Source of the DNA: a virus
Direction: 5' to 3' (one strand)
Length of the DNA: 44,443 bases
Virus record (IMG/VR): IMGVR_UViG_3300028535_000182
Span: 1-44,443 of that record
The notes beneath the pieces are model-generated. The model had not been told where the DNA came from. It ran no database searches and worked only from the letters and a program-made list of their open reading frames with translations. Positions 1-44,443 of the stretch are shown one piece after another (positions within the stretch are counted from its first letter, which is position 1; every line of letters begins with the position of its first letter). Made by a program: the position numbers and the translations under genes.

Positions 1-198
1 TGGCTTGGTAATGAAATCTTTTTTTTTCTGAGAGGTGATGACAGGCCCCCAGGTGAGCGAATCACCACCCGGGTAATAAAATACCCCCAGAGCAACGATG
101 AAGCAACCGCCATATCGTGTTTCTCATATTTGAAAAATTTGCACAAAAAAGTAAGCCTAGGTTGTATTTCCGAGATTCAAAAAATTTTGCACAGTTAA
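1..198 (+). CDS. Possible C-terminal end of a gene cut by the left edge
   Basis: Frame 1 is open from the first base to a TAA at 196-198 (65 codons). I recognise no family. Against it, the stretch is much more GC-rich than the rest of the window and uses many C- or G-ending codons unlike its neighbours. The opposite strand is also open from an ATG at 113 to the left edge (37 codons). Both may be accidental openness in a structured noncoding element. Weakly supported. Confidence 0.25.
   Translation, partial: WLGNEIFFFLRGDDRPPGERITTRVIKYPQSNDEATAISCFSYLKNLHKKVSLGCISEIQKILHS
52..86. other. Two tandem hairpins in a GC-rich island
   Basis: GGTGA (52-56) pairs with TCACC (62-66) across a GCGAA loop, and GGGTA (71-75) pairs with TACCC (82-86) across ATAAAA. 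Neither is followed by a T-run, so they are not obvious terminators. Downstream, AAAAATTTGCACA (133-145) recurs in near-identical form at 179-193. This could be a structured RNA or a regulatory region before the next gene. Confidence 0.35.
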
Positions 199-238
199 AA
201 AATTACCCGTATACACCCCTTTATAACTTACTTTTAAA

Positions 239-245
239 TTAAATA
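239..245 (+). promoter_or_regulatory. Late-type promoter box TTAAATA
   Basis: The box resembles the T4 late -10 element TATAAATA. It ends 3 nt before the ATG at 249 and 6 nt before a second in-frame ATG at 252. No Shine-Dalgarno is present, so the transcript would be leaderless or nearly so. Confidence 0.5.
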
Positions 246-248
246 TAG

Positions 249-779
249 ATGATGGCTAACACAGATTATTTAAAACCAATAGCAAGATCTGAAGTTACTG
301 TTACTGAAGGTGTTTCTTGGGACATGATAGGCTCTATATCAGACAAAGACGAGTATGGAGCGAGAACAAGTGATCCATTGGTTGCTATTCATAAAATGGC
401 TGACCTTGCTGGTAAAAAAGTTACTAATATGTTAATATGGAGTAACTTTACTAACGCAGACATTCAGAACAATACAGGGATCGTAGGCATTGAAGTTAAA
501 GTATACTCAAAGAAGTATGGGCGAGTTATTGACAAGACTGTGCAATTGTATAAAGACTCTGCTCTTATAGGTACGAACAAAGCACAGGCATCAGTAAAGA
601 ATACTATAACATATGGAAGTAGCACCGATCTATGGGACACTACAGGTTTGGTATTAACAAGTGCACCGTTTAGTTTAAATGGATTGTCTGTTGCTGTTCA
701 AATGGCAAGTGGGGAAATGCCACACAATGATAGTTGTATTATTGATACTGTTCATATGAAAGTTCACTATTCCACATAA
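249..779 (+). CDS. Putative virion-associated beta-structured protein
   Basis: Predicted 175-176 aa protein with no signal peptide or membrane segment. The C-terminal half follows a pattern seen in phage particle and tail-associated beta proteins: a YGSSTDLWDTT turn near residue 120, then a stretch on a feature being inside a recorded set, then a final strand ending IDTVHMKVHYST. ATG codons at 249 and 252 are both possible; the second is better spaced from the upstream late box. The gene is isolated on the plus strand and faces the microprotein array. A particle location is inferred from the pattern only. Confidence 0.4.
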   Translation: MMANTDYLKPIARSEVTVTEGVSWDMIGSISDKDEYGARTSDPLVAIHKMADLAGKKVTNMLIWSNFTNADIQNNTGIVGIEVKVYSKKYGRVIDKTVQLYKDSALIGTNKAQASVKNTITYGSSTDLWDTTGLVLTSAPFSLNGLSVAVQMASGEMPHNDSCIIDTVHMKVHYST

Positions 780-782
780 CGA

Positions 783-959
783 CTATTTGTTTTTCCAACC
801 TTTGTTTATTTCATCTGACACTAGATAACGCCATATTTTTGTACGAACTTTCTTCCGCCAAGGTCTAAGATCTTTGAAGATCCATATAAGTGTACCGATG
901 CTAAAGCATATTGCTAGAAAATAAAATATTACTTTGAATACTGTTATTAATCCAATCAT
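783..959 (-). CDS. Membrane microprotein, 58 aa (array member 9)
   Basis: The first 28 or so residues are hydrophobic (MIGLITVFKVIFYFLAICF), followed by a basic tail with the RPWRKK motif and a KGWKNK end. This gives one transmembrane segment with a probable cytoplasmic basic tail. Its ATG overlaps the TGA of the preceding microprotein (ATGA), a sign of translational coupling. It is the last gene of the nine-gene array and ends 4 bp from the convergent virion-like gene. Function unknown. Confidence 0.6.
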   Translation of the reverse strand: MIGLITVFKVIFYFLAICFSIGTLIWIFKDLRPWRKKVRTKIWRYLVSDEINKGWKNK

Positions 960-1198
960 CTACCTTGAGTAAGATCCCTTACCCGTTTCTTTCGTAGACG
1001 TTCTGTTCGTTCTTTTTCTTTACCGCTAATAAGCCATACAAATAATATATGAACAACAATAAAGTTAAGCCAGAAGCCATTTGTTGTAAAGCCACCAAAG
1101 AACAGTGGAACACCTACAAACACTATTATCATTAAAAAGAGATACTGATAGATGTATTTTTTTCTATCTTTATCTATTACTAATTGACCCAAACTCAT
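956..1198 (-). CDS. Two-TM membrane microprotein, 80 aa (array member 8)
   Basis: Two hydrophobic segments (about residues 17-37 and 42-60) lie between a charged N-terminus (DKDRKK) and a strongly basic C-terminus (KEKERTERLRKKR). The start at 1198 is chosen because its ATG overlaps the stop of the upstream gene as ATGA; an in-frame ATG at 1231 would lengthen it by 11 residues but lie inside that gene. Function unknown. Confidence 0.65.
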   Translation of the reverse strand: MSLGQLVIDKDRKKYIYQYLFLMIIVFVGVPLFFGGFTTNGFWLNFIVVHILFVWLISGKEKERTERLRKKRVRDLTQGR

Positions 1199-1362
1199 TC
1201 CCAAGATTCCTTTTCTATTGTTGGTTGCCATATAGTATGTCCTTTATACCAAGCCAATCCAAAACCTACACAGGCAAGAAAAACCATTAAGCAAAGGACC
1301 GCTACTGCTTCTTTGAACATTTGTTTATTGCCATTACTAAATTGATTCTTGTTTATTTTCAT
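1195..1362 (-). CDS. Membrane microprotein, 55 aa (array member 7)
   Basis: A polar N-terminus precedes one transmembrane segment (AVAVLCLMVFLACVGFGLAW) and a short tail ending EKESWE. The start at 1362 overlaps the upstream stop as ATGA, which favours it over an internal ATG at 1320. Its own stop overlaps the next start in the same way. Function unknown. Confidence 0.55.
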   Translation of the reverse strand: MKINKNQFSNGNKQMFKEAVAVLCLMVFLACVGFGLAWYKGHTIWQPTIEKESWE

Positions 1363-1451
1363 TTTTCAATCCACGTTACTATGAGTCCAAATGCTACTGA
1401 TACAATCACTAACATAAAAAACCAAAACAGATATGTCATTCCAAACATCAT
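1359..1451 (-). CDS. Membrane microprotein, 30 aa (array member 6)
   Basis: Almost entirely one hydrophobic helix (MMFGMTYLFWFFMLVIVSVA) ending VTWIEK. The ATG at 1451 lies one base after the upstream TAG. An in-frame ATG at 1466 would add five residues and overlap the previous gene. Function unknown. Confidence 0.5.
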   Translation of the reverse strand: MMFGMTYLFWFFMLVIVSVAFGLIVTWIEK

Positions 1452-1452
1452 A

Positions 1453-1536
1453 CTATTTCTTTCCATCCTTTTTAAAAGAGTCATACACGCACCATATAAC
1501 AAAAAGAGGAACGACTATGAGTAAGAACGTGCCCAT
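1453..1536 (-). CDS. Membrane microprotein, 27 aa (array member 5)
   Basis: One hydrophobic helix (MGTFLLIVVPLFVIWCVY) is followed by a basic tail, DSFKKDGKK. The ATG overlaps the preceding TAA as TAATG. The helix-plus-lysine-tail design matches the other array members. Confidence 0.5.
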   Translation of the reverse strand: MGTFLLIVVPLFVIWCVYDSFKKDGKK

Positions 1537-1613
1537 TACCTTTTCCTTCTATAGTCCCATATACACCAGGCTATAAAGCCAATTACTAAAACTACGAATA
1601 CTATTTCAAACAC
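1536..1613 (-). CDS. Membrane microprotein, 25 aa (array member 4)
   Basis: It starts with GTG and encodes a hydrophobic helix (MFEIVFVVLVIGFIAWCIW) with a basic DYRRKR tail. A GAGG Shine-Dalgarno-like stretch precedes the GTG, and the TAA overlaps the next ATG. Very short; support comes from its position in the chain. Confidence 0.45.
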   Translation of the reverse strand: MFEIVFVVLVIGFIAWCIWDYRRKR

Positions 1614-1625
1614 TTTTAATCCTCA

Positions 1626-1691
1626 TCATATATTGCCAACAATGATTGCAAATACTATGAATACAATTACTAATATATAAACAGAGGTCAT
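1626..1691 (-). CDS. Membrane microprotein, 21 aa (array member 3)
   Basis: A bare hydrophobic helix of 21 residues (MTSVYILVIVFIVFAIIVGN plus one), with no charged tail. It begins 6 nt after the upstream stop. It is the shortest member and its reality rests on array context. Confidence 0.4.
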   Translation of the reverse strand: MTSVYILVIVFIVFAIIVGNI

Positions 1692-1697
1692 AGTATC

Positions 1698-1805
1698 TTA
1701 TAATACCCAAACTCCTGCATAGTAGTTGTAACCCAACTGTACAAGTGTTAATACCGCTAGAGTAATAAGAACACCTAATATAATGTTAATAATCCAATTG
1801 CCCAT
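1698..1805 (-). CDS. Membrane microprotein, 35 aa (array member 2)
   Basis: A single hydrophobic helix (NWIINIILGVLITLAVLTLV) is followed by an aromatic C-terminus (YNYYAGVWVL). The ATG lies one base after the TAA of the first array gene. Function unknown. Confidence 0.45.
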   Translation of the reverse strand: MGNWIINIILGVLITLAVLTLVQLGYNYYAGVWVL

Positions 1806-1806
1806 A

Positions 1807-1896
1807 TTAATCCTTAAACAACGACCAGTACAACCATATCAATAATAATATAGGTCCTCCTATAAAAATAATTGGTACGATAATATCTGCTATCAT
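1807..1896 (-). CDS. Membrane microprotein, 29 aa (array member 1)
   Basis: The first gene of the array: a hydrophobic helix (IIVPIIFIGGPILLLIWLYW) ending SLFKD. An AATAAGTA late-like box lies 10 nt upstream of its ATG, so one promoter could serve all nine genes. Confidence 0.45.
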   Translation of the reverse strand: MIADIIVPIIFIGGPILLLIWLYWSLFKD

Positions 1897-1906
1897 ATAA
1901 TACTAG

Positions 1907-1914
1907 TACTTATT
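1907..1914 (-). promoter_or_regulatory. Late-like box AATAAGTA before the microprotein array
   Basis: On the minus strand it lies 10 nt before the first microprotein ATG. It has a G variation on the TAAATA pattern, shared with boxes at 5517 and 12802. Confidence 0.35.
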
Positions 1915-2012
1915 GGGTTATACGGGGTGTTATGGGGTCGATTTAAAATATTACAAGGGAGAGTTATTAAACCAAAAGGAATTAATCCACTTATGTATAG
2001 GAAAGTTCTTTT

Positions 2013-2816
2013 CTATTTTTCTCTTTTTTCCCAACCATCTTTAGACCACACAACACCTTCTCGCCATTTTTTGAGAATCTTATGACTAGTACCATAAAAT
2101 TTTATTGGGTCGGTACCATATGGGCAACGCCAATCGCTATGAATAACAGAATCAATGGCCCACTTGCGTTCTTGGCACCACCAACATTTACGGCATTCAT
2201 ATTCTGTAACTGACGTACAACTATTTGTAATTGTATTAAAACATGGAAACAGTCCTAGCATCCATTGTGCATCAACTAAAACTTTTTTATTAATATCTTT
2301 AAACGGGTGGCAAACACCAACACCATACAAAGGTTTTTTAGTTTTGGCTATCTGTCCCGGAGATCGATTATCGTCTTGGCGAACGTACCAACTGTCTGGT
2401 TCAACAAAAGTAAATGTATCGTCTGGATTAGCAGTTAGTCCCCACCAACATTTAAATTCATGTGCTGACCAGTTGTTTTCTTCTCTAATCTCTTTGTATA
2501 GTCCTTCGAGCAATGAGCCTTTTGTTGTTCCGATGTGTTCATGGCTAACTCGAAATCGTTGGTAAATGTTAATATCAGGAAATTCTCTCCTCATATGTTT
2601 AACAACTAAACTTCCACGATACAATGCACATGGGTCATATGGATAAGCACAGTGACCACAATATACAGGAATGTTCAAATCCTTTTCTCGTATCTGACAA
2701 CATAACATATACATTAGTGTTGCCGAATCCATTCCGCCACTAACTGAGATGTAGATACCTTTAGTACCTTCAGGAATGGTTGCTTCAAGTGTTCCGAATT
2801 TTGTTTTAACTTCCAT
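2013..2816 (-). CDS. QueC-like PP-loop ATPase
   Basis: The N-terminus carries the PP-loop of N-type ATP pyrophosphatases (SGGMDS, residues 26-31). The C-terminal third has four cysteines spaced C-x7-C-x2-C-x2-C (ending CRKCWWCQER), matching the zinc site of QueC, which makes the 7-deazaguanine precursor preQ0 using ATP. At 267 aa it is longer than a typical QueC and its middle is divergent. No queD, queE or folE is recognisable in the window, so the substrate may differ. Its start overlaps the upstream cupin gene by 11 bp, so the two are co-transcribed. Confidence 0.55.
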   Translation of the reverse strand: MEVKTKFGTLEATIPEGTKGIYISVSGGMDSATLMYMLCCQIREKDLNIPVYCGHCAYPYDPCALYRGSLVVKHMRREFPDINIYQRFRVSHEHIGTTKGSLLEGLYKEIREENNWSAHEFKCWWGLTANPDDTFTFVEPDSWYVRQDDNRSPGQIAKTKKPLYGVGVCHPFKDINKKVLVDAQWMLGLFPCFNTITNSCTSVTEYECRKCWWCQERKWAIDSVIHSDWRCPYGTDPIKFYGTSHKILKKWREGVVWSKDGWEKREK

Positions 2817-3129
2817 ATATCATTAAAAAATATAATTCTTCTTTTCCGTCATTCCAAACTTCGTGTGTGGTTCCGTCCGGTACTAAAACTATATCGCCTG
2901 GTTTAACATTAACTTTTGGGTTCTCGTCTAGTTGCATTATGCCTGTTCCCCTTACAAACATATATATTTCTTCATGACCGGAGTGTTTATGTCTATAAGA
3001 ATCACAGTTAGGCTTTATAGTCATACCAGATAACACCATTGTTTTTAGAGTTTCGTTGTCAACAACTGTATAGTTTGATTTGTTTACAGTTGTTTTTCCA
3101 TCAGTATTCCAATCGCCGGATAGTTTCAT
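2806..3129 (-). CDS. Small cupin-domain protein
   Basis: Single-domain cupin of 107 aa. Motif 1 is visible as HKHSGHEE (residues 47-54) followed by a glycine turn, and motif 2 as PGDIVLVPDGTTHEVWN (77-93) with H89. These residues bind a metal in the family. The start at 3129 is chosen because an ATTAAATA box lies 5 nt upstream; a longer frame reaching 3201 would contain this promoter. Cupins of this size are often sugar or small-molecule isomerases or sensors. Pairing with the PP-loop ATPase suggests a shared small-molecule role. Confidence 0.65.
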   Translation of the reverse strand: MKLSGDWNTDGKTTVNKSNYTVVDNETLKTMVLSGMTIKPNCDSYRHKHSGHEEIYMFVRGTGIMQLDENPKVNVKPGDIVLVPDGTTHEVWNDGKEELYFLMIYGS

Positions 3130-3134
3130 ACTGA

Positions 3135-3142
3135 TATTTAAT
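3135..3142 (-). promoter_or_regulatory. Late-type promoter box ATTAAATA
   Basis: Lies 5 nt before the cupin ATG on the minus strand, with no Shine-Dalgarno between them. Confidence 0.5.
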
Positions 3143-3210
3143 TGACAAAACACCATGGCACGAAAAATATGCGTAAGAAATGTGTACATACTTGTACGCA
3201 TTAACGAAGT

Positions 3211-3217
3211 CTAAATA
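3211..3217 (+). promoter_or_regulatory. Late-type promoter box CTAAATA
   Basis: Lies 8 nt before the ATG at 3226 and matches the TAAATA core seen before many genes of the window. Confidence 0.5.
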
Positions 3218-3225
3218 CACATATT

Positions 3226-3414
3226 ATGAAATGGGCACTAGTGATGTATTTTTTTTATTTTGGACCGTGGGGCGGTTGGGGAGAAACGGATAGACGTTAT
3301 TATCCAGATCAGCAATCTTGTATAGAAGCACAAAAAATCTTTGAAGAAGATAATCTACAATTTGAGCACGTGCTGGCTCGAATTAAAATTAGATGTGAGG
3401 AAATAAAAGACTAA
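3226..3414 (+). CDS. Small hydrophobic-start cysteine protein, 62 aa
   Basis: Begins MKWALVMYFFYFGPWGGWGE, a short hydrophobic stretch that could be a signal peptide or membrane anchor. A mature part follows with two cysteines about 25 residues apart (SCIEAQKIF and IRCEEIKD). It is a tandem paralogue of the next gene, which shares the MKWAL start. The two-cysteine layout also resembles genes at 10673, 11456 and 11787. Function unknown; a periplasmic disulfide protein is possible. Confidence 0.55.
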   Translation: MKWALVMYFFYFGPWGGWGETDRRYYPDQQSCIEAQKIFEEDNLQFEHVLARIKIRCEEIKD

Positions 3415-3415
3415 T

Positions 3416-3619
3416 ATGAAATGGGCATTAATTGTATATTTTTTTGTAGCACCGGGAATATGGAAGGATGCCGAGTCATTAGGATACGACGGGTGGTATA
3501 GAATGTTTTTCGATTCAGAAAACATTTGTAAACAATACGAAAGACGGTTCAACGAGACGCCATCTGTAAGAATTAAAGGTGTGTGTGAACTTTCTATAGC
3601 ACCAGATTACTTAAAATAA
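3416..3619 (+). CDS. Small hydrophobic-start cysteine protein, 67 aa (paralogue)
   Basis: Starts MKWALIVYFFVAPG, nearly identical to the previous gene at DNA and protein level, then diverges. Two cysteines (NICKQYERRF and KGVCELS) keep the same approximate spacing. It begins one base after the previous stop. This looks like a tandem duplication with fast divergence of the exported part. Function unknown. Confidence 0.55.
   Translation: MKWALIVYFFVAPGIWKDAESLGYDGWYRMFFDSENICKQYERRFNETPSVRIKGVCELSIAPDYLK
3616..3619 (+). other. Promoter-stop overlap
   Basis: The ATAAATA box at 3616-3622 includes the TAA stop of the gene at 3416, so the late promoter is embedded in the end of the upstream coding region. 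The same compact arrangement occurs at 5517-5523. Confidence 0.4.
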
Positions 3620-3622
3620 ATA
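3616..3622 (+). promoter_or_regulatory. Late-type promoter box ATAAATA
   Basis: Lies 5 nt before the ATG at 3628 (context ATAAATATTGGCATG). It overlaps the stop codon of the previous gene. Confidence 0.55.
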
Positions 3623-3627
3623 TTGGC

Positions 3628-4392
3628 ATGAAGCCAAAATATCATCTAAGCAATGGATGTAGTTTCAGTACGAAAAAAGCCTTCTTAAATTGTCATCAAC
3701 GATTAAGTGAACTGTTAGGATTAGAACCTACTATTCAATTGGCCAAAGGTGGTAGAGGCAACGATAGGATGGTAACCACTACCATGCATTGGTTCTACAA
3801 GAACCCAGAACGATTTGCAGACACATTTGTTTCAATAGGATGGACATCTGGGCATCGTTGGGATTTTATACACGGACCAACAGATACAACCACAAAAGGT
3901 ATAAAAGGAGAAATTGCAAAGTTTTCTCACCAATGGGGTACTTGGAGGCTGTGGGAAAATGATCGTATTGCACGTGACCCTGACATAGACATTAATCTTG
4001 CATCAGCAGTAAGACTTTACACTAACATTCTTACGTTACAATATTTTTTTAAGTACCATAAGATCCCTTATGTAATGTATTGGGCATTAACAAACGACTT
4101 GCCGGAAGATGGTGATTTAAAAGTATTAAAGGACCAAATAGATCGTAAACACTTTATGAACTTCGAAACGTCAGATCATGTAAAAGAAAACATAAAAATA
4201 TACAATGAGATGAAACAAAAGCCAGATAAAGTGACAATTCCTAACAAAGAGTATGTGCAATCACATTTTGAGTTTTGTGCTTTCCACGGATGGACTTTGC
4301 GAGTTAACGACGCACACCCTAATAAAGAAGGACATCACGAATGGGCAAACTTATTACAGCACTTTATAGTCGAAAATAAAATTATTTGTTGA
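3628..4392 (+). CDS. SGNH-hydrolase-like protein
   Basis: The N-terminus SNGCSFS (residues 8-14) resembles the phage variant of SGNH block I, where the nucleophilic serine sits in a GCS turn. GGRGNDRM (41-48) fits block II-III glycine and asparagine positions, and the C-terminal DAHPNKEGHHEWA supplies an Asp-x-x-His pair as in block V. Such proteins may remove acyl groups from glycans or lipids. The family is inferred from motif order only. It has its own late-type promoter. Confidence 0.5.
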   Translation: MKPKYHLSNGCSFSTKKAFLNCHQRLSELLGLEPTIQLAKGGRGNDRMVTTTMHWFYKNPERFADTFVSIGWTSGHRWDFIHGPTDTTTKGIKGEIAKFSHQWGTWRLWENDRIARDPDIDINLASAVRLYTNILTLQYFFKYHKIPYVMYWALTNDLPEDGDLKVLKDQIDRKHFMNFETSDHVKENIKIYNEMKQKPDKVTIPNKEYVQSHFEFCAFHGWTLRVNDAHPNKEGHHEWANLLQHFIVENKIIC

Positions 4393-4419
4393 GGCAATTT
4401 ATATTAAAATAGTAAAAAA

Positions 4420-4426
4420 ATAAATA
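4420..4426 (+). promoter_or_regulatory. Late-type promoter box ATAAATA
   Basis: Lies 5 nt before the protease ATG (context ATAAATATTAGTATG), almost the same sequence as the box at 3616. Confidence 0.55.
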
Positions 4427-4431
4427 TTAGT

Positions 4432-5520
4432 ATGAAAAGATTTATTCCATTCATACTAATTTTATTGTTTTCTACGGTATCTTTCGCAGGACATCTAGAC
4501 TCAAAATGGGAAAGAACATTTAATAGTGTTGTTTTGGTTACTAGTGAAACAGTTTTAACAAAAGCGCCAATAACGGAGCCAGTACCGGATATTTTTGAAA
4601 ATGGTGAGCCTAAACAACCACCACCTTTTCAATCACCAAAATCAATTTTGCCCAAGTTTGTTATGGGAACAGGGTTCTTTATTAATGAAATTCATGTAGT
4701 AACAAATTATCATATTATTAAAAACTTTGATAAAATTAAAATATACGCATATAATCATCCGTTTGAAATAACAGATGTTAAGTTAGTAGGATATGATGCA
4801 GAAATTGATATTGCAGTATTAGAAATCGGAGAAACGGTTGTTCATGATGTTCTTAAATTTTCTAAAGTAGCACCAAAAGTTGGAGATACTGTTTATGCAC
4901 TAGGCCATGGATTAAATCAAGTTTGGTCATTAACAAAAGGCATCTTGAGTTATGATTATAGAAGAAACCCAAATACTAGTTTTGTTCATTATATTCAAAC
5001 AGATGCAGTTATAAATTCAGGAAACTCTGGAGGACCATTACTTAATGAATCCGGTGAAGTATTAGGAGTCAACACTTTATTAATCTCACCAGACAAGTAT
5101 TATGTTGGGTATGGTTATGTAATACCAACTCTATTAGTAGAGCGAGCCGTAAATCAAATTTTGGCAACAGGTACACACGTTAAACCATCAATTGGTATTG
5201 TGATGGGTATTGTTGATGACAAAGAGAAATACAAAAAACTTTTATCTACAAATGTAAAGCACTATTTAGAAGTTAAAGAAGTTATGCCAGATTCCCCAGC
5301 ATTTCTTTTTGGGGTACAAGCAGGCGATATAATAATTTCAATGGATGGGCACGACATTCAAGTAATGCCTAATGTAATTGAAACGTTATGGAAAAGATAC
5401 CCGGGCGATACAATAACCATGAAAGTTTATAGGAATGGCGAATATTTTTTAATTGATGTAGTACTTGGAAAAGCCGAACCTGTAAAAGCAGATGTTTTGC
5501 CGTTCGGTGATACCGAATAA
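4432..5520 (+). CDS. Secreted HtrA/Deg-type serine protease with one PDZ domain
   Basis: A Sec signal peptide (about residues 1-19, ending SFAG) leads into a trypsin-fold domain with the full triad: His94 in TNYH, Asp126 in AEIDIAVL and Ser199 in GNSGGPL. A single PDZ domain follows at about 255-350 (MPDSPAF, GVQAGDII, PGDTITMKVYRNG). It is 362 aa, shorter than two-PDZ DegP and like DegS or one-PDZ HtrA. It should act in the periplasm on misfolded or envelope proteins. A proline-rich insert (PFQSPK region) lies before the protease core. A bacterial-type housekeeping protease is unusual in a phage. Confidence 0.85.
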   Translation: MKRFIPFILILLFSTVSFAGHLDSKWERTFNSVVLVTSETVLTKAPITEPVPDIFENGEPKQPPPFQSPKSILPKFVMGTGFFINEIHVVTNYHIIKNFDKIKIYAYNHPFEITDVKLVGYDAEIDIAVLEIGETVVHDVLKFSKVAPKVGDTVYALGHGLNQVWSLTKGILSYDYRRNPNTSFVHYIQTDAVINSGNSGGPLLNESGEVLGVNTLLISPDKYYVGYGYVIPTLLVERAVNQILATGTHVKPSIGIVMGIVDDKEKYKKLLSTNVKHYLEVKEVMPDSPAFLFGVQAGDIIISMDGHDIQVMPNVIETLWKRYPGDTITMKVYRNGEYFLIDVVLGKAEPVKADVLPFGDTE

Positions 5521-5523
5521 GTA
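5517..5523 (+). promoter_or_regulatory. Late-like box ATAAGTA
   Basis: Overlaps the protease stop codon and lies 5 nt before the ATG at 5529 (context ATAAGTATTAGCATG). Confidence 0.4.
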
Positions 5524-5528
5524 TTAGC

Positions 5529-5618
5529 ATGAAGTTTTACATAATATCAGGATTACTGATGATAGGATTCTTTTTGTTTCTATATATGTTATGGTTACAA
5601 GGAACTCCGGTAGTTTAA
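5529..5618 (+). CDS. Membrane microprotein, 29 aa
   Basis: A single hydrophobic helix (YIISGLLMIGFFLFLYMLWL) followed by QGTPVV. It follows the HtrA gene by 8 bp and has its own late-like box. It resembles the array members at 783-1896. Function unknown. Confidence 0.45.
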   Translation: MKFYIISGLLMIGFFLFLYMLWLQGTPVV

Positions 5619-5630
5619 TAATAACTTTAC

Positions 5631-5659
5631 TTGACATAAAAATAAATTAATATTATAAT
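5631..5659 (+). promoter_or_regulatory. Consensus sigma70 promoter
   Basis: TTGACA (5631-5636), a 17-nt spacer and TATAAT (5654-5659) match the consensus perfectly. The predicted start is at about 5666-5667, the first base of the tRNA-like RNA. Confidence 0.8.
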
Positions 5660-5666
5660 AAGAATT

Positions 5667-5798
5667 GCGGTCTTGGCGGAACTAGGGAGACTTAGATAGC
5701 ATAGACGCGATGGGTTGCTGGCACGAAGTTAGTGTTATTACATTGGAAATTCATCCGTTCGCGAGAACGTAAGGGTTCAACCCCCTTAGACCGTACCA
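5667..5798 (+). ncRNA. Noncanonical tRNA-like RNA with Leu-type ends and an enlarged core
   Basis: Acceptor strands GCGGTCT (5667-5673) and AGACCGT (5788-5794) pair over 7 bp with one G-T, followed by ACCA. The T arm AAGGG/CCCTT around TTCAACC is intact, and CGTTC-GCGA-GAACG is a long variable arm. The 5' part TGGCGGAAC is like tRNA-Leu. At 132 nt it is about 45 nt longer than a tRNA with a long variable arm. GATGG...TCATC could close an anticodon stem over a 30-40 nt loop that holds a further hairpin (TGGCAC/GTGTTA). No clear anticodon can be assigned. It could be an intron-bearing or degenerate tRNA-Leu, or a tRNA mimic; it is too short and lacks motifs for tmRNA. Confidence 0.55.
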
Positions 5799-5813
5799 TA
5801 GGGCCAAAGACCC

Positions 5814-5841
5814 ACCTGGCGTCGTCTTGGTGACGCCAGGT
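5814..5841 (+). terminator. Strong hairpin after the tRNA-like RNA
   Basis: ACCTGGCGTC (5814-5823) pairs perfectly with GACGCCAGGT (5832-5841) around an 8-nt loop. There is no T-run afterwards, so it may be a processing or 3'-protecting structure rather than a classical intrinsic terminator. Confidence 0.5.
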
Positions 5842-5859
5842 TAAACATCCTGGTAGTGG

Positions 5860-5888
5860 TTGACAATTTATTAGTTTTAAAGTAATAT
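5860..5888 (+). promoter_or_regulatory. Sigma70 promoter of clpP
   Basis: TTGACA (5860-5865), a 17-nt spacer and TAATAT (5883-5888). The -10 ends 6 nt before the clpP ATG, so the mRNA would start at about the start codon (leaderless). The host polymerase could read it early. Confidence 0.7.
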
Positions 5889-5894
5889 TAAATT

Positions 5895-6497
5895 ATGGGT
5901 TCACTAGTTCCAATAGTAATTGAGCAAACAAGCAAAGGAGAAAGATCATACGATATATTTTCTCGCTTGTTAAAAGACAGAATAATAGTACTCGACGGAC
6001 CAATTGAAGAACACACGTCATCTATTTTATGTGCCCAGTTGCTATTTTTAGAATCGCAATCACCCGCAAAAGATATTGTGATTTATATAAATTCCCCCGG
6101 TGGATCTGTTACAGCCGGAATGGCGATATATGATACTATGCAGTATGTTAAATCAGATATACAAACTATTGTTATAGGACAAGCCTGTTCCATGGGATCA
6201 CTATTATCGTCGTCCGGTACTAAAGGAAAAAGACTTATCCTACCCCATGCACGACATATGATACACCAACCCTTAGGTGGAGCAAAAGGACAAGCAACAG
6301 ATGTACAAATTCAAGCAAACGAACTCTTAAGATGGAAAAAAGAACTTACAAAAATTTACGAAAAGCACACTGGCCAAACATATAAAAAATTAGAAGAAGA
6401 TATGGAACGTGACAACTATATGACTGCAGAAGAATCAATTAAGTATGGGTTAGCAGACAAGATTGTTTTCAGCAGAGAAGAAGATAACAAACTATAA
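5895..6497 (+). CDS. clpP: ATP-dependent Clp protease proteolytic subunit
   Basis: Full-length ClpP of 200 aa. The N-terminus ([19 protein letters not shown]) matches the family's processing region. The triad is complete: Ser99 in GQACSMGS, His124 in MIHQPLGG and Asp173 in ERDNYMT. The oligomer-forming motif [11 protein letters not shown] is also present. It should form a tetradecameric barrel and needs a ClpX or ClpA ATPase, not seen here, so it probably works with host unfoldases. It could help remodel the host proteome or mature particles. It has its own sigma70-type promoter and almost no leader. Confidence 0.93.
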
Positions 6498-6525
6498 TTT
6501 ATAGACGGTTTAAGGAACAATTTTA

Positions 6526-6744
6526 ATGCCAGCAGACAAACCAAAAACTAAACGTCCTTATACTAAAGTAAGAATGGTTCCTGAAGATTCTAAAATGAAA
6601 GATCATGGATATTATTATTATGCATTTAAACCTGGTAAAGGTGAAAAGAAAAATCAAAAATTAAAAATGCGTAAGTATGATCCCATCACACGTAAACATA
6701 TTTGGTGGGTAGAAAAGAAATTACCCCCACATAGTAAAAATTAA
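6526..6744 (+). CDS. Ribosomal protein bL33-like
   Basis: 72 aa and very basic. Residues 45-66 (KLKMRKYDPITRKHIWWVEK and on) closely follow the bL33 signature of a KYDP turn, RKH and a terminal E-x-K strand. The preceding YYYYAFKPGKGEKK fits the first bL33 strands. A normal bL33 is about 50-55 aa; this one has a lysine- and proline-rich N-terminal extension of about 20 residues. bL33 sits near the E site of the large subunit. The gene follows clpP by 28 bp with an AAGGA ribosome-binding site. Ribosomal proteins are known in some viral genomes; incorporation into host ribosomes is inference. Confidence 0.6.
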   Translation: MPADKPKTKRPYTKVRMVPEDSKMKDHGYYYYAFKPGKGEKKNQKLKMRKYDPITRKHIWWVEKKLPPHSKN

Positions 6745-6757
6745 ATAAATAATTTAC

Positions 6758-6780
6758 TTGCGAATGCGTACTATTCGCAA
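6758..6780. other. Perfect inverted repeat before the iron permease gene
   Basis: TTGCGAAT (6758-6765) and ATTCGCAA (6773-6780) flank a 7-nt loop. It lies 12 bp before the permease ATG and has no T-run, so it could be an operator or a weak terminator of the clpP-bL33 transcript. Confidence 0.4.
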
Positions 6781-6792
6781 TATACTAACATT

Positions 6793-7383
6793 ATGACAGG
6801 AACATTAGCACCGACATTTATTTGGTTTAGAGAAGGCCTAGAAGCATATCTAATAGTACAGATGGCTTGGCTGATGGTAACCAATTATAGACAAAAAATA
6901 ACAATACTAGGATCAACAGCATTAGCACTTGTTTGTGCAATAATATTAGGATACTTTGCTCAACAGTTTATTGCAAATGATTTTGAAGCAGTAGAAGGAT
7001 GGACGGCACTTGCCGCCTCTGGATTATTGTTTTGGACAGCATGGTTTTGTCATGGAGTAGTACAACACACAAAAACTATTCAAGATAATTTAAAAAGTAA
7101 CGGACCAATACTAGCATTAGCATTAATTGTATTCCTTACAGTGTTTAGAGAAGGTGCAGAGATTGTAGCATTCCTTACAGCATTAATGTACGCAGGTACA
7201 TCTGTAATGAGTATTAGCATGGGTGCTGTGTTTGGATTGGGTGCCTTGCTTATAGTTGGTATGGTAGCATCAAAACAAATCAAAAAAATTCCAATTGCTA
7301 AAATATTTAGAACTAGTCGTTGGATATTCACTGCATTAGCAGTTTACTTCTTATATTACGGTATTCACGAATTATTAGAATAG
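6793..7383 (+). CDS. FTR1/EfeU-family iron permease, compact
   Basis: Hydrophobic throughout, with both hallmark iron-binding motifs: REGLE at residues 13-17 and REGAE at 119-123, each inside a transmembrane helix. In the family these acidic residues pass ferric or oxidised iron through the inner membrane. Roughly six helices fit in 196 aa, against about 270-280 aa for EfeU. An acidic loop (NDFEAVEG, 62-69) may be periplasmic. No EfeO or EfeB partner is nearby. As a phage gene it would be an auxiliary iron-uptake function. Motif evidence is strong; transport by the short form is inferred. Confidence 0.75.
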   Translation: MTGTLAPTFIWFREGLEAYLIVQMAWLMVTNYRQKITILGSTALALVCAIILGYFAQQFIANDFEAVEGWTALAASGLLFWTAWFCHGVVQHTKTIQDNLKSNGPILALALIVFLTVFREGAEIVAFLTALMYAGTSVMSISMGAVFGLGALLIVGMVASKQIKKIPIAKIFRTSRWIFTALAVYFLYYGIHELLE

Positions 7384-7384
7384 A

Positions 7385-7564
7385 TTATCTAAATCGATTA
7401 AAAGGCCAATTAACAGGCTCGTCGATAGGAGTTTTTTCTTTTTTTTTCTTTTCCACAGGTTCAATTTCGTACGGGTCGGGTCCACCCCAGCCATGGTCGT
7501 CATCACGGATTACGCAATTACTTCCGGCAAAATTATTAATTTCTTTTTCTTTTTCGTCTGTCAT
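7385..7564 (-). CDS. Small acidic/basic hypothetical protein, 59 aa
   Basis: Charged N-terminus (MTDEKEKEINNF), a conserved-looking centre CVIRDDDHGWGGPDPYEIEP, a lysine run and an ending PVNWPFNRFR. No membrane segment. It converges on the iron permease with a 1-bp gap. An AATAAATAG box lies about 18 nt upstream of the ATG. Not recognised. Confidence 0.55.
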   Translation of the reverse strand: MTDEKEKEINNFAGSNCVIRDDDHGWGGPDPYEIEPVEKKKKEKTPIDEPVNWPFNRFR

Positions 7565-7630
7565 AAAAATCTTTACTAATTCTATTTATTGTAAATTTAT
7601 AATAAAACCACTCAAAAGTCAAGTCGTACG

Positions 7631-7706
7631 TTGTAAACGATGTAAAGAAATTTACAAAAAAAGTTGTAAATTATTTACAATTTGTAAATCTTGTAAACTT
7701 TTATAA
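7631..7706. repeat. Cluster of TGTAAA repeats in direct and inverted orientation
   Basis: At least five TGTAAA units occur, including a perfect inverted repeat TTGTAAAT-T-ATTTACAA (7664-7680) and TGTAAA-GAAA-TTTACA (7641-7656). The same stretch in one plus-strand frame reads as a cysteine-lysine peptide (CKRCKEIYKKSCK, then CKSCKLL) ending at a stop, but no start codon is near. It may be an operator array, or the remnant of a zinc-ribbon coding region. The rest of 7565-7748 is AT-rich spacer. Confidence 0.45.
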
Positions 7707-7736
7707 ACTACTATTATTATTACGTTCAATATTGTT

Positions 7737-7743
7737 CTAAATA
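7737..7743 (+). promoter_or_regulatory. Late-type promoter box CTAAATA
   Basis: Lies 5 nt before the ATG at 7749 (context CTAAATATTTTTATG). Confidence 0.5.
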
Positions 7744-7748
7744 TTTTT

Positions 7749-8000
7749 ATGTATACTTTAGAAAAACGTAAACTAATTTACATTATGACACGTAAGATGG
7801 TGTGGTATCATACAAAATGTTTAACACCAGGGCAAGGAACGCCGTTATGGTTTGATCCTACGTGGGTTATTGGTAATTGTGAATTATGTAAAATGGATAT
7901 TGAAGGGCAAGATTGGTGGAACAATTGTTCTTACAATAGTTCGCAACGTAGATTATTCGATGGAATCAATCTCAACAGGAATTACTGGTACAGCAATTAA
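7749..8000 (+). CDS. Cysteine-containing hypothetical protein, 83 aa
   Basis: Contains C24, a C-x2-C pair (GNCELCKMD) and C60 with many tryptophans (DPTWVIGN, QDWWNN), which could bind one zinc. An internal ATG at 7785 is an alternative start, but the promoter box favours the first. Its 3' end overlaps the convergent lipoprotein gene by 48 bp. Not recognised. Confidence 0.5.
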   Translation: MYTLEKRKLIYIMTRKMVWYHTKCLTPGQGTPLWFDPTWVIGNCELCKMDIEGQDWWNNCSYNSSQRRLFDGINLNRNYWYSN

Positions 8001-8174
8001 TACTCTAGACTCCTCTGGATAAGTTTTAACTTCAGGCATTATAAAAGTTTTATTATCGGGCATTACAAAACTTTTGTCAATAGGTGGCGGTGATGCACAT
8101 CCGGAAAGAAGTGCTAATAAAAGAATAATGTAGATAAAAAATAATTTAAATGTTACCTGCCCATGGTTCATCAT
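7953..8174 (-). CDS. Small lipoprotein, proline-rich (o-spanin-like?)
   Basis: A lipoprotein signal (FIYIILLLALLSGC) ends in a lipobox cysteine, followed by ASPPPIDK and a short mature part rich in proline (MPDNKTFIMPEVK). About 73 aa from the ATG at 8174; the start lies inside the upstream basic gene. Small proline-rich outer-membrane lipoproteins often serve as o-spanins in lysis, and coiled-coil inner-membrane candidates exist at 10038 and 13148. That role is speculative. Confidence 0.5.
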   Translation of the reverse strand: MMNHGQVTFKLFFIYIILLLALLSGCASPPPIDKSFVMPDNKTFIMPEVKTYPEESRVLIAVPVIPVEIDSIE

Positions 8175-8379
8175 ACATATTTTTCTTTTTTCTTTTCTTC
8201 CTAGGCTTTTTACCACCTACCCATGCTTCGTTAACATCTTTAGTAGACTTATTGTCTCCTTTATATCTGCCACGTTTGGTTCTTGCACGTTTAGGTCTTT
8301 TATATTCTTTAGTTAAAACTAAAGGTTTCTCGTATGTGCCGACTACCTTTTCAACTGCTGTTTCAAGCCACTTCCACAT
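8146..8379 (-). CDS. Basic hypothetical protein, 77 aa
   Basis: N-terminus MWKWLETAVEKVVGTYEKP, then a strongly basic body (KRPKRARTKRGRYKG, KKPRKKRKKK) and an ending YDEPWAGNI. It could bind nucleic acid. It follows the 53-aa gene by 3 bp with a clear AAGGAG site, and overlaps the lipoprotein start by 29 bp. Not recognised. Confidence 0.55.
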   Translation of the reverse strand: MWKWLETAVEKVVGTYEKPLVLTKEYKRPKRARTKRGRYKGDNKSTKDVNEAWVGGKKPRKKRKKKNMYDEPWAGNI

Positions 8380-8382
8380 AAA

Positions 8383-8544
8383 CTACTCCTTATTTTTTTT
8401 AAATGGATTAAGACTTTTTGCTTTAGCAACAGAACCTTTACCAAGATTTTTTGCTTTACTTCCTAAGCCTTTACCAGCATTCGCAACTTTAGATCCTGCT
8501 GATTTAACTTTGTCAGTTAATCCTTTAAGATTTGGTTTCCACAT
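8383..8544 (-). CDS. Small basic glycine/lysine-rich protein, 53 aa
   Basis: MWKPNLKGLTDKVKSAGSKV followed by an A/G/K-rich repeat-like stretch (GKGLGSKAKNLGKGSVAKAK) and NPFKKNKE. Low complexity, very basic, no membrane segment. A strong AAAGGAGG site precedes the ATG. The MWK start is shared with the next gene, hinting at common ancestry. Not recognised. Confidence 0.5.
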   Translation of the reverse strand: MWKPNLKGLTDKVKSAGSKVANAGKGLGSKAKNLGKGSVAKAKSLNPFKKNKE

Positions 8545-8556
8545 ATGTTTCCTCCT

Positions 8557-8724
8557 TTATTCGCTTTTCCAAATAGTCCACGCACCATAAATTAAACCGG
8601 CCCAAGCCGCCCATTTAAGTACTGGAGTAAAGAATAAAGCAATAAGACAAATTACCACTAAAGTGGCACCGTCCCATGATGTTCTTTCGTTTCCTCGTTT
8701 TTGAATCCAATTTATAGGGTTCAT
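8557..8724 (-). CDS. Membrane microprotein, 55 aa
   Basis: A polar N-terminus (MNPINWIQKRGNERTSWDGA) is followed by two short hydrophobic stretches (TLVVICLIALFFTPVLKW and AAWAGLIYGAW) and a KSE end. An AGGAGG-type site lies before the ATG. It lies in a same-strand run of five genes from the 2OG oxygenase down to the lipoprotein. Function unknown. Confidence 0.55.
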   Translation of the reverse strand: MNPINWIQKRGNERTSWDGATLVVICLIALFFTPVLKWAAWAGLIYGAWTIWKSE

Positions 8725-8726
8725 TT

Positions 8727-9308
8727 TTATTCCTCCTGGTTTAAAAACATTGGTGAAGTTTTATATGAATTATAAACGTCATCAATGCTCATATTGTAGT
8801 CAAAATCAATTTGAAACCCATATCTTTTGACTTTGTCTGCCTTAGCACTATGCAGTTGTTTTGTATTAACGACAACAGGTTTACCATATATTAATGTTTT
8901 AGTTGGCTTTTTATTGTTGTCATACCATGTAATAGAACCTTTTGCATCAATAAATTCAACAAGTAGTGCTACTTGTCGTGCAACATCTCTATGAATATTA
9001 AGTGACCATCCCGGTTTCATTTGTGTATATTGTCTTCGAACAATTTTGTCTTTGGGTAAATTTAAAATCTTACATACCTTATCAACAATATCTTCGATTA
9101 AAGGGTGTGAATCAAAGTCTGCCCCGTGGTCTCGGTCTTGATAATATAACCAATTATCAGGATTGGCATCTTCATCCACGCCTTCATATACAACCTGATG
9201 TCCGTCACTTTCAAGTGACACCGGTTGAAAATATTCTTGTAGTTGATTGATAGCATTAATATTTGCCTCTCTGTCAACCTCAAGTTGCGGTAGTTCAAAG
9301 TATTCCAT
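8727..9308 (-). CDS. 2-oxoglutarate/Fe(II) oxygenase-like protein
   Basis: 193 aa. The cupin-like core shows the iron triad and 2OG-binding arginine in order: H106-x-D108 in NIHRDVA, H153 in QLHSAKA and R162 in KRYGFQIDF. The spacing resembles aspartyl/asparaginyl beta-hydroxylase-like phage proteins. The substrate is unknown; a protein or small-molecule hydroxylation is likely. A CATAAATA box lies 8 nt upstream. It heads the minus-strand run of small genes. Confidence 0.6.
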   Translation of the reverse strand: MEYFELPQLEVDREANINAINQLQEYFQPVSLESDGHQVVYEGVDEDANPDNWLYYQDRDHGADFDSHPLIEDIVDKVCKILNLPKDKIVRRQYTQMKPGWSLNIHRDVARQVALLVEFIDAKGSITWYDNNKKPTKTLIYGKPVVVNTKQLHSAKADKVKRYGFQIDFDYNMSIDDVYNSYKTSPMFLNQEE

Positions 9309-9316
9309 TACGCCAC

Positions 9317-9324
9317 TATTTATG
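9317..9324 (-). promoter_or_regulatory. Late-type promoter box CATAAATA
   Basis: Lies 8 nt before the 2OG oxygenase ATG on the minus strand. Confidence 0.5.
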
Positions 9325-9339
9325 CGTATTTTATACCCA

Positions 9340-9367
9340 TTGACAACTTGTTATGTTGTGTTATAAT
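9340..9367 (+). promoter_or_regulatory. Consensus sigma70 promoter
   Basis: TTGACA (9340-9345), a 16-nt spacer and TATAAT (9362-9367). The start would be near 9374, ahead of the lipoprotein gene, so this would be an early promoter placed just upstream of a late box. Confidence 0.75.
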
Positions 9368-9380
9368 ATACACATATAAT

Positions 9381-9388
9381 GATAAATA
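9381..9388 (+). promoter_or_regulatory. Late-type promoter box GATAAATA
   Basis: Lies 5 nt before the lipoprotein ATG at 9394 and downstream of a sigma70 promoter, so this gene may be expressed both early and late. Confidence 0.5.
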
Positions 9389-9393
9389 GACAT

Positions 9394-9591
9394 ATGAAAA
9401 TAATTTTAACATTTTTAGGTCTAATTTTTTTAATTAGTTGTGCACCGATAGACAATCCAAAATTAAGTTTTGGCAAGAAATGCTTGGTTAAAGGCGACCA
9501 GGTCGTTTGGTCTCACCTTTGGATATACGACGGTGAAGATGGTCTTAAAGCAACTAAAGAAGATTGTTCCGAAATAGCATCAGATAAGTAG
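9394..9591 (+). CDS. Small lipoprotein, 65 aa
   Basis: Lipoprotein signal KIILTFLGLIFLISC with a clear lipobox, then APIDNPK and a mature part with two cysteines (KKCLVKG and KEDCSEI). A frame extends upstream to 9379 but would read through the late box, so the ATG at 9394 is preferred. The two-cysteine layout resembles other exported proteins of this region. Function unknown. Confidence 0.6.
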   Translation: MKIILTFLGLIFLISCAPIDNPKLSFGKKCLVKGDQVVWSHLWIYDGEDGLKATKEDCSEIASDK

Positions 9592-9604
9592 TAATAAAGG
9601 TATT

Positions 9605-9611
9605 TTAAATA
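9605..9611 (+). promoter_or_regulatory. Late-type promoter box TTAAATA
   Basis: Lies 6 nt before the ATG at 9618. Confidence 0.45.
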
Positions 9612-9617
9612 TATCAT

Positions 9618-10025
9618 ATGAAGAGGATATTGGGTACAATAGCATTACTTTTTCTTTTAAATAATTGTGCAGGACTACCATTAGTAAGTTCATTACAAGG
9701 AAGTCTGTCAATTAATGGAGCAGTAGGTATGGCCACTGGCAAGTATGAACACCAATTGGCAAGTGCTATGGTTAACATGGCATCTCATCAAGCAACTGGC
9801 AAAACAGTAACCGAATTACTGTACTCATCTTTAGAAAACAAGTATACCGAAAAGAGTCTTAAAAAACATTTTCCTAATAAAGATATTAATTGGAAAGACT
9901 TTAATATAAACACGTTTGATCATCGTCATCGTATAAACAACACAGAGTTGGATAATTCTTTAAATCAATTACAATGGGAAACTTTTGGAATTGGTGATAA
10001 ATTTATCAGCGTACACCAATCATAA
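9618..10025 (+). CDS. Exported lipoprotein-like hypothetical, 135 aa
   Basis: The N-terminus MKRILGTIALLFLLNNCAG looks like a lipoprotein signal with the cysteine at 17. A Gly/Ala/Ser-rich segment with another hydrophobic turn follows (LSINGAVGMATGKYEHQLAS), then a polar C-terminal half. No known motif. It converges with the spanin-like gene with a 12-bp gap. Confidence 0.5.
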   Translation: MKRILGTIALLFLLNNCAGLPLVSSLQGSLSINGAVGMATGKYEHQLASAMVNMASHQATGKTVTELLYSSLENKYTEKSLKKHFPNKDINWKDFNINTFDHRHRINNTELDNSLNQLQWETFGIGDKFISVHQS

Positions 10026-10037
10026 ATCTAATAAATT

Positions 10038-10532
10038 TTATTGAGTATCAGGACAGGTTGTCGTTGGACAAACTGGATTTTCTAATGTATCGGTTAATGC
10101 TTCTGTAGTTGTTGCTAAATTTGATTGAACTATTTCTAGTTGAGTTTGTGCAATTTTTAATTGACTCTCATAACCCTCTATTTTACTTTCTAGATCTGAA
10201 ATTATAAGCGAAGTACGATTTATTTGATAATTTTTTTGTTTGACAATGATTGAATAATTATTGGCTTTTTCTATTAATTTCTTTTCCAATCCAGTAATTT
10301 GCCAAGACAATTCTTCTTGTGCATTTTGTAATTGTGCTTTTGCTGTTAATAGATCTTCTTGGTATTTTTGAGTTGATGAAGTAAATTGTTGTTGTACTTC
10401 GAGAATATCACCTTGTAATGCTTTATTCATTTTACCTTGGTTTGTAACTATAATTAAAAGAGCAAGTACAAGAATAAAATAAACAACCCCAACTGGATTA
10501 ATATCGTCTAATTTAAATTTTTTAAAGTTCAT
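10038..10532 (-). CDS. Inner-membrane coiled-coil protein (i-spanin-like?)
   Basis: A single N-terminal transmembrane segment (VYFILVLALLIIVTN, residues 17-31) is followed by a long heptad-rich helix rich in Gln, Lys and Leu and a short tail with two cysteines (PVCPTTTCPDTQ). This topology is that of i-spanins or tethered coiled coils. The membrane segment is very like that of the gene at 13148 (LYFVLVVALLIIVMN), so the two are paralogues. Lysis function is inferred. Confidence 0.5.
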   Translation of the reverse strand: MNFKKFKLDDINPVGVVYFILVLALLIIVTNQGKMNKALQGDILEVQQQFTSSTQKYQEDLLTAKAQLQNAQEELSWQITGLEKKLIEKANNYSIIVKQKNYQINRTSLIISDLESKIEGYESQLKIAQTQLEIVQSNLATTTEALTDTLENPVCPTTTCPDTQ

Positions 10533-10618
10533 AATTGCCCGGTATAAAATTTTACCATAATTTATATTCTATACCTGACAAAAATTACTTATTGATATTG
10601 AGTAAGGACTAATTTAAT

Positions 10619-10647
10619 ATTGGTTAAAACCAATTGGTAATATTACC
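10619..10647. promoter_or_regulatory. Adjacent palindromes in a divergent promoter region
   Basis: ATTGGTT-AA-AACCAAT (10619-10634) is directly followed by the perfect palindrome GGTAATATTACC (10636-10647). They lie between divergent genes starting at 10532 and 10673. The arrangement suggests operator sites for a dimeric repressor or activator. Confidence 0.4.
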
Positions 10648-10672
10648 TTTATAAGTTATATAAGTACTTTAT

Positions 10673-10987
10673 ATGTTCAAAATATTAATTCTTGCTTATC
10701 TTATAACACAAGATCCAATAGCAACACAACAAACGTTTCAAATGCAACAAACATATGATACAATGGAAGCCTGCAAAAAAGAACTTACGTTGCAGACAAG
10801 GGACAACGGAACTTATGATGTTATGTGGGAATTTGTTGTAGACGGTCAGTTTAAATGGGATTGGTTAGTTGCTGGTTGCAAGAATGATAAAACAGGTGAA
10901 GAGTTTAGACTAGAGCCATCGTATCCATTAGGTAAACCTAAAGAGTTAGAAGGTTTAGATTTTACAGAAGATAGATTAGAAGTTTAA
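10673..10987 (+). CDS. Small cysteine-pair protein, 104 aa
   Basis: A short hydrophobic N-terminus (MFKILILAYLITQ) is followed by a Gln-rich stretch and a domain with two cysteines (EACKKELTL and VAGCKND) about 35 residues apart, and several tryptophans. The layout recalls the exported proteins at 3226, 3416, 11456 and 11787. It leads a plus-strand run of four genes. Function unknown. Confidence 0.5.
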   Translation: MFKILILAYLITQDPIATQQTFQMQQTYDTMEACKKELTLQTRDNGTYDVMWEFVVDGQFKWDWLVAGCKNDKTGEEFRLEPSYPLGKPKELEGLDFTEDRLEV

Positions 10988-10992
10988 AAATA

Positions 10993-11427
10993 ATGAAAAT
11001 TAGCGACAGCACAGCAATATCAATGCCAATGAGAAACTTGATTTCCATTTTGGCGGCAGTTGCCGTTGGTGTTTGGGCATACTTTGGTGTCATTGAAAGA
11101 TTAAACAAATTAGAAACTGTAACACAACTAGCAGAGAAAGATTTAACCCAAGTAGAAGAAAGACTCAGTGGCGACATTGAAAAGAACAATGAGTTTCGTA
11201 TTAAATGGCCACGTGGTGAATTAGGTTCCCCTCCGGCAGACGCAGAACAATTCATGCTTATTGAACACATAGCAGGCCAGTTAGAAAAAATTCAAAACCG
11301 TATGGAAGACATGATGAATAATGGTGTTAATATCACAAGACTACAAGAAGATGTTAAAGCCATACGAGTAGACGTTGAGAAACTAAAAGATGGTCAAAGA
11401 ACTCTAAAAAATTCAAACGGCAATTAA
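10993..11427 (+). CDS. Membrane-anchored coiled-coil protein, 144 aa
   Basis: A transmembrane segment at about residues 15-32 (LISILAAVAVGVWAYFGV) precedes two helical stretches: LNKLETVTQLAEKDLTQVEE and a C-terminal LQEDVKAIRVDVEKLKDGQ. The centre carries KWPRGELGSPPADAEQ, which may be a conserved patch. The type is common in marine T4-like phages with no assigned job. It follows the previous gene by 5 bp. Confidence 0.55.
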   Translation: MKISDSTAISMPMRNLISILAAVAVGVWAYFGVIERLNKLETVTQLAEKDLTQVEERLSGDIEKNNEFRIKWPRGELGSPPADAEQFMLIEHIAGQLEKIQNRMEDMMNNGVNITRLQEDVKAIRVDVEKLKDGQRTLKNSNGN

Positions 11428-11440
11428 TTACCAAAATACA

Positions 11441-11447
11441 ATAAATA
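11441..11447 (+). promoter_or_regulatory. Late-type promoter box ATAAATA
   Basis: Lies 8 nt before the ATG at 11456. Confidence 0.5.
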
Positions 11448-11455
11448 CTACTATA

Positions 11456-11785
11456 ATGAAAAAGTGTTTACTAATAATTTTGGCTATACTATTCCTTTCA
11501 ACTCAAACAATGGCGTTAGATTATAAGCCAGGTAAAAAACATTTAAACAAAGAAGGTGTTATTGGTTTATTATTAATTCTTAACGGAAAAATGATAGAAC
11601 ACGTTTTCAAACCAAACTTATCTGCTTGTATGAAATCTAAAAGAATAGCACAAAGAGAAATGGATTCAAGTAATGATAAAGAAGGTAGAGTTCAATTTGT
11701 TTGTAAAATACTTGTAGTAGATCTAGAGGAAGACTCTCAAACTAAATACGGTATGAGAATAACAAAGGTACACTCAGGAGTATAA
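11456..11785 (+). CDS. Exported cysteine-pair protein, 109 aa
   Basis: Sec signal peptide KKCLLIILAILFLSTQTMAL, probably cleaved after residue 20. The mature part has ACMKSKRIAQRE followed about 20 residues later by VQFVCKIL. The next gene has the same C-x-K-x-K-R-x-A-x-R plus F-x-C arrangement, so the two are tandem paralogues. The cysteines could form a disulfide in the periplasm. Function unknown. Confidence 0.6.
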   Translation: MKKCLLIILAILFLSTQTMALDYKPGKKHLNKEGVIGLLLILNGKMIEHVFKPNLSACMKSKRIAQREMDSSNDKEGRVQFVCKILVVDLEEDSQTKYGMRITKVHSGV

Positions 11786-11786
11786 T

Positions 11787-12224
11787 ATGAAATTATTTTT
11801 AACAATATTGTTTAGTTTATTTTTTACTGTTGCTTATGCTGGCTCAACTTGTGAAGAGATGATGGCCGGTGAAGAAAATTTAAAATACATGAAAGAAGAA
11901 CATAAACACTCTATATCGGAACCAACCGACGGCGTAGTGTTTGCAGTTTGTATTTTTGCTATCTCAGAAGACGGAACAAGAGTATTAGTTGATCACCGAG
12001 CATCAGAAGACTTAATGGATTGTTTAAAAAATAAAAGAGTAGCAGAAAGAGATTATAGAGATCCAGAGAAAAGAAATAGAATGTATCCTGGTAGTACTGT
12101 GTTTACCATGACTTGTGATAAAGTAAATGCTAAAGTTAGAGTTAAAGAAGACGGCACTTGGGAAATACTTGATATACTAGGCAGGCACGAAGAAGCATAC
12201 CGAGAAAAGAAATCATACGAATAA
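11787..12224 (+). CDS. Exported cysteine-pair protein, 145 aa (paralogue)
   Basis: Signal peptide MKLFLTILFSLFFTVAYAG with a good cleavage site. The mature protein has an extra early cysteine (GSTCEEMM), then DCLKNKRVAERDYRD and FTMTCDKVN, matching the previous gene's pattern, and an acidic/basic tail. It begins one base after the previous stop, so the pair is co-expressed. Function unknown. Confidence 0.6.
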   Translation: MKLFLTILFSLFFTVAYAGSTCEEMMAGEENLKYMKEEHKHSISEPTDGVVFAVCIFAISEDGTRVLVDHRASEDLMDCLKNKRVAERDYRDPEKRNRMYPGSTVFTMTCDKVNAKVRVKEDGTWEILDILGRHEEAYREKKSYE

Positions 12225-12232
12225 CATATAGT

Positions 12233-12307
12233 TTAAAAATTTGGTCCACCATATAAAGCAAGTAATACTAAAAGAATTATTAATACTATTGTAAATCTAT
12301 AATCCAT
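12233..12307 (-). CDS. Membrane microprotein, 24 aa
   Basis: A single hydrophobic helix (TIVLIILLVLLALYGG) ending PNF, with a strong GGAGG site before the ATG. It follows the acyl carrier protein gene by 14 bp on the same strand. Function unknown. Confidence 0.5.
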   Translation of the reverse strand: MDYRFTIVLIILLVLLALYGGPNF

Positions 12308-12321
12308 CCTAGCCACCTCCA

Positions 12322-12564
12322 TTATTTGTTTACCTCGGCCGTAATAAATTTTATAGCATCACCAACAGTAGTAATTTTCTCAGCCTTAGAGTCGGGTATC
12401 TCAAAATTAAATTCTTCTTCAAATGCCATTACCAATTCTAATGTATCTAAACTATCAGCACCCAAGTCGTTAACAAAATTAGCATCTTCAGTTAACTTTG
12501 ATGTGTCAATACCCAAGTGGTCGGTTATTATTTTCTTTACTTTGTTTGAAACTTCTTCTGTCAT
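12322..12564 (-). CDS. acpP: Acyl carrier protein
   Basis: 80 aa, the normal ACP length. The phosphopantetheine attachment motif [18 protein letters not shown] has its serine at residue 38, and the four-helix layout and acidic helix II are intact. It would need a holo-ACP synthase, presumably the host's, and would carry acyl chains for fatty acid, lipid A or other acyl-transfer chemistry. No other fatty-acid gene is in the window. A TGTAAATA box lies 6 nt upstream. It may redirect host acyl metabolism or supply acyl groups for envelope changes. Confidence 0.92.
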
Positions 12565-12570
12565 ATAAAG

Positions 12571-12578
12571 TATTTACA
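12571..12578 (-). promoter_or_regulatory. Late-type promoter box TGTAAATA
   Basis: Lies 6 nt before the acyl carrier protein ATG on the minus strand. Confidence 0.45.
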
Positions 12579-12607
12579 GTATTGGAAATAGTAATTAACT
12601 GAATCTT

Positions 12608-12793
12608 TTATTTGTTTTTAAGAATCTTGTCGTTGGCAATTTTGTTTTTATTCACACCTTTTTTGATTGTGTAATTAAGTGTGCCATGGGCACCTGCGTC
12701 AACGGGTTGACGTTGAGTTCTAAATAATGCTTTTTCTTTTCTACTTTCAGCAAGTTTTTTTGAATGCTTAATTAAATGTATTTTATCTCTCAT
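12608..12793 (-). CDS. Small basic hypothetical protein, 61 aa
   Basis: Basic throughout (MRDKIHLIKHSKKLAESRKE) with a central TQRQPVDAGAHGTLNYTIKKG and lysine-rich ends. No membrane segment. A CATAAGTA box lies 8 nt before the ATG, which supports it as a gene. It precedes acpP on the same strand by 43 bp. Not recognised. Confidence 0.45.
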   Translation of the reverse strand: MRDKIHLIKHSKKLAESRKEKALFRTQRQPVDAGAHGTLNYTIKKGVNKNKIANDKILKNK

Positions 12794-12957
12794 GGTAAGT
12801 GTACTTATGTGTTTTTTGCAACCCAGATATGTAAGGGTTGCATGGTAATATTTCCTATGTACAAAGATACCTGATAAGTCGTTACCATGCGTGTACGTCG
12901 CTCTAAGACGCTTTAAACGGTTGATTATTACAGGAGTTATAGTGTAATATAATAAAA
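12794..12957 (+). other. Structured intergenic region before tRNA-Thr
   Basis: Three possible stems lie here. GCAACCC (12818-12824) pairs with GGGTTGC (12835-12841). GCATGGTAA (12840-12848) pairs with TTACCATGC (12882-12890). CGTC (12896-12899) pairs with GACG (12907-12910). The first two share two bases, so they would compete or stack. No open frame is convincing. It may encode a small RNA or hold a leader processed with the tRNA. Confidence 0.35.
12802..12809 (-). promoter_or_regulatory. Late-like box CATAAGTA
   Basis: Lies 8 nt before the 61-aa basic protein's ATG on the minus strand. Confidence 0.35.
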
Positions 12958-13032
12958 GCCGGAGTGGCTCAACGGTAGAGCAATTGATTTGTAATCAATA
13001 GGTTGGGGGTTCGATTCCCTCCTCCGGCACCA
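12958..13032 (+). tRNA. tRNA-Thr(TGT)
   Basis: Complete cloverleaf: acceptor GCCGGAG/CTCCGGC, D stem GCTC/GAGC, anticodon stem ATTGA/TCAAT with loop TTTGTAA giving anticodon TGT for ACA codons, and T arm GGGGG-TTCGATT-CCCTC. The discriminator base A and CCA are encoded. A-ending codons are frequent in this AT-rich genome, so it could support late translation. A weak TTGATT-18-TAATAT promoter lies upstream. Confidence 0.93.
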
Positions 13033-13061
13033 TATAAGGTCAGGTAGGAAACTTGATTAAC

Positions 13062-13097
13062 TTTGGTCAATTTGGTGAATTTGGTGAATTCGGTAAT
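13062..13097 (+). repeat. Four 9-bp direct repeats
   Basis: TTTGGTCAA, TTTGGTGAA, TTTGGTGAA and TTCGGTAAT run head to tail just after tRNA-Thr. They precede a promoter-like region (TTGGTC at 13104-13109, TATAAT at 13128-13133) for the next gene. They may be protein-binding sites or a simple slippage repeat. Confidence 0.45.
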
Positions 13098-13147
13098 ACA
13101 GTATTGGTCTTGACAAGTTTTAACTTTTATAATACAATTACAACATT

Positions 13148-13534
13148 ATGGAAACAATCAAAAATTTAATCGCAAAACCGGCACCATGGCTTTATTTTGT
13201 CCTTGTTGTTGCTTTGTTGATTATTGTAATGAATAAGTCAGGAACAGTTAACGACCTAGAAGCAAGTTTAGATAATGCTAATGCAGAAATTTTAGCATCA
13301 GAAACTCTAACGGAATCTTTGTCGAACGAAATAGCACTTCGCAATGATGCAATAGCAGGATTAGAAACCGCAATTGTAGGTTGGGAAGCAGATGCAATTG
13401 AAGTTAATACTAGACTGAATGCAGTTGATTCTGATAAAGGTGCTTTAGAAGTAGAAGTAGGCACTTTAACAGGGTTAGTTGAAAGTTTACAAACTCAATT
13501 AAGCACTTGCACAGAAGCATCTACTGTTCAGTAG
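13148..13534 (+). CDS. Inner-membrane coiled-coil protein, 128 aa (i-spanin-like?)
   Basis: An N-terminal membrane segment (LYFVLVVALLIIVMN) is followed by a long acidic Ala/Leu/Glu heptad helix (NDLEASLDNANAEI, then VEVGTLTGLVESLQTQL) and a cysteine near the end (LSTCTEAS). It is a paralogue of the gene at 10038 in both topology and membrane-segment sequence. The tethered-rod form fits i-spanins, but no lysis gene is recognised beside it. Confidence 0.5.
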   Translation: METIKNLIAKPAPWLYFVLVVALLIIVMNKSGTVNDLEASLDNANAEILASETLTESLSNEIALRNDAIAGLETAIVGWEADAIEVNTRLNAVDSDKGALEVEVGTLTGLVESLQTQLSTCTEASTVQ

Positions 13535-13788
13535 TGAATACACATTTGCCTGATGGCTTAACAATTCTTAATAAAGTTGAGTCATTAGGTAAAGACTATT
13601 TCTTGTTTCATGGCGAAATTGCTCCTGGAGTAAAACGTTATATGCTAGGGCATAAATGGCATGATGGTAAACTTGAAGAGTATATTAGTCCATCCTATTG
13701 CGTTTGCAAACAAGAATTTATGAGCCACCCAATGCCTGAAGTAGAATTTGAGAAGTGGCTTGATCAATATATAATCAATAAAGTTTAA
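13534..13788 (+). CDS. Hypothetical protein, 84 aa
   Basis: Likely starts at a GTG that overlaps the previous TAG (TAGTG), which fits translational coupling; the frame extends further upstream but would overlap the coiled-coil gene. It contains a VKRYMLGHKWHDGKLEEY stretch and a YCVCKQEF cysteine pair. No membrane segment. Not recognised. Confidence 0.5.
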   Translation: MNTHLPDGLTILNKVESLGKDYFLFHGEIAPGVKRYMLGHKWHDGKLEEYISPSYCVCKQEFMSHPMPEVEFEKWLDQYIINKV

Positions 13789-13797
13789 TTCTTGTTT

Positions 13798-14823
13798 CTA
13801 AAACGATACTGGAGATATTGAATATCGGCGTTTGAGTAAGGATATTATATAAGAACCATTGTCTATGTTTGCTATTTCTTTGCCCCACACATTTATCCAT
13901 TTATTTAATTTTTGTTTATCACTGTCTGGTAGATGTCTTATAGATAGTTTATCCGGGTGAACTAATGGTATTATATCCCAACCTAATCTATTTTTATTCT
14001 TAATGTTTAATTTTTTTTGCCAGTACCAATCACCAAGTTTGTCTATGTTACTCCAGCCTTTGTTATGTAAAGTAGTGTATATAAAAATATCGTAATTTGT
14101 ATTCTGAATAATATCGTCAACAAAGTTATCAATCTTATTCCAGTCAGCACCTTCACGCACAATAGAATTAAGATCTCCAAATGCATCAATACTAACTGAA
14201 ATTTCTACATTACGACATTGTTTAAATATTTTATGATCTTCTTCTGTTAATAAAAAATGACCATTAGTTGTATATTCTAGTTCAAGATTTTTTAGTGAGT
14301 CATTATCTATTGTTTGCAAAATTTTTCTATGACTGCTCGTCATGAAAGGCTCACCGCCCATGAATTTTATTTTTCTAATAGTACTAGGTAAGGTAGGTAA
14401 CTTTGGCAGTATTTTAATTCCTTCTTTAGAAGGCTTATCAGGATTACTTTTTGTCCATTTGGCACTACTAAACTCTCCTAAACACATTTCACAAGTTAAG
14501 TTGCATATGTTATTTGGATAAATTTCTATGTCTTGAAGTTCTACTTTTGCGTCTGGATACATAGAATTAAACCGCATACGCAAACTTTTTTTGCCGTGTT
14601 CTTCTTCTGAATAACATTTTGAACACGTAGCAATTTTCTCCCCACGATTAGTTTTTTCTCTTATTTCATTATACTCTTTACTGTGTAGTAAGCCATTTAG
14701 ATCCCCATCAAATTGTTTAATTGCTATATCAGATCTACAACAAGCATGAACTTTTCCATCAAAACGTATGTTGGTATGCTTGTAAAAAGCGGCACACGTG
14801 GTCTTGTTTGTAGATATTGTCAT
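13798..14823 (-). CDS. Radical SAM protein with N-terminal cysteine cluster
   Basis: The radical SAM [4Fe-4S] motif CNLTCEMC has cysteines at 107, 111 and 114, with the GGEP SAM-binding motif at about 156-159. Before it lies a second cysteine set (C10, C28, C29, C67, C70), as in the twitch/SPASM-like arrangement where an auxiliary cluster precedes the core. 341 aa. It is similar in design to the protein at 19133. Substrate unknown; peptide or sugar modification are both possible. A CTTAAATA box lies 5 nt upstream. Confidence 0.8.
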   Translation of the reverse strand: MTISTNKTTCAAFYKHTNIRFDGKVHACCRSDIAIKQFDGDLNGLLHSKEYNEIREKTNRGEKIATCSKCYSEEEHGKKSLRMRFNSMYPDAKVELQDIEIYPNNICNLTCEMCLGEFSSAKWTKSNPDKPSKEGIKILPKLPTLPSTIRKIKFMGGEPFMTSSHRKILQTIDNDSLKNLELEYTTNGHFLLTEEDHKIFKQCRNVEISVSIDAFGDLNSIVREGADWNKIDNFVDDIIQNTNYDIFIYTTLHNKGWSNIDKLGDWYWQKKLNIKNKNRLGWDIIPLVHPDKLSIRHLPDSDKQKLNKWINVWGKEIANIDNGSYIISLLKRRYSISPVSF

Positions 14824-14828
14824 ATCAA

Positions 14829-14836
14829 TATTTAAG
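14829..14836 (-). promoter_or_regulatory. Late-type promoter box CTTAAATA
   Basis: Lies 5 nt before the radical SAM ATG at 14823 on the minus strand. Confidence 0.5.
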
Positions 14837-14879
14837 TGATCCTCCCCCCTGGTCTACCATTTAATAATAACTACTATAC

Positions 14880-15176
14880 ATGAAGCGGTTTTTTACTTTA
14901 CAATTAAAAGGGTATAATGAAAATGTACCAATTGACTTTGCAAGAAGTCTTATAGTAGACGAATCTCCATTTGTAAAATATCTATCCGATAATAATGCTC
15001 TTGCTATACGCCATATGAAATCTAGAGCCACAATGGAGTTATATGGGGATCCAAGATATCTTATACTAGCAAAAATAAAATATGGTAAAGTATTGTCGGG
15101 TAAAATGAATTTTATTGAACTTTTTATTTCACATCAATTGCAAAGAAAAATGATTCAAAATTTTACAACCCCTTAA
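14880..15176 (+). CDS. Hypothetical protein, 98 aa
   Basis: Begins MKRFFTLQLKGYNENVPIDF and is mildly basic with no membrane segment or known motif. It is divergent from the radical SAM gene at 14823 and abuts the convergent gene with no gap. The AT-rich upstream ACTACTATAC resembles the promoter context at 11447. A role with the neighbouring radical SAM enzymes is possible but unproven. Confidence 0.45.
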   Translation: MKRFFTLQLKGYNENVPIDFARSLIVDESPFVKYLSDNNALAIRHMKSRATMELYGDPRYLILAKIKYGKVLSGKMNFIELFISHQLQRKMIQNFTTP

Positions 15177-15371
15177 TTATTTTTTATTAGGATTAGTTAG
15201 TAAATCTAAAGTTATTATTTTATGAATTGGAACAACTACGTTGTTTCTTTCTTGCTCTAATTTTTTACGGAATTTCCGGGCATCGGATTTTTTTCGCAGG
15301 TCTTCCTGCTTTTGTTGTTTGCGAAACGATCGCTCTCCACGTTGAGACTTATAAGTGTGGTGTATTCCCAT
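15177..15371 (-). CDS. Small basic hypothetical protein, 64 aa
   Basis: Highly charged helix (RGERSFRKQQKQEDLRKKSD, then ARKFRKKLEQERNN) followed by a hydrophobic tail (VVVPIHKIITLDLL). AGGAAA precedes the ATG. It lies 23 bp downstream of the radical SAM gene on the same strand. It could be its partner or a nucleic-acid-binding protein; it has no obvious RiPP leader. Confidence 0.45.
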   Translation of the reverse strand: MGIHHTYKSQRGERSFRKQQKQEDLRKKSDARKFRKKLEQERNNVVVPIHKIITLDLLTNPNKK

Positions 15372-15394
15372 AATTTTCCTAACATATCTATATG

Positions 15395-16375
15395 CTACTT
15401 ATCTTTAAATTTTGTGGCTAATTGATCAAAACCGTTTCTGCATACACTCTTTGAACACGTCCACGCCTCTTGTTGCCATGTTACATTTTGTTTAAGTACA
15501 TTACCAATCCGGCCACCTTGTCGGCACCAACCACGCCATACCCATCCTTTATTATCTACAATAAATTGGTCTACTCCTGCGTTACATTTATAACCTTCGA
15601 AGTTCCAATTCTTTGCTATTTTACCAGATTTTTTATCTAATGTTTCTCTAGTTAAGTCATGTCTTGCTCTGCTTTGCCCATCATATTCTAAATTTCCAAA
15701 ATACATAGTTTGTTCTGGATCCCAATTTTCTCCTCGTTCTTCAAAGTAATATTTTAATTGATATGTTTTGTATGGTAAGAATTGAAACCCTTTAGTAAAA
15801 TTAGAATATAATAATTTTAATTCAATTGGATATCCTTTGGCTTTAAATATTTCATATGTGTGTATAGCAGTATTCCATTGCTCATCATCATGTGTGCAGT
15901 GCATCATTATTCTAGTTTTTACTTTTCTATCATTATTATAATCTTTTTGAGACATTAAAAAGTCTACAACGTTTTCAATATGTTGTTGGTTCGCCCACTC
16001 TGTATGATAACTTATTTCAACTAAAGAAAAATAATGATAATGTTGTTTCCACCATTCCATTGATGCTGATCCATTTGTAACTAATCTGTTTTTTAATTGT
16101 CGATTACCCATACGTTGACACATAGCAAGTAGGCCCGGATTTAATGTAGGTTCTCCGCCAACAAATTCAAAAGCAGGAGCACGGTCTAACATTCGTAAAG
16201 AAGAAACAGTGTATTGAATAGCATTGGCAAGAATTTCTGCCTCTCCAAATTTAACTTTACTAGAATGCAGAATTGTTGGACAATACGAGCAGTCGTAGTT
16301 GCAGACATTACCAAATAGCCATTGGATACGAGTAGTCGTCATTTCTTGGTCGGTCATTATATCGTATTTAAACAT
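15395..16375 (-). CDS. Radical SAM protein with C-terminal cysteines
   Basis: CNYDCSYC (C25, C29, C32) starts the radical SAM barrel, with GGEPT at 73-77. A C-terminal group (YKCNAG, RGWCRQGG, WTCSKSVC) suggests an auxiliary iron-sulfur site of SPASM type. About 326 aa from the ATG at 16375; an upstream ATG at 16414 would run into the divergent gene's start. It differs from the twitch-type paralogues by having the extra cysteines after the core. Substrate unknown. Confidence 0.8.
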   Translation of the reverse strand: MFKYDIMTDQEMTTTRIQWLFGNVCNYDCSYCPTILHSSKVKFGEAEILANAIQYTVSSLRMLDRAPAFEFVGGEPTLNPGLLAMCQRMGNRQLKNRLVTNGSASMEWWKQHYHYFSLVEISYHTEWANQQHIENVVDFLMSQKDYNNDRKVKTRIMMHCTHDDEQWNTAIHTYEIFKAKGYPIELKLLYSNFTKGFQFLPYKTYQLKYYFEERGENWDPEQTMYFGNLEYDGQSRARHDLTRETLDKKSGKIAKNWNFEGYKCNAGVDQFIVDNKGWVWRGWCRQGGRIGNVLKQNVTWQQEAWTCSKSVCRNGFDQLATKFKDK

Positions 16376-16383
16376 TTTATTAT

Positions 16384-16391
16384 TGTAAATA
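16384..16391 (+). promoter_or_regulatory. Late-type promoter box TGTAAATA
   Basis: Lies 8 nt before the ATG at 16400 and inside the short divergent gap with the gene starting at 16375. Confidence 0.45.
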
Positions 16392-16399
16392 TAATTGAA

Positions 16400-18283
16400 A
16401 TGAACAAGCATCAAAACGTATTATTGCTTCACGTTCCAAATATAAGTTTAGTTGGTAGAAGGTTTTATAATGATATTAATGCCGGAGGTATAACATTTTC
16501 TGGCGGTCTTGAAGCAACAGGAAATATAGTTGATCAGTATGACTTAAATGCAAAATTGAACACCTATAGAAGAGAAGTTTCTGATTTTAGTATGTCAGAT
16601 AATGACTTAAAAACATTATTAGATATTGAATTGTTAAACGAGTATTTAGAAGGTCAAGTAGCAGTCAACGGTTCAGTTGCTTTTGAAAATAAAGAAAGAT
16701 ACATTAATATACAGTCAATAGGATTTGGAGATTTATATGATGATATGGTTGAGTTGGAGCATGATAGTAATTATTCCATATTACCATTTTTAACAAAGTA
16801 TTTGTTGAACGGAATTGATTTTAACAAATATGATTGGATTGGATTATCTGTTACTCGTAGAGGACAACAACTCTGGATGTTAAGACTTACATTACATTTT
16901 TCGTTATTACTAACATCGTACATTAAACAAAATTTTAATGGAAATATATACATTGGTGGTAATACTGTCTTAGATAAGTCAGATGCAAAACATTTAATAA
17001 AAATTTATAATACAATTAATGTAAAACATCAGCCAACAAGTTTTGTTCGAGGATATGCAGAGTCCGGAATGGAAAAGTTTATTAAATCTGAAAAACCGCT
17101 TCAGAAGTATTCTTTTAAAAATACAAACGAAATACAAGTACAACACGAATATCAATTTCAGCATATGAATTACCCAAAAGTAACTTTTGAAAATAATGAT
17201 GATGTATTAGCAGATCCAAAAGAATTTATAAATTCTAAAATGTTAGCAAAGTATACTAAATTAGAAACAGTTGAGCCTTTTCAACTATATCCATATAAGT
17301 TTAGTGAAGGCTGTCGATTTAAATGTTCGTTTTGTTCAATGGCAACAGTAGATGGATTTTCTGTACTTACACCAAAACAAACAGTTGATCATTTGGAAGA
17401 AATGGGAAATCATGGAGCCAAGCATTTTAGATTTTTTAATGATCAAATTAATTGGAAAAAAACATGGTTACTTGATTTTTGTAATGAGATTGTTAAAAGA
17501 AATTTAAAAATTACTTGGAACGATTCTGCAAATTTACGACTTGCCACTGCAGAAATATATAGTGCAATGAAAGAAGCAGGGTGTATTAAGTTGTGGTATG
17601 GTACAGAAACTATTGTAGACGAGACGTTAGCATTAATTAGAAAGATGATAACAAAAGATAAAATCATAAAAAATTTAGAACTTGCCCACGAGCACGAGAT
17701 TTATAATTGTTGTAATTTTATTTTTAATTTTCCATGGGAGACAGATGAACATTTCGCAGACTTGCTAAAATTTGAAAAGAAATATGTAGGAAATAAAGTA
17801 ATTAATGCATATCAAAATAATGCGTTCTGTGTGCAAAAAGGAGCCGAGTATCTAATGAACCCCGCAAAGTTTAAAATAGAAATACTTGAACAAGATGCTT
17901 TAGTTTGGGACCAGATTCATTATAATGAAGTTGGTGGTAAACAATGGGATGAAATAGTAAAAGATGCTTGGAGGAAGTCAGAAGTTCTTAATGAGCAAGG
18001 AAACCTTTGGTCGTTTGAAGTTAAAGAGATAAGAGCAAATGATTTTATTTTAACAGCATTACATAAAGCAGGTTACACATTTAAAGAAAAATTACAATTT
18101 TATGATGATGTTGATAAAACATTAACTCACGAAGAACTTATTTTGTGGGCAAAACGTATAGGAACAACATCATATCAGTTGCCAAGAAAAGTTCGTAAGC
18201 AAGTTGCAAGAATTGAAAAATGGAAAAAAATACATAAAACTTCTGCGATAGTAATAACACCAAAAGCAGATTACGAAAAATAA
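16400..18283 (+). CDS. Large B12-binding-type radical SAM enzyme
   Basis: About 627 aa. The first 230 residues resemble a cobalamin-binding Rossmann-like region (YDWIGLSVTRRG and NGNIYIGGNTV), without a clear DxHxxG motif. The radical SAM core follows with CRFKCSFC (C305, C309, C312) and downstream GTETI and FNFPWETDE as in B12-radical SAM proteins. The ATG at 16400 is chosen over one at 16322 because of the promoter box and the start of homology-like sequence. It overlaps the convergent PLP-type gene by 13 bp. Likely a methyltransferase or ring-forming enzyme; substrate unknown. Confidence 0.75.
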   Translation: MNKHQNVLLLHVPNISLVGRRFYNDINAGGITFSGGLEATGNIVDQYDLNAKLNTYRREVSDFSMSDNDLKTLLDIELLNEYLEGQVAVNGSVAFENKERYINIQSIGFGDLYDDMVELEHDSNYSILPFLTKYLLNGIDFNKYDWIGLSVTRRGQQLWMLRLTLHFSLLLTSYIKQNFNGNIYIGGNTVLDKSDAKHLIKIYNTINVKHQPTSFVRGYAESGMEKFIKSEKPLQKYSFKNTNEIQVQHEYQFQHMNYPKVTFENNDDVLADPKEFINSKMLAKYTKLETVEPFQLYPYKFSEGCRFKCSFCSMATVDGFSVLTPKQTVDHLEEMGNHGAKHFRFFNDQINWKKTWLLDFCNEIVKRNLKITWNDSANLRLATAEIYSAMKEAGCIKLWYGTETIVDETLALIRKMITKDKIIKNLELAHEHEIYNCCNFIFNFPWETDEHFADLLKFEKKYVGNKVINAYQNNAFCVQKGAEYLMNPAKFKIEILEQDALVWDQIHYNEVGGKQWDEIVKDAWRKSEVLNEQGNLWSFEVKEIRANDFILTALHKAGYTFKEKLQFYDDVDKTLTHEELILWAKRIGTTSYQLPRKVRKQVARIEKWKKIHKTSAIVITPKADYEK

Positions 18284-19146
18284 ATTTTTGCAAGATAAAA
18301 AAGAGCATCGCGAGTAGGCACTGCCCGAATAATTTTACCATTATCGTCTGTTGCAAAGGCAACGTGTATTGCAGGTGAAGGTTTTAGATTAGGACATACT
18401 TTTATTATTGTATCATAAAGTTTTCCATATTTCTTCCAAAAGAAATCAGTACCAAATTTATTCATTAGTTCGATACCAGAAATTATATTTGTTATTGCAA
18501 AAAAATCATTGTTGTTCATAAATTCAACAGGTCCATTAATTGGTTGTCTTGCATATCGTATACCACATCGTTGTTCACTTATACCAAATGCTTTGCTTAA
18601 ACTAAAACTTATTGTTTGTATTGCTGGGTGATCAACGTTGAAATTAATTCCTTTACTGCAAGGATACCATGCGGCATCCAAGTGAACAGGAATATTTTCT
18701 TGCAAACATTTTTCTAAAATTTGAGACATTTCAGGATGTATGCTATAAGTGTGACAACAAAAAGGAGCAGACATTAATAATACATCTCCATTAATTAATG
18801 TATCTATTGTACGTTTTTTTATATTTGGATATATTGTTTCATGATAAAAAAAGTCGCCTTCGAATATAACAACACAGTTTGGATTTGTTATGTAAATGTC
18901 ATTAATGCTTTGTGTTACACCAAATATAACTTTTCTATCTGGAAATGTATCAAGACCAGTAAATGAAATTAATTCATGATTGTGTATCCATTGATCGAAT
19001 ATTTTTTTGAAGTCGTCAATTAAATTATTACGCCATTGGTCACTATAATTAATCATACTTAGAAATTGAATAATTTCTTTGTCCTTCATTGGACGTTTGC
19101 GTTTAGCATTTCTATCGATTAAAGAATTTAATTTATTTGTATCCAT
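18271..19146 (-). CDS. PLP-dependent aminotransferase-fold enzyme
   Basis: 291 aa with the fold-type I signatures: an aspartate for the pyridine nitrogen in PVHLDAAWYPC (D157) and the Schiff-base lysine in SFSLSKAFGISE (K185), followed by an Arg-rich strand (QRCGIRYARQ). It is shorter than the usual 350-450 aa, lacking part of the small domain. It overlaps the upstream radical SAM gene by 14 bp, so they are coupled. It could aminate a sugar or amino acid precursor made by the island. Confidence 0.65.
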   Translation of the reverse strand: MDTNKLNSLIDRNAKRKRPMKDKEIIQFLSMINYSDQWRNNLIDDFKKIFDQWIHNHELISFTGLDTFPDRKVIFGVTQSINDIYITNPNCVVIFEGDFFYHETIYPNIKKRTIDTLINGDVLLMSAPFCCHTYSIHPEMSQILEKCLQENIPVHLDAAWYPCSKGINFNVDHPAIQTISFSLSKAFGISEQRCGIRYARQPINGPVEFMNNNDFFAITNIISGIELMNKFGTDFFWKKYGKLYDTIIKVCPNLKPSPAIHVAFATDDNGKIIRAVPTRDALFYLAKIYFS

Positions 19147-20533
19147 TTTGTTCCATCATTAGTTTAATATGTGGTGCATGATCTTGTAATCTTTTTTTAC
19201 GTATTCCGTTAAGCCAATTAATATAATCACAAGCAAGTTTAATCATGCTTTGAGATGGCTCAGATTTATGATGAACATGGGTGTCCCCTTCATATAAACT
19301 ATCTTTAATATTATCAAAATCTGGTTTGTTGATGCCTAGTGTATTTTCCTGATTATAATCAGAAACAGGAATTTCATGATTTGAAAAACTATCAAAATGA
19401 ACCAATTCCTGATAACCATCTAGATAATTTTCTGGTACAAACCATTTCCCTACTTCTGCGTATACACTAGTTGTCCACTTTTTTTTAAATGTAGGCAAAG
19501 TCATATAAGCATTCATCCATGGTTCCATTACTACATTAAATGACATAAGATACTTTGTTGCTTTAGATTCAAATCTAGAAAAATAAGAAACAATATCATT
19601 TAGATGCATTATGTTATAAAGGCTTACTGTTACATTAATGTCTAACATTTTTATACTTGGCATTTTCATTAGTTGTATAATATTTTCATTTACACGTTTC
19701 CAACTAAATCCTCTTATCCATTCGTATATTGGTCCTATTCCGTCTATACTAAGGTTAAGTTCTAAGTTTGAGAACTTGCTTAATATACTTCTCATTTTGA
19801 GACTAATGGTTGTTGCATTGGTAACAATTATTAATTTCACGTCTGGATTTAATTTACTAATACGATCTAAAAAAGCAATACAACGTTTGTCATATAAAGG
19901 TTCACCACCTTTAATCATTATAGATTCGTAGGTTTGTATATTGTCAATAATTGAATCAATAAAACGTTGATTTAAAATATAAGATTGAAAAGGCTCGTGC
20001 GGTGTACCCCACGGTCTACCATATATAGGAGATATTCTATCTTTTAATGTTTGTGGCATTAGTTTCTCTTGTTGCATCCATCCTGAACTGTGAGTACGAT
20101 TACACATAGCACAGGCCAGATTGCAGGTATTACTAAAGTTTAATTCAATTGCTTTTAGTTTTGGTTTATACTTTTGGCAAAATTCATCAGTTAATTGTTG
20201 ACGTTTAATTGGTGCTGGAGTATTAATAAAATATCTTTCAATTTTTCTCTGGCGTTGACTTCTTATTCCGCTTTCTTCTTTTTTATAACATACTTCGCAA
20301 GACTCGTTTCTTTCTCCCTTGCTCATTTTTTCTCTTATTGAGGCTAGATGTTTACTGTCAAAAAGTTGCGGAGCAGTCTGGGTAGAAGTTTTCATATCAG
20401 CAATAGTATGTCCTGGGTGTGTATTCCAGCAAGGACAAGGTTGTGCTTTTCCTGTTGGGTCCACAGTTAGTCCATCAAAAGGATAAAAACACCAAAAATC
20501 TTTCTTAGTTTGTTTTTTAGTTTGCATTTTCAT
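19133..20533 (-). CDS. Radical SAM protein with N-terminal cysteine cluster, long form
   Basis: CNLACAMC (C137, C141, C144) and GGEPL define the radical SAM core. An N-terminal set (C15, C33, C35, C79, C82) mirrors the protein at 13798, so these are paralogues. A C-terminal extension of about 100 residues has no cysteine pattern. 466 aa. It is coupled to the downstream PLP-type gene. Substrate unknown. Confidence 0.8.
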   Translation of the reverse strand: MKMQTKKQTKKDFWCFYPFDGLTVDPTGKAQPCPCWNTHPGHTIADMKTSTQTAPQLFDSKHLASIREKMSKGERNESCEVCYKKEESGIRSQRQRKIERYFINTPAPIKRQQLTDEFCQKYKPKLKAIELNFSNTCNLACAMCNRTHSSGWMQQEKLMPQTLKDRISPIYGRPWGTPHEPFQSYILNQRFIDSIIDNIQTYESIMIKGGEPLYDKRCIAFLDRISKLNPDVKLIIVTNATTISLKMRSILSKFSNLELNLSIDGIGPIYEWIRGFSWKRVNENIIQLMKMPSIKMLDINVTVSLYNIMHLNDIVSYFSRFESKATKYLMSFNVVMEPWMNAYMTLPTFKKKWTTSVYAEVGKWFVPENYLDGYQELVHFDSFSNHEIPVSDYNQENTLGINKPDFDNIKDSLYEGDTHVHHKSEPSQSMIKLACDYINWLNGIRKKRLQDHAPHIKLMMEQNGYK

Positions 20534-20535
20534 AT

Positions 20536-20553
20536 CTTAAATACATATTTAAC
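20536..20553. promoter_or_regulatory. Divergent late-type promoter pair
   Basis: CTTAAATA on the plus strand (20536-20543) and GTTAAATA on the minus strand (20546-20553) lie back to back between the genes starting at 20533 and 20568. Gaps to the starts are 12 nt (minus) and 24 nt (plus). Confidence 0.4.
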
Positions 20554-20567
20554 AGGCGTTAAATGAC

Positions 20568-21341
20568 ATGAAACTTATATTTGATCACACACTAGGAAAG
20601 CAACAAGACACAGATTTAGTGTTTTGTAAACCACTTGCGGAGGTACCACACGACGAAGAAAATGAAGCATTAGAAACTGGTTGGTTGGCTTTAGATGAAC
20701 CGATGAACGGGGAAGAATTATTTTACCAATCTCGTTCTACTCGTATAAATTTAGAAGGGTGGGAGCCACGATTTAAGGAGTGGAAAGTAGAAGATGAAGA
20801 CTTACGTTTAAAAGAAATTGAAGCAAACGAAATGGTAAAGTTATTAGGTTTACCTAAAATTTATAAAGACTATATGAAAAGAAAAGGATTTAAACAAGAG
20901 TATAATCCATTTACACATATGTCTAGAAGAGATGCTTTTATATTGTTTTATACAAAAACCATGACTAATATTGTTGGATTTACTAAAATCAAAAAATATA
21001 TGTACCAGGAAGATGCATTTGCAGACGACGACGGTGACTTTGATGAGGCGATGTGGGCAGGCTATGAATCAGTAATTCATTGTAATAAACTTCCAATATC
21101 TCAAATCACATTAGATATGGAAATAAAATGGGCGAAAGATCACGATGCTCAATATTATTATATGGGTTCAGGTTATGAAAAATCATCAATATATAAATCC
21201 CATTGGAGTGGTTTCGAATGGTGGACAGGAAGTACGTGGTCTAGATCTAAGAAGTTATATCAAAAATTATGTAGGAGTGATTCTCGAGTTACTACTTTAC
21301 AGGATGTCGCCAAGATCCCGTCACTTCTTTTTCGTACGTAG
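20568..21341 (+). CDS. GNAT-fold protein resembling arginyl/leucyl-tRNA-protein transferases
   Basis: 257 aa. The second half has the feel of Ate1/Bpt C-terminal domains: YKDYMKRKGF, then a strand pattern ending in WAKDHDAQYYYMGSGYEKS and YKSHWSGFEWW, like the Y-x-L-G-Y-W and M-x-Y-K motifs of those enzymes. They move an amino acid from aminoacyl-tRNA to a protein N-terminus. The N-terminal cysteine cluster of Ate1 is absent. It could instead be a small-molecule acyltransferase. Its 3' end overlaps the convergent gene by 50 bp. Confidence 0.4.
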   Translation: MKLIFDHTLGKQQDTDLVFCKPLAEVPHDEENEALETGWLALDEPMNGEELFYQSRSTRINLEGWEPRFKEWKVEDEDLRLKEIEANEMVKLLGLPKIYKDYMKRKGFKQEYNPFTHMSRRDAFILFYTKTMTNIVGFTKIKKYMYQEDAFADDDGDFDEAMWAGYESVIHCNKLPISQITLDMEIKWAKDHDAQYYYMGSGYEKSSIYKSHWSGFEWWTGSTWSRSKKLYQKLCRSDSRVTTLQDVAKIPSLLFRT

Positions 21342-21792
21342 AATCCCAATTTTTATAGTAGTCAGTATCACGTAACATTTTTTCGAACTTTGCAATTTTA
21401 GTTCTTCGTTGTACAAAAAACAAAATGTACTTGCCTTGGTTTAGCACAACATTTTTAACTTTTTCTACTAATTTAGGATGATCTTCCATTATTAGTATAT
21501 CTCTTTTTTTATAGAGATCGTTTAGTTCTTCAGCAAGAGTTACTGTTTCTTCAACAGTCCAACGAGTTGGTTGAGCAATTAATACAAGAACATCTTTTTT
21601 TACAAAGTCAAATGCTTCAATATACCGCCAAAGTATACCGTCAGGTTCGTAGTCTGGTACCTCAATAAATTCTACTTTACCATCTAATCTTGCTTGTTTG
21701 GCATACGGGCATGGTGGTAAATCTGCAAATACTGGATGTGGTACTTCAACAAATTCCTTTACCCATTTTATTACTTCTTCGGTCGCATTCAT
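21292..21792 (-). CDS. Hypothetical protein with CPYA motif, 166 aa
   Basis: Begins with a helix, then DLPPCPYAKQARLDGKVEF near residue 24. The rest reads as an alpha/beta domain (DVLVLIAQPTRWTVEETVTL, then QGKYILFFVQRR) with no catalytic motif I recognise. The single cysteine in PCPYA may be functional. It is divergent from the ABM gene and shares its promoter region. Not recognised with confidence. Confidence 0.5.
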   Translation of the reverse strand: MNATEEVIKWVKEFVEVPHPVFADLPPCPYAKQARLDGKVEFIEVPDYEPDGILWRYIEAFDFVKKDVLVLIAQPTRWTVEETVTLAEELNDLYKKRDILIMEDHPKLVEKVKNVVLNQGKYILFFVQRRTKIAKFEKMLRDTDYYKNWDSTYEKEVTGSWRHPVK

Positions 21793-21798
21793 TAAATA

Positions 21799-21806
21799 TA
21801 TTTAAA
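21799..21806 (-). promoter_or_regulatory. Late-type promoter box TTTAAATA
   Basis: Lies 6 nt before the ATG at 21792 on the minus strand. A plus-strand TTAAATA in the same stretch faces the gene at 21817. Confidence 0.45.
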
Positions 21807-21816
21807 GGATACAACA

Positions 21817-22107
21817 GTGGCTTATAAAGTTTTTTTCATTGCTAGAGTTAAAGATTATAACGAAGAATATAGAATAATGAGTGAGAAAGTATATACTCAT
21901 GCTCAAACATTAAAAGGTTTTATTAGTCTAGAAGAAGAGCACATGAAAGATGAACATGGTATAACAGAAATAACAGTTTCCACGTGGAAAACTAAAGAAG
22001 ACGTTATGGCATGGCGAATTGATCCAATACATATGGAGGCTAAAGCACGAGCAAAAGAATGGTATTATTGGATTAAGGGAGTTCACATAGAAACAAAAGA
22101 TGCCTAG
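21817..22107 (+). CDS. ABM-domain (antibiotic biosynthesis monooxygenase-like) protein
   Basis: 96 aa with a GTG start behind AAAGGA. The ferredoxin-like ABM pattern is visible: a first strand (YKVFFIARVKDY), GFISLEEEHM, then ITEITVSTWKTKEDVMAW and an aromatic C-terminal helix (AKEWYYWIKGV). Members act as cofactor-free oxygenases, heme-degrading enzymes or ligand binders. It overlaps the amidinotransferase by 8 bp, so the products probably work together. Confidence 0.55.
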   Translation: MAYKVFFIARVKDYNEEYRIMSEKVYTHAQTLKGFISLEEEHMKDEHGITEITVSTWKTKEDVMAWRIDPIHMEAKARAKEWYYWIKGVHIETKDA

Positions 22108-23308
22108 AATATCAAAAGTAAACAGTTGGGACGAGTTCTCGCCCCTGAAAACTATGATCTTAGGTAGTGTATTTGATACAAATTTCTTTGACGATATTAA
22201 AAATCAAAAAATTCAATATACATTAAAAAAAGTATTTAAAGAAACACAAGAAGACCTCGAAGCATTTAAAACAACAATGGAATCGCATGGTATAAAAGTA
22301 CACCAAGCAGAGCCAAAGGAGATGGGATATAAAGATTCTATAATGGATTATATTGATGATAAAGGTAGAATAGGTTGGACAGGTGGAACCGAAATAACAA
22401 GAACAAATCTTGTGCCAGCACCACCTTTACAGGTACGTGATGAAACTATTGTAATGGGCAACGAGGTATTTGTAACAGAAGGTGCTTTCACAGTTGAGAT
22501 GTTAAGATCCTATTATCGTGAATGGTTTGGCGATGAAAATTGTAACTTTGGTGTTTTAGATGGACGTATTACAGGACGTAGAACAAATCAAAGTATTAAC
22601 AGTTGGCTTAAACGTTTTGGTAAAGAAAAAGGATTTGGAGATAAAACAAATGTAACACAACTTACTGTTGAAGAGTTAGAAAGAATAAACATGAAGCATC
22701 GAGTTCCCGGTTTTTGTGCTCCAAATATAACACGCCTAGGAAAACAATGTCTTGTAGATGTTTGGCAAACACCAGACATTAAAGATATATTAGAAAAAGA
22801 ATATCCTATGTTTGATTACAAAGAAATTAGTTTAGGTGGACACAATGATAGCATATTTACTGTGCTCAAACCAGGAGTAGTTGTTGCCGCAGAATGGACC
22901 AAGGAGAATAATTTACAATCTGTATTTCCAGGATGGGAGATAGAATATTTTAAAGATCCCAATTGGAACTCAGTTGAAAAATGGTTAAGTCTTAAAAATA
23001 TAAACAAAGGTAAATGGTGGGTGCCAGGAGAGGAAGATAATACAGAATTTACACACTTTGTTGAAACGTATATGGGAGAATTAACTGGAGAAGTAGAAGA
23101 AACTGTGTTTGATGTAAATTGTTTAGTGCTAGATGACAAATATATAGTTGTTAATAGTGACAATTCGGATTTGTATAAATTTTTGCGTAAGCATAATTTA
23201 GAACCAATATTTTGTCCTTTTAGAAATAGATTTTTCTTTGATGGTGGTTGGCATTGTTTAACATTAGATATAGAACGGTCGGGCGTTCAAAAAGATTATG
23301 GACTATAA
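22100..23308 (+). CDS. Amidinotransferase (glycine amidinotransferase-like)
   Basis: 402 aa, the normal size for the family, which moves an amidine group from arginine to an amine (glycine, inosamine and others). The nucleophile is C386 in GGWHCLTLD near the C-terminus, and the general base is H248 in SLGGHNDS. By eye the third catalytic position, Asp in a D-x-I-R-x-G motif, reads Asn209 here (APNITRLG), which could weaken or change activity. It is co-transcribed with the ABM gene and lies 3 bp from purF, so nitrogen-rich metabolites may be made. Confidence 0.75.
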   Translation: MPRISKVNSWDEFSPLKTMILGSVFDTNFFDDIKNQKIQYTLKKVFKETQEDLEAFKTTMESHGIKVHQAEPKEMGYKDSIMDYIDDKGRIGWTGGTEITRTNLVPAPPLQVRDETIVMGNEVFVTEGAFTVEMLRSYYREWFGDENCNFGVLDGRITGRRTNQSINSWLKRFGKEKGFGDKTNVTQLTVEELERINMKHRVPGFCAPNITRLGKQCLVDVWQTPDIKDILEKEYPMFDYKEISLGGHNDSIFTVLKPGVVVAAEWTKENNLQSVFPGWEIEYFKDPNWNSVEKWLSLKNINKGKWWVPGEEDNTEFTHFVETYMGELTGEVEETVFDVNCLVLDDKYIVVNSDNSDLYKFLRKHNLEPIFCPFRNRFFFDGGWHCLTLDIERSGVQKDYGL

Positions 23309-23311
23309 AAT

Positions 23312-24643
23312 ATGTGTGGAATAGTAGGAATATATAACGTTCCTGAAGCCTCTAAAATTGCGGCCTTAGGAATTCATGCCTTGCAACATAGAGGACAAGA
23401 AGGTGCGGGAATTATTTCATACAATAAACAATTTCATACTCATGGCGGGTATGGACGTGTCGATCATATTTTTGGTAGTGACAAAGTTATAAAAAATCTT
23501 CCTGGTGACATAGCAATTGGACACGTTAGGTATAGCACCACTGGAGGCACTGGACAAAATAATGTTCAACCTTTATTTTATAATTTAGACTTTGGTGGCT
23601 TTGCTATTGCTCATAATGGTGACTTTACTGATTCTGCATATTGGAGAGATAAACTATCCAAAGAAGGTGCAATATTTCAAACGTCAACTGATACAGAAAT
23701 TATTCCACATTTAATTGCTCGAACAAAAGGTATTGATCCTGTGGATCGCTTACTTACAATATTGAATAAAGTCAAAGGTGCATTTAGTATAGTAGTATTA
23801 ATGGATAATAAATTAGTTGTTGCTCGAGACCCACACGGCTTTCGACCTTTAGTTATAGGTCAATACGAAGATGGATACGCAATAGCATCTGAAAGTTGTT
23901 CACTTGATTTAATTGGTGCAACAAATATTAAAGATGTTGAACCTGGTACAGTAATTATATTCGACAAGGAAAAAAAGGAAACGTTTTATTTAGATAAAAA
24001 AGTTACAAAACATTTTTGCATATTTGAACATATCTATTTCTCAAGACCTGATTCTGTTATTGATAATCAATTAGTATACGATGTTCGTAAAAGAATAGGT
24101 GAAGAATTAGCAAAAGAAACTTATGTTGAATCTGATATGGTTGTTCCTGTACCTGATTCTGGTATGGTATCTGCACTTGGATATGCTAAACAATCTAAAA
24201 TACCATTTGAATTAGGACTTACACGAAGTCATTATAGAGGAAGAACATTCATTGAACCTACACAAAAAATACGAGACTTAGGTGTAAAATTAAAACATAG
24301 TGCTATGAGATTGTTCAAAGATAAAATAGTTACCGTCATTGATGATTCTATTGTACGAGGAACTACATCTAAAAAAATTATAAAAATGATACGAAAAGCA
24401 GGTGCTAAAAAAATACATATGCGTATATCATCTCCTCCTGTAACTGGATCATGCCATTATGGTATTGATACTCCAAACAGAAAAGAACTTATAGCCGGAG
24501 AGAGTAACGTAAAAGAAATCAAAGAATTTATTGATGCTGACTCATTAGAATACATTTCAATTGAAGGGTTGCATAAAGCCATGAAAAGTAAAGGCTATTG
24601 CGATGCTTGTTTCACAGGTAACTATCCTGTTAAAAAACAGTAA
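23312..24643 (+). CDS. purF: Amidophosphoribosyltransferase
   Basis: Commits PRPP to purine synthesis by making phosphoribosylamine with glutamine as nitrogen donor. Cys2 is the glutaminase nucleophile (MCGIVGIYN), and the PRPP loop VTVIDDSIVRGTTS is at 340-353. Cysteines at 236, 381, 430 and 433 match the [4Fe-4S] ligands of the Bacillus-type enzyme. 443 aa, apparently complete, although the propeptide is missing. No other pur gene is present, so it may boost the host pathway at its control point. Alternatively its phosphoribosylamine could feed the neighbouring enzymes. Confidence 0.93.
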   Translation: MCGIVGIYNVPEASKIAALGIHALQHRGQEGAGIISYNKQFHTHGGYGRVDHIFGSDKVIKNLPGDIAIGHVRYSTTGGTGQNNVQPLFYNLDFGGFAIAHNGDFTDSAYWRDKLSKEGAIFQTSTDTEIIPHLIARTKGIDPVDRLLTILNKVKGAFSIVVLMDNKLVVARDPHGFRPLVIGQYEDGYAIASESCSLDLIGATNIKDVEPGTVIIFDKEKKETFYLDKKVTKHFCIFEHIYFSRPDSVIDNQLVYDVRKRIGEELAKETYVESDMVVPVPDSGMVSALGYAKQSKIPFELGLTRSHYRGRTFIEPTQKIRDLGVKLKHSAMRLFKDKIVTVIDDSIVRGTTSKKIIKMIRKAGAKKIHMRISSPPVTGSCHYGIDTPNRKELIAGESNVKEIKEFIDADSLEYISIEGLHKAMKSKGYCDACFTGNYPVKKQ

Positions 24644-24647
24644 TCGG

Positions 24648-24675
24648 TTGCAATATTACAAAGATATAATATAAT
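24648..24675 (+). promoter_or_regulatory. Sigma70-like promoter before the synthetase-like gene
   Basis: TTGCAA (24648-24653), a 16-nt spacer and TATAAT (24670-24675). A CATAAATA late-like box (24678-24685) follows directly. Transcripts from either would pass the hairpin at 24696 before the next gene. Confidence 0.5.
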
Positions 24676-24695
24676 AGCATAAATACAGAAAAGAG

Positions 24696-24722
24696 TTTTG
24701 CCTTTAATGGCAAAATTTTTTT
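24696..24722 (+). terminator. Rho-independent terminator or leader attenuator
   Basis: TTTTGCC and GGCAAAA form a 7-bp stem around TTTAAT, followed by seven T. It terminates purF transcripts, but it also lies between the 24648 promoter and the next gene, so it could act as an attenuator. Confidence 0.7.
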
Positions 24723-24753
24723 GGTTAAATTTTTTTTGACAGGAGGAAAGAAA

Positions 24754-25611
24754 ATGACGCAACTAATAAATCCTAGACAGTTTACTAACATCACGGGCCT
24801 ATTGAGGTCCTTTTTTTTGGCTAAAGGCTTTCTAGAAGTACACACCCAAAATAGATTAAGCATACTAGCGGCGTGTGAAGATCCAACAACAGTATCAACG
24901 TACAACTACTCAGGGCAGGTATGGCCTTTACCACAAACGGGCCAAATGTGGCTCGAGTACGAATTACTTAATGACCTTGCTTCGCCAGGGTTCTTTTGTG
25001 TTTCCACGTCCTATAGGCAAGAACCAAATCCTATAGACGGTAGACACGATTTAATATTTCCAATGTTTGAATTCGAGATGCCAGGCACAGTACGTGATTT
25101 GGAAGTCTTAGAACGAGAATTAGTTCAGCATTTAGGATTTTGTAACTATAATGAAGTAGTAGACAAGAACTACATTGATTGGTGTAAAGAGTATAATGTA
25201 GACGAACTAACGCATATTCATGAAGGCTTAATGTGTAATAACAATCAAGTATGCATGATTAAAAACTTTCCAAATAATACAAGTCCATTTTGGAATATGA
25301 AACAAAACGGTGATGGCACAGCATCTAAGATAGATGTTATTATAGGTGGAATGGAAACGATAGGTTCCGCAGAACGTTCAAGTGATCCGGAGGAAATGCG
25401 TAAACAATTTCATACTATAAGCAATGGTATGTACGCAGAATTATTATACGGAAGGTTCGGCAAGGAACGTGTAGAACAAGAACTTGAAGAATTTTTAAGT
25501 TATAATTTTATTCCTAGAGTTGGCGGAGGAATTGGTTTAACTAGATTAATAAGTGCAGTTAAGGGGTCAGCAAAACATTTTACGCAAAAAACTGCTAACG
25601 CATTTATATAA
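24754..25611 (+). CDS. Class II aminoacyl-tRNA synthetase-like catalytic domain (Asp/Asn type)
   Basis: 285 aa from an ATG with a strong AGGAGG site; a TTG at 24721 is inside the terminator and is rejected. Motif 2 appears as STSYRQEPNPIDGRHDLIFP and motif 3 as GGGIGLTRLIS, as in the AspRS/AsnRS subclass. An N-terminal anticodon-binding domain is missing. Stand-alone domains of this type include asparagine synthetase A-like enzymes and EpmA-type modifiers, so it may make asparagine or charge a non-tRNA substrate. It faces the helicase gene convergently. Confidence 0.65.
   Translation: MTQLINPRQFTNITGLLRSFFLAKGFLEVHTQNRLSILAACEDPTTVSTYNYSGQVWPLPQTGQMWLEYELLNDLASPGFFCVSTSYRQEPNPIDGRHDLIFPMFEFEMPGTVRDLEVLERELVQHLGFCNYNEVVDKNYIDWCKEYNVDELTHIHEGLMCNNNQVCMIKNFPNNTSPFWNMKQNGDGTASKIDVIIGGMETIGSAERSSDPEEMRKQFHTISNGMYAELLYGRFGKERVEQELEEFLSYNFIPRVGGGIGLTRLISAVKGSAKHFTQKTANAFI
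24795..24818 (+). terminator. Terminator-like hairpin inside the synthetase-like coding region
   Basis: GGGCC (24795-24799) pairs with GGTCC (24806-24810) around TATTGA and is followed by eight T. It is 41 bp inside the gene. With the hairpin at 24696 it makes two terminator-like signals in about 120 bp. The T8 run also is a possible slippage site. Confidence 0.45.
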
Positions 25612-25641
25612 TTTACGCAAGTAAAAATTAAAGTTTACGCA

Positions 25642-27060
25642 TTAATCGAGGCTTTCGTCTGAATGCAACTCGTTAATTAATTGTCTTAATTTATTTCCTT
25701 TGACATCTGCTTTAACTTTACCAACATTATCTCCTTTACTAGGATCCAGTATTCCTGGAGGAGCAACTTTGGATTTTTGTTTAAGTGTATCATATACTGT
25801 GGATGTTTTATATTCATATTGACTTTTTTCTTCCTCTTCATTAAGTGTTCTAATTCTTAATGTATCTATATCAAATTCTAAATCAACTTTATGTCCCACA
25901 CCCGAACTTGATCTTGTTTTCATAAACTGTACTTGATACCTTCCACGTTCTCTCATCGCTCTACTTGTAAATATTCCAATTACGTTATCTGCTGTTTGCA
26001 CTTTAGATAAACCACCTGCTATGTGTGAATGATCGTATTCAATTTCTTCAACACTTGCTCTGTTTAATTGTGATGCAGTTGCTAACACACAATTTGTATC
26101 TACTGCAAAGTTTCTTATTTCTTCTGAAACATATTTGTCTTTTACAAACAAGTCACTTGGCGATACTTTTTTACTTTTTGGCATCATGAGATCTAAATAA
26201 TCAATTAATACACCATCAATTTTCTTTTTGTTTTTAAGTTCTAGTTCTTTAATGTAAGATTTAACATCCATTATAGTTGAACTTGCTGGCAAATATTTTA
26301 TTTGTAACCCTCCTGCCTTTTTAGCAACCATTTTAACTTTCATTTCAACATCAGACAATGATCTCATTACTTGTCTAGTTGGTATATTTGTTGTCATTGC
26401 ATCTATTCTCATAGCCGCTAATGACTCCGATAATTCAAAAGATATATAAACAACGTTCAAGCCAGCCAGTGCCCAGTTAACTGCAAGATTTTGTAAAAAC
26501 AAACTTTTACCTGCACCTGATCCGCCTGCAAAAATGTTTAGTTCTCCTCGATTAAAACCACCAAAGAGTTTCTTATCAATGTTGTCCCAGCCTGTACTGA
26601 CTTGTCCGCTAGAGTTTTTAAGTTTCTCTAATCTACCTTTTGGATCCTCGAAGTAGTCTGTACCTAGGTCACGAGTTAATCCAACGTTTACTGCATCTTT
26701 AATCATGTCCTCTACTGGAGCATAATCACCCTTTTCAAGTAAGTCCGCTGATTGAAGTATTGCACGTTCAAGTGCTTTGTGCCTAGAAAACTTTTCAAAT
26801 TCATCTAACAGCCAATTAAAATGAGATGGATCTAAATCTTTTGCTGTTTTTAATTTAATATCGTGTTTGGCATTAACCTGATCAACCTCTGGCATAACTT
26901 TATATTGATCAACATAAGTTCTAATAAATTTAGCAATAGGTTGTAGTCGTCCATCAAAACTATTTGGATTAAATATATTTTGTGCTCTAGCAAATGATTC
27001 AGCGTCTGCTAACAGCATTTCTAAATATAACTTTTGTACATCAAAACTATAATCGTCCAT
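25642..27060 (-). CDS. Replicative DNA helicase, gp41/DnaB type
   Basis: 472 aa. The RecA-like domain has Walker A GGSGAGKS at 179-186, Walker B in VLIDYLDLM and the H4-type TASQLNRAS motif. The N-terminal 150 residues are helical, as in DnaB and T4 gp41. It unwinds the lagging strand template and partners the primase encoded just upstream, whose gene overlaps by 14 bp. It is the last gene of the minus-strand replication run. Confidence 0.88.
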   Translation of the reverse strand: MDDYSFDVQKLYLEMLLADAESFARAQNIFNPNSFDGRLQPIAKFIRTYVDQYKVMPEVDQVNAKHDIKLKTAKDLDPSHFNWLLDEFEKFSRHKALERAILQSADLLEKGDYAPVEDMIKDAVNVGLTRDLGTDYFEDPKGRLEKLKNSSGQVSTGWDNIDKKLFGGFNRGELNIFAGGSGAGKSLFLQNLAVNWALAGLNVVYISFELSESLAAMRIDAMTTNIPTRQVMRSLSDVEMKVKMVAKKAGGLQIKYLPASSTIMDVKSYIKELELKNKKKIDGVLIDYLDLMMPKSKKVSPSDLFVKDKYVSEEIRNFAVDTNCVLATASQLNRASVEEIEYDHSHIAGGLSKVQTADNVIGIFTSRAMRERGRYQVQFMKTRSSSGVGHKVDLEFDIDTLRIRTLNEEEEKSQYEYKTSTVYDTLKQKSKVAPPGILDPSKGDNVGKVKADVKGNKLRQLINELHSDESLD

Positions 27061-28066
27061 ACATCTTTCTCTTTAAATCTATTTTAAGTTTATTAGACTC
27101 CGTTGATTTTAATATTGATTGTATTGTAAACAATCTACCATATTTTAACACAGCATCGGCCACGTCAGCAACCTTTTCGTCCCACCTCGGAAAAGCAACA
27201 GACCATCGGTATTCAATTGCTTGATCAATTAGTTTATCACCAGGTTTATCGTTGTCGGGTACCACAATTATTCTTCGACCTAAATTTTCAATTAAATCTC
27301 TTTGTATATCATTTATCTCGGATCCTAGTATACTAACACCAGAAACGGAAATAGCATCAAATGGTCCTTCGGTAACAATTACAAATTTACGTGACCAATC
27401 TTGTACGTCTAAATTGAATACATAACCAGGTTGAACATCAGTATAATATTTTACCTTATCAAGTTTTTCAAATAATCTTCCTGTGTATCCAACAACATTA
27501 CCTTTCCAATAAAATGGAATTATTACTCTTTTGTTAAAATCAAAGTGTATATCTGGAGAATACATAAAATCATACCACGTGGCTTCGATACCTCGCTCTT
27601 TAAAATAATTTAATAAACTATCAATACATTGATGTTGTCTATCAGTTAAATCTTTTTTTAAATATTTTTCTAACCAAATTTCTAATTTATGTGAATTTTT
27701 TGGAAGTTCTTTCTTTTCAAATGTAATAAATTTTTTCTTTTCTACAATGTTACTTGATTCTTCTAAACGTAAAGCCTCGATTACAAGTTTTTTAATCGCT
27801 GTGTCGCCAATACCTAGCCACGACATCCATTTTTTTGTTTTTAAAGATATTTTTCTTCCTGGAGCGTATGATGTTTTAAATCCACAATTAAAACAATGAA
27901 AAGATAATGTACCGTCAGGACTATTCATTATACCACCACGTTTTCTTCTATCTTGTGATTCTCCATGATGAATACAACAAGGGGCATTAAAGGCAATCCA
28001 CCCAGAAGGTGTTCTTTTCTTGCCAGCAGGTAACGACGTCAGTACAGTCGACTGGATCAGGTTCAT
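27047..28066 (-). CDS. DNA primase, gp61 type
   Basis: 339 aa. An N-terminal zinc finger (C30, H33, C58, C61 in APCCIHHG and FHCFNCG) recognises template. The TOPRIM core shows VTEGPFDAIS (231-240) and the acidic VVPDNDKPGD (268-277). This is the order of DnaG-fold phage primases such as T4 gp61. It makes RNA primers with the adjacent helicase. Confidence 0.88.
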   Translation of the reverse strand: MNLIQSTVLTSLPAGKKRTPSGWIAFNAPCCIHHGESQDRRKRGGIMNSPDGTLSFHCFNCGFKTSYAPGRKISLKTKKWMSWLGIGDTAIKKLVIEALRLEESSNIVEKKKFITFEKKELPKNSHKLEIWLEKYLKKDLTDRQHQCIDSLLNYFKERGIEATWYDFMYSPDIHFDFNKRVIIPFYWKGNVVGYTGRLFEKLDKVKYYTDVQPGYVFNLDVQDWSRKFVIVTEGPFDAISVSGVSILGSEINDIQRDLIENLGRRIIVVPDNDKPGDKLIDQAIEYRWSVAFPRWDEKVADVADAVLKYGRLFTIQSILKSTESNKLKIDLKRKMYGRL

Positions 28067-28076
28067 ATTTTATATT

Positions 28077-28874
28077 TTAATGTCTATAAAGGATTTTGTC
28101 AATCGTTCCAACATTACCAGGGTCATTATCATACGAAAATCTAACATGAACGTAAACGCCAGTAAAATTGTAATAGGTAATACCAGTTAATGTGGTAATA
28201 GCATTAGAAGAGATTCTAACCCAATCAGTAGGATCGGGTGTTGAATTAATATTTCCTGATAGAGAACCTTCAATTCTAAAGTTACCAGTAAATACTGTGC
28301 CATACACAGCAACAGTATGTAATGCTGAATTATTATTTTGTCCAGGCCCAGCATCAATGGCACTTGAAGTTTTTCTTGTTGTTGGTCCAGTTGAAGTAAA
28401 TCCTGAATCAATAACTATGCTATCTTTCATTTCAGGATAAGCACCATCTAGTATTTCAGCCGTTCCTGAAACTGTATATCCTGTATCAGCATATGTTATA
28501 AGAGTACTTCCATCATCAAGATTTTCTCTAACAGAATAATTATAAAATTTTGCATCTAAAGGTAATAAATCTCCATCAGATAAAGTTACACGTGCTTGTC
28601 CTTTAGTTGTTAAAGTACTTCCATCATCAAGTATGTCTAACTTTCTTGTGATAACAGACTTTTTACTTTCGGAGTCAATAAGATTAAATTCATAGTTTCT
28701 GCCAGAAACATTTTGAGCCTTCTGATCCTCATTTTTAAATGTGAATGTAATAGGATTGTAAACTCCTCTATATAACTTTAATCTACGATCGTACACTGCT
28801 GAACCCCTTCCGTGATAACCACTTATTGTAGCATTTACCAAATTGGTTATTAAATACCTTGATACTGTTTGCAT
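28077..28874 (-). CDS. Putative virion-associated beta protein, 265 aa
   Basis: Rich in Thr, Ser, Asp and Gly, with many predicted beta strands and no membrane segment. A repeated DDGSTL turn appears at two places (ILDDGSTLTT, NLDDGSTLIT), and the end (FTGVYVHVRFSY, then VGTIDKILYRH) is of a kind seen in marine myovirus structural proteins. It sits just upstream of the primase gene but has its own GTTAAATA box, so it is probably expressed late. Confidence 0.5.
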   Translation of the reverse strand: MQTVSRYLITNLVNATISGYHGRGSAVYDRRLKLYRGVYNPITFTFKNEDQKAQNVSGRNYEFNLIDSESKKSVITRKLDILDDGSTLTTKGQARVTLSDGDLLPLDAKFYNYSVRENLDDGSTLITYADTGYTVSGTAEILDGAYPEMKDSIVIDSGFTSTGPTTRKTSSAIDAGPGQNNNSALHTVAVYGTVFTGNFRIEGSLSGNINSTPDPTDWVRISSNAITTLTGITYYNFTGVYVHVRFSYDNDPGNVGTIDKILYRH

Positions 28875-28880
28875 AATACA

Positions 28881-28888
28881 TATTTAAC
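28881..28888 (-). promoter_or_regulatory. Late-type promoter box GTTAAATA
   Basis: Lies 6 nt before the ATG at 28874 on the minus strand. Confidence 0.5.
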
Positions 28889-28906
28889 AGTATTTATTGG
28901 AACTAG

Positions 28907-29281
28907 ATGAATGAAATTTTTGAAAAATTAGGTAAAAAATTCCCATTTTTATCGTTAATACAAAAAAGCGACTTTGAGTATGTTGGAATAGTGCAGAATC
29001 AAGACGCTAATGTTATTAGTCTGTATAACTATGATAGGATTATTAACGCAAGTGAAAAGAAGGAATTTTTGAAATTAGGTGAAGTATGGTGGTGGGAATC
29101 TAATAGAAAACTGCCAATTAACATTTTTTTAAAAAAAGACTTTAAACATTTTAAGTATACACTTACAACATTAAGCGGAAAAGATATAAAAATAGTGCAT
29201 GGACCTACTGTAAGGCTTTCCGATATTGCAAAAAGAAGAATTAAAAGAAGAACGATCCAATTAATGAGAAAACCCGCTTAA
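28907..29281 (+). CDS. Hypothetical protein, 124 aa
   Basis: Soluble, basic at the C-terminus (KRRIKRRTIQLMRK). GEVWWWESNRKLPINIFLK in the middle is a possible conserved core. It is the sole plus-strand gene in the replication region, divergent from the beta protein and 3 bp from the convergent membrane gene. Not recognised. Confidence 0.5.
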   Translation: MNEIFEKLGKKFPFLSLIQKSDFEYVGIVQNQDANVISLYNYDRIINASEKKEFLKLGEVWWWESNRKLPINIFLKKDFKHFKYTLTTLSGKDIKIVHGPTVRLSDIAKRRIKRRTIQLMRKPA

Positions 29282-29284
29282 ATT

Positions 29285-29716
29285 TTACTGGTGTTTATGG
29301 CCAATTCCTTTTCTTGAAAGCCATTTATGCAATTTTTTATGCTCTTTCTCTGTTGGATTATAGAAGATAATTATTGAGTTCTCTACAACTTCAAGGTCTT
29401 TTGGCATTGGTTGTTCGATTTGTTTATGTCCGTGTTCATGTTCATGTTCCTTATAAGTCAGGCTATAAAAAATAATTATTGTAACAAGTGAACCAACTAT
29501 AACACCTTGAATAAATCTAAATATTGTTTTTCTATTTCTCTGTTTTGTTTCAGTAGTCATTTTATTACCACGCTTTTTTGCTTCATAAAATTTGTAAAAT
29601 GAAAAAGCAATAAGTAAAATTCCTACTGCCCAGGAAATTGGGTGATTAACAGTTGCAATAAAAGATCCGCCAAATAGAATAGCAATAAACCCACTGATCC
29701 AACAAATAGGACACAT
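29285..29716 (-). CDS. Membrane protein with CPIC and His-rich segment, 143 aa
   Basis: N-terminal MCPICWISGFIAILFGGSF begins a membrane hairpin of two helices; a third helix (FIQGVIVGSLVTIIIFYSL) follows a basic loop. After it comes a histidine-rich patch (KEHEHEHGHKQIEQP) and a soluble tail with more histidines (KEHKKLHKW, KGIGHKHQ). The CxxC and histidines suggest metal binding. The start overlaps the previous stop as TAATG. Function unknown. Confidence 0.5.
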   Translation of the reverse strand: MCPICWISGFIAILFGGSFIATVNHPISWAVGILLIAFSFYKFYEAKKRGNKMTTETKQRNRKTIFRFIQGVIVGSLVTIIIFYSLTYKEHEHEHGHKQIEQPMPKDLEVVENSIIIFYNPTEKEHKKLHKWLSRKGIGHKHQ

Positions 29717-30282
29717 TATTTGGCTCCTTGTTTAATTGAATTCATTTGTACAACAATAGCATGAGCATAAGCAATTGCGTGTGATTTTTTAAAAAAGTAT
29801 GAGTTATCTTTGGGTTTTGTCCAAACTTCGTTTAAAATATCTTTCCAGAATTTGTACATCAGATGTCTTTTAGCAGGTCTAATAATTGCTAGTACAGCCG
29901 CAAGTTGTTCAATGTTTTTAGGTTCGAGTTTCGATACAATATCATAATGTCCATTTAAATGAAAAAGTTGATCAACAATTGTTGAATTTTTTAACATTTC
30001 CCAATCTGGTTCTGTAATCATTAATTGAACCAACTCTTTTTCAGACTTAATGTTTTTATAAACATTTACATTTAATAAATCAATTTTAAAATATCCTCTT
30101 CCTTCTGCTTTCTTATAATCTAAACTAGCATTTTTTGTTATCGGGTTAACAGGAATGTCATGAAAGTAAATTCCAGTTTTATGTTTTTCATGCTTACTAT
30201 CTTTTATAATGGTAGCAGAAGTATGTTTGAATAATTCAAGAACTCCTTCTCTGTTATAAAAATCTATATCTACATCAGGCAT
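29716..30282 (-). CDS. Short protein resembling parts of the DnaE polymerase palm/fingers
   Basis: 188 aa. It begins MPDVDIDFYN, like the catalytic PDxDxDF motif of bacterial DNA polymerase III alpha. Later GRGYFKIDLLNVNV and FFKKSHAIAYAHAIVVQMN resemble the KFDxLGL and F-x-K-S-H-A-x-A-Y motifs of the same enzyme, in the same order. It is only about a sixth of DnaE length, so it cannot be a normal polymerase. It may be a conserved relic turned accessory factor. Overlapping starts on both sides place it in the replication run. Confidence 0.4.
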   Translation of the reverse strand: MPDVDIDFYNREGVLELFKHTSATIIKDSKHEKHKTGIYFHDIPVNPITKNASLDYKKAEGRGYFKIDLLNVNVYKNIKSEKELVQLMITEPDWEMLKNSTIVDQLFHLNGHYDIVSKLEPKNIEQLAAVLAIIRPAKRHLMYKFWKDILNEVWTKPKDNSYFFKKSHAIAYAHAIVVQMNSIKQGAK

Positions 30283-30536
30283 TAATGTAATTTTCTTTTA
30301 TTATATTGAACAAAATCTTTTTTTGCTCCCGGTTTTAAAATATCAATTACTTTTAACATTTTTTTATATCCTTCAGTTAGTGGTGTTCTATGATTCATTT
30401 CTGGCAAAATTACTTTTCCTATTGTTCCATTAGGTTTTATTACAATGCAACAATCGCCAACTTCAAACTCTAATTCGTCAGATACTTCAACATCAATTTT
30501 ACTCAATTTTTGCTCCTTTAGCCGTTTCCTGAACAA
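30282..30536 (-). CDS. Conserved-looking hypothetical protein, 84 aa
   Basis: Charged, beta-rich start (LSKIDVEVSDELEFEVGDCC), then IVIKPNGTIGKVILPEM and a basic end. The ATG at 30536 overlaps the zinc-finger gene by 38 bp. A TTG at 30506 with AAAGGAG before it and only an 8-bp overlap may be the true start. Its stop overlaps the next ATG. Not recognised. Confidence 0.5.
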   Translation of the reverse strand: MFRKRLKEQKLSKIDVEVSDELEFEVGDCCIVIKPNGTIGKVILPEMNHRTPLTEGYKKMLKVIDILKPGAKKDFVQYNKRKLH

Positions 30537-31188
30537 ATAAAAAATCTGCTGGATAATTTTTAAATTTACTTGACCAGTACTCTGGGTTAATATTTTTTTC
30601 TATTATTTGTAATTGTTCATCAGTAAATGATTGTAACATTTTTTTACCAGCACCACAACCTAGAATTAACCATGGAGATATTTTTCCTGCTTGTATATGT
30701 TGTACTGCTCTATTTGTATTAACGAGTCTAAAATAGTCAGACCATTGAGCCTTTTGGTCATCGGCCCAATCCATCATAGTTGTAATTGAACGTTGTATTG
30801 CAGATTCAACAGGTTCAATTTTTAGTGTATCGATAAGGTATGAGTCATATAAATCTTCTCTTGCCCAGTGATCAAGTTTAATTTTTGATAATATTACATA
30901 GTCAATATACTTGTCTGGATAAATTGGATTAATATGCATCATGAATCTCCCAAATTTTACAAATGCATTATAATATGCAGATTTACAAAAGTCATTATAT
31001 GTTTTTTGTTTATTGCTATTATGTTGATGTATTTCATAAAACCGTTGAAATACTATGAAAGCATTTTGAACCCATTTTTCATTTTTTTGTAAATGTCTTC
31101 TTTTAGGTTCACAGAGATGAACTTGTAATGTTCTTTCTCGTGTAAATCCTTTATTACAATATGTACAAATAAACTTATTCAATTCCAT
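30499..31188 (-). CDS. C2H2 zinc-finger protein, 229 aa
   Basis: The first 30 residues form a C2H2 finger (FICTYCNKGFTRERTLQVHL followed by a cysteine). The rest is a helical domain with many tyrosines (KSAYYNAFVKFGRFMMHINP) and no catalytic motif. It overlaps the neighbouring replication genes by 14 and 38 bp. A DNA- or RNA-binding role in replication or gene control is likely from the finger and context. Confidence 0.55.
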   Translation of the reverse strand: MELNKFICTYCNKGFTRERTLQVHLCEPKRRHLQKNEKWVQNAFIVFQRFYEIHQHNSNKQKTYNDFCKSAYYNAFVKFGRFMMHINPIYPDKYIDYVILSKIKLDHWAREDLYDSYLIDTLKIEPVESAIQRSITTMMDWADDQKAQWSDYFRLVNTNRAVQHIQAGKISPWLILGCGAGKKMLQSFTDEQLQIIEKNINPEYWSSKFKNYPADFLFVQETAKGAKIE

Positions 31189-31624
31189 GTGCTTCCAACA
31201 GTTCTTCTAGTTCTTTATCTGAAATAAGTTTGTCAAGGGTTTCTAAATCACTTTCTTTTGTTGTTGGATATAATTGATGCAATTGTTTTAAACTTTTATT
31301 TTGTACACGTTTCATTGGTTTAATCCATGGATGAAATTGTTGTTTTAATGCACCACACATAGCAGTTAATATCCAGCATAATTTTTTATGCTTACTTGAT
31401 AATGTAAACAAATGTTTATTCACGCATTCATTTGTCATTTCTACATAGTGTTCAACATAAAATTGGTCCTTTGATGATATACTAGACACATATCTCATTA
31501 ACATATAAGGTGAGTATAAAGATTTTTCATGATCATCTATTCTGTCGTAATAGTCTTTATTACGAAAGTCTACAGCCTTTAATCCGTTTCTTAGTTCAAA
31601 AAATTTTCGGTTCTGCTTTGTCAT
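31175..31624 (-). CDS. Clamp-loader small subunit, gp62-like (tentative)
   Basis: 149 aa, near the short gp62 proteins of marine T4-like phages. The segment YSPYMLMRYVSSISSKDQFY resembles the conserved S/P-F/Y-x-x-x-R start of those proteins, followed by a helical body. gp62 works with the gp44 ATPase to load the sliding clamp; neither gp44 nor the clamp is in this window. The call rests on length, one motif and the replication setting. Confidence 0.4.
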   Translation of the reverse strand: MTKQNRKFFELRNGLKAVDFRNKDYYDRIDDHEKSLYSPYMLMRYVSSISSKDQFYVEHYVEMTNECVNKHLFTLSSKHKKLCWILTAMCGALKQQFHPWIKPMKRVQNKSLKQLHQLYPTTKESDLETLDKLISDKELEELLEAHGIE

Positions 31625-31868
31625 ATATTTCTGCGTATCCTAATGCAAATTTTGTTGCATCAAACGTATTTTTAAACTCTAATTGTATATGTTCTTTTAC
31701 AACTTCGCAATGAATTGCTTTTAATTTATGTTTGTCACAATAGTCAGAGATATTATTCATGAAATGTCTATCCATTAGTATAGGTAATTTTTTCCCGCCA
31801 TTGCCTACAGGTAATCTTTGGAACGGTGCTTTTATTTTTACTTTAGTACCTTTTTTATTTTTTACCAT
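31596..31868 (-). CDS. Hypothetical protein in replication operon, 90 aa
   Basis: Basic N-terminus (MVKNKKGTKVKIKAPFQRLP) and an alpha/beta body (AIHCEVVKEHIQLEFKNTFD). No known motif. It overlaps the gene before by 7 bp and the gene after by 29 bp, so its start could be internal. Not recognised. Confidence 0.5.
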   Translation of the reverse strand: MVKNKKGTKVKIKAPFQRLPVGNGGKKLPILMDRHFMNNISDYCDKHKLKAIHCEVVKEHIQLEFKNTFDATKFALGYAEIYDKAEPKIF

Positions 31869-32365
31869 ACTTCACTGTATTCTATTTGTTCACATTGTCG
31901 TGATATGTCTTTAACAAAATATGCACATTGAGGTTTGTCTTTATCTTCTAAAGGAACGCATAAAATTTGTCCAGATTTAATTTTTGGAAAATACCATTTT
32001 ACTTCTTGGTAGATATCAATAATATCAACTCCTGCAAAATCAGGTTTTGAACTTGACAATGGATTAAATAAAAATGCATCAAATCCTCTATCATTTAGAC
32101 TAGTGATTGGGAGAACGTGTAACTCTCCTTGTTCCGCTTCACCAATAACCATTTTCCAATCAAGTGGCATATTGATTTTATATTTGCCAATTTGTAATAC
32201 TGCCGCCGGAGCATTAAATGATTCTAAAAATATTAAAGGTATAAAAAAATAATCAGGTTCTGCAGGATTTGAATTATCTAATACAGCAAAACGTAACTTA
32301 TCGTCGACAAATTCTGGAATTTTTTCTAATGTATATGTTTTATTTTCTATTTGTAATATTTTCAT
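31862..32365 (-). CDS. Conserved-looking hypothetical next to UvsW, 167 aa
   Basis: Beta-rich. Notable segments are YKINMPLDWKMVIGEAEQGE and FLFNPLSSSKPDFAGVDI, ending in KWYFPKIKSGQILCVPLED. It overlaps the UvsW gene by 26 bp and is co-transcribed. I associate such a gene with UvsW in marine T4-like phages, but no function is known. Confidence 0.5.
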   Translation of the reverse strand: MKILQIENKTYTLEKIPEFVDDKLRFAVLDNSNPAEPDYFFIPLIFLESFNAPAAVLQIGKYKINMPLDWKMVIGEAEQGELHVLPITSLNDRGFDAFLFNPLSSSKPDFAGVDIIDIYQEVKWYFPKIKSGQILCVPLEDKDKPQCAYFVKDISRQCEQIEYSEVW

Positions 32366-33797
32366 AATCTATCTTTTCTATAGTATACGGATAATTTGCC
32401 TCTTTGTAAAACTTTTTTCTTTGTGTTAAATGTCTTTTTGCAAACTTACAACTACTAGTTATATCCCAAATTTGCACATGATCTTTGTCCTTTGCTTTAC
32501 GAATACCTCGTCCTATGCTTTGTATTACACGAACAAAGGATTTACCAGGTTCAATAAGAACAAGATTGAATATTCTAGGAATATTAATACCAACAGAAGC
32601 CACTCCGTATGTTGCAATAATAATTTTAGTTTTTGCTGTAGACACTTCGTCGTAGTGTTCTTTTCTGTCCACTGTTTTAGTTGCTCCAGATATAAACACT
32701 GAATTTTTTATTTTCTTTTCAAGTAAGTTTCCGGCAGAAATTCTATCGACTAATATAAGTGTGTTGCCAGAACTTGCAATATCACTAATTGTTTGTGCCA
32801 CCCAAGATATTCTAGTATCATCAGTTGTAAGCCATTTTAATTCTTCGGGATAAGTTTTAAATATTGGAAGGTCCTGCGTTTGTAAAACATTAACATGACA
32901 TTTTGCTAATACGCCTTTATCCTGTAATTCTTTTGCAGGGATTCTGTGTGTTACGTTACCTAAAGAACATTTTATTCCATAAAATTCATAATCTTCTTTT
33001 GGTATTGTGCCGGTTAGTCCCCAACGTATACCTGCGTTTGCAAATGCTCCTGTTAGTAATCTTTTTAGTACATCTGCTTTTGCCATGTGTACCTCGTCAA
33101 CAATTACTGTTTGAATATTTTGCATTACCTCTTTAAATTCTACTTTATCTTTTTTCTCAAGAACATTAATTGATTGCCAAGTTGCGATTGTATTATATCT
33201 GCCTACTTCTTTTCTATCGCCAAAATAAACTCCTGTGTCTAGGTTACAAGCAAGAAAGTCTTCTTCTGTTTGTGTTACTAAACTTTTATTAGGAACGATT
33301 GTTAGTGTACGTCCATACGGTTCAACTAATTTACAAAGTGCGGCAGTAATAATTGTTTTACCTGCACCAGTGGCAATTTCTTGTAGGCTTTGTGGCGCCT
33401 CAATAAATTTATTAATTGTTTCTACTTGGTAGTCACGCAAAACAATTGGTTGTCCAGCACAAGGATGAGTAGTAGGCCAGTTTATATCTGATAGATAATT
33501 TTTATCAATTGATTTAAATTCAAAATTATGTTTTGTTCTTTTGTCGTCAAGTTCAACGTATACGTTTCCTGCTTCGAGCATTGGAAGAATTTGATCAACT
33601 AAATTAAGATAAGTTGTACCACCCAAATGAAAAAAAGATATTTTTCCATCCCATCGACCTAATTTAACTGCAGGTAGATGGTAAGCATAAGGTATTTGAA
33701 ATTTAAATTTATTAGAAAGTTTTTTACGCCATTCCAAAGATAAATTTTCAAATTTAACGTTTACTTCGTCTTTAATTACCAGTTTACATGAACTCAT
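32340..33797 (-). CDS. SF2 DNA helicase, UvsW type
   Basis: 485 aa. The N-terminal 110 residues form a DNA-binding extension (VKLGRWDGKISFFHLGG). SF2 motifs follow: LRDYQ (Q-like), ATGAGKT at 142-148, DEVH at 234-237, GLTGT, and motif VI in QSIGRGIRKAKDK. T4 UvsW unwinds R-loops and branched DNA and switches replication from origins to recombination. It overlaps the upstream gene by 4 bp (ATGA). Confidence 0.88.
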   Translation of the reverse strand: MSSCKLVIKDEVNVKFENLSLEWRKKLSNKFKFQIPYAYHLPAVKLGRWDGKISFFHLGGTTYLNLVDQILPMLEAGNVYVELDDKRTKHNFEFKSIDKNYLSDINWPTTHPCAGQPIVLRDYQVETINKFIEAPQSLQEIATGAGKTIITAALCKLVEPYGRTLTIVPNKSLVTQTEEDFLACNLDTGVYFGDRKEVGRYNTIATWQSINVLEKKDKVEFKEVMQNIQTVIVDEVHMAKADVLKRLLTGAFANAGIRWGLTGTIPKEDYEFYGIKCSLGNVTHRIPAKELQDKGVLAKCHVNVLQTQDLPIFKTYPEELKWLTTDDTRISWVAQTISDIASSGNTLILVDRISAGNLLEKKIKNSVFISGATKTVDRKEHYDEVSTAKTKIIIATYGVASVGINIPRIFNLVLIEPGKSFVRVIQSIGRGIRKAKDKDHVQIWDITSSCKFAKRHLTQRKKFYKEANYPYTIEKIDYENITNRK

Positions 33798-35203
33798 ATT
33801 CGTTTCATAACAATATTGTCTAAATGTTGCACTGTATTATAATACAACTTTTTTTCAATATTATCAAGCCATTTCCGAATAAATTCACTATAAGGTGCGT
33901 ATGTCCCTCTAATAAAATTTAGACTGGTACGTGGTCGAATGCTTGATTTTATTAATGTACGAGGTATTCGGTTTCTAATAAAAATAATTTTGGTATTTTT
34001 ATCAATATACTTGTTTGATTCCGCCATTAAATGTAATTTTTTAAGATCTTTATATATATTTTCTTTTTGTTCTTTTGATATATCTTTTTTATAAGGATTT
34101 TCTTGTGATGTATCAACCATCTTAATAAATGGATCGACTTCAGACAGCCATTGTTTATCTTTTTCTTGCCATGTATTTGCTATTTCCGTTGGAGGATTAA
34201 AATCTTGCAAGATATTTGTAGATGCTATATTTGTTTTTGAAAAATCAAAACCAAAAGCAAGTTGTTTTTCTTTAATGCCTGCACGTTCAAAAGCATATAA
34301 CCAGTTCATATATTCATGCAAATCCTCAATTGATGATACTTCTCTAATTGGTACTATTAATGGAAATAAGTCTAATTCATCACAAGCAGTTAATAATTGT
34401 TCTCTATTCCATTTGTTTGCATCAACCCAAATATCTTTTGAATTAGCAACTGCAATTTTTTCAGATAAACTTGATACTTCTTTTACATAATACGCAGGTA
34501 ACGATATGTTAAATTGTTTTAAACTATCAATTTGTTGTAATAAATTTTTATTCTTTATATTTTTTTCCCAATATTCGTTTAATGATTCTGATGCATTTGC
34601 AATTGCTAAATTTGTTTTTCCAGCATAAACTTTTAAGTGTTTGTGTTGTTTTCTTTCTTCACGTATAGAATCAAAGTCATCAAGCATTGAAGGATCAGTA
34701 ATTTTAAAATCATATCTAATGCCAAGTAGTGTAAGAAAATATACTACAACATCTGAATATTTTGCTGTCCATACTTTTTCTTCACCATTATATTGTAGGT
34801 ATCCAGCAGGTAATCCTCTGCTGTCTTTTAAACAACGAATTAGTGCAATAATCTTTTTATTGTAAGGAAATTTTATTTCTATTTCATCCTCGTTGTCATC
34901 ATTAATATATTTTTCAAGTACCTTTTCATAGTCGATTTTTCGGAATTTATCTCGCCATATAGGATTATCACATAGGTTGGTGATGTTTAGATCATACTTC
35001 TCAAATAAGGATTTGTATCTTTTTACAATTATTAATCCTAGTTTTGCCTGCTTTTCTGTCCACGCATAGTCTGATTGTGCTAATGAGGTTATAGTTTTCC
35101 TATCTTTATGGTGTGGAGAGAATCCTTCCCAAAAATGGTCATTATATGCTAATATTTCTATGCATTCTGTTATAGTTTGGGGTATTTTCTGACTTGATAA
35201 CAT
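33794..35203 (-). CDS. Large replication-operon hypothetical, about 469 aa
   Basis: First gene of the replication run. The frame extends to an ATG at 35242, but that codon lies inside the -10 box of the operon promoter, so the ATG at 35203 is preferred. Early residues have DHFWEGFSPHHKDRKTITSL and LAQSDYAWTEKQAKLGLIIV; the C-terminal end has KIIFIRNRIPRTLIKSSIRP. No nuclease or ATPase motif is evident. Coupling to UvsW suggests a DNA repair or replication role. Confidence 0.55.
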   Translation of the reverse strand: MLSSQKIPQTITECIEILAYNDHFWEGFSPHHKDRKTITSLAQSDYAWTEKQAKLGLIIVKRYKSLFEKYDLNITNLCDNPIWRDKFRKIDYEKVLEKYINDDNEDEIEIKFPYNKKIIALIRCLKDSRGLPAGYLQYNGEEKVWTAKYSDVVVYFLTLLGIRYDFKITDPSMLDDFDSIREERKQHKHLKVYAGKTNLAIANASESLNEYWEKNIKNKNLLQQIDSLKQFNISLPAYYVKEVSSLSEKIAVANSKDIWVDANKWNREQLLTACDELDLFPLIVPIREVSSIEDLHEYMNWLYAFERAGIKEKQLAFGFDFSKTNIASTNILQDFNPPTEIANTWQEKDKQWLSEVDPFIKMVDTSQENPYKKDISKEQKENIYKDLKKLHLMAESNKYIDKNTKIIFIRNRIPRTLIKSSIRPRTSLNFIRGTYAPYSEFIRKWLDNIEKKLYYNTVQHLDNIVMKRI

Positions 35204-35240
35204 ATCGTTCTTTTTACTTAAATAGTAGTGTATTAACAAC

Positions 35241-35268
35241 ATTATAGCACTAGTGGTAAATTAGTCAA
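35241..35268 (-). promoter_or_regulatory. Sigma70 promoter of the replication operon
   Basis: On the minus strand, TTGACT (35263-35268), a 16-nt spacer and TATAAT (35241-35246). Transcription would begin near 35234, about 30 nt before the ATG at 35203. It would drive the hypothetical gene, UvsW and downstream genes early, using host RNA polymerase. Confidence 0.7.
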
Positions 35269-35276
35269 CCAAATAT

Positions 35277-35690
35277 ATGAAGAGAAAACGCAGACATATA
35301 AAATTAAAAAGAAAATTACAGAAAGTATTAGGACGTCCTAGTGCCGAAAATACCTATTATACTACAATGCATGGTATAAACTGGTGGTATGAGACCTATA
35401 ATTATTCATTATTTGACAATAAATTACCAAAATTTGATTATATAAAAATTAAAAGAATTCATGGTGCAATAGGACAAGTAGTAAACTATGATTACGAAAC
35501 AAAAGAAACAAAGTATCATTTAGAAATGTTGCCGAAGTATGCAACTAAAAGAGTATTTTTAGAAACACTTGTTCACGAAATGATACATTTATATCAAATG
35601 AAAGTTAAAGAAGATACCGGCAATCATAATAAACTTTTTTATAGTTTTAAACCTAAACTTCAGTTTTTGGGACTAGAACTTTCTCGATAA
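35277..35690 (+). CDS. SprT-like zinc metalloprotease
   Basis: 137 aa with the zincin motif LVHEMIHLYQ (HEMIH at 100-104) and a downstream H117 in GNHNKLFY as a third ligand. A basic N-terminus (MKRKRRHIKLKRKLQK) may bind DNA. Spartan/SprT proteins cut DNA-protein crosslinks; this one lacks the C-terminal zinc ribbon. It is divergent from the replication operon and overlaps the convergent gene by 38 bp. Confidence 0.7.
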   Translation: MKRKRRHIKLKRKLQKVLGRPSAENTYYTTMHGINWWYETYNYSLFDNKLPKFDYIKIKRIHGAIGQVVNYDYETKETKYHLEMLPKYATKRVFLETLVHEMIHLYQMKVKEDTGNHNKLFYSFKPKLQFLGLELSR

Positions 35691-36405
35691 AATTAGCATA
35701 AGACATTATTTTATGATTTTTAAATGGGATAACCTCAAGGTAGTCTGGCGGATTGTCATGTACAATAGTAAATTTACAGTAAGGTCTTTTTTTGCAAATA
35801 CTTTTATATTGTTGAAGCCATGGTTCAAAAATATCATCCCCGTGTCGAGGACCGTAATTATCAGTGTCTTGATAAATGTTGTTTAATTCATTCTTACCAA
35901 ATTCTCTAAAATCAAATCCTATTAGATATACATTTTTATGACCATGCATACAAGCAGTCCAAAATGCGGCAGAACCCGATATCCAGTGAGGATTATTAGG
36001 GATAAGATGTAATTTCTTTTTTGATCTATTCATTTCTAATGCCGGAGCATAACAAAAACATTTGTCAAAAACTTTATCAGCAACAATTTTTTCTGACATA
36101 TACCGGTCAACACTAAACAAATAATCTGGTATAAAATCTCTGTACAATGCATTACAACCATAGGTTTGTCCAGTATTTTTTAATAAAGATAAATCAAATT
36201 TATTTTTTCTTGATGGTCCGTTTCCTATAATATAGGCATTACCTTTTGGTTTTGCTTTTACTTTATCTTCAATGTATTCTCGTTCTTCAATTTTTTTTCC
36301 TTGTCGTATAATCATCTTTGCAATAATTTCTTCACCAACGTATGGTTTCCACTCTATTGGTGAATTTGGATCTGGTTTCCGGCCTAGGTTTTTAATTACT
36401 TCCAT
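35653..36405 (-). CDS. DUF115/MAF-like glycosyltransferase-related protein
   Basis: 250 aa. AYIIGNGPSRKNKFDLSLL is a Rossmann-type GNGPS nucleotide site, followed by TYGCNALYRDF and DYLFSVDRYM; NPHWISGSAAFWTACMHGH and VYLIGFDFREF complete the pattern. This matches the MAF/DUF115-like group near sialyl- and motility-accessory transferases. It probably moves or senses a sugar nucleotide in the glycan module. The N-terminal 50 residues are an extra segment. Confidence 0.5.
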   Translation of the reverse strand: MEVIKNLGRKPDPNSPIEWKPYVGEEIIAKMIIRQGKKIEEREYIEDKVKAKPKGNAYIIGNGPSRKNKFDLSLLKNTGQTYGCNALYRDFIPDYLFSVDRYMSEKIVADKVFDKCFCYAPALEMNRSKKKLHLIPNNPHWISGSAAFWTACMHGHKNVYLIGFDFREFGKNELNNIYQDTDNYGPRHGDDIFEPWLQQYKSICKKRPYCKFTIVHDNPPDYLEVIPFKNHKIMSYANFIEKVLVPKTEV

Positions 36406-36802
36406 TATTTTCCTTAAATCTTAACAAGGCCCAATGAGCAATAACGCCACTAGTGTCTAGTTTATATTTGTGTTCTTTATCAATATCTCTTAAAATTTTA
36501 TTGGCTTTTGCTAACCCAAGTCCGGCTTTTATTGGAACTTGTAATGCTAACATTTTTTTCTCTTTCTTCTTTTTTGCCGCTTGTACTCTATGCCAACCAT
36601 CACATAAAATATAATATCCTGTTTTTTTAATAGGTGATACAAGTATTGGTTTAAATTCATTACTGGCTTGTTTTACAAGTTTTTTAATCCAATAACGTTT
36701 TTCTTTATTTAATGGACGTTCAGCACCTAATCCAAGATCGGCCAAAGTTATAAGTTTGTCTATGTCAATTTTAATTGATCTAAGTCTTGTATTATTCTCC
36801 AT
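36392..36802 (-). CDS. ParB/sulfiredoxin-like domain protein, 136 aa
   Basis: The ParB-N/Srx pattern is visible: an N-terminal IDIDKLITLAD strand, PILVSPIKKTGYYILCDGWH (turn before the G-x-H-R loop) and HRVQAAKKKKEKKMLALQVP. These folds bind CTP or ATP, or act as nucleases or kinases. A role in nucleic-acid handling or as a serine kinase is possible. It overlaps the next gene by 14 bp. Confidence 0.55.
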   Translation of the reverse strand: MENNTRLRSIKIDIDKLITLADLGLGAERPLNKEKRYWIKKLVKQASNEFKPILVSPIKKTGYYILCDGWHRVQAAKKKKEKKMLALQVPIKAGLGLAKANKILRDIDKEHKYKLDTSGVIAHWALLRFKENNGSN

Positions 36803-36810
36803 TTTTCTCC

Positions 36811-37689
36811 TTATCGTTTAATATACTTTTCTAATAACCTTTCTCTTATTCTTTTCCATGGCTTACCTTCTCTAAATTCTTCGACAAACCATTCAGTATA
36901 TGCTAAACGATTTGCCCAGTTTTGTCTAGCCGGCATGGCCGGATGCATTATATCACTAAGATCTTTATTACCAACGTCATAGCATAAACTTTTTTCAGAT
37001 ACAAAAACAGGAATGCCTGCAAATACAGCCTCCATGGCAGGATTAGACGAATGGTTTACAACTGCCCAGGTAGATTGTAAAATTTTTTTAAAGTCAGTAT
37101 CATCATAAGTTTGATAATCACGTTTTGGTAAATTTACTCTAACGTGTTTATATTTGTGTTCAGGAAACCCATGTATAATATTTCTAGGATGTGGTCTGAT
37201 AATAATTGGTTTGTCTGTGTATCTACGTATTTCATCGATGCATAATTTAAAATATGCCTTCATGTTTGGTTGTTCTCGCCACTGGTGGCTATTGGTATGT
37301 TGTCCACATATTACAATTACATTGCCGGTTTGTTTCCATGGTTTGAAATGATGATTGAATAATGGCCAACGTTTATCATCAAACGTATCATTGGCAAAAT
37401 CTGCTTCTCTATTAATTCCGTTTATTGCTATCTTAAAAGAAGAATTTCTTCTAATACCACCAACTTCTAAAACAACAACCGGCCTTCCTGTGCCTCGAAA
37501 TTGTTCCCAAACACGTCTGTTAGGTTCCATTCGTCCTTGCCATAATACTGACCAAACAATTGCAACGTCACAGTTTTTATCTTCACCAATATAAACTTTT
37601 TCGTGTTTAGATCTAAGATGTTCAATCAATGCCTGGAATACTGGTTTACCATTCATACTAGAATTTTCGGGATATATTGCAATTCTCAT
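36811..37689 (-). CDS. GT-B-like glycosyltransferase (capsule-type), 292 aa
   Basis: The C-terminal half has IIIRPHPRNIIHGF and VNHSSNPAMEAVFAGIPVFV, as in KpsC-like and related capsule glycosyltransferases, where the HSS/A-x-x-E segment binds the sugar nucleotide. A paralogous layout appears at 38627, 40659 and the gene at the right edge. It would build a phage-encoded surface glycan or decorate virion or host polysaccharide. It overlaps the next gene by one base. Confidence 0.65.
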   Translation of the reverse strand: MRIAIYPENSSMNGKPVFQALIEHLRSKHEKVYIGEDKNCDVAIVWSVLWQGRMEPNRRVWEQFRGTGRPVVVLEVGGIRRNSSFKIAINGINREADFANDTFDDKRWPLFNHHFKPWKQTGNVIVICGQHTNSHQWREQPNMKAYFKLCIDEIRRYTDKPIIIRPHPRNIIHGFPEHKYKHVRVNLPKRDYQTYDDTDFKKILQSTWAVVNHSSNPAMEAVFAGIPVFVSEKSLCYDVGNKDLSDIMHPAMPARQNWANRLAYTEWFVEEFREGKPWKRIRERLLEKYIKR

Positions 37690-38609
37690 TAATTTCCTTT
37701 GTTGCCTTTTGCAACTTTGTTAATTATATCTTTTGCTTGTTTTGGATCAAAGCCACTTTTTGCAAAAGGATTGTAACTTTCAACATTTTTCCAATAGTCT
37801 TGATTTCGTGATACTCTTAAATCTGTTTTTGAACTTTTACCTTTAATTTTTCTTTTACCTTTTAAGTGATCAATATACTCACCTAATACACTATTAACAA
37901 AAATATGATGGCCTCTTGCTCCAGCACCCTTGCCAATATCTGCACCTTGATCCGGTGCAATTTGTTTTAGTACTTGCCAAAAAACATATGAATCGTGCCA
38001 CTCTAAGTGTTTAAACAATGTATCTTTTTCATATAGTTCTATCCATGCATTAATAAATTCTGTAATTTGTGGATGTTGTTTATTATAACTTACCCACCCA
38101 CATTCAGGAAACTTGTCACCTCGTCCTAGATAATTTACAAGTTTATTTTCTGGAATAAGATTTAATACAAATTCTTTTGAAATAGATTTAAATGTGTACG
38201 TATCAGCATCTAACCATAATATTATATCTGTATTAATATTTCTTATAGCATGATATACGCAATATGTTTTGTGTGCAAATCGTACTGCGTCCCATAAAAA
38301 AGAACCTTTGCCTTTATCGTTTTTCCCTGCTTCTGGTCTTCTTCGAACTCCATTAGGAATTTCTTGTAGTTCACCATTTGCAACTGGATCGTTTTTATGA
38401 CGTTCTTTAAATTTTACTAAACCAGGATTTACTTCTTCTAGATTTATGTATTCAATTTTTGAATTTATTATTTCTGGTAATTTTTTTTCGTAGTACACGT
38501 ATAATTTTACATCGTTCGGCCAGTTTGCTATAAAACTTTCTAGCATTCTTTTTGCGTAGGCTTCCCATCTATTGGGAGGAAAAGTTGTGATTACTGCTAA
38601 AGATCGCAT
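37689..38609 (-). CDS. GT-A-type glycosyltransferase, 306 aa
   Basis: N-terminal RSLAVITTFPPNRWEAYAKR starts a nucleotide-binding fold, and IILWLDADTYTFKSI supplies the metal-binding DxD motif. GSFLWDAVRFAHKTYCVYHA precedes it, as in several phage GT-A proteins. The basic tail (KGKRKIKGKSSKTDLR) is unusual. It would transfer a sugar in the adjacent glycan module. Confidence 0.65.
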   Translation of the reverse strand: MRSLAVITTFPPNRWEAYAKRMLESFIANWPNDVKLYVYYEKKLPEIINSKIEYINLEEVNPGLVKFKERHKNDPVANGELQEIPNGVRRRPEAGKNDKGKGSFLWDAVRFAHKTYCVYHAIRNINTDIILWLDADTYTFKSISKEFVLNLIPENKLVNYLGRGDKFPECGWVSYNKQHPQITEFINAWIELYEKDTLFKHLEWHDSYVFWQVLKQIAPDQGADIGKGAGARGHHIFVNSVLGEYIDHLKGKRKIKGKSSKTDLRVSRNQDYWKNVESYNPFAKSGFDPKQAKDIINKVAKGNKGN

Positions 38610-38620
38610 AATTATATACG

Positions 38621-38628
38621 TATTTAAT
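38621..38628 (-). promoter_or_regulatory. Late-type promoter box ATTAAATA in a divergent gap
   Basis: Lies 11 nt before the ATG at 38609 on the minus strand and overlaps the ATG of the plus-strand gene at 38627, leaving an intergenic gap of only 17 bp. Confidence 0.4.
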
Positions 38629-39637
38629 GGAAAAACTCAAAGTTCAAATTTTTAGAAGAACAGTAAAGGATCGTAGGAGAGGTGATTCTTATAAATTGTT
38701 ATATGATTTTGCTGAAGGTGTTAAAGCAGTAGGTGATGAAGTTGAAATAGTTAATGAAAATTTAACTGGTGCTACACAAAAAGGTGAAATGGAAATTACT
38801 GCACCAATTGGAGTTATGTTTGGATATGGTGGTGATAGACAATTACATCATACCAAAGGTAGACGCCACACGTTAGTTGAAAATGCAAAAAAGAAAGGTA
38901 GTGTTATAATAACATTTGATGGCGGATTATGTTCAAGTTTTGGTAATACTGCAGGAGTACCTAATCACAGATATAGAGTTGCACTATGGACACCAATGCG
39001 TAATGGAAACTTTTTAGCAGATAATTCCCCAAATGATAGATGGAAAGAAATGCAACAACTATTCAATATTAAAGATTATGCATGGCAAGATCCTAAACCT
39101 GATGCACCAATTTTATTTGTAATGCAACCTAGTGATAATTGGTCAATGAACGAACTTGATCCTATTGAATGGTTTAAAGATGTATATGCAAAACTTAGAC
39201 CACTAACTAAAAGAAAATTTTTAATTCGTCCACACCCAAATCATGTTGTATCAATGGAAGAAAGAAGAAACGAGTTCCCAACAGATTGTGAATTAATAAT
39301 TGGACAAAAACATTTTTCAGGTGACGAGAAAAAGTACTATAGATTCAACTTCCAAGACGCATTAAATAATTGTCATGCTGTTATTACTCACAATTCTACT
39401 GCCAGCGTTGATTCCTGCATCCGTGGCATCCCTACCTTTTGTACATCAGATCTTGCTATTTGTTGGCCTGTTGCAAACACTGATTTACTAAAAATAGAAT
39501 CACCAATATATCCAGATAGAACACAATGGCTTAATAATTTAGGTTATATGCTTTGGTCTATTGATGAAATAAAATCGGGAAAAGTTTATTCTAGATTTCG
39601 AAGTAAAATATTAGAATCTAATCTAATATCGTTATAA
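38627..39637 (+). CDS. GT-B-like glycosyltransferase, 336 aa
   Basis: Shares RKFLIRPHPNHVVSMEERRN and AVITHNSTASVDSCIRGIPT with the protein at 36811. The N-terminal half is a separate Rossmann-like unit (VMFGYGGDRQLHHTKGRRH). The paralogue spacing suggests gene duplication inside the phage. Its 3' end overlaps the convergent GT61 gene by 52 bp. Confidence 0.6.
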   Translation: MEKLKVQIFRRTVKDRRRGDSYKLLYDFAEGVKAVGDEVEIVNENLTGATQKGEMEITAPIGVMFGYGGDRQLHHTKGRRHTLVENAKKKGSVIITFDGGLCSSFGNTAGVPNHRYRVALWTPMRNGNFLADNSPNDRWKEMQQLFNIKDYAWQDPKPDAPILFVMQPSDNWSMNELDPIEWFKDVYAKLRPLTKRKFLIRPHPNHVVSMEERRNEFPTDCELIIGQKHFSGDEKKYYRFNFQDALNNCHAVITHNSTASVDSCIRGIPTFCTSDLAICWPVANTDLLKIESPIYPDRTQWLNNLGYMLWSIDEIKSGKVYSRFRSKILESNLISL

Positions 39638-40629
39638 TCATTTAATCTTTTATATTTTTTTTCGTGAGTAGTTTTTGGTATAGACACACACTCACCCATT
39701 ACAACTTTATGTTTTAAATTTAATAAATGTGAAAGATTAGGATATACTTTTTTGGCTGTATATTTGTGTACAATTTCAATAACATTAGTTCCTGGTAGAC
39801 ACCAAAGTAAATTAACAAGTCCTGCTCCGTGAGTACTAACAACGTGTGTTGCTTCTGCAAATGCTATCATTTGATCTAATACTGGCATTTCTTCAAGTTT
39901 TAAAACTTCCCAACCTTTTAAAATTGCAAATATTTCTTCTTTGTTTGAAAGTTTTCGTGAGCCTACTCCTCGGTCAATAAAGATTTTTCTATGTGGAGGT
40001 CTTACTTTTTTGTGTAAAAATCTTGATCTAATCCAAGCAACTGAGTGTGGAACAATAATGCCATCGTTATGATTACACATTGTAGGAACGTAAATATGTT
40101 TAAATTTCCATGTAGAATGTTTAGGCATAGCCATTACTTTAACTTCAGGCATTATTTCAGCAATAACTTTGTTTAAGTAAGGACTTAGATGTGGCATAAT
40201 ATATACAAAATCTCTGTATGCAATACCTAGTCTTCTTTCTAATAATCCCATTTTTGCAATTACGTCAATCCATATATGCCATGGATTATTTCCCGACGAT
40301 ACATCAATTGGTAACCAAACGTATTTTTTAGTTTCATCGAAACTGCGAGATGTTGCTGGAATATTAATTTCCATATTGTCTTCCCATTTTTTAAATATGC
40401 CCATCTTTTGTCCTAATTTATTTTTTTGTTTCCAGGTTAATGGCCAAACGTGTTCAGCAACAAGTCCACCAGTAGATGTTATTAAAAATGGTATGGTATG
40501 TACTCGACAATTATGAAATTCTGCAAGGTATGTAGGGTTGGTTTTATATCCATTATAATTTGCAGGATAATCAATAACATCAAATTTGTCATGATAATAC
40601 TGAATATCGCTTATAATTTTTACTTGCAT
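39586..40629 (-). CDS. Glycosyltransferase family 61-type protein, 347 aa
   Basis: The C-terminal half has the GT61/DUF563 signature THVVSTHGAGLVNLLWCLPG followed by TNVIEIV, with an earlier RKIFIDRGVGSRKLSNKEE. Such enzymes transfer xylose, GlcNAc or related sugars. The start has ISDIQYYHDKF. It converges on the previous gene with a long 3' overlap and shares a palindromic promoter with the next plus-strand gene. Confidence 0.7.
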   Translation of the reverse strand: MQVKIISDIQYYHDKFDVIDYPANYNGYKTNPTYLAEFHNCRVHTIPFLITSTGGLVAEHVWPLTWKQKNKLGQKMGIFKKWEDNMEINIPATSRSFDETKKYVWLPIDVSSGNNPWHIWIDVIAKMGLLERRLGIAYRDFVYIMPHLSPYLNKVIAEIMPEVKVMAMPKHSTWKFKHIYVPTMCNHNDGIIVPHSVAWIRSRFLHKKVRPPHRKIFIDRGVGSRKLSNKEEIFAILKGWEVLKLEEMPVLDQMIAFAEATHVVSTHGAGLVNLLWCLPGTNVIEIVHKYTAKKVYPNLSHLLNLKHKVVMGECVSIPKTTHEKKYKRLNDYNDIRLDSNILLRNLE

Positions 40630-40638
40630 ATTAATAAT

Positions 40639-40648
40639 TATTTAAATA
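40639..40648. promoter_or_regulatory. Palindromic bidirectional late box TATTTAAATA
   Basis: A perfect palindrome that reads TTTAAATA on both strands. The ATG of the minus gene (40629) is 9 nt away and that of the plus gene (40659) 10 nt away, so one element could fire in both directions. Confidence 0.5.
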
Positions 40649-40658
40649 AAATAGAACT

Positions 40659-41471
40659 ATGCTGACAATTTACACACCATTAGATAATCCTAAAAGTAAA
40701 GCCTGGGAGGTATTCACAGGAATTATGAAATCGTGGCCAGATAATTACCAAACATTAGATAATAGTAGAGTAACAGACCCGTTAGATAATGCTATGTTTT
40801 GGGGGTTTGTTAATAATAATCTTGCATTGGTGCATAAACTCGAGGAGAGAAAACAAAATTATTGGTTCACCGATACACCATATTTTGGAAGATTTGATAA
40901 TGCAAATTTAAAGGCAGACAATCATTATTGGAGAATTTGTAAGAATAATATCCATGCAAGAAAGATTGAAAATTGTTCTGATGATAGATTTAAAAAGTTT
41001 AATATTGAAATTAAGAAAACTGGTAATAGAGGCAAGAATATATTAGTGTGTCCTAGTTCAGCAGGAATTCATATGTATCTTAAACATACTACATGGTTAA
41101 ATGATACAATAAACGAGATCAAAAAATATACAGATAGGCCTATTAAAATAAGAGAAAAACCTAGAGACAAAGGCACGTCTGGACCTTCTGTTGCTAAGGT
41201 ACCTATACAAGACGATTTAAAAGATGCATGGTGTTGCGTAACATCTTGTTCAATTAGTGCTGTAGAATCAATGTGTGAAGGTGTACCCATTATTTGTCAT
41301 GAAAAAAGTTTTGCGGCATCAGTAACAAACAATAAAATTCGTGATATAGAAAACCCGTTGTTTGATGATCCAAATCATTGGTTATACTCTTTAGCATATC
41401 AACAGTTTACACCAGAGGAAATTCTTAACGGAACTGCTGTAAAAATTTTAAAAAATAAAGGAATCTTGTGA
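40659..41471 (+). CDS. GT-B-like glycosyltransferase, 270 aa
   Basis: A third paralogue of the capsule-type group: PIKIREKPRDKGTSGPSVAK and WCCVTSCSISAVESMCEGVP occupy the places of RPHP and HSS-x-A-x-E. The N-terminal half (GRFDNANLKADNHYWRICKN) matches the start of the gene cut by the right edge. The RPHP histidine is replaced by REKPRD, so catalysis may differ. Confidence 0.6.
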   Translation: MLTIYTPLDNPKSKAWEVFTGIMKSWPDNYQTLDNSRVTDPLDNAMFWGFVNNNLALVHKLEERKQNYWFTDTPYFGRFDNANLKADNHYWRICKNNIHARKIENCSDDRFKKFNIEIKKTGNRGKNILVCPSSAGIHMYLKHTTWLNDTINEIKKYTDRPIKIREKPRDKGTSGPSVAKVPIQDDLKDAWCCVTSCSISAVESMCEGVPIICHEKSFAASVTNNKIRDIENPLFDDPNHWLYSLAYQQFTPEEILNGTAVKILKNKGIL

Positions 41472-42112
41472 CAAACATAGAAAAAATAAATGGTTTTTGG
41501 GTTCCTTCATATGATGCTCAGATAGAAGATTGGAGAGTGGCAGGAGTTCCACATATGCAAGATAAATGTTTGAAAAGTTTTTTAAAGTGGTGTGATTCAC
41601 AACAAAAACAGTTTAATACAATGATAGATATTGGTGCTTGGTGTGGTACATGGAGTTATGCTATGCAAAGTTACGCCAAAAAGATTATAGCATTTGAACC
41701 AAGTCTTATACATTTTAATTGTTTAGAAAAGAATTTAGGTCCTTATAATAACGTAACTTGTAATAATTGTGCTATAGGAAATCAAAACGGTACAATATCT
41801 TTAACAAATGATAGTGTAACACAAAATACTAGAATAGAAAAAGAGTTAGGTAAAACTCCAATTTTTACATTAGATAATTTTAATTATAAAGATGTTGATT
41901 TAATTAAAATTGATGTTGAAGGGTATGAAATGAAAGTTTTAGAAGGAGCGGCCAAAACATTAGAAACAGTTAAATTTTTAATGATTGAACTTAATCATAA
42001 TACAGAAAAATATGGATCTAGTAATGTAGAAGTTAAAAAATATGTTTTAGAAAAATTAGGATTTAAAGTTTTAATTAATGTTTGGCCTGATATAATATTT
42101 TTTAAAGTATAA
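41468..42112 (+). CDS. FkbM-family methyltransferase, 214 aa
   Basis: GTG start overlapping the previous TGA. The SAM-binding loop is MIDIGAWCGTWSYAMQ, followed by IIAFEPSLIHFNCLEKNL and the late motif VDLIKIDVEGYEMKVLEGA, the FkbM signature. It would O-methylate a sugar or glycan, fitting the surrounding glycosyltransferases. Confidence 0.75.
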   Translation: MTNIEKINGFWVPSYDAQIEDWRVAGVPHMQDKCLKSFLKWCDSQQKQFNTMIDIGAWCGTWSYAMQSYAKKIIAFEPSLIHFNCLEKNLGPYNNVTCNNCAIGNQNGTISLTNDSVTQNTRIEKELGKTPIFTLDNFNYKDVDLIKIDVEGYEMKVLEGAAKTLETVKFLMIELNHNTEKYGSSNVEVKKYVLEKLGFKVLINVWPDIIFFKV

Positions 42113-42114
42113 TT

Positions 42115-42822
42115 ATGACACGGATAATAATTGCTGGAGATAGTTGGGGCGCACATAGTTACGAAAAATCGTATATCCATAATGACTTAGAAGGTTTTAA
42201 ATGGAACCCTAAAAAGTCCTATGTATTATATCCAGGCCCTGGACATTTTTTATCTAAACTAACAAACGTAGAAGTAATAACAACTGCTGACCACGGAGTT
42301 TCAAATACAGAAGCATTTGACAATCTTAACAAAATTGATTACAAAAATGATATTATAGTATTCTACAAAACTGGAGTATTACGAGAAATTTCTAGAGCAT
42401 ATATGAATAAAAAAGATTTTTATACAACAAAAAATTGTAAAAAAGATATAGAATATTATTTGGATAATTTTTATAAACAATGTTCAGAAATAAAAGCAAA
42501 ACACTTTTGTTTAGTAGGCGGGTGTACTGCAATTGATGTGACCAGAGCAAAACAATACAACATAGATATAATAGAACCTAGTCTTACAACATTTTTATTT
42601 ACAGAGTTTAATGACTCTCATGAATTTGACAATATTCATTATTGGAACGAATTTAATTATAATGATTCTTACTTTAAAAAAGGTGTAATACAATCAGGTG
42701 ATAAAGTAGAATTTTGGAATAAACACCCAAAACAATTTTGTAAAAAACATCCAACAGTTGATTCTAATAGGAAAATTGCAAAAAGAATTTATAATTTTCT
42801 TAAGGATAAAAATATTTTTTAG
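42115..42822 (+). CDS. SGNH-like hydrolase, 235 aa
   Basis: Block I is IIIAGDSWGAHSYEKS with GDS near residue 8-10. A DHGVSNTEAFDN segment fits block II, and a late KHPTVDSNRKIAKRIYNF supplies a likely catalytic histidine. Such proteins may deacetylate glycans or hydrolyse esters. It is different from the SGNH-like gene at 3628. It follows the methyltransferase by 2 bp and overlaps the convergent oxygenase by 23 bp. Confidence 0.5.
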   Translation: MTRIIIAGDSWGAHSYEKSYIHNDLEGFKWNPKKSYVLYPGPGHFLSKLTNVEVITTADHGVSNTEAFDNLNKIDYKNDIIVFYKTGVLREISRAYMNKKDFYTTKNCKKDIEYYLDNFYKQCSEIKAKHFCLVGGCTAIDVTRAKQYNIDIIEPSLTTFLFTEFNDSHEFDNIHYWNEFNYNDSYFKKGVIQSGDKVEFWNKHPKQFCKKHPTVDSNRKIAKRIYNFLKDKNIF

Positions 42823-43432
42823 TACCTTCTTTTTTTTTAATAAAAAAATTTAAAGTAATTCTGTTTGATTCTTCAGTGCTGTTATAACTATGCCAAGTTT
42901 TTTCTTTAATTCCCGCAAAAATCATAGTTGAGTTTGGCTTCCACTGTGCTTCTTTAACTAAACTTTCTTTTTTCTCTTCAGTGTACATTTTTGTACCACA
43001 ATTTTTTTCTGGAGTAATATAAGTTACACTAGACCAAATTTTTGATGCAGTTTCTTGATGTATAATATGATCATAAGGCATCGGCGGTGTAACTCCTATA
43101 TAAGCAGTAACAACTAAAGGATCAAACCATCTATGTAGAGGAAATACATCACATAATTCTTTTCTATTTTCGTAAATATTTTTTGAAATATTAAGTATTT
43201 GATCATACCAATTTATGTTAAAATTTTTAAATTGTTCTGGTGTAATATAATTTTCGGTTGATGTTTTATATGTAGGCATATCTTTTAACTTTATTTCTAA
43301 AAGTTTTTGACATTCTTCTAATAAAAAATTAAATTCCATTTCATCTATATGATTTTCTGTTATAGTATGCGACCATGGATCCGATAAAACTTCAGCCTTT
43401 AAACACTTATCTACAAAATTTTTGCCTAACAT
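42800..43432 (-). CDS. 2OG/Fe(II) oxygenase-like protein, 210 aa
   Basis: The C-terminal domain fits the double-stranded beta helix: PYDHIIHQETASKIWSSVTY (possible H-x-E ligands), SVTYITPEKNCGTKMYTEE, and TWHSYNSTEESNRITLNFFI holding the second histidine and the 2OG arginine. The ATG at 43432 is preferred over one at 43456, which would cover the bidirectional promoter. It may hydroxylate a sugar or protein in this module. Confidence 0.5.
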   Translation of the reverse strand: MLGKNFVDKCLKAEVLSDPWSHTITENHIDEMEFNFLLEECQKLLEIKLKDMPTYKTSTENYITPEQFKNFNINWYDQILNISKNIYENRKELCDVFPLHRWFDPLVVTAYIGVTPPMPYDHIIHQETASKIWSSVTYITPEKNCGTKMYTEEKKESLVKEAQWKPNSTMIFAGIKEKTWHSYNSTEESNRITLNFFIKKKEGTKKYFYP

Positions 43433-43434
43433 AG

Positions 43435-43452
43435 AAATATTTATAAATATTT
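43435..43452. promoter_or_regulatory. Perfectly symmetric bidirectional T4-type late promoter
   Basis: An 18-bp palindrome contains the exact T4 late element TATAAATA on both strands (plus 43442-43449, minus 43438-43445). The start codons are exactly 5 nt from each element: 43455 on plus and 43432 on minus. One gp55-type sigma site could therefore drive both genes. Confidence 0.6.
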
Positions 43453-43454
43453 TC

Positions 43455-44072
43455 ATGGAACCAATGTTTCAATATTTAAAAGAAGAATTAAAAGAATTTT
43501 TACCAAATAGAGTTTTAGATTTGGGTGCATGGAATGGACGATGGACCAACGAAGTAAAGAAATTTTGGCCTGACGCACATTATACTTGTATTGAAGCAGG
43601 ATTAAAGCATAAACAAAACTTAGAACAATGTGCAGACGAAGTTCATATTGCTGTATTAGGAGATAAGTCACAAAAAGTTGATATGCATTTAAGAAAAATT
43701 AAAAAGAATAATAAAATAACGTACACTAAAGGGTCAAATATTTTTGGTGATACTCCAACATTTGAAACGTATCATTTAGATCCGCGTGACATGGTTACTC
43801 TCGAATCATTAGTTGGACAGGATGCCTCATACGATTTTATTAAACAAGATGTGCAAGGTGCAGAAATTTTAATAATGCAAGGATCTCCTCAAATATTTAA
43901 AAGAGCAACGTATGTTTTACAAGAAGTAAATTTATACAAAGATCTTAACTATCCTCTTATTCCCGATGTTGATGAAATGGATACATACATGAAAAATTTA
44001 GGATTCTTAAACTCTAAAATTATTGAAGATCATGGAAAACATAATCAAGTAGATAAAATATATTGGAAGTAA
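43455..44072 (+). CDS. FkbM-like methyltransferase, about 205 aa
   Basis: SAM loop RVLDLGAWNGRWTNEVKKFW and the later FIKQDVQGAEILIMQGSP, an FkbM-type sequence with Gln in place of the usual Glu (DVEG). The ATG at 43455 is chosen because it follows the late box by 5 nt. It lies one base before the last gene of the window, so the pair are co-transcribed. Confidence 0.7.
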   Translation: MEPMFQYLKEELKEFLPNRVLDLGAWNGRWTNEVKKFWPDAHYTCIEAGLKHKQNLEQCADEVHIAVLGDKSQKVDMHLRKIKKNNKITYTKGSNIFGDTPTFETYHLDPRDMVTLESLVGQDASYDFIKQDVQGAEILIMQGSPQIFKRATYVLQEVNLYKDLNYPLIPDVDEMDTYMKNLGFLNSKIIEDHGKHNQVDKIYWK

Positions 44073-44073
44073 A

Positions 44074-44443
44074 ATGACAAGTATAGCAGGAATACACACC
44101 ACCAAACCAAGAACACAAAGATATGTTGAAGCACTTGTATCAGGAACGCCCGGACCATTTAAAATATATCAATGGAGAGATTTAAAAAATTTACCATCAG
44201 AAACTTTGGTAATGTATGGTATATTAGCAGGGTCTGGTGAGGTTTATAAATGGTGTGAAAAAGAAAATAAAGATTTTTATTATATGGATCATAGTTACTT
44301 CAGTTATGCACATGATTATCCACATTGGTTAAGAATAACAAAAAATGCACATTGTCAAACAAAGTTAATTGAAAGACCCGCTGATAGATATGAAAAGTAT
44401 TTTAAGAAAGATATTAAAAAGTGGAATAAAAATGGTGCTAAGA
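44074..44443 (+). CDS. GT-B-like glycosyltransferase, N-terminal part (cut by window end)
   Basis: An open frame runs to the right edge. The first 120 residues include YGILAGSGEVYKWCEKENKD followed by FYYMDHSYFSYAHDYPHW and RITKNAHCQTKLIERPADRY. This matches the N-terminal half of the protein at 40659, so it is a fourth member of that family. The catalytic half lies beyond the window. Confidence 0.6.
   Translation, partial: MTSIAGIHTTKPRTQRYVEALVSGTPGPFKIYQWRDLKNLPSETLVMYGILAGSGEVYKWCEKENKDFYYMDHSYFSYAHDYPHWLRITKNAHCQTKLIERPADRYEKYFKKDIKKWNKNGAK

Follow-up and report, generated by a model that had tools for sequence, protein, structure and literature searches.

Tightly packed arrays of up to nine membrane microproteins behind a T4-type late-promoter motif in related phages

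Most of what is known about marine jumbo phages comes from metagenomes, and few of their lysis genes have been assigned. The holins and pinholins of well-studied phages are usually encoded by one or two genes that are longer than most members of the array described here. Type I toxins, another group of short membrane-acting peptides, carry antisense antitoxins, and we know of no case in which they form tandem coupled arrays. The lysis cassettes of Gordonia phages contain up to four transmembrane (TM) proteins, and one set, present in CaiB and other DR phages, has overlapping frames (PMC9671378). According to the authors of that study, such multi-TM cassettes are undescribed for phages of Gram-negative hosts (PMC9671378). 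T4 late promoters consist of an 8-bp TATA box, which is separated from the downstream start site by about one helical turn (PMC2988020). The late consensus is TATAAATA/NATAAATA, the latter representing the form of marine cyanomyoviruses (PMC2984593).

Layout, relatives and coding status of the array

The window, i.e. the whole analyzed stretch of 44,443 bases from an IMG/VR virus record, harbors nine consecutive hydrophobic frames of 29, 35, 21, 25, 27, 30, 55, 80 and 58 aa on the minus strand between positions 783 and 1896. All nine had been proposed in a first-pass annotation and are present where it placed them; their hydrophobic nature is borne out by a Kyte-Doolittle mean of at least 2.07 over a stretch of up to 19 residues in every frame. 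The first three genes, m1 (1807–1896, 29 aa), m2 (1698–1805, 35 aa) and m3 (1626–1691, 21 aa), encode one TM helix each. The single helix is followed by an RRKR tail in m4 (1536–1613, 25 aa), which has a GTG start behind AGGA, and by a KKDGKK tail in m5 (1453–1536, 27 aa), which overlaps m4 by TAATG. The equally single-helix m6 (1359–1451) has 30 aa, or 35 aa if an upstream ATG is used. An ATGA overlap leads to m7 (1195–1362, 55 aa), the core member of the penultimate type (GNK...LAWYKGH). Two TM helices and a basic tail are found in m8 (956–1198, 80 aa), for which an in-frame ATG at 1231 behind AAAGGA offers an alternative start and a length of 91 aa. The terminal core member m9 (783–959, 58 aa), again joined by ATGA, comprises a TM helix and a basic tail. 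The gaps between neighbors from m1 to m9 are 1, 6, 12, -1, 1, -4, -4 and -4; tight junctions of the kinds reported earlier (ATGA, TAATG or one-base gaps) are thus present, and their number is six of eight instead of five. Judged by hydropathy, the array members are small inner-membrane proteins with one to three TM helices, which is a trait of holins and pinholins. Most of the frames fall under the usual limits of gene calling, and whole membrane modules may therefore be missing from annotations.

The DnaB-like helicase of the window is 51% identical to that of Pseudomonas phage PA5oct and 45% to that of Agrobacterium phage Atu_ph07, which are both jumbo phages, and 76–88% to those of many IMG/VR viral contigs. 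Gene content suggests that the phage and these close relatives are marine. A low-stringency tblastn search of related phage contigs recovered m2, m7 and m9 in the same order and on one strand of contig G023 (IMGVR 3300008952_000034), whose locus is shared by G007 with 99.9% identity over the overlap. The similarity is evident for m2 and the first gene of the G023 array (50% over 34 aa, E 4e-5) and for m9 and the last one (47.5% over 40 aa, E 8e-8), and weak for m7 and a 41-aa gene at the same place of the array (31% over 36 aa, E 0.21). The G023/G007 array contains six frames of 34, 31, 24, 28, 41 and 89 aa, and all five junctions are TAATG or ATGA.

Further arrays, designated by L numbers, were retrieved with a scan for the late-promoter motif plus chained TM frames, with family HMMs and with a final profile search. 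Four genes are present in L209 (23, 23, 30 and 58 aa), L285 (23, 23, 30 and 47 aa) and L221 (48, 53, 20 and 74 aa), two in L203 (29 and 76 aa), L217 (29 and 46 aa), L284 (29 and 49 aa) and L216 (22 and 72 aa), and one in L212 (46 aa). The total is ten lineages, and gene counts in the nine other than the window are 6, 4, 4, 4, 2, 2, 2, 2 and 1. The assignment of L221 is based on position and architecture more than on sequence, and the HMM score of its last gene is not independent, because the HMM included that gene. The first gene of L216 is clearly homologous to that of L209, and its last gene belongs to another family. A lone 37-aa gene with the motif PGxIMGLISSYRAGR is located on each of the distant contigs L289 and L290, the former of which also harbors baseplate-type, PAAR-like and gp25-like ORFs (named by reading the sequence).

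The ClpP gene (5895–6497, plus strand) is the syntenic landmark of the arrays. Its proximity to the array in both the window and G023 was the reason for fetching ClpP relatives with 10-kb flanks, and the homologous arrays are all located shortly upstream of the same ClpP gene (about 0.7–5.5 kb), on the opposite strand in the window and on the same strand in the other lineages. The QueC-like neighbor was rejected as an anchor (relatives of only 23–28%, without arrays nearby), the ORF at 249–779 found no match, and neither did the first 8 kb of the window in a megablast search against phages. A direct search of viral contigs with an 84-aa form of m8 retrieved no homologue outside this phage; a match in G033 among 38 related records (E=0.003, 27% identity) was judged to be chance. 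The m9/a6 and m2/a1 profiles matched in G023/G007 only. Two of the terminal proteins and the L290 homologue had no tblastn match in 50,697 phage records, and the terminal-protein profile retrieved nothing from PA5oct or Phosso. Its match in Atu_ph07 (E=0.016) and matches of 11–19 residues in Frateuria and Streptomyces genome contigs were judged to be chance as well.

The comparison of the ten lineages defines a conserved 3' end. The last gene encodes a TM helix with a strongly basic tail, and the closer relatives share PGxxMGLISSYRAGQRPHR; the alignment including m9 and a6 retains only two invariant columns. The penultimate gene encodes a short TM peptide with a KGH or GTL-type end, a family that is weak across its full range. 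The number of genes varies toward the 5' side, where microproteins of 21–35 aa are gained or lost. The core of the array is thus the KGH/GTL-type peptide followed by the basic-tailed TM protein, and the 5' members represent a lineage-specific expansion.

Our chain finder returned a chain of nine frames at the array, and the longest chain in order-3 Markov shuffles was three, both for the whole window (10 shuffles) and for the array block alone (200 shuffles). A homology-blind scan of 1.94 Mb of related contigs, which like all our collection scans is pattern-based, covers contigs that are fragments and misses divergent short proteins, recovered the window array and the homologous G023/G007 array. 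The remaining chains of at least four frames have mainly GTG or TTG starts; those of G013, G010, G031 and G032 were set aside for this reason, and the G013 chain also for its antisense position to a DnaK-like ORF. A stricter ATG-only scan of 3.5 Mb returned the L209 array too, along with a few chains of four frames in G013 and G038, none of which is preceded by the promoter motif. The chain finder was also applied to two cultured relatives, to the first 280 kb of PA5oct and the complete genome of Atu_ph07, and detected no comparable array in either.

Synonymous change exceeds non-synonymous change in eleven pairwise comparisons, with a dN/dS of 0.08–0.41 where dS was unsaturated and estimable (Fisher p from 0.026 down to 5e-8), and the third codon position is the least conserved one in most pairs. 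The tests cover the members with homologues, which in the window are m2, m7 and m9. One example is the closest pair, L209 and L285, which has kept the -7 and -1 overlaps and the ATGA at the third junction; not a single indel is found across the first three genes despite well-diverged synonymous sites, and the fourth genes diverge more. Given this selection and the kept overlaps, the conserved members can be neither chance frames nor remnants of a long protein. For members with homologues, our results therefore agree with the check that the first-pass annotation had named, i.e. frames found in relatives, dN/dS below 1 and overlaps kept. Its view of coupled membrane microproteins is supported by junctions, shuffles and selection: the window array is a real, tightly packed set of phage membrane microproteins, probably translationally coupled, and we are almost certain about its architecture, coding status and conservation.

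Late-promoter motif and conserved surroundings

A T4-type late-promoter motif, CAATAAGTACTAGTATTAT, is located at 1897–1915 on the minus strand directly before the first ATG of the array and conserved as CCAATAAGTACTATTATATG in G023/G007. The pattern TA[AT][AG]TA[CT] ends 4–10 nt before the first ATG in 10 of 10 arrays; the same placement is found at 95 of 680 long ORF starts (14%) and at 283 of 26377 ATGs (1.1%) in these phages, a contrast that is descriptive because the pattern was written after the arrays had been seen and the scan that found some of them required a similar motif. Homology alone, with no use of the motif, led to the arrays of L212, L217, L284, L285 and G023. Upstream of long ORFs in these phages, the 8-mers with the strongest enrichment include AATAAATA, TAAATACT and TATAAATA, and words of the TATAAATA/TAAATACT type are enriched approximately 20–27-fold. 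An upstream element of the TATAAATA class, which characterizes T4-type late transcription units, is present for the arrays, and it is likely that they belong to the late class. Since the motif is so close to the ATG, the first array gene is probably near-leaderless. Late motifs in these phages often end only 4–8 nt before an ATG, for example at 11439–11457 on the plus strand of the window, and near-leaderless late messages may be common among them.

A conserved non-coding DNA element (AATCACC..GGGTAATAAAATACCCCC) at 45–110 on the plus strand of the window occurs as a single copy near the array in relatives. Its consensus is CATGGTGG..ATCACC.GGTGG..ATAAAATACCCCCATATAAAAAAAATGCACAGCGG, and all ten lineages have it near the array; G016 and L226 contain it as well. 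The positions are 4450–4570 (minus strand) in L100, ~1857 in L203, ~564 in L209, ~426 in L212, ~1303 in L216, ~161 in L217, ~1510 in L221, ~623 in L284 and ~2367 in L285. Folding of the element as RNA predicted no pairs; it is possibly an origin or a regulatory site. Iteron-like TTGGTAAGG repeats are located further upstream in L100, L209 and L285. The window, L107 (G013) and L287 begin at or near the array locus (position 1), which suggests that a repeat, a variable region or a genome end breaks the assembly here.

Host-like genes surround the array: positions 2013–6497 of the window encode a QueC-like PP-loop protein, a cupin, a DUF6071 protein and a trypsin/PDZ protease (Pfam) in addition to ClpP. 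The region 13798–20533 contains genes for two radical SAM proteins confirmed by Pfam, one of which has a SPASM domain, and two more ORFs that appear radical SAM-like by reading of the sequence. A tRNA gene is present at 12958–13029, and the related contig L203 contains a glutamine riboswitch at 13424–13475.

Candidate functions of the array products

Searches of the tested members against PHROGs and Pfam gave no meaningful match to holin, antiholin or spanin families. The best match, m9 with PHROG 33815 of unknown function (E=0.0013), is as unconvincing as the other PHROGs and Pfam matches. The Rz-like profile reached only E=0.28 with m7, and the traits of two-component spanins (a long periplasmic coiled coil and a lipobox) are absent from the array members by reading. 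A secreted or anchored protein of 84–87 aa with a coiled-coil look is encoded shortly before the arrays of L212 (712–975), L284 (897–1154) and L285 (2461–2715), and appears spanin-like by eye. According to the positive-inside rule, 22 of 36 proteins are C-in, 7 are N-in and 7 undecided, a topology that is uncertain because several members have little charge asymmetry.

The late motif, membrane insertion and the lack of a soluble domain together point to a late action at the inner membrane. The main reading, to which we assign a probability of about 0.4, is a late inner-membrane complex, most likely holin-like, that acts in lysis. A T4-type late promoter 5–10 nt before the first ATG would give rise to a near-leaderless polycistronic message for a set of inner-membrane microproteins, and the downstream genes would be translated by re-initiation over the ATGA and TAATG junctions and short gaps, which could fix the order and ratio of the products. 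Each product is predicted to place one helix in the membrane, or two in the case of some terminal members, mostly with a cytoplasmic C terminus. The products may oligomerize late in the host inner membrane and permeabilize or depolarize it; as holin- or pinholin-like parts of the lysis program, their mixture might tune its timing to the host. We also tentatively propose that the array represents a new lysis or membrane-attack module of a marine jumbo phage group, in which a near-leaderless late message would yield a cocktail of up to nine single-helix peptides, with a two-gene 3' core and an expandable, lineage-specific 5' set. The lack of matches to holin, antiholin or spanin families and the presence of only one or two genes in some related loci speak against the lysis reading. 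In its favor, the Gordonia cassettes offer a precedent, and G023 encodes a glucosaminidase endolysin whose N terminus bears a hydrophobic segment. The endolysin gene is located about 2.7 kb from the G023 array on the same strand (L100 6840–7487, minus strand) and followed by TM frames of 40 and 25 aa, with which it possibly forms a lysis cassette. The remaining records with arrays gave no match to this endolysin, so that linkage of array and endolysin is seen in G023 only, and no peptidoglycan hydrolase was recognized among the scanned window ORFs.

A late hetero-oligomeric complex of the inner membrane could alternatively serve another purpose, such as the membrane-associated assembly or maturation of virions, envelope remodeling, or support of a secretion or proteolysis step supplied by the phage. 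A stoichiometric complex would be in keeping with the fixed order and dense packing of the genes, the position beside ClpP is constant, ClpP and a DegP-like protease are in the neighborhood, and one distant homologue, present as a single gene, has baseplate-type genes around it; yet a conserved catalytic or soluble domain is missing and a copy number of 1 to 9 among relatives is odd for a structured machine, which leaves this role possible but rather unlikely. Less probable are membrane-active peptides that arrest or poison host physiology in the manner of type I toxins and bring about late host shutdown instead of lysis: size and composition resemble membrane-acting toxins of 19–50 aa, but host arrest is less useful at such a late time. 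We are more doubtful still about superinfection exclusion by small membrane proteins that block the entry of competitor DNA. T4 Imm and SieB are small membrane proteins, and the rapid gain and loss of members fits phage–phage competition; however, the match of Pfam SieB to m8 is very weak and far under the cut-off (E=0.26, 11.3 bits versus 26), known exclusion families gave no match above threshold in the PHROGs and Pfam searches, and exclusion genes are typically early, so that the late motif before 10 of 10 arrays disfavors both a classical exclusion role and early takeover. Among the roles initially suggested for the locus, lysis timing is hence favored by the late motif, and exclusion or defense evasion, for which early expression is usually required, is not. 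A polytopic membrane protein in decay, or hydrophobic frames that arose by chance in AT-rich sequence, would account for nine hydrophobic segments in a row in a window of low GC content (0.32), but this reading is practically refuted by shuffles that never exceed three frames, a separate start for each frame, starts and stops kept in relatives, a dN/dS below 1 for each tested frame and homologues with 1, 2, 4 and 6 intact frames.

Comparison with known systems

Ten natural variants of one module, ranging from one to nine genes around a core, make its function and the logic of adding members directly testable, and the combination of a conserved late promoter with an overlap pattern can expose microproteins that protein searches miss. 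The type I toxin-like peptides TisB, Ibs and Hok resemble the array members in their length of 20–50 aa and their one hydrophobic helix. The holins and pinholins T4 T, lambda S and phage 21 S are small inner-membrane proteins without an enzymatic domain that are made late, as the array members probably are too, whereas the array shows no sequence match to them and has no adjacent endolysin in the window. The late transcription units of T4-like marine myoviruses share the TATAAATA/NATAAATA-class motif (PMC2984593), but here it is only 5–10 nt away from the ATG, which implies almost no leader. The Gordonia sets are similar in that several distinct small TM proteins are encoded in a row, poorly conserved and variously combined; they differ in having at most four genes with 1–4 TM helices each, mostly beside lysA and in phages of Gordonia hosts (PMC9671378). 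In contrast, the array comprises up to nine proteins, mostly single-helix ones of 21–35 aa, and is located in the vicinity of ClpP and preceded by a T4-type late-promoter motif.

Follow-up and report, generated by a model that had tools for sequence, protein, structure and literature searches.

A minimal FTR1-family permease gene of large phages, accompanied by iron-sulphur assembly genes in several relatives

Iron limits microbes across much of the sea, and marine phages bring genes for phosphate uptake or photosynthesis with them. Among permeases, those of the FTR1 family (PF03239) are known from the efe-type operons of E. coli, Pasteurella and Listeria. The phage protein described here is homologous to them over 190 residues and resembles them in its two REGxE motifs and in its repeated three-helix halves, and it has the core fold region and motifs in common with EfeU of the EfeUOB ferrous iron uptake system. 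What appears to be new is not the FTR1 family, which is known, but its minimal phage form and the iron-sulphur (Fe-S) assembly operons of that form; in the open papers searched, neither a phage FTR1 permease nor any iron permease among the auxiliary genes of phages came to light. SAR11 genomes with FTR1 have a Fur box ahead of that gene (PMC4771312), and the SAR11 FTR1 genes (HIMB058, HIMB114) resemble the phage gene in having a palindromic element just 5' and in their marine setting. Phage replication has been linked to host iron, as proposed here, both for pelagiphage HTVC027P, which is reported to induce host iron uptake genes, and in the Ferrojan Horse hypothesis (PMC12753301).

The gene lies in a virus record of 44,443 bases, referred to below as the window (the whole stretch of DNA that was analysed), which encodes a DnaB-type helicase, a primase and a UvsW-type helicase and contains a weak virion-protein match. 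Counterparts of the UvsW-type protein in the jumbo phages Phosso, Atu_ph07 and PA5oct share 51-54% identity with it, and nine of 12 related records also have the gene; the ClpP of Atu_ph07 is 60% identical to the ClpP neighbouring the window FTR1. A capsid or terminase gene was looked for in the window and not found. In a related record that bears FTR1 (G006), a gp23 capsid gene of the T4 type (E = 3e-83) occurs together with a terminase. The window represents part of the genome of a large tailed phage, and the phage origin put forward in the first-pass annotation is upheld by these flanking genes and by the several independent contigs that carry FTR1. The marine setting of these large phages, a view taken over from that annotation, is probable. 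A single tRNA, tRNA-Thr (TGT), was found in the window, at 12958-13032, and positions 23312-25611 span a glutamine amidotransferase/phosphoribosyltransferase-like (PurF-like) gene with a class II aminoacyl-tRNA synthetase-like gene next in line.

An ATG opens the reading frame of 196 codons, both ends of which fall exactly at the limits listed in Table 1. The Pfam FTR1 profile matches residues 5-196 of the protein with E = 1e-11 and 45.1 bits against a cut-off of 25.3, confirming the family to which the gene had initially been assigned, and a search of the PHROG families gave no match. Purifying selection is evident from dN/dS values of 0.09-0.18 overall (0.12-0.18 for the window, L002 and L003; 0.09-0.11 for L004, L006 and L007), and the frame is therefore no chance ORF. 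Both REGxE motifs recognised at the outset do fall inside predicted transmembrane helices, 1 and 4, of this compact protein, and in a profile comparison the first half of the protein matches the second REGxE region, an internal repeat of three-helix halves.

Helices are predicted at residues 2-28, 32-86 (read as two passes), 105-133, 138-163 and 168-195 in a structure model of middling quality (mean pLDDT 66.9) built with 10 sequences, a first model having reached a pLDDT of 48.5. The six-helix arrangement anticipated by the first-pass annotation is thus consistent with the helix prediction. Its fold is not confirmed, since a search of the second model against PDB and viral libraries gave no meaningful match (best E values 0.2 and 0.5); a solved structure related by sequence to the protein was looked for and none was found. 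Loops 1-2, 3-4 and 5-6 are basic and loop 2-3 is acidic, charges which suggest that the N-terminus lies outside, that both REGxE sites are intramembrane and that the Cys-His-x4-His motif lies near the cytoplasmic side.

Table 1. Features of the FTR1 locus (window positions)
Feature	Position	Strand	Basis
FTR1-family permease gene, 196 aa, six predicted transmembrane helices	6793..7383	+	Pfam match, dN/dS, structure prediction
REGLE motif, residues 13-17, helix 1	6829..6843	+	REGxE invariant in all aligned phage and cellular copies
REGAE motif, residues 119-123, helix 4	7147..7161	+	REGxE invariant across all phage copies
Phage-typical Cys86-His87-x4-His92 motif where helix 3 ends, predicted to face the cytoplasm	7048..7068	+	18/18 phage copies, 0/7 cellular copies
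Palindrome TTGCGAAT-GCGTACT-ATTCGCAA, candidate operator, Fur-box-like	6758..6780	.	Conserved in relatives
Sigma-70-like promoter TTGCGA-N17-TATACT, overlapped by the palindrome	6758..6786	+	Conserved geometry
Mobile cassette, 91-93% identical to L002/L003, unrelated flanking genes	6743..7393	+	DNA comparison
bL33-like ribosomal protein gene, upstream neighbour	6526..6744	+	PF00471, E = 5.6e-7
ClpP-family protease gene, conserved FTR1 neighbour in related phages	5895..6497	+	Profile match

The narrower label 'EfeU-type' given at the outset does not stand. Against the NCBIfam EfeU equivalog (NF041756) the protein scores 56.1 bits where the cut-off is 255, and the EfeU/Ftr1 model also falls far under its own cut-off, so that 'FTR1 family' is right and 'EfeU' unsupported; identity with EfeU was rejected on the equivalog score together with the missing seventh helix. 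The phage protein stops soon after helix 6, whereas seven cellular FTR1 homologues, all from plasmid records, run 52-62 residues further, with a further hydrophobic segment past this point in the two that were checked. No EfeO or EfeB domain was seen among the scanned genes of the window, which is a fragment with some small ORFs outside the scan. As the protein has neither the seventh helix nor the partners that EfeU has, activity is not to be presumed. Cys86 is missing from all seven cellular homologues sampled, and a tree places these apart from all phage copies with support of 100/99, albeit on long branches and with a small, plasmid-borne cellular sample. Small FTR1 forms may exist in cells beyond these homologues; two scans of genome contigs with narrow peptide patterns found no cellular relatives of the phage FTR1.

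Successive searches of IMG/VR returned eight close relatives (61-93% identity), then 12 and, with broader alignments, 25 other contigs encoding the small form. These represent about 17 further distinct phages, giving 18 with the window once near-copies are merged. All phage copies are 194-237 residues long, and all 18 have the Cys-His-x4-His motif after helix 3 and lack a seventh transmembrane helix. GenBank 'phage' matches in Listeria, Staphylococcus and faecal records, which are unannotated and in some cases resemble host DNA, were left out as support.

The DNA identity between the window and L002/L003 is confined to the cassette while the flanks differ, indicating that FTR1 moved together with its promoter region. 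Upstream of the gene, bL33 preceded by ClpP in the window is replaced by bL12 in L003, where an unknown gene, NrdB, NrdA and a tail-spike-like gene, with homologues in L002, lie on the 3' side. FTR1 is exchanged between unrelated phage neighbourhoods with its promoter-overlapping palindrome. Located in phages, forming its own predicted transcription unit, exchanged between phages and under purifying selection, the gene has the character of a moron or auxiliary gene. Genes for an HtrA-like protease, ClpP and bL33 are consecutive at window positions 4432-6744, just 5' of FTR1, and bL12, FTR1, NrdB and NrdA share a single phage neighbourhood at L003:9555-15809.

The palindrome ahead of FTR1, TTGCGAATGCGTACTATTCGCAA, is the sole site in the window within three mismatches, and its general form is TTGCGAAT-N7-ATTCGCAA. 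As the -10 element of the promoter it overlaps ends 6 nt before the ATG, the FTR1 mRNA is probably leaderless. Promoter-like matches are common by chance (five found against 4.5 expected in that kilobase), and the weight therefore lies on conservation: the geometry of promoter and palindrome is kept in L002, L003, L004, L006, L007 and L068, while intergenic DNA farther upstream diverges. In its arms and 7-base spacing the site equals the 19-bp Fur box GATAAT-N7-ATTATC, and its right arm, ATTCGCAAT, is that of the mapped feoAB1 operator of Magnetospirillum, bound by an alphaproteobacterial Fur (PMC4506495). In this comparison spacing, position and right arm fit, the middle hexamer agrees only partly, and genes other than FTR1 also follow the site.

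Indeed, the exact palindrome also stands directly 5' of genes for membrane proteins of 48 and 61 residues in the same phage lineage. The conserved 48-residue one-helix protein (MSFLLHELMELGLLISAIAVTWAVPRPEW...), for which a Pfam search gave no match, follows it directly at L018:2884-3030 and likewise in L085, L087, L033, L045, L079 and L044. At L068:1279-2712 the palindrome is followed by the 61-residue protein, whose opposite-strand neighbour is a phage isocitrate lyase (PF00463, E = 4e-105). Palindromes similar to that of the FTR1 promoter occur upstream of packaging-type genes in unrelated phages; Fur-box-like examples (e.g. TTGCGATTGATAATCATTCGCAG) lie near small-terminase-like genes at L113:1664-1730, L115:1315, L122:10183 and L110:5185. 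Returning to the FTR1 palindrome itself: This palindrome 5' of FTR1 is absent from the phages with Fe-S operons, from more distant FTR1 phages and from L008/L009. The exact palindrome occurs in 75 contigs, 55 of which hold one site in two orientations; the palindromes of this set of 55 were judged unrelated, the two examined sitting inside a DNA methyltransferase gene. In L136 a 7-1-7 palindrome ahead of FTR1 was dropped, as it lies within the preceding coding sequence. An Rfam scan of the window matched only a tRNA and no known riboswitch.

In seven of the 18 distinct phages Fe-S assembly genes are found a short way downstream of FTR1, in the form of Nfu with a SufT-like gene, a SufT-like gene alone or an A-type carrier. 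FTR1 is followed directly by Nfu-like and SufT-like genes, with ClpP further on, in L145, L147, L148, L151 and L152/L153. The Nfu-like proteins match PF08712 and PF01106 (E = 1e-27 to 1e-23 for the two tested against Pfam) and the SufT-like proteins PF01883 (E about 1e-16); in L145 and L148 the FTR1 stop overlaps the Nfu start by one base. At L145:5618-6480 the operon reads FTR1, Nfu-like, SufT-like and then ClpP, and L147, L148, L151, L152 and L153 are laid out alike. A SufT-like gene is located between FTR1 and ClpP in L008/L009, 1.3 kb 3' of FTR1, whilst L133/L146 have an A-type carrier (PF01521, E = 1e-8) directly 3' of FTR1 and a ferredoxin upstream. The stretch L133:2023-7634 comprises ferredoxin, FTR1, the A-type Fe-S carrier and ClpP, along with weak GroES-like and Asp/Arg hydroxylase matches. 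SufT is reported to be important under high Fe-S demand (PMC4982691). Two other distinct phages (L003 and, with homologous genes, L002) have genes for iron-dependent class I ribonucleotide reductase 3' of FTR1. Nfu and SufT-like genes were sought in the window itself and not found; at least four of its genes have radical SAM matches. The radical SAM cluster spans window positions 13798-20533, with at least four genes in 7 kb, some with SPASM domains.

Taken together, the sequence evidence makes it fairly probable that the phage gene is an auxiliary gene importing iron for iron- and Fe-S-dependent enzymes in infection. The moron would encode a stripped-down FTR1 iron permease, produced during infection and inserted into the host inner membrane with its N-terminus outside. 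Iron would be conducted inward by the paired glutamates of the REGxE motifs in helices 1 and 4, and the Cys-His-x4-His motif typical of the phage copies may, from the cytoplasmic side, assist in passing it on. The added iron would supply the class I ribonucleotide reductase, radical SAM enzymes and 2-oxoglutarate oxygenases of infection, with Fe-S assembly genes co-operonic with FTR1 in several relatives. In the phage group of the window, the gene's own promoter and a palindrome that a host Fur-family metal sensor may read would lead to expression under iron shortage. Protection from iron stress, the other role raised by the first-pass annotation, is less well supported than import, because the operons of relatives hold Nfu, SufT-like or A-type carrier genes. 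A broader picture is possible and is put forward tentatively: diverse large, probably marine phages would carry an iron-supply module, composed of a minimal phage-specific FTR1 with Nfu, a SufT-like protein or an A-type carrier and in one group placed under a host iron-sensing repressor, that tops up iron and Fe-S cofactors in iron-starved cells.

Several other explanations of the locus must be weighed against iron import. Some relatives of FTR1 act on other metals, lead being one, and the phage subfamily's own Cys-His-x4-His motif could change specificity; the protein might then be of FTR1 type but transport a different divalent metal, or might export metal and so ease metal stress in infection. 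This is unlikely given the unaltered REGxE motifs and, in relatives, neighbouring Fe-S assembly and ribonucleotide reductase genes that point to iron demand. A degenerate, inactive remnant of a permease could instead be suspected from the missing seventh helix and partner proteins, but purifying selection, a uniform length and invariant motifs over about 18 phages, and a conserved promoter region of its own make this a quite improbable reading. More improbable still is host contamination, with FTR1 a bacterial gene brought in through mis-binning of the contig: although neither a capsid nor a terminase gene was found in the window, phage replication genes lie on the same contig, gp23 and terminase accompany FTR1 in a related record, and the presence of FTR1 on many independent viral contigs, in phage contexts, disfavours it.

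A different alternative accepts the permease as real and takes its control to be unrelated to iron, the palindrome being a phage operator or transcription signal ahead of several membrane-protein cargo genes. We give this nearly an even chance, since the site is found again 5' of unrelated small membrane genes and at a hotspot for cargo behind ClpP-bL33, could fold as an RNA hairpin and, in the phages with the 48-residue protein, has a middle hexamer that mismatches the Fur hexamer in sequence. However, there is one copy per phage fragment, which argues against a general phage promoter; the L006 spacer AGTTAGC is the reverse complement of GCTAACT in L004, as fits the site of a symmetric protein; and L004 has lost the hairpin. 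A Fur-like repressor of the host may plausibly control FTR1, at somewhat under an even chance, the presence of the palindrome ahead of small uncharacterised membrane genes counting against it.

If the protein imports iron, these phages actively draw iron in, beyond recycling that of the host, and infection is tied to iron cycling; the FTR1 gene, its promoter and the Fe-S partner genes are short and hence directly testable in bacteria. Compared with the FTR1 permeases of efe-type operons, the phage form, at 196 residues and located in phages, lacks the seventh helix and any fused EfeO-like or cytochrome domain and gains the Cys-His-x4-His motif. With 56 against 255 bits, and neither EfeO nor EfeB seen, it is by these tests no member of the EfeUOB system. 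The SAR11 FTR1 genes, compared by description, are cellular and have boxes of 7-1-7 form, whereas the phage site is 8-7-8. Like the phosphate and photosynthesis genes of marine phages, the phage FTR1 is a metabolic gene with its own promoter that has moved between phages. Finally, where HTVC027P and the Ferrojan Horse hypothesis involve the induction of host transporters or tail proteins that hold iron, the permease here is encoded by the phage itself.

Follow-up and report, generated by a model that had tools for sequence, protein, structure and literature searches.

A stretch of 44,443 bases of viral DNA (IMG/VR virus record IMGVR_UViG_3300028535_000182:1-44443; hereafter the window) carries, between positions 13798 and 25611, what an initial annotation took to be a single, undescribed biosynthetic island with four radical SAM (rSAM) enzymes, which raised the question of whether these genes belong to one pathway and, if so, what that pathway might make. 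The record is probably a fragment of the genome of an aquatic phage. Jumbo myophages such as PA5oct and Atu_ph07 have the DnaB helicases most similar to its own (45-52% identity), and it also encodes a virion-structural-like protein and a UvsW-type helicase; its source is therefore a large tailed phage. A near-DNA search of the island against phage records returned no match. Elsewhere in the window we noted a free-standing acyl carrier protein gene (12322-12564, minus strand) near a tRNA-Thr gene, and a run of glycosyltransferase-like and FkbM methyltransferase genes at 35653-44072 (GT61 at 39586) in which several proteins had no family match.

The presence of four rSAM proteins was borne out, as exactly four rSAM matches to Pfam were found in the 44-kb record, all within 13798-20533 (6.7 kb). 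Two of these, rSAM1 (13798-14823, minus strand, 341 aa, with a Radical_SAM match and a SPASM match at its N-terminus) and rSAM3 (19133-20533, minus strand, 466 aa), are N-terminal-twitch rSAM proteins by the NCBIfam model NF033640, against which they scored 197.6 and 241.7 bits, above its curated cut-off of 170 bits. The N-terminal cysteine clusters attributed to two of the rSAM proteins were likewise seen, with C10, C28, C67 and C70 and the CX3CX2C motif invariant among eight aligned proteins. Distant twitch homologues of rSAM1 were present in related clusters, and syntenic orthologs of rSAM3 were found in the most closely related phage contig (L003) and in L028-L030. The third protein, rSAM2 (15395-16342, minus strand, 315 aa, with an alternative ORF start upstream at 16414), has no N-terminal twitch part, scored 23.5 bits against NF033640, under the cut-off, and carries the C-terminal auxiliary cysteines that had been predicted for one of the four, which are visible in its sequence. 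Its Radical_SAM score of 29.0 bits was just below the 29.5 cut-off but rose above cut-off in a separate Pfam search of the record; its nearest named families were viperin-like and QueE-like, at scores far below their cut-offs, and its ortholog in L003 was 70% identical. The fourth, a large accessory protein (16400-18283, plus strand, 627 aa; Radical_SAM 60.5 bits) with 53% identical relatives in contigs L001 and L002, had been labelled a B12-type enzyme. We abandoned this label, as the Pfam search gave no B12-binding match and matches to solved structures spanned the rSAM core only. Identity with the antiphage protein viperin was rejected for the rSAM proteins, which matched pVip models over the common core only and far below the viperin equivalog cut-off.

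Matches to NF033640, some of them partial and covering the core only, numbered 25 in 184 kb, 21 in 72 kb and 18 in 103 kb in related phage records, and none was above cut-off in 14 well-known genomes. The 25 matches, the highest count met, lay at about 18-151 kb of G008 (the record behind locus L038), two of them in one 916-aa open frame. Sequence reading also placed a class III aminotransferase-like gene (L001, 3-977) near the large rSAM homologue of that contig, and an AMP-dependent acyl-ligase-like gene (L002, 3-1379) on a contig that also holds the module and the large rSAM protein.

The enzymes accompanying the rSAM proteins were assigned with differing firmness. The proposed PLP-fold enzyme (18271-19146, minus strand, 291 aa, fold-type-I-like) is supported by its motifs, of which DxAW was invariant in 21 relatives and SLSK had a nearly invariant lysine, and by a weak transaminase match, but it had no strong family match, and its profile gave no convincing relative among solved structures. 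Its relatives were found by an alignment-based scan of viral contigs, whereas a single-sequence scan of the same kind returned no matches. The GNAT/tRNA-transferase-like protein (20568-21341, plus strand, 257 aa) matched ATE1 by profile (E 1.7e-5), and its predicted model (pLDDT 86.9) adopted an ATE1-like fold, with ATE1 and lysyl-phosphatidylglycerol (LPG) synthase as the top fold matches and L/F transferase further down. By this modelled fold it is a GNAT of the aminoacyl-tRNA-dependent type, as are ATE1 and L/F transferase, although identity in the fold matches was about 10%; tRNA-dependent transfer is predicted.

Between the GNAT gene and the amidinotransferase gene lie two small genes. 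The first encodes o21292 (21292-21792, minus strand, 166 aa), a conserved protein with a well-folded predicted model (pLDDT 94.6) that had no strong known-fold match in a fold search and no convincing relative when its profile was compared with solved structures. The o21292 and GNAT genes are convergent, and their tail-to-tail overlap of ~50 bases recurs across diverse phage contigs. A homologue of o21292 adjoins structural genes in HMO-2011, a cultured SAR116 phage (L099, 3986-4513), where no amidinotransferase or rSAM matches were found in the 9.5 kb read. The second small gene (21817-22107, plus strand, 96 aa) had been read as an ABM-domain protein; its character as a small, dimeric alpha/beta-barrel-like protein stands, but its Dabb, DUF3291 and heme-oxygenase matches were weak. 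Its family also occurs in L065, L038 and L102, and in most relatives its place is taken by a DUF6614 protein, a family of which we found no mention in the literature searched. The gene overlaps reported for the island were present on the same strand at 19133/19146 (14 bases, between rSAM3 and the start of the PLP gene) and 22100/22107, and between convergent genes at 18271/18283 and 21292/21341.

The amidinotransferase-family enzyme (22100-23308, plus strand, 402 aa) was placed by a family profile, supported by a 24-member alignment, that matched the solved structures of AGAT (E 1.3e-24), SxtG, HsvA and StrB1 in two stretches spanning the catalytic parts. The window enzyme shares with these proteins the catalytic cysteine and histidine (Cys386 and His248) and the HxD and RD motifs (Asp250 and Arg113-Asp114). 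It differs from AGAT at the position of Asp254, the third triad residue, which in the profile alignment corresponds to Cys206, and ordinary amidinotransferase activity is therefore not certain. An FC[SA]P motif in the Cys206 region is common to close phage relatives, and the enzyme of Campylobacter phage CP220 appears to retain the Asp.

Not all of the proposed island belongs together. Linkage was compared in some 60 loci, taken from viral-contig scans and additional records, and among these PurF and the stand-alone synthetase domain (23312-25611) each occurred next to the other genes in the window only; we rejected them as members and regard them as neighbours. The class II synthetase catalytic domain itself (24754-25611) was confirmed (PF00152), and shares about 60% identity with the protein called 'tRNA ligase' in cyanophages P-SSM2 and P-SSM7, where its genomic context differs from that in the window. 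Conversely, a QueC-like PP-loop ATPase gene (2013-2816, minus strand; PF06508 at 22.5 bits against a cut-off of 22) with a C-terminal CxKCWWCxERKWAI-like motif probably belongs to the module, beyond the range originally given. What stands of that range is 13798-23308, whose genes are a real, conserved multi-enzyme module.

This conclusion rests on linkage in other genomes. L003 preserves the order rSAM2-PLP-rSAM3-GNAT-o21292-small protein-amidinotransferase, its small protein being a DUF6614 one, and the set lies near DnaB. We further counted partners within 10 kb of the amidinotransferase gene in 19 phage contigs anchored on it, which are interrelated to varying degrees, so that the counts are not independent. 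The o21292 gene was present in all 19, rSAM genes in 18 (up to nine of them) and the GNAT in 17; 16 contigs had DUF6614 or a similar barrel protein and 14 the PLP enzyme. Less frequent were a methyltransferase (13 contigs), the QueC-like PP-loop protein (11) and a glycosyltransferase-like gene (seven). The sole contig with no rSAM gene (L004) is truncated at that point. Twelve contigs that had the GNAT but no amidinotransferase gene held seven rSAM genes in total, and in amidinotransferase-free contigs the DUF6614-GNAT-o21292 trio was often beside T4-like head genes, by our reading. The linkage exceeds chance and is conserved both in other phages and in bacteria. The members were thus not scattered and unlinked in relatives, and their conserved linkage in many phages and in Bdellovibrionota supports the initial view that the genes form a single biosynthetic set and are not part of usual phage metabolism. 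That the locus is instead a hot spot collecting unrelated auxiliary genes, with no common pathway, would account for the large rSAM protein, PurF and synthetase, which are variable or unique to the window, and for HMO-2011, where o21292 stands with no other module genes nearby. We regard this as the most doubtful of the readings considered: the same families recur together in diverse phages and in bacteria, which already weakens it, and an amidinotransferase is encoded elsewhere in all four genomes of >80 kb in which the trio has none next to it.

If the genes act together, a modified peptide or protein might be their product. The frames at 14880 and 15177 had been suggested as places to look for a precursor peptide, but o14880 was evenly conserved, with no leader/core split, and o15177 was confined to the window among the loci compared. 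Intergenic bases number 232 across the window island, 21 across the L003 block and 84 across L014, which leaves almost no room in any of the three for a precursor peptide gene beside the rSAM genes; this scarcity, together with the uniform conservation of o14880, makes an ordinary RiPP unlikely. A broader form of the proposal has the rSAM enzymes introducing cross-links or oxidations, an Asp hydroxylase adding beta-hydroxyls, the GNAT adding a residue and the amidinotransferase forming a guanidino side chain, the target being either a structural protein of the phage or a peptide encoded elsewhere. Peptides or proteins are the usual substrates of ATE1-type GNATs, Asp/Asn beta-hydroxylases and most SPASM/twitch rSAM enzymes, and modification of such a target is therefore a strong rival. 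The match of the GNAT to ATE1 and L/F transferase agrees with it, as do the SPASM/twitch architecture of the rSAM proteins, the Asp_Arg_Hydrox matches in linked genes (with Asp/Asn beta-hydroxylases linked in L003, L038 and L063) and the location of the trio by T4-like head genes in L044 and elsewhere. Clusters of this kind do not, however, typically contain PLP and amidinotransferase families, and, with the crowding of the genes and the pattern of o14880 also against it, we consider this explanation possible but somewhat unlikely.

Another possibility is that QueC-like and QueE/viperin-like proteins act in a 7-deazaguanine or related pathway for the hypermodification of phage DNA or nucleotides. 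The linkage of the QueC-like gene in 11 of the 19 loci would fit this, and so would the weak similarity of rSAM2 to QueE and viperin, the occurrence of FolE and QueD in three large rSAM-rich phages, and a QueD-like protein encoded by CP220. FolE and QueD were nevertheless missing from the window and from nine of the 12 records searched, two of >130 kb included (records that may be fragments), and lay distant from the cluster where present; no base hydroxymethylase was identified, and we know of no pathway of this kind that includes runs of twitch rSAM enzymes. We judge DNA modification to be very unlikely.

Members of the set were also found in some predatory bacteria. A Bdellovibrionia chromosome (L063), recovered in an amidinotransferase search with one genome per species, carries the PLP enzyme, the amidinotransferase and Asp/Asn hydroxylases, and together with a neighbouring stretch (L079; both lie at about 741-780 kb of the contig) it has over 15 closely spaced rSAM genes, of which many are twitch-type. 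The PLP family was present in 13 of 291 Bdellovibrionota genomes, and a twitch rSAM gene lay within about 1.5 kb of the PLP gene in eight of the 12 Bdellovibrionota loci read. On the PLP tree the label must switch between phage and bacterium at least twice, and phages L037 and L038 group with L063 (97/97), indicating that the genes have moved between phages and bacteria. In two Bdellovibrionota loci (L085, L086) GT2 glycosyltransferase genes adjoin the PLP gene, and in G047 the cluster is close to a surface-polysaccharide locus that we read, from translations, as encoding nonulosonate and O-antigen enzymes.

Phage clusters rich in rSAM genes have been on record since 2010, and to this extent the description of the island as undescribed has to be given up. 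An exchangeable cluster in which five rSAM genes accompany a putative glycine amidinotransferase was reported in that year for Campylobacter phages CP220 and CPt10, in which the number of rSAM genes was called highly unusual (PMC2853527); 12 rSAM genes followed in 2017 in a T4-like marine genome (PMC5332604), and rSAM cassettes in host-recognition clusters of pelagimyophages in 2020 (PMC7029224), and the accessible parts of all three reports give no function. The window resembles the CP220/CPt10 cassette, in which several rSAM genes and an amidinotransferase stand close together and which is exchangeable and belongs to a T4-related phage (PMC2853527, accessible part), and falls within that type of cassette when it is defined by several rSAM genes plus an amidinotransferase. 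The CP220 amidinotransferase matched the profile of the window family (E 6.7e-21), as did some CP220 rSAM genes those of the window. In the CP220 set, unlike the window, none of the PLP, o21292, GNAT and small-barrel families was matched, and its clustered rSAM proteins, by reading, are without the N-terminal twitch part. The phages of the other two reports are likewise rSAM-rich, T4-like and aquatic, but differ from the window in that the accessible parts describe no partner set or linked enzymes (PMC7029224, PMC5332604). The partner set is new in the literature searched, which omits most subscription journals; neither its recurrence nor its sharing with Bdellovibrionota was found there.

Because of the gene neighbourhoods, we favor the modification of a surface or virion glycan as the role of the pathway, to which we give a probability of roughly 0.4. 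Proximity to glycan genes was observed repeatedly: KdsA, KdsB, a glycosyltransferase and 2OG oxygenases are neighbours of the amidinotransferase in cyanophage S-SCSM2R, two glycosyltransferase-like genes immediately follow the rSAM/amidinotransferase set of CP220, the Bdellovibrionota GT2 genes and the G047 locus lie near clusters, and the window encodes a GT61 protein and two FkbM methyltransferases. Aminocyclitol pathways, moreover, make use of BtrN, a twitch enzyme, and of StrB1-type amidinotransferases and PLP aminotransferases. The host-recognition clusters that contain the pelagimyophage rSAM cassettes also contain tail fibres and glycosyltransferases (PMC7029224, accessible part). Besides the usual peptide or protein substrates discussed above, it counts against glycan modification that the glycosyltransferase genes of the window are >10 kb from the module, that no sugar-nucleotide enzyme was found inside the island, that in L044 the GNAT-o21292 pair is beside T4-like head genes with no adjacent glycan genes, and that the amidinotransferase is without the usual third triad residue.

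For a glycan pathway, our inferred scheme, which covers the substrate, the sequence of reactions and the role at the surface, is as follows. The twitch rSAM enzymes would carry out radical oxidations, deoxygenations or epimerisations of sugar or aminocyclitol-like intermediates, the PLP enzyme would aminate ketones produced by these steps, the amidinotransferase would transfer an amidine from arginine to the resulting amine, and the ATE1-like GNAT would use aminoacyl-tRNA to add an aminoacyl group. The unit might then be attached and capped by glycosyltransferases and methyltransferases encoded elsewhere in the same genomes, and the product, displayed on a host envelope glycan or on virion fibres, may alter phage recognition or superinfection. 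It is conceivable, although unlikely, that large aquatic phages and Bdellovibrionota share a class of biosynthesis in which runs of up to ~25 twitch rSAM enzymes work alongside PLP enzymes, amidinotransferases and aminoacyl-tRNA-dependent transferases, and that the guanidino- or aminoacyl-bearing conjugate so made controls how phage and host recognise each other.

A recurrent partner set is now defined, consisting of the amidinotransferase, o21292, the ATE1-like GNAT, DUF6614 or a similar barrel protein, the PLP enzyme and the QueC-like PP-loop protein; parts of it are common to phages and Bdellovibrionota, and testable substrates are indicated. If the surface role is true, these phages would carry a large kit of radical chemistry that alters recognition, and, whatever its product, the module is an untapped source of new enzymes.
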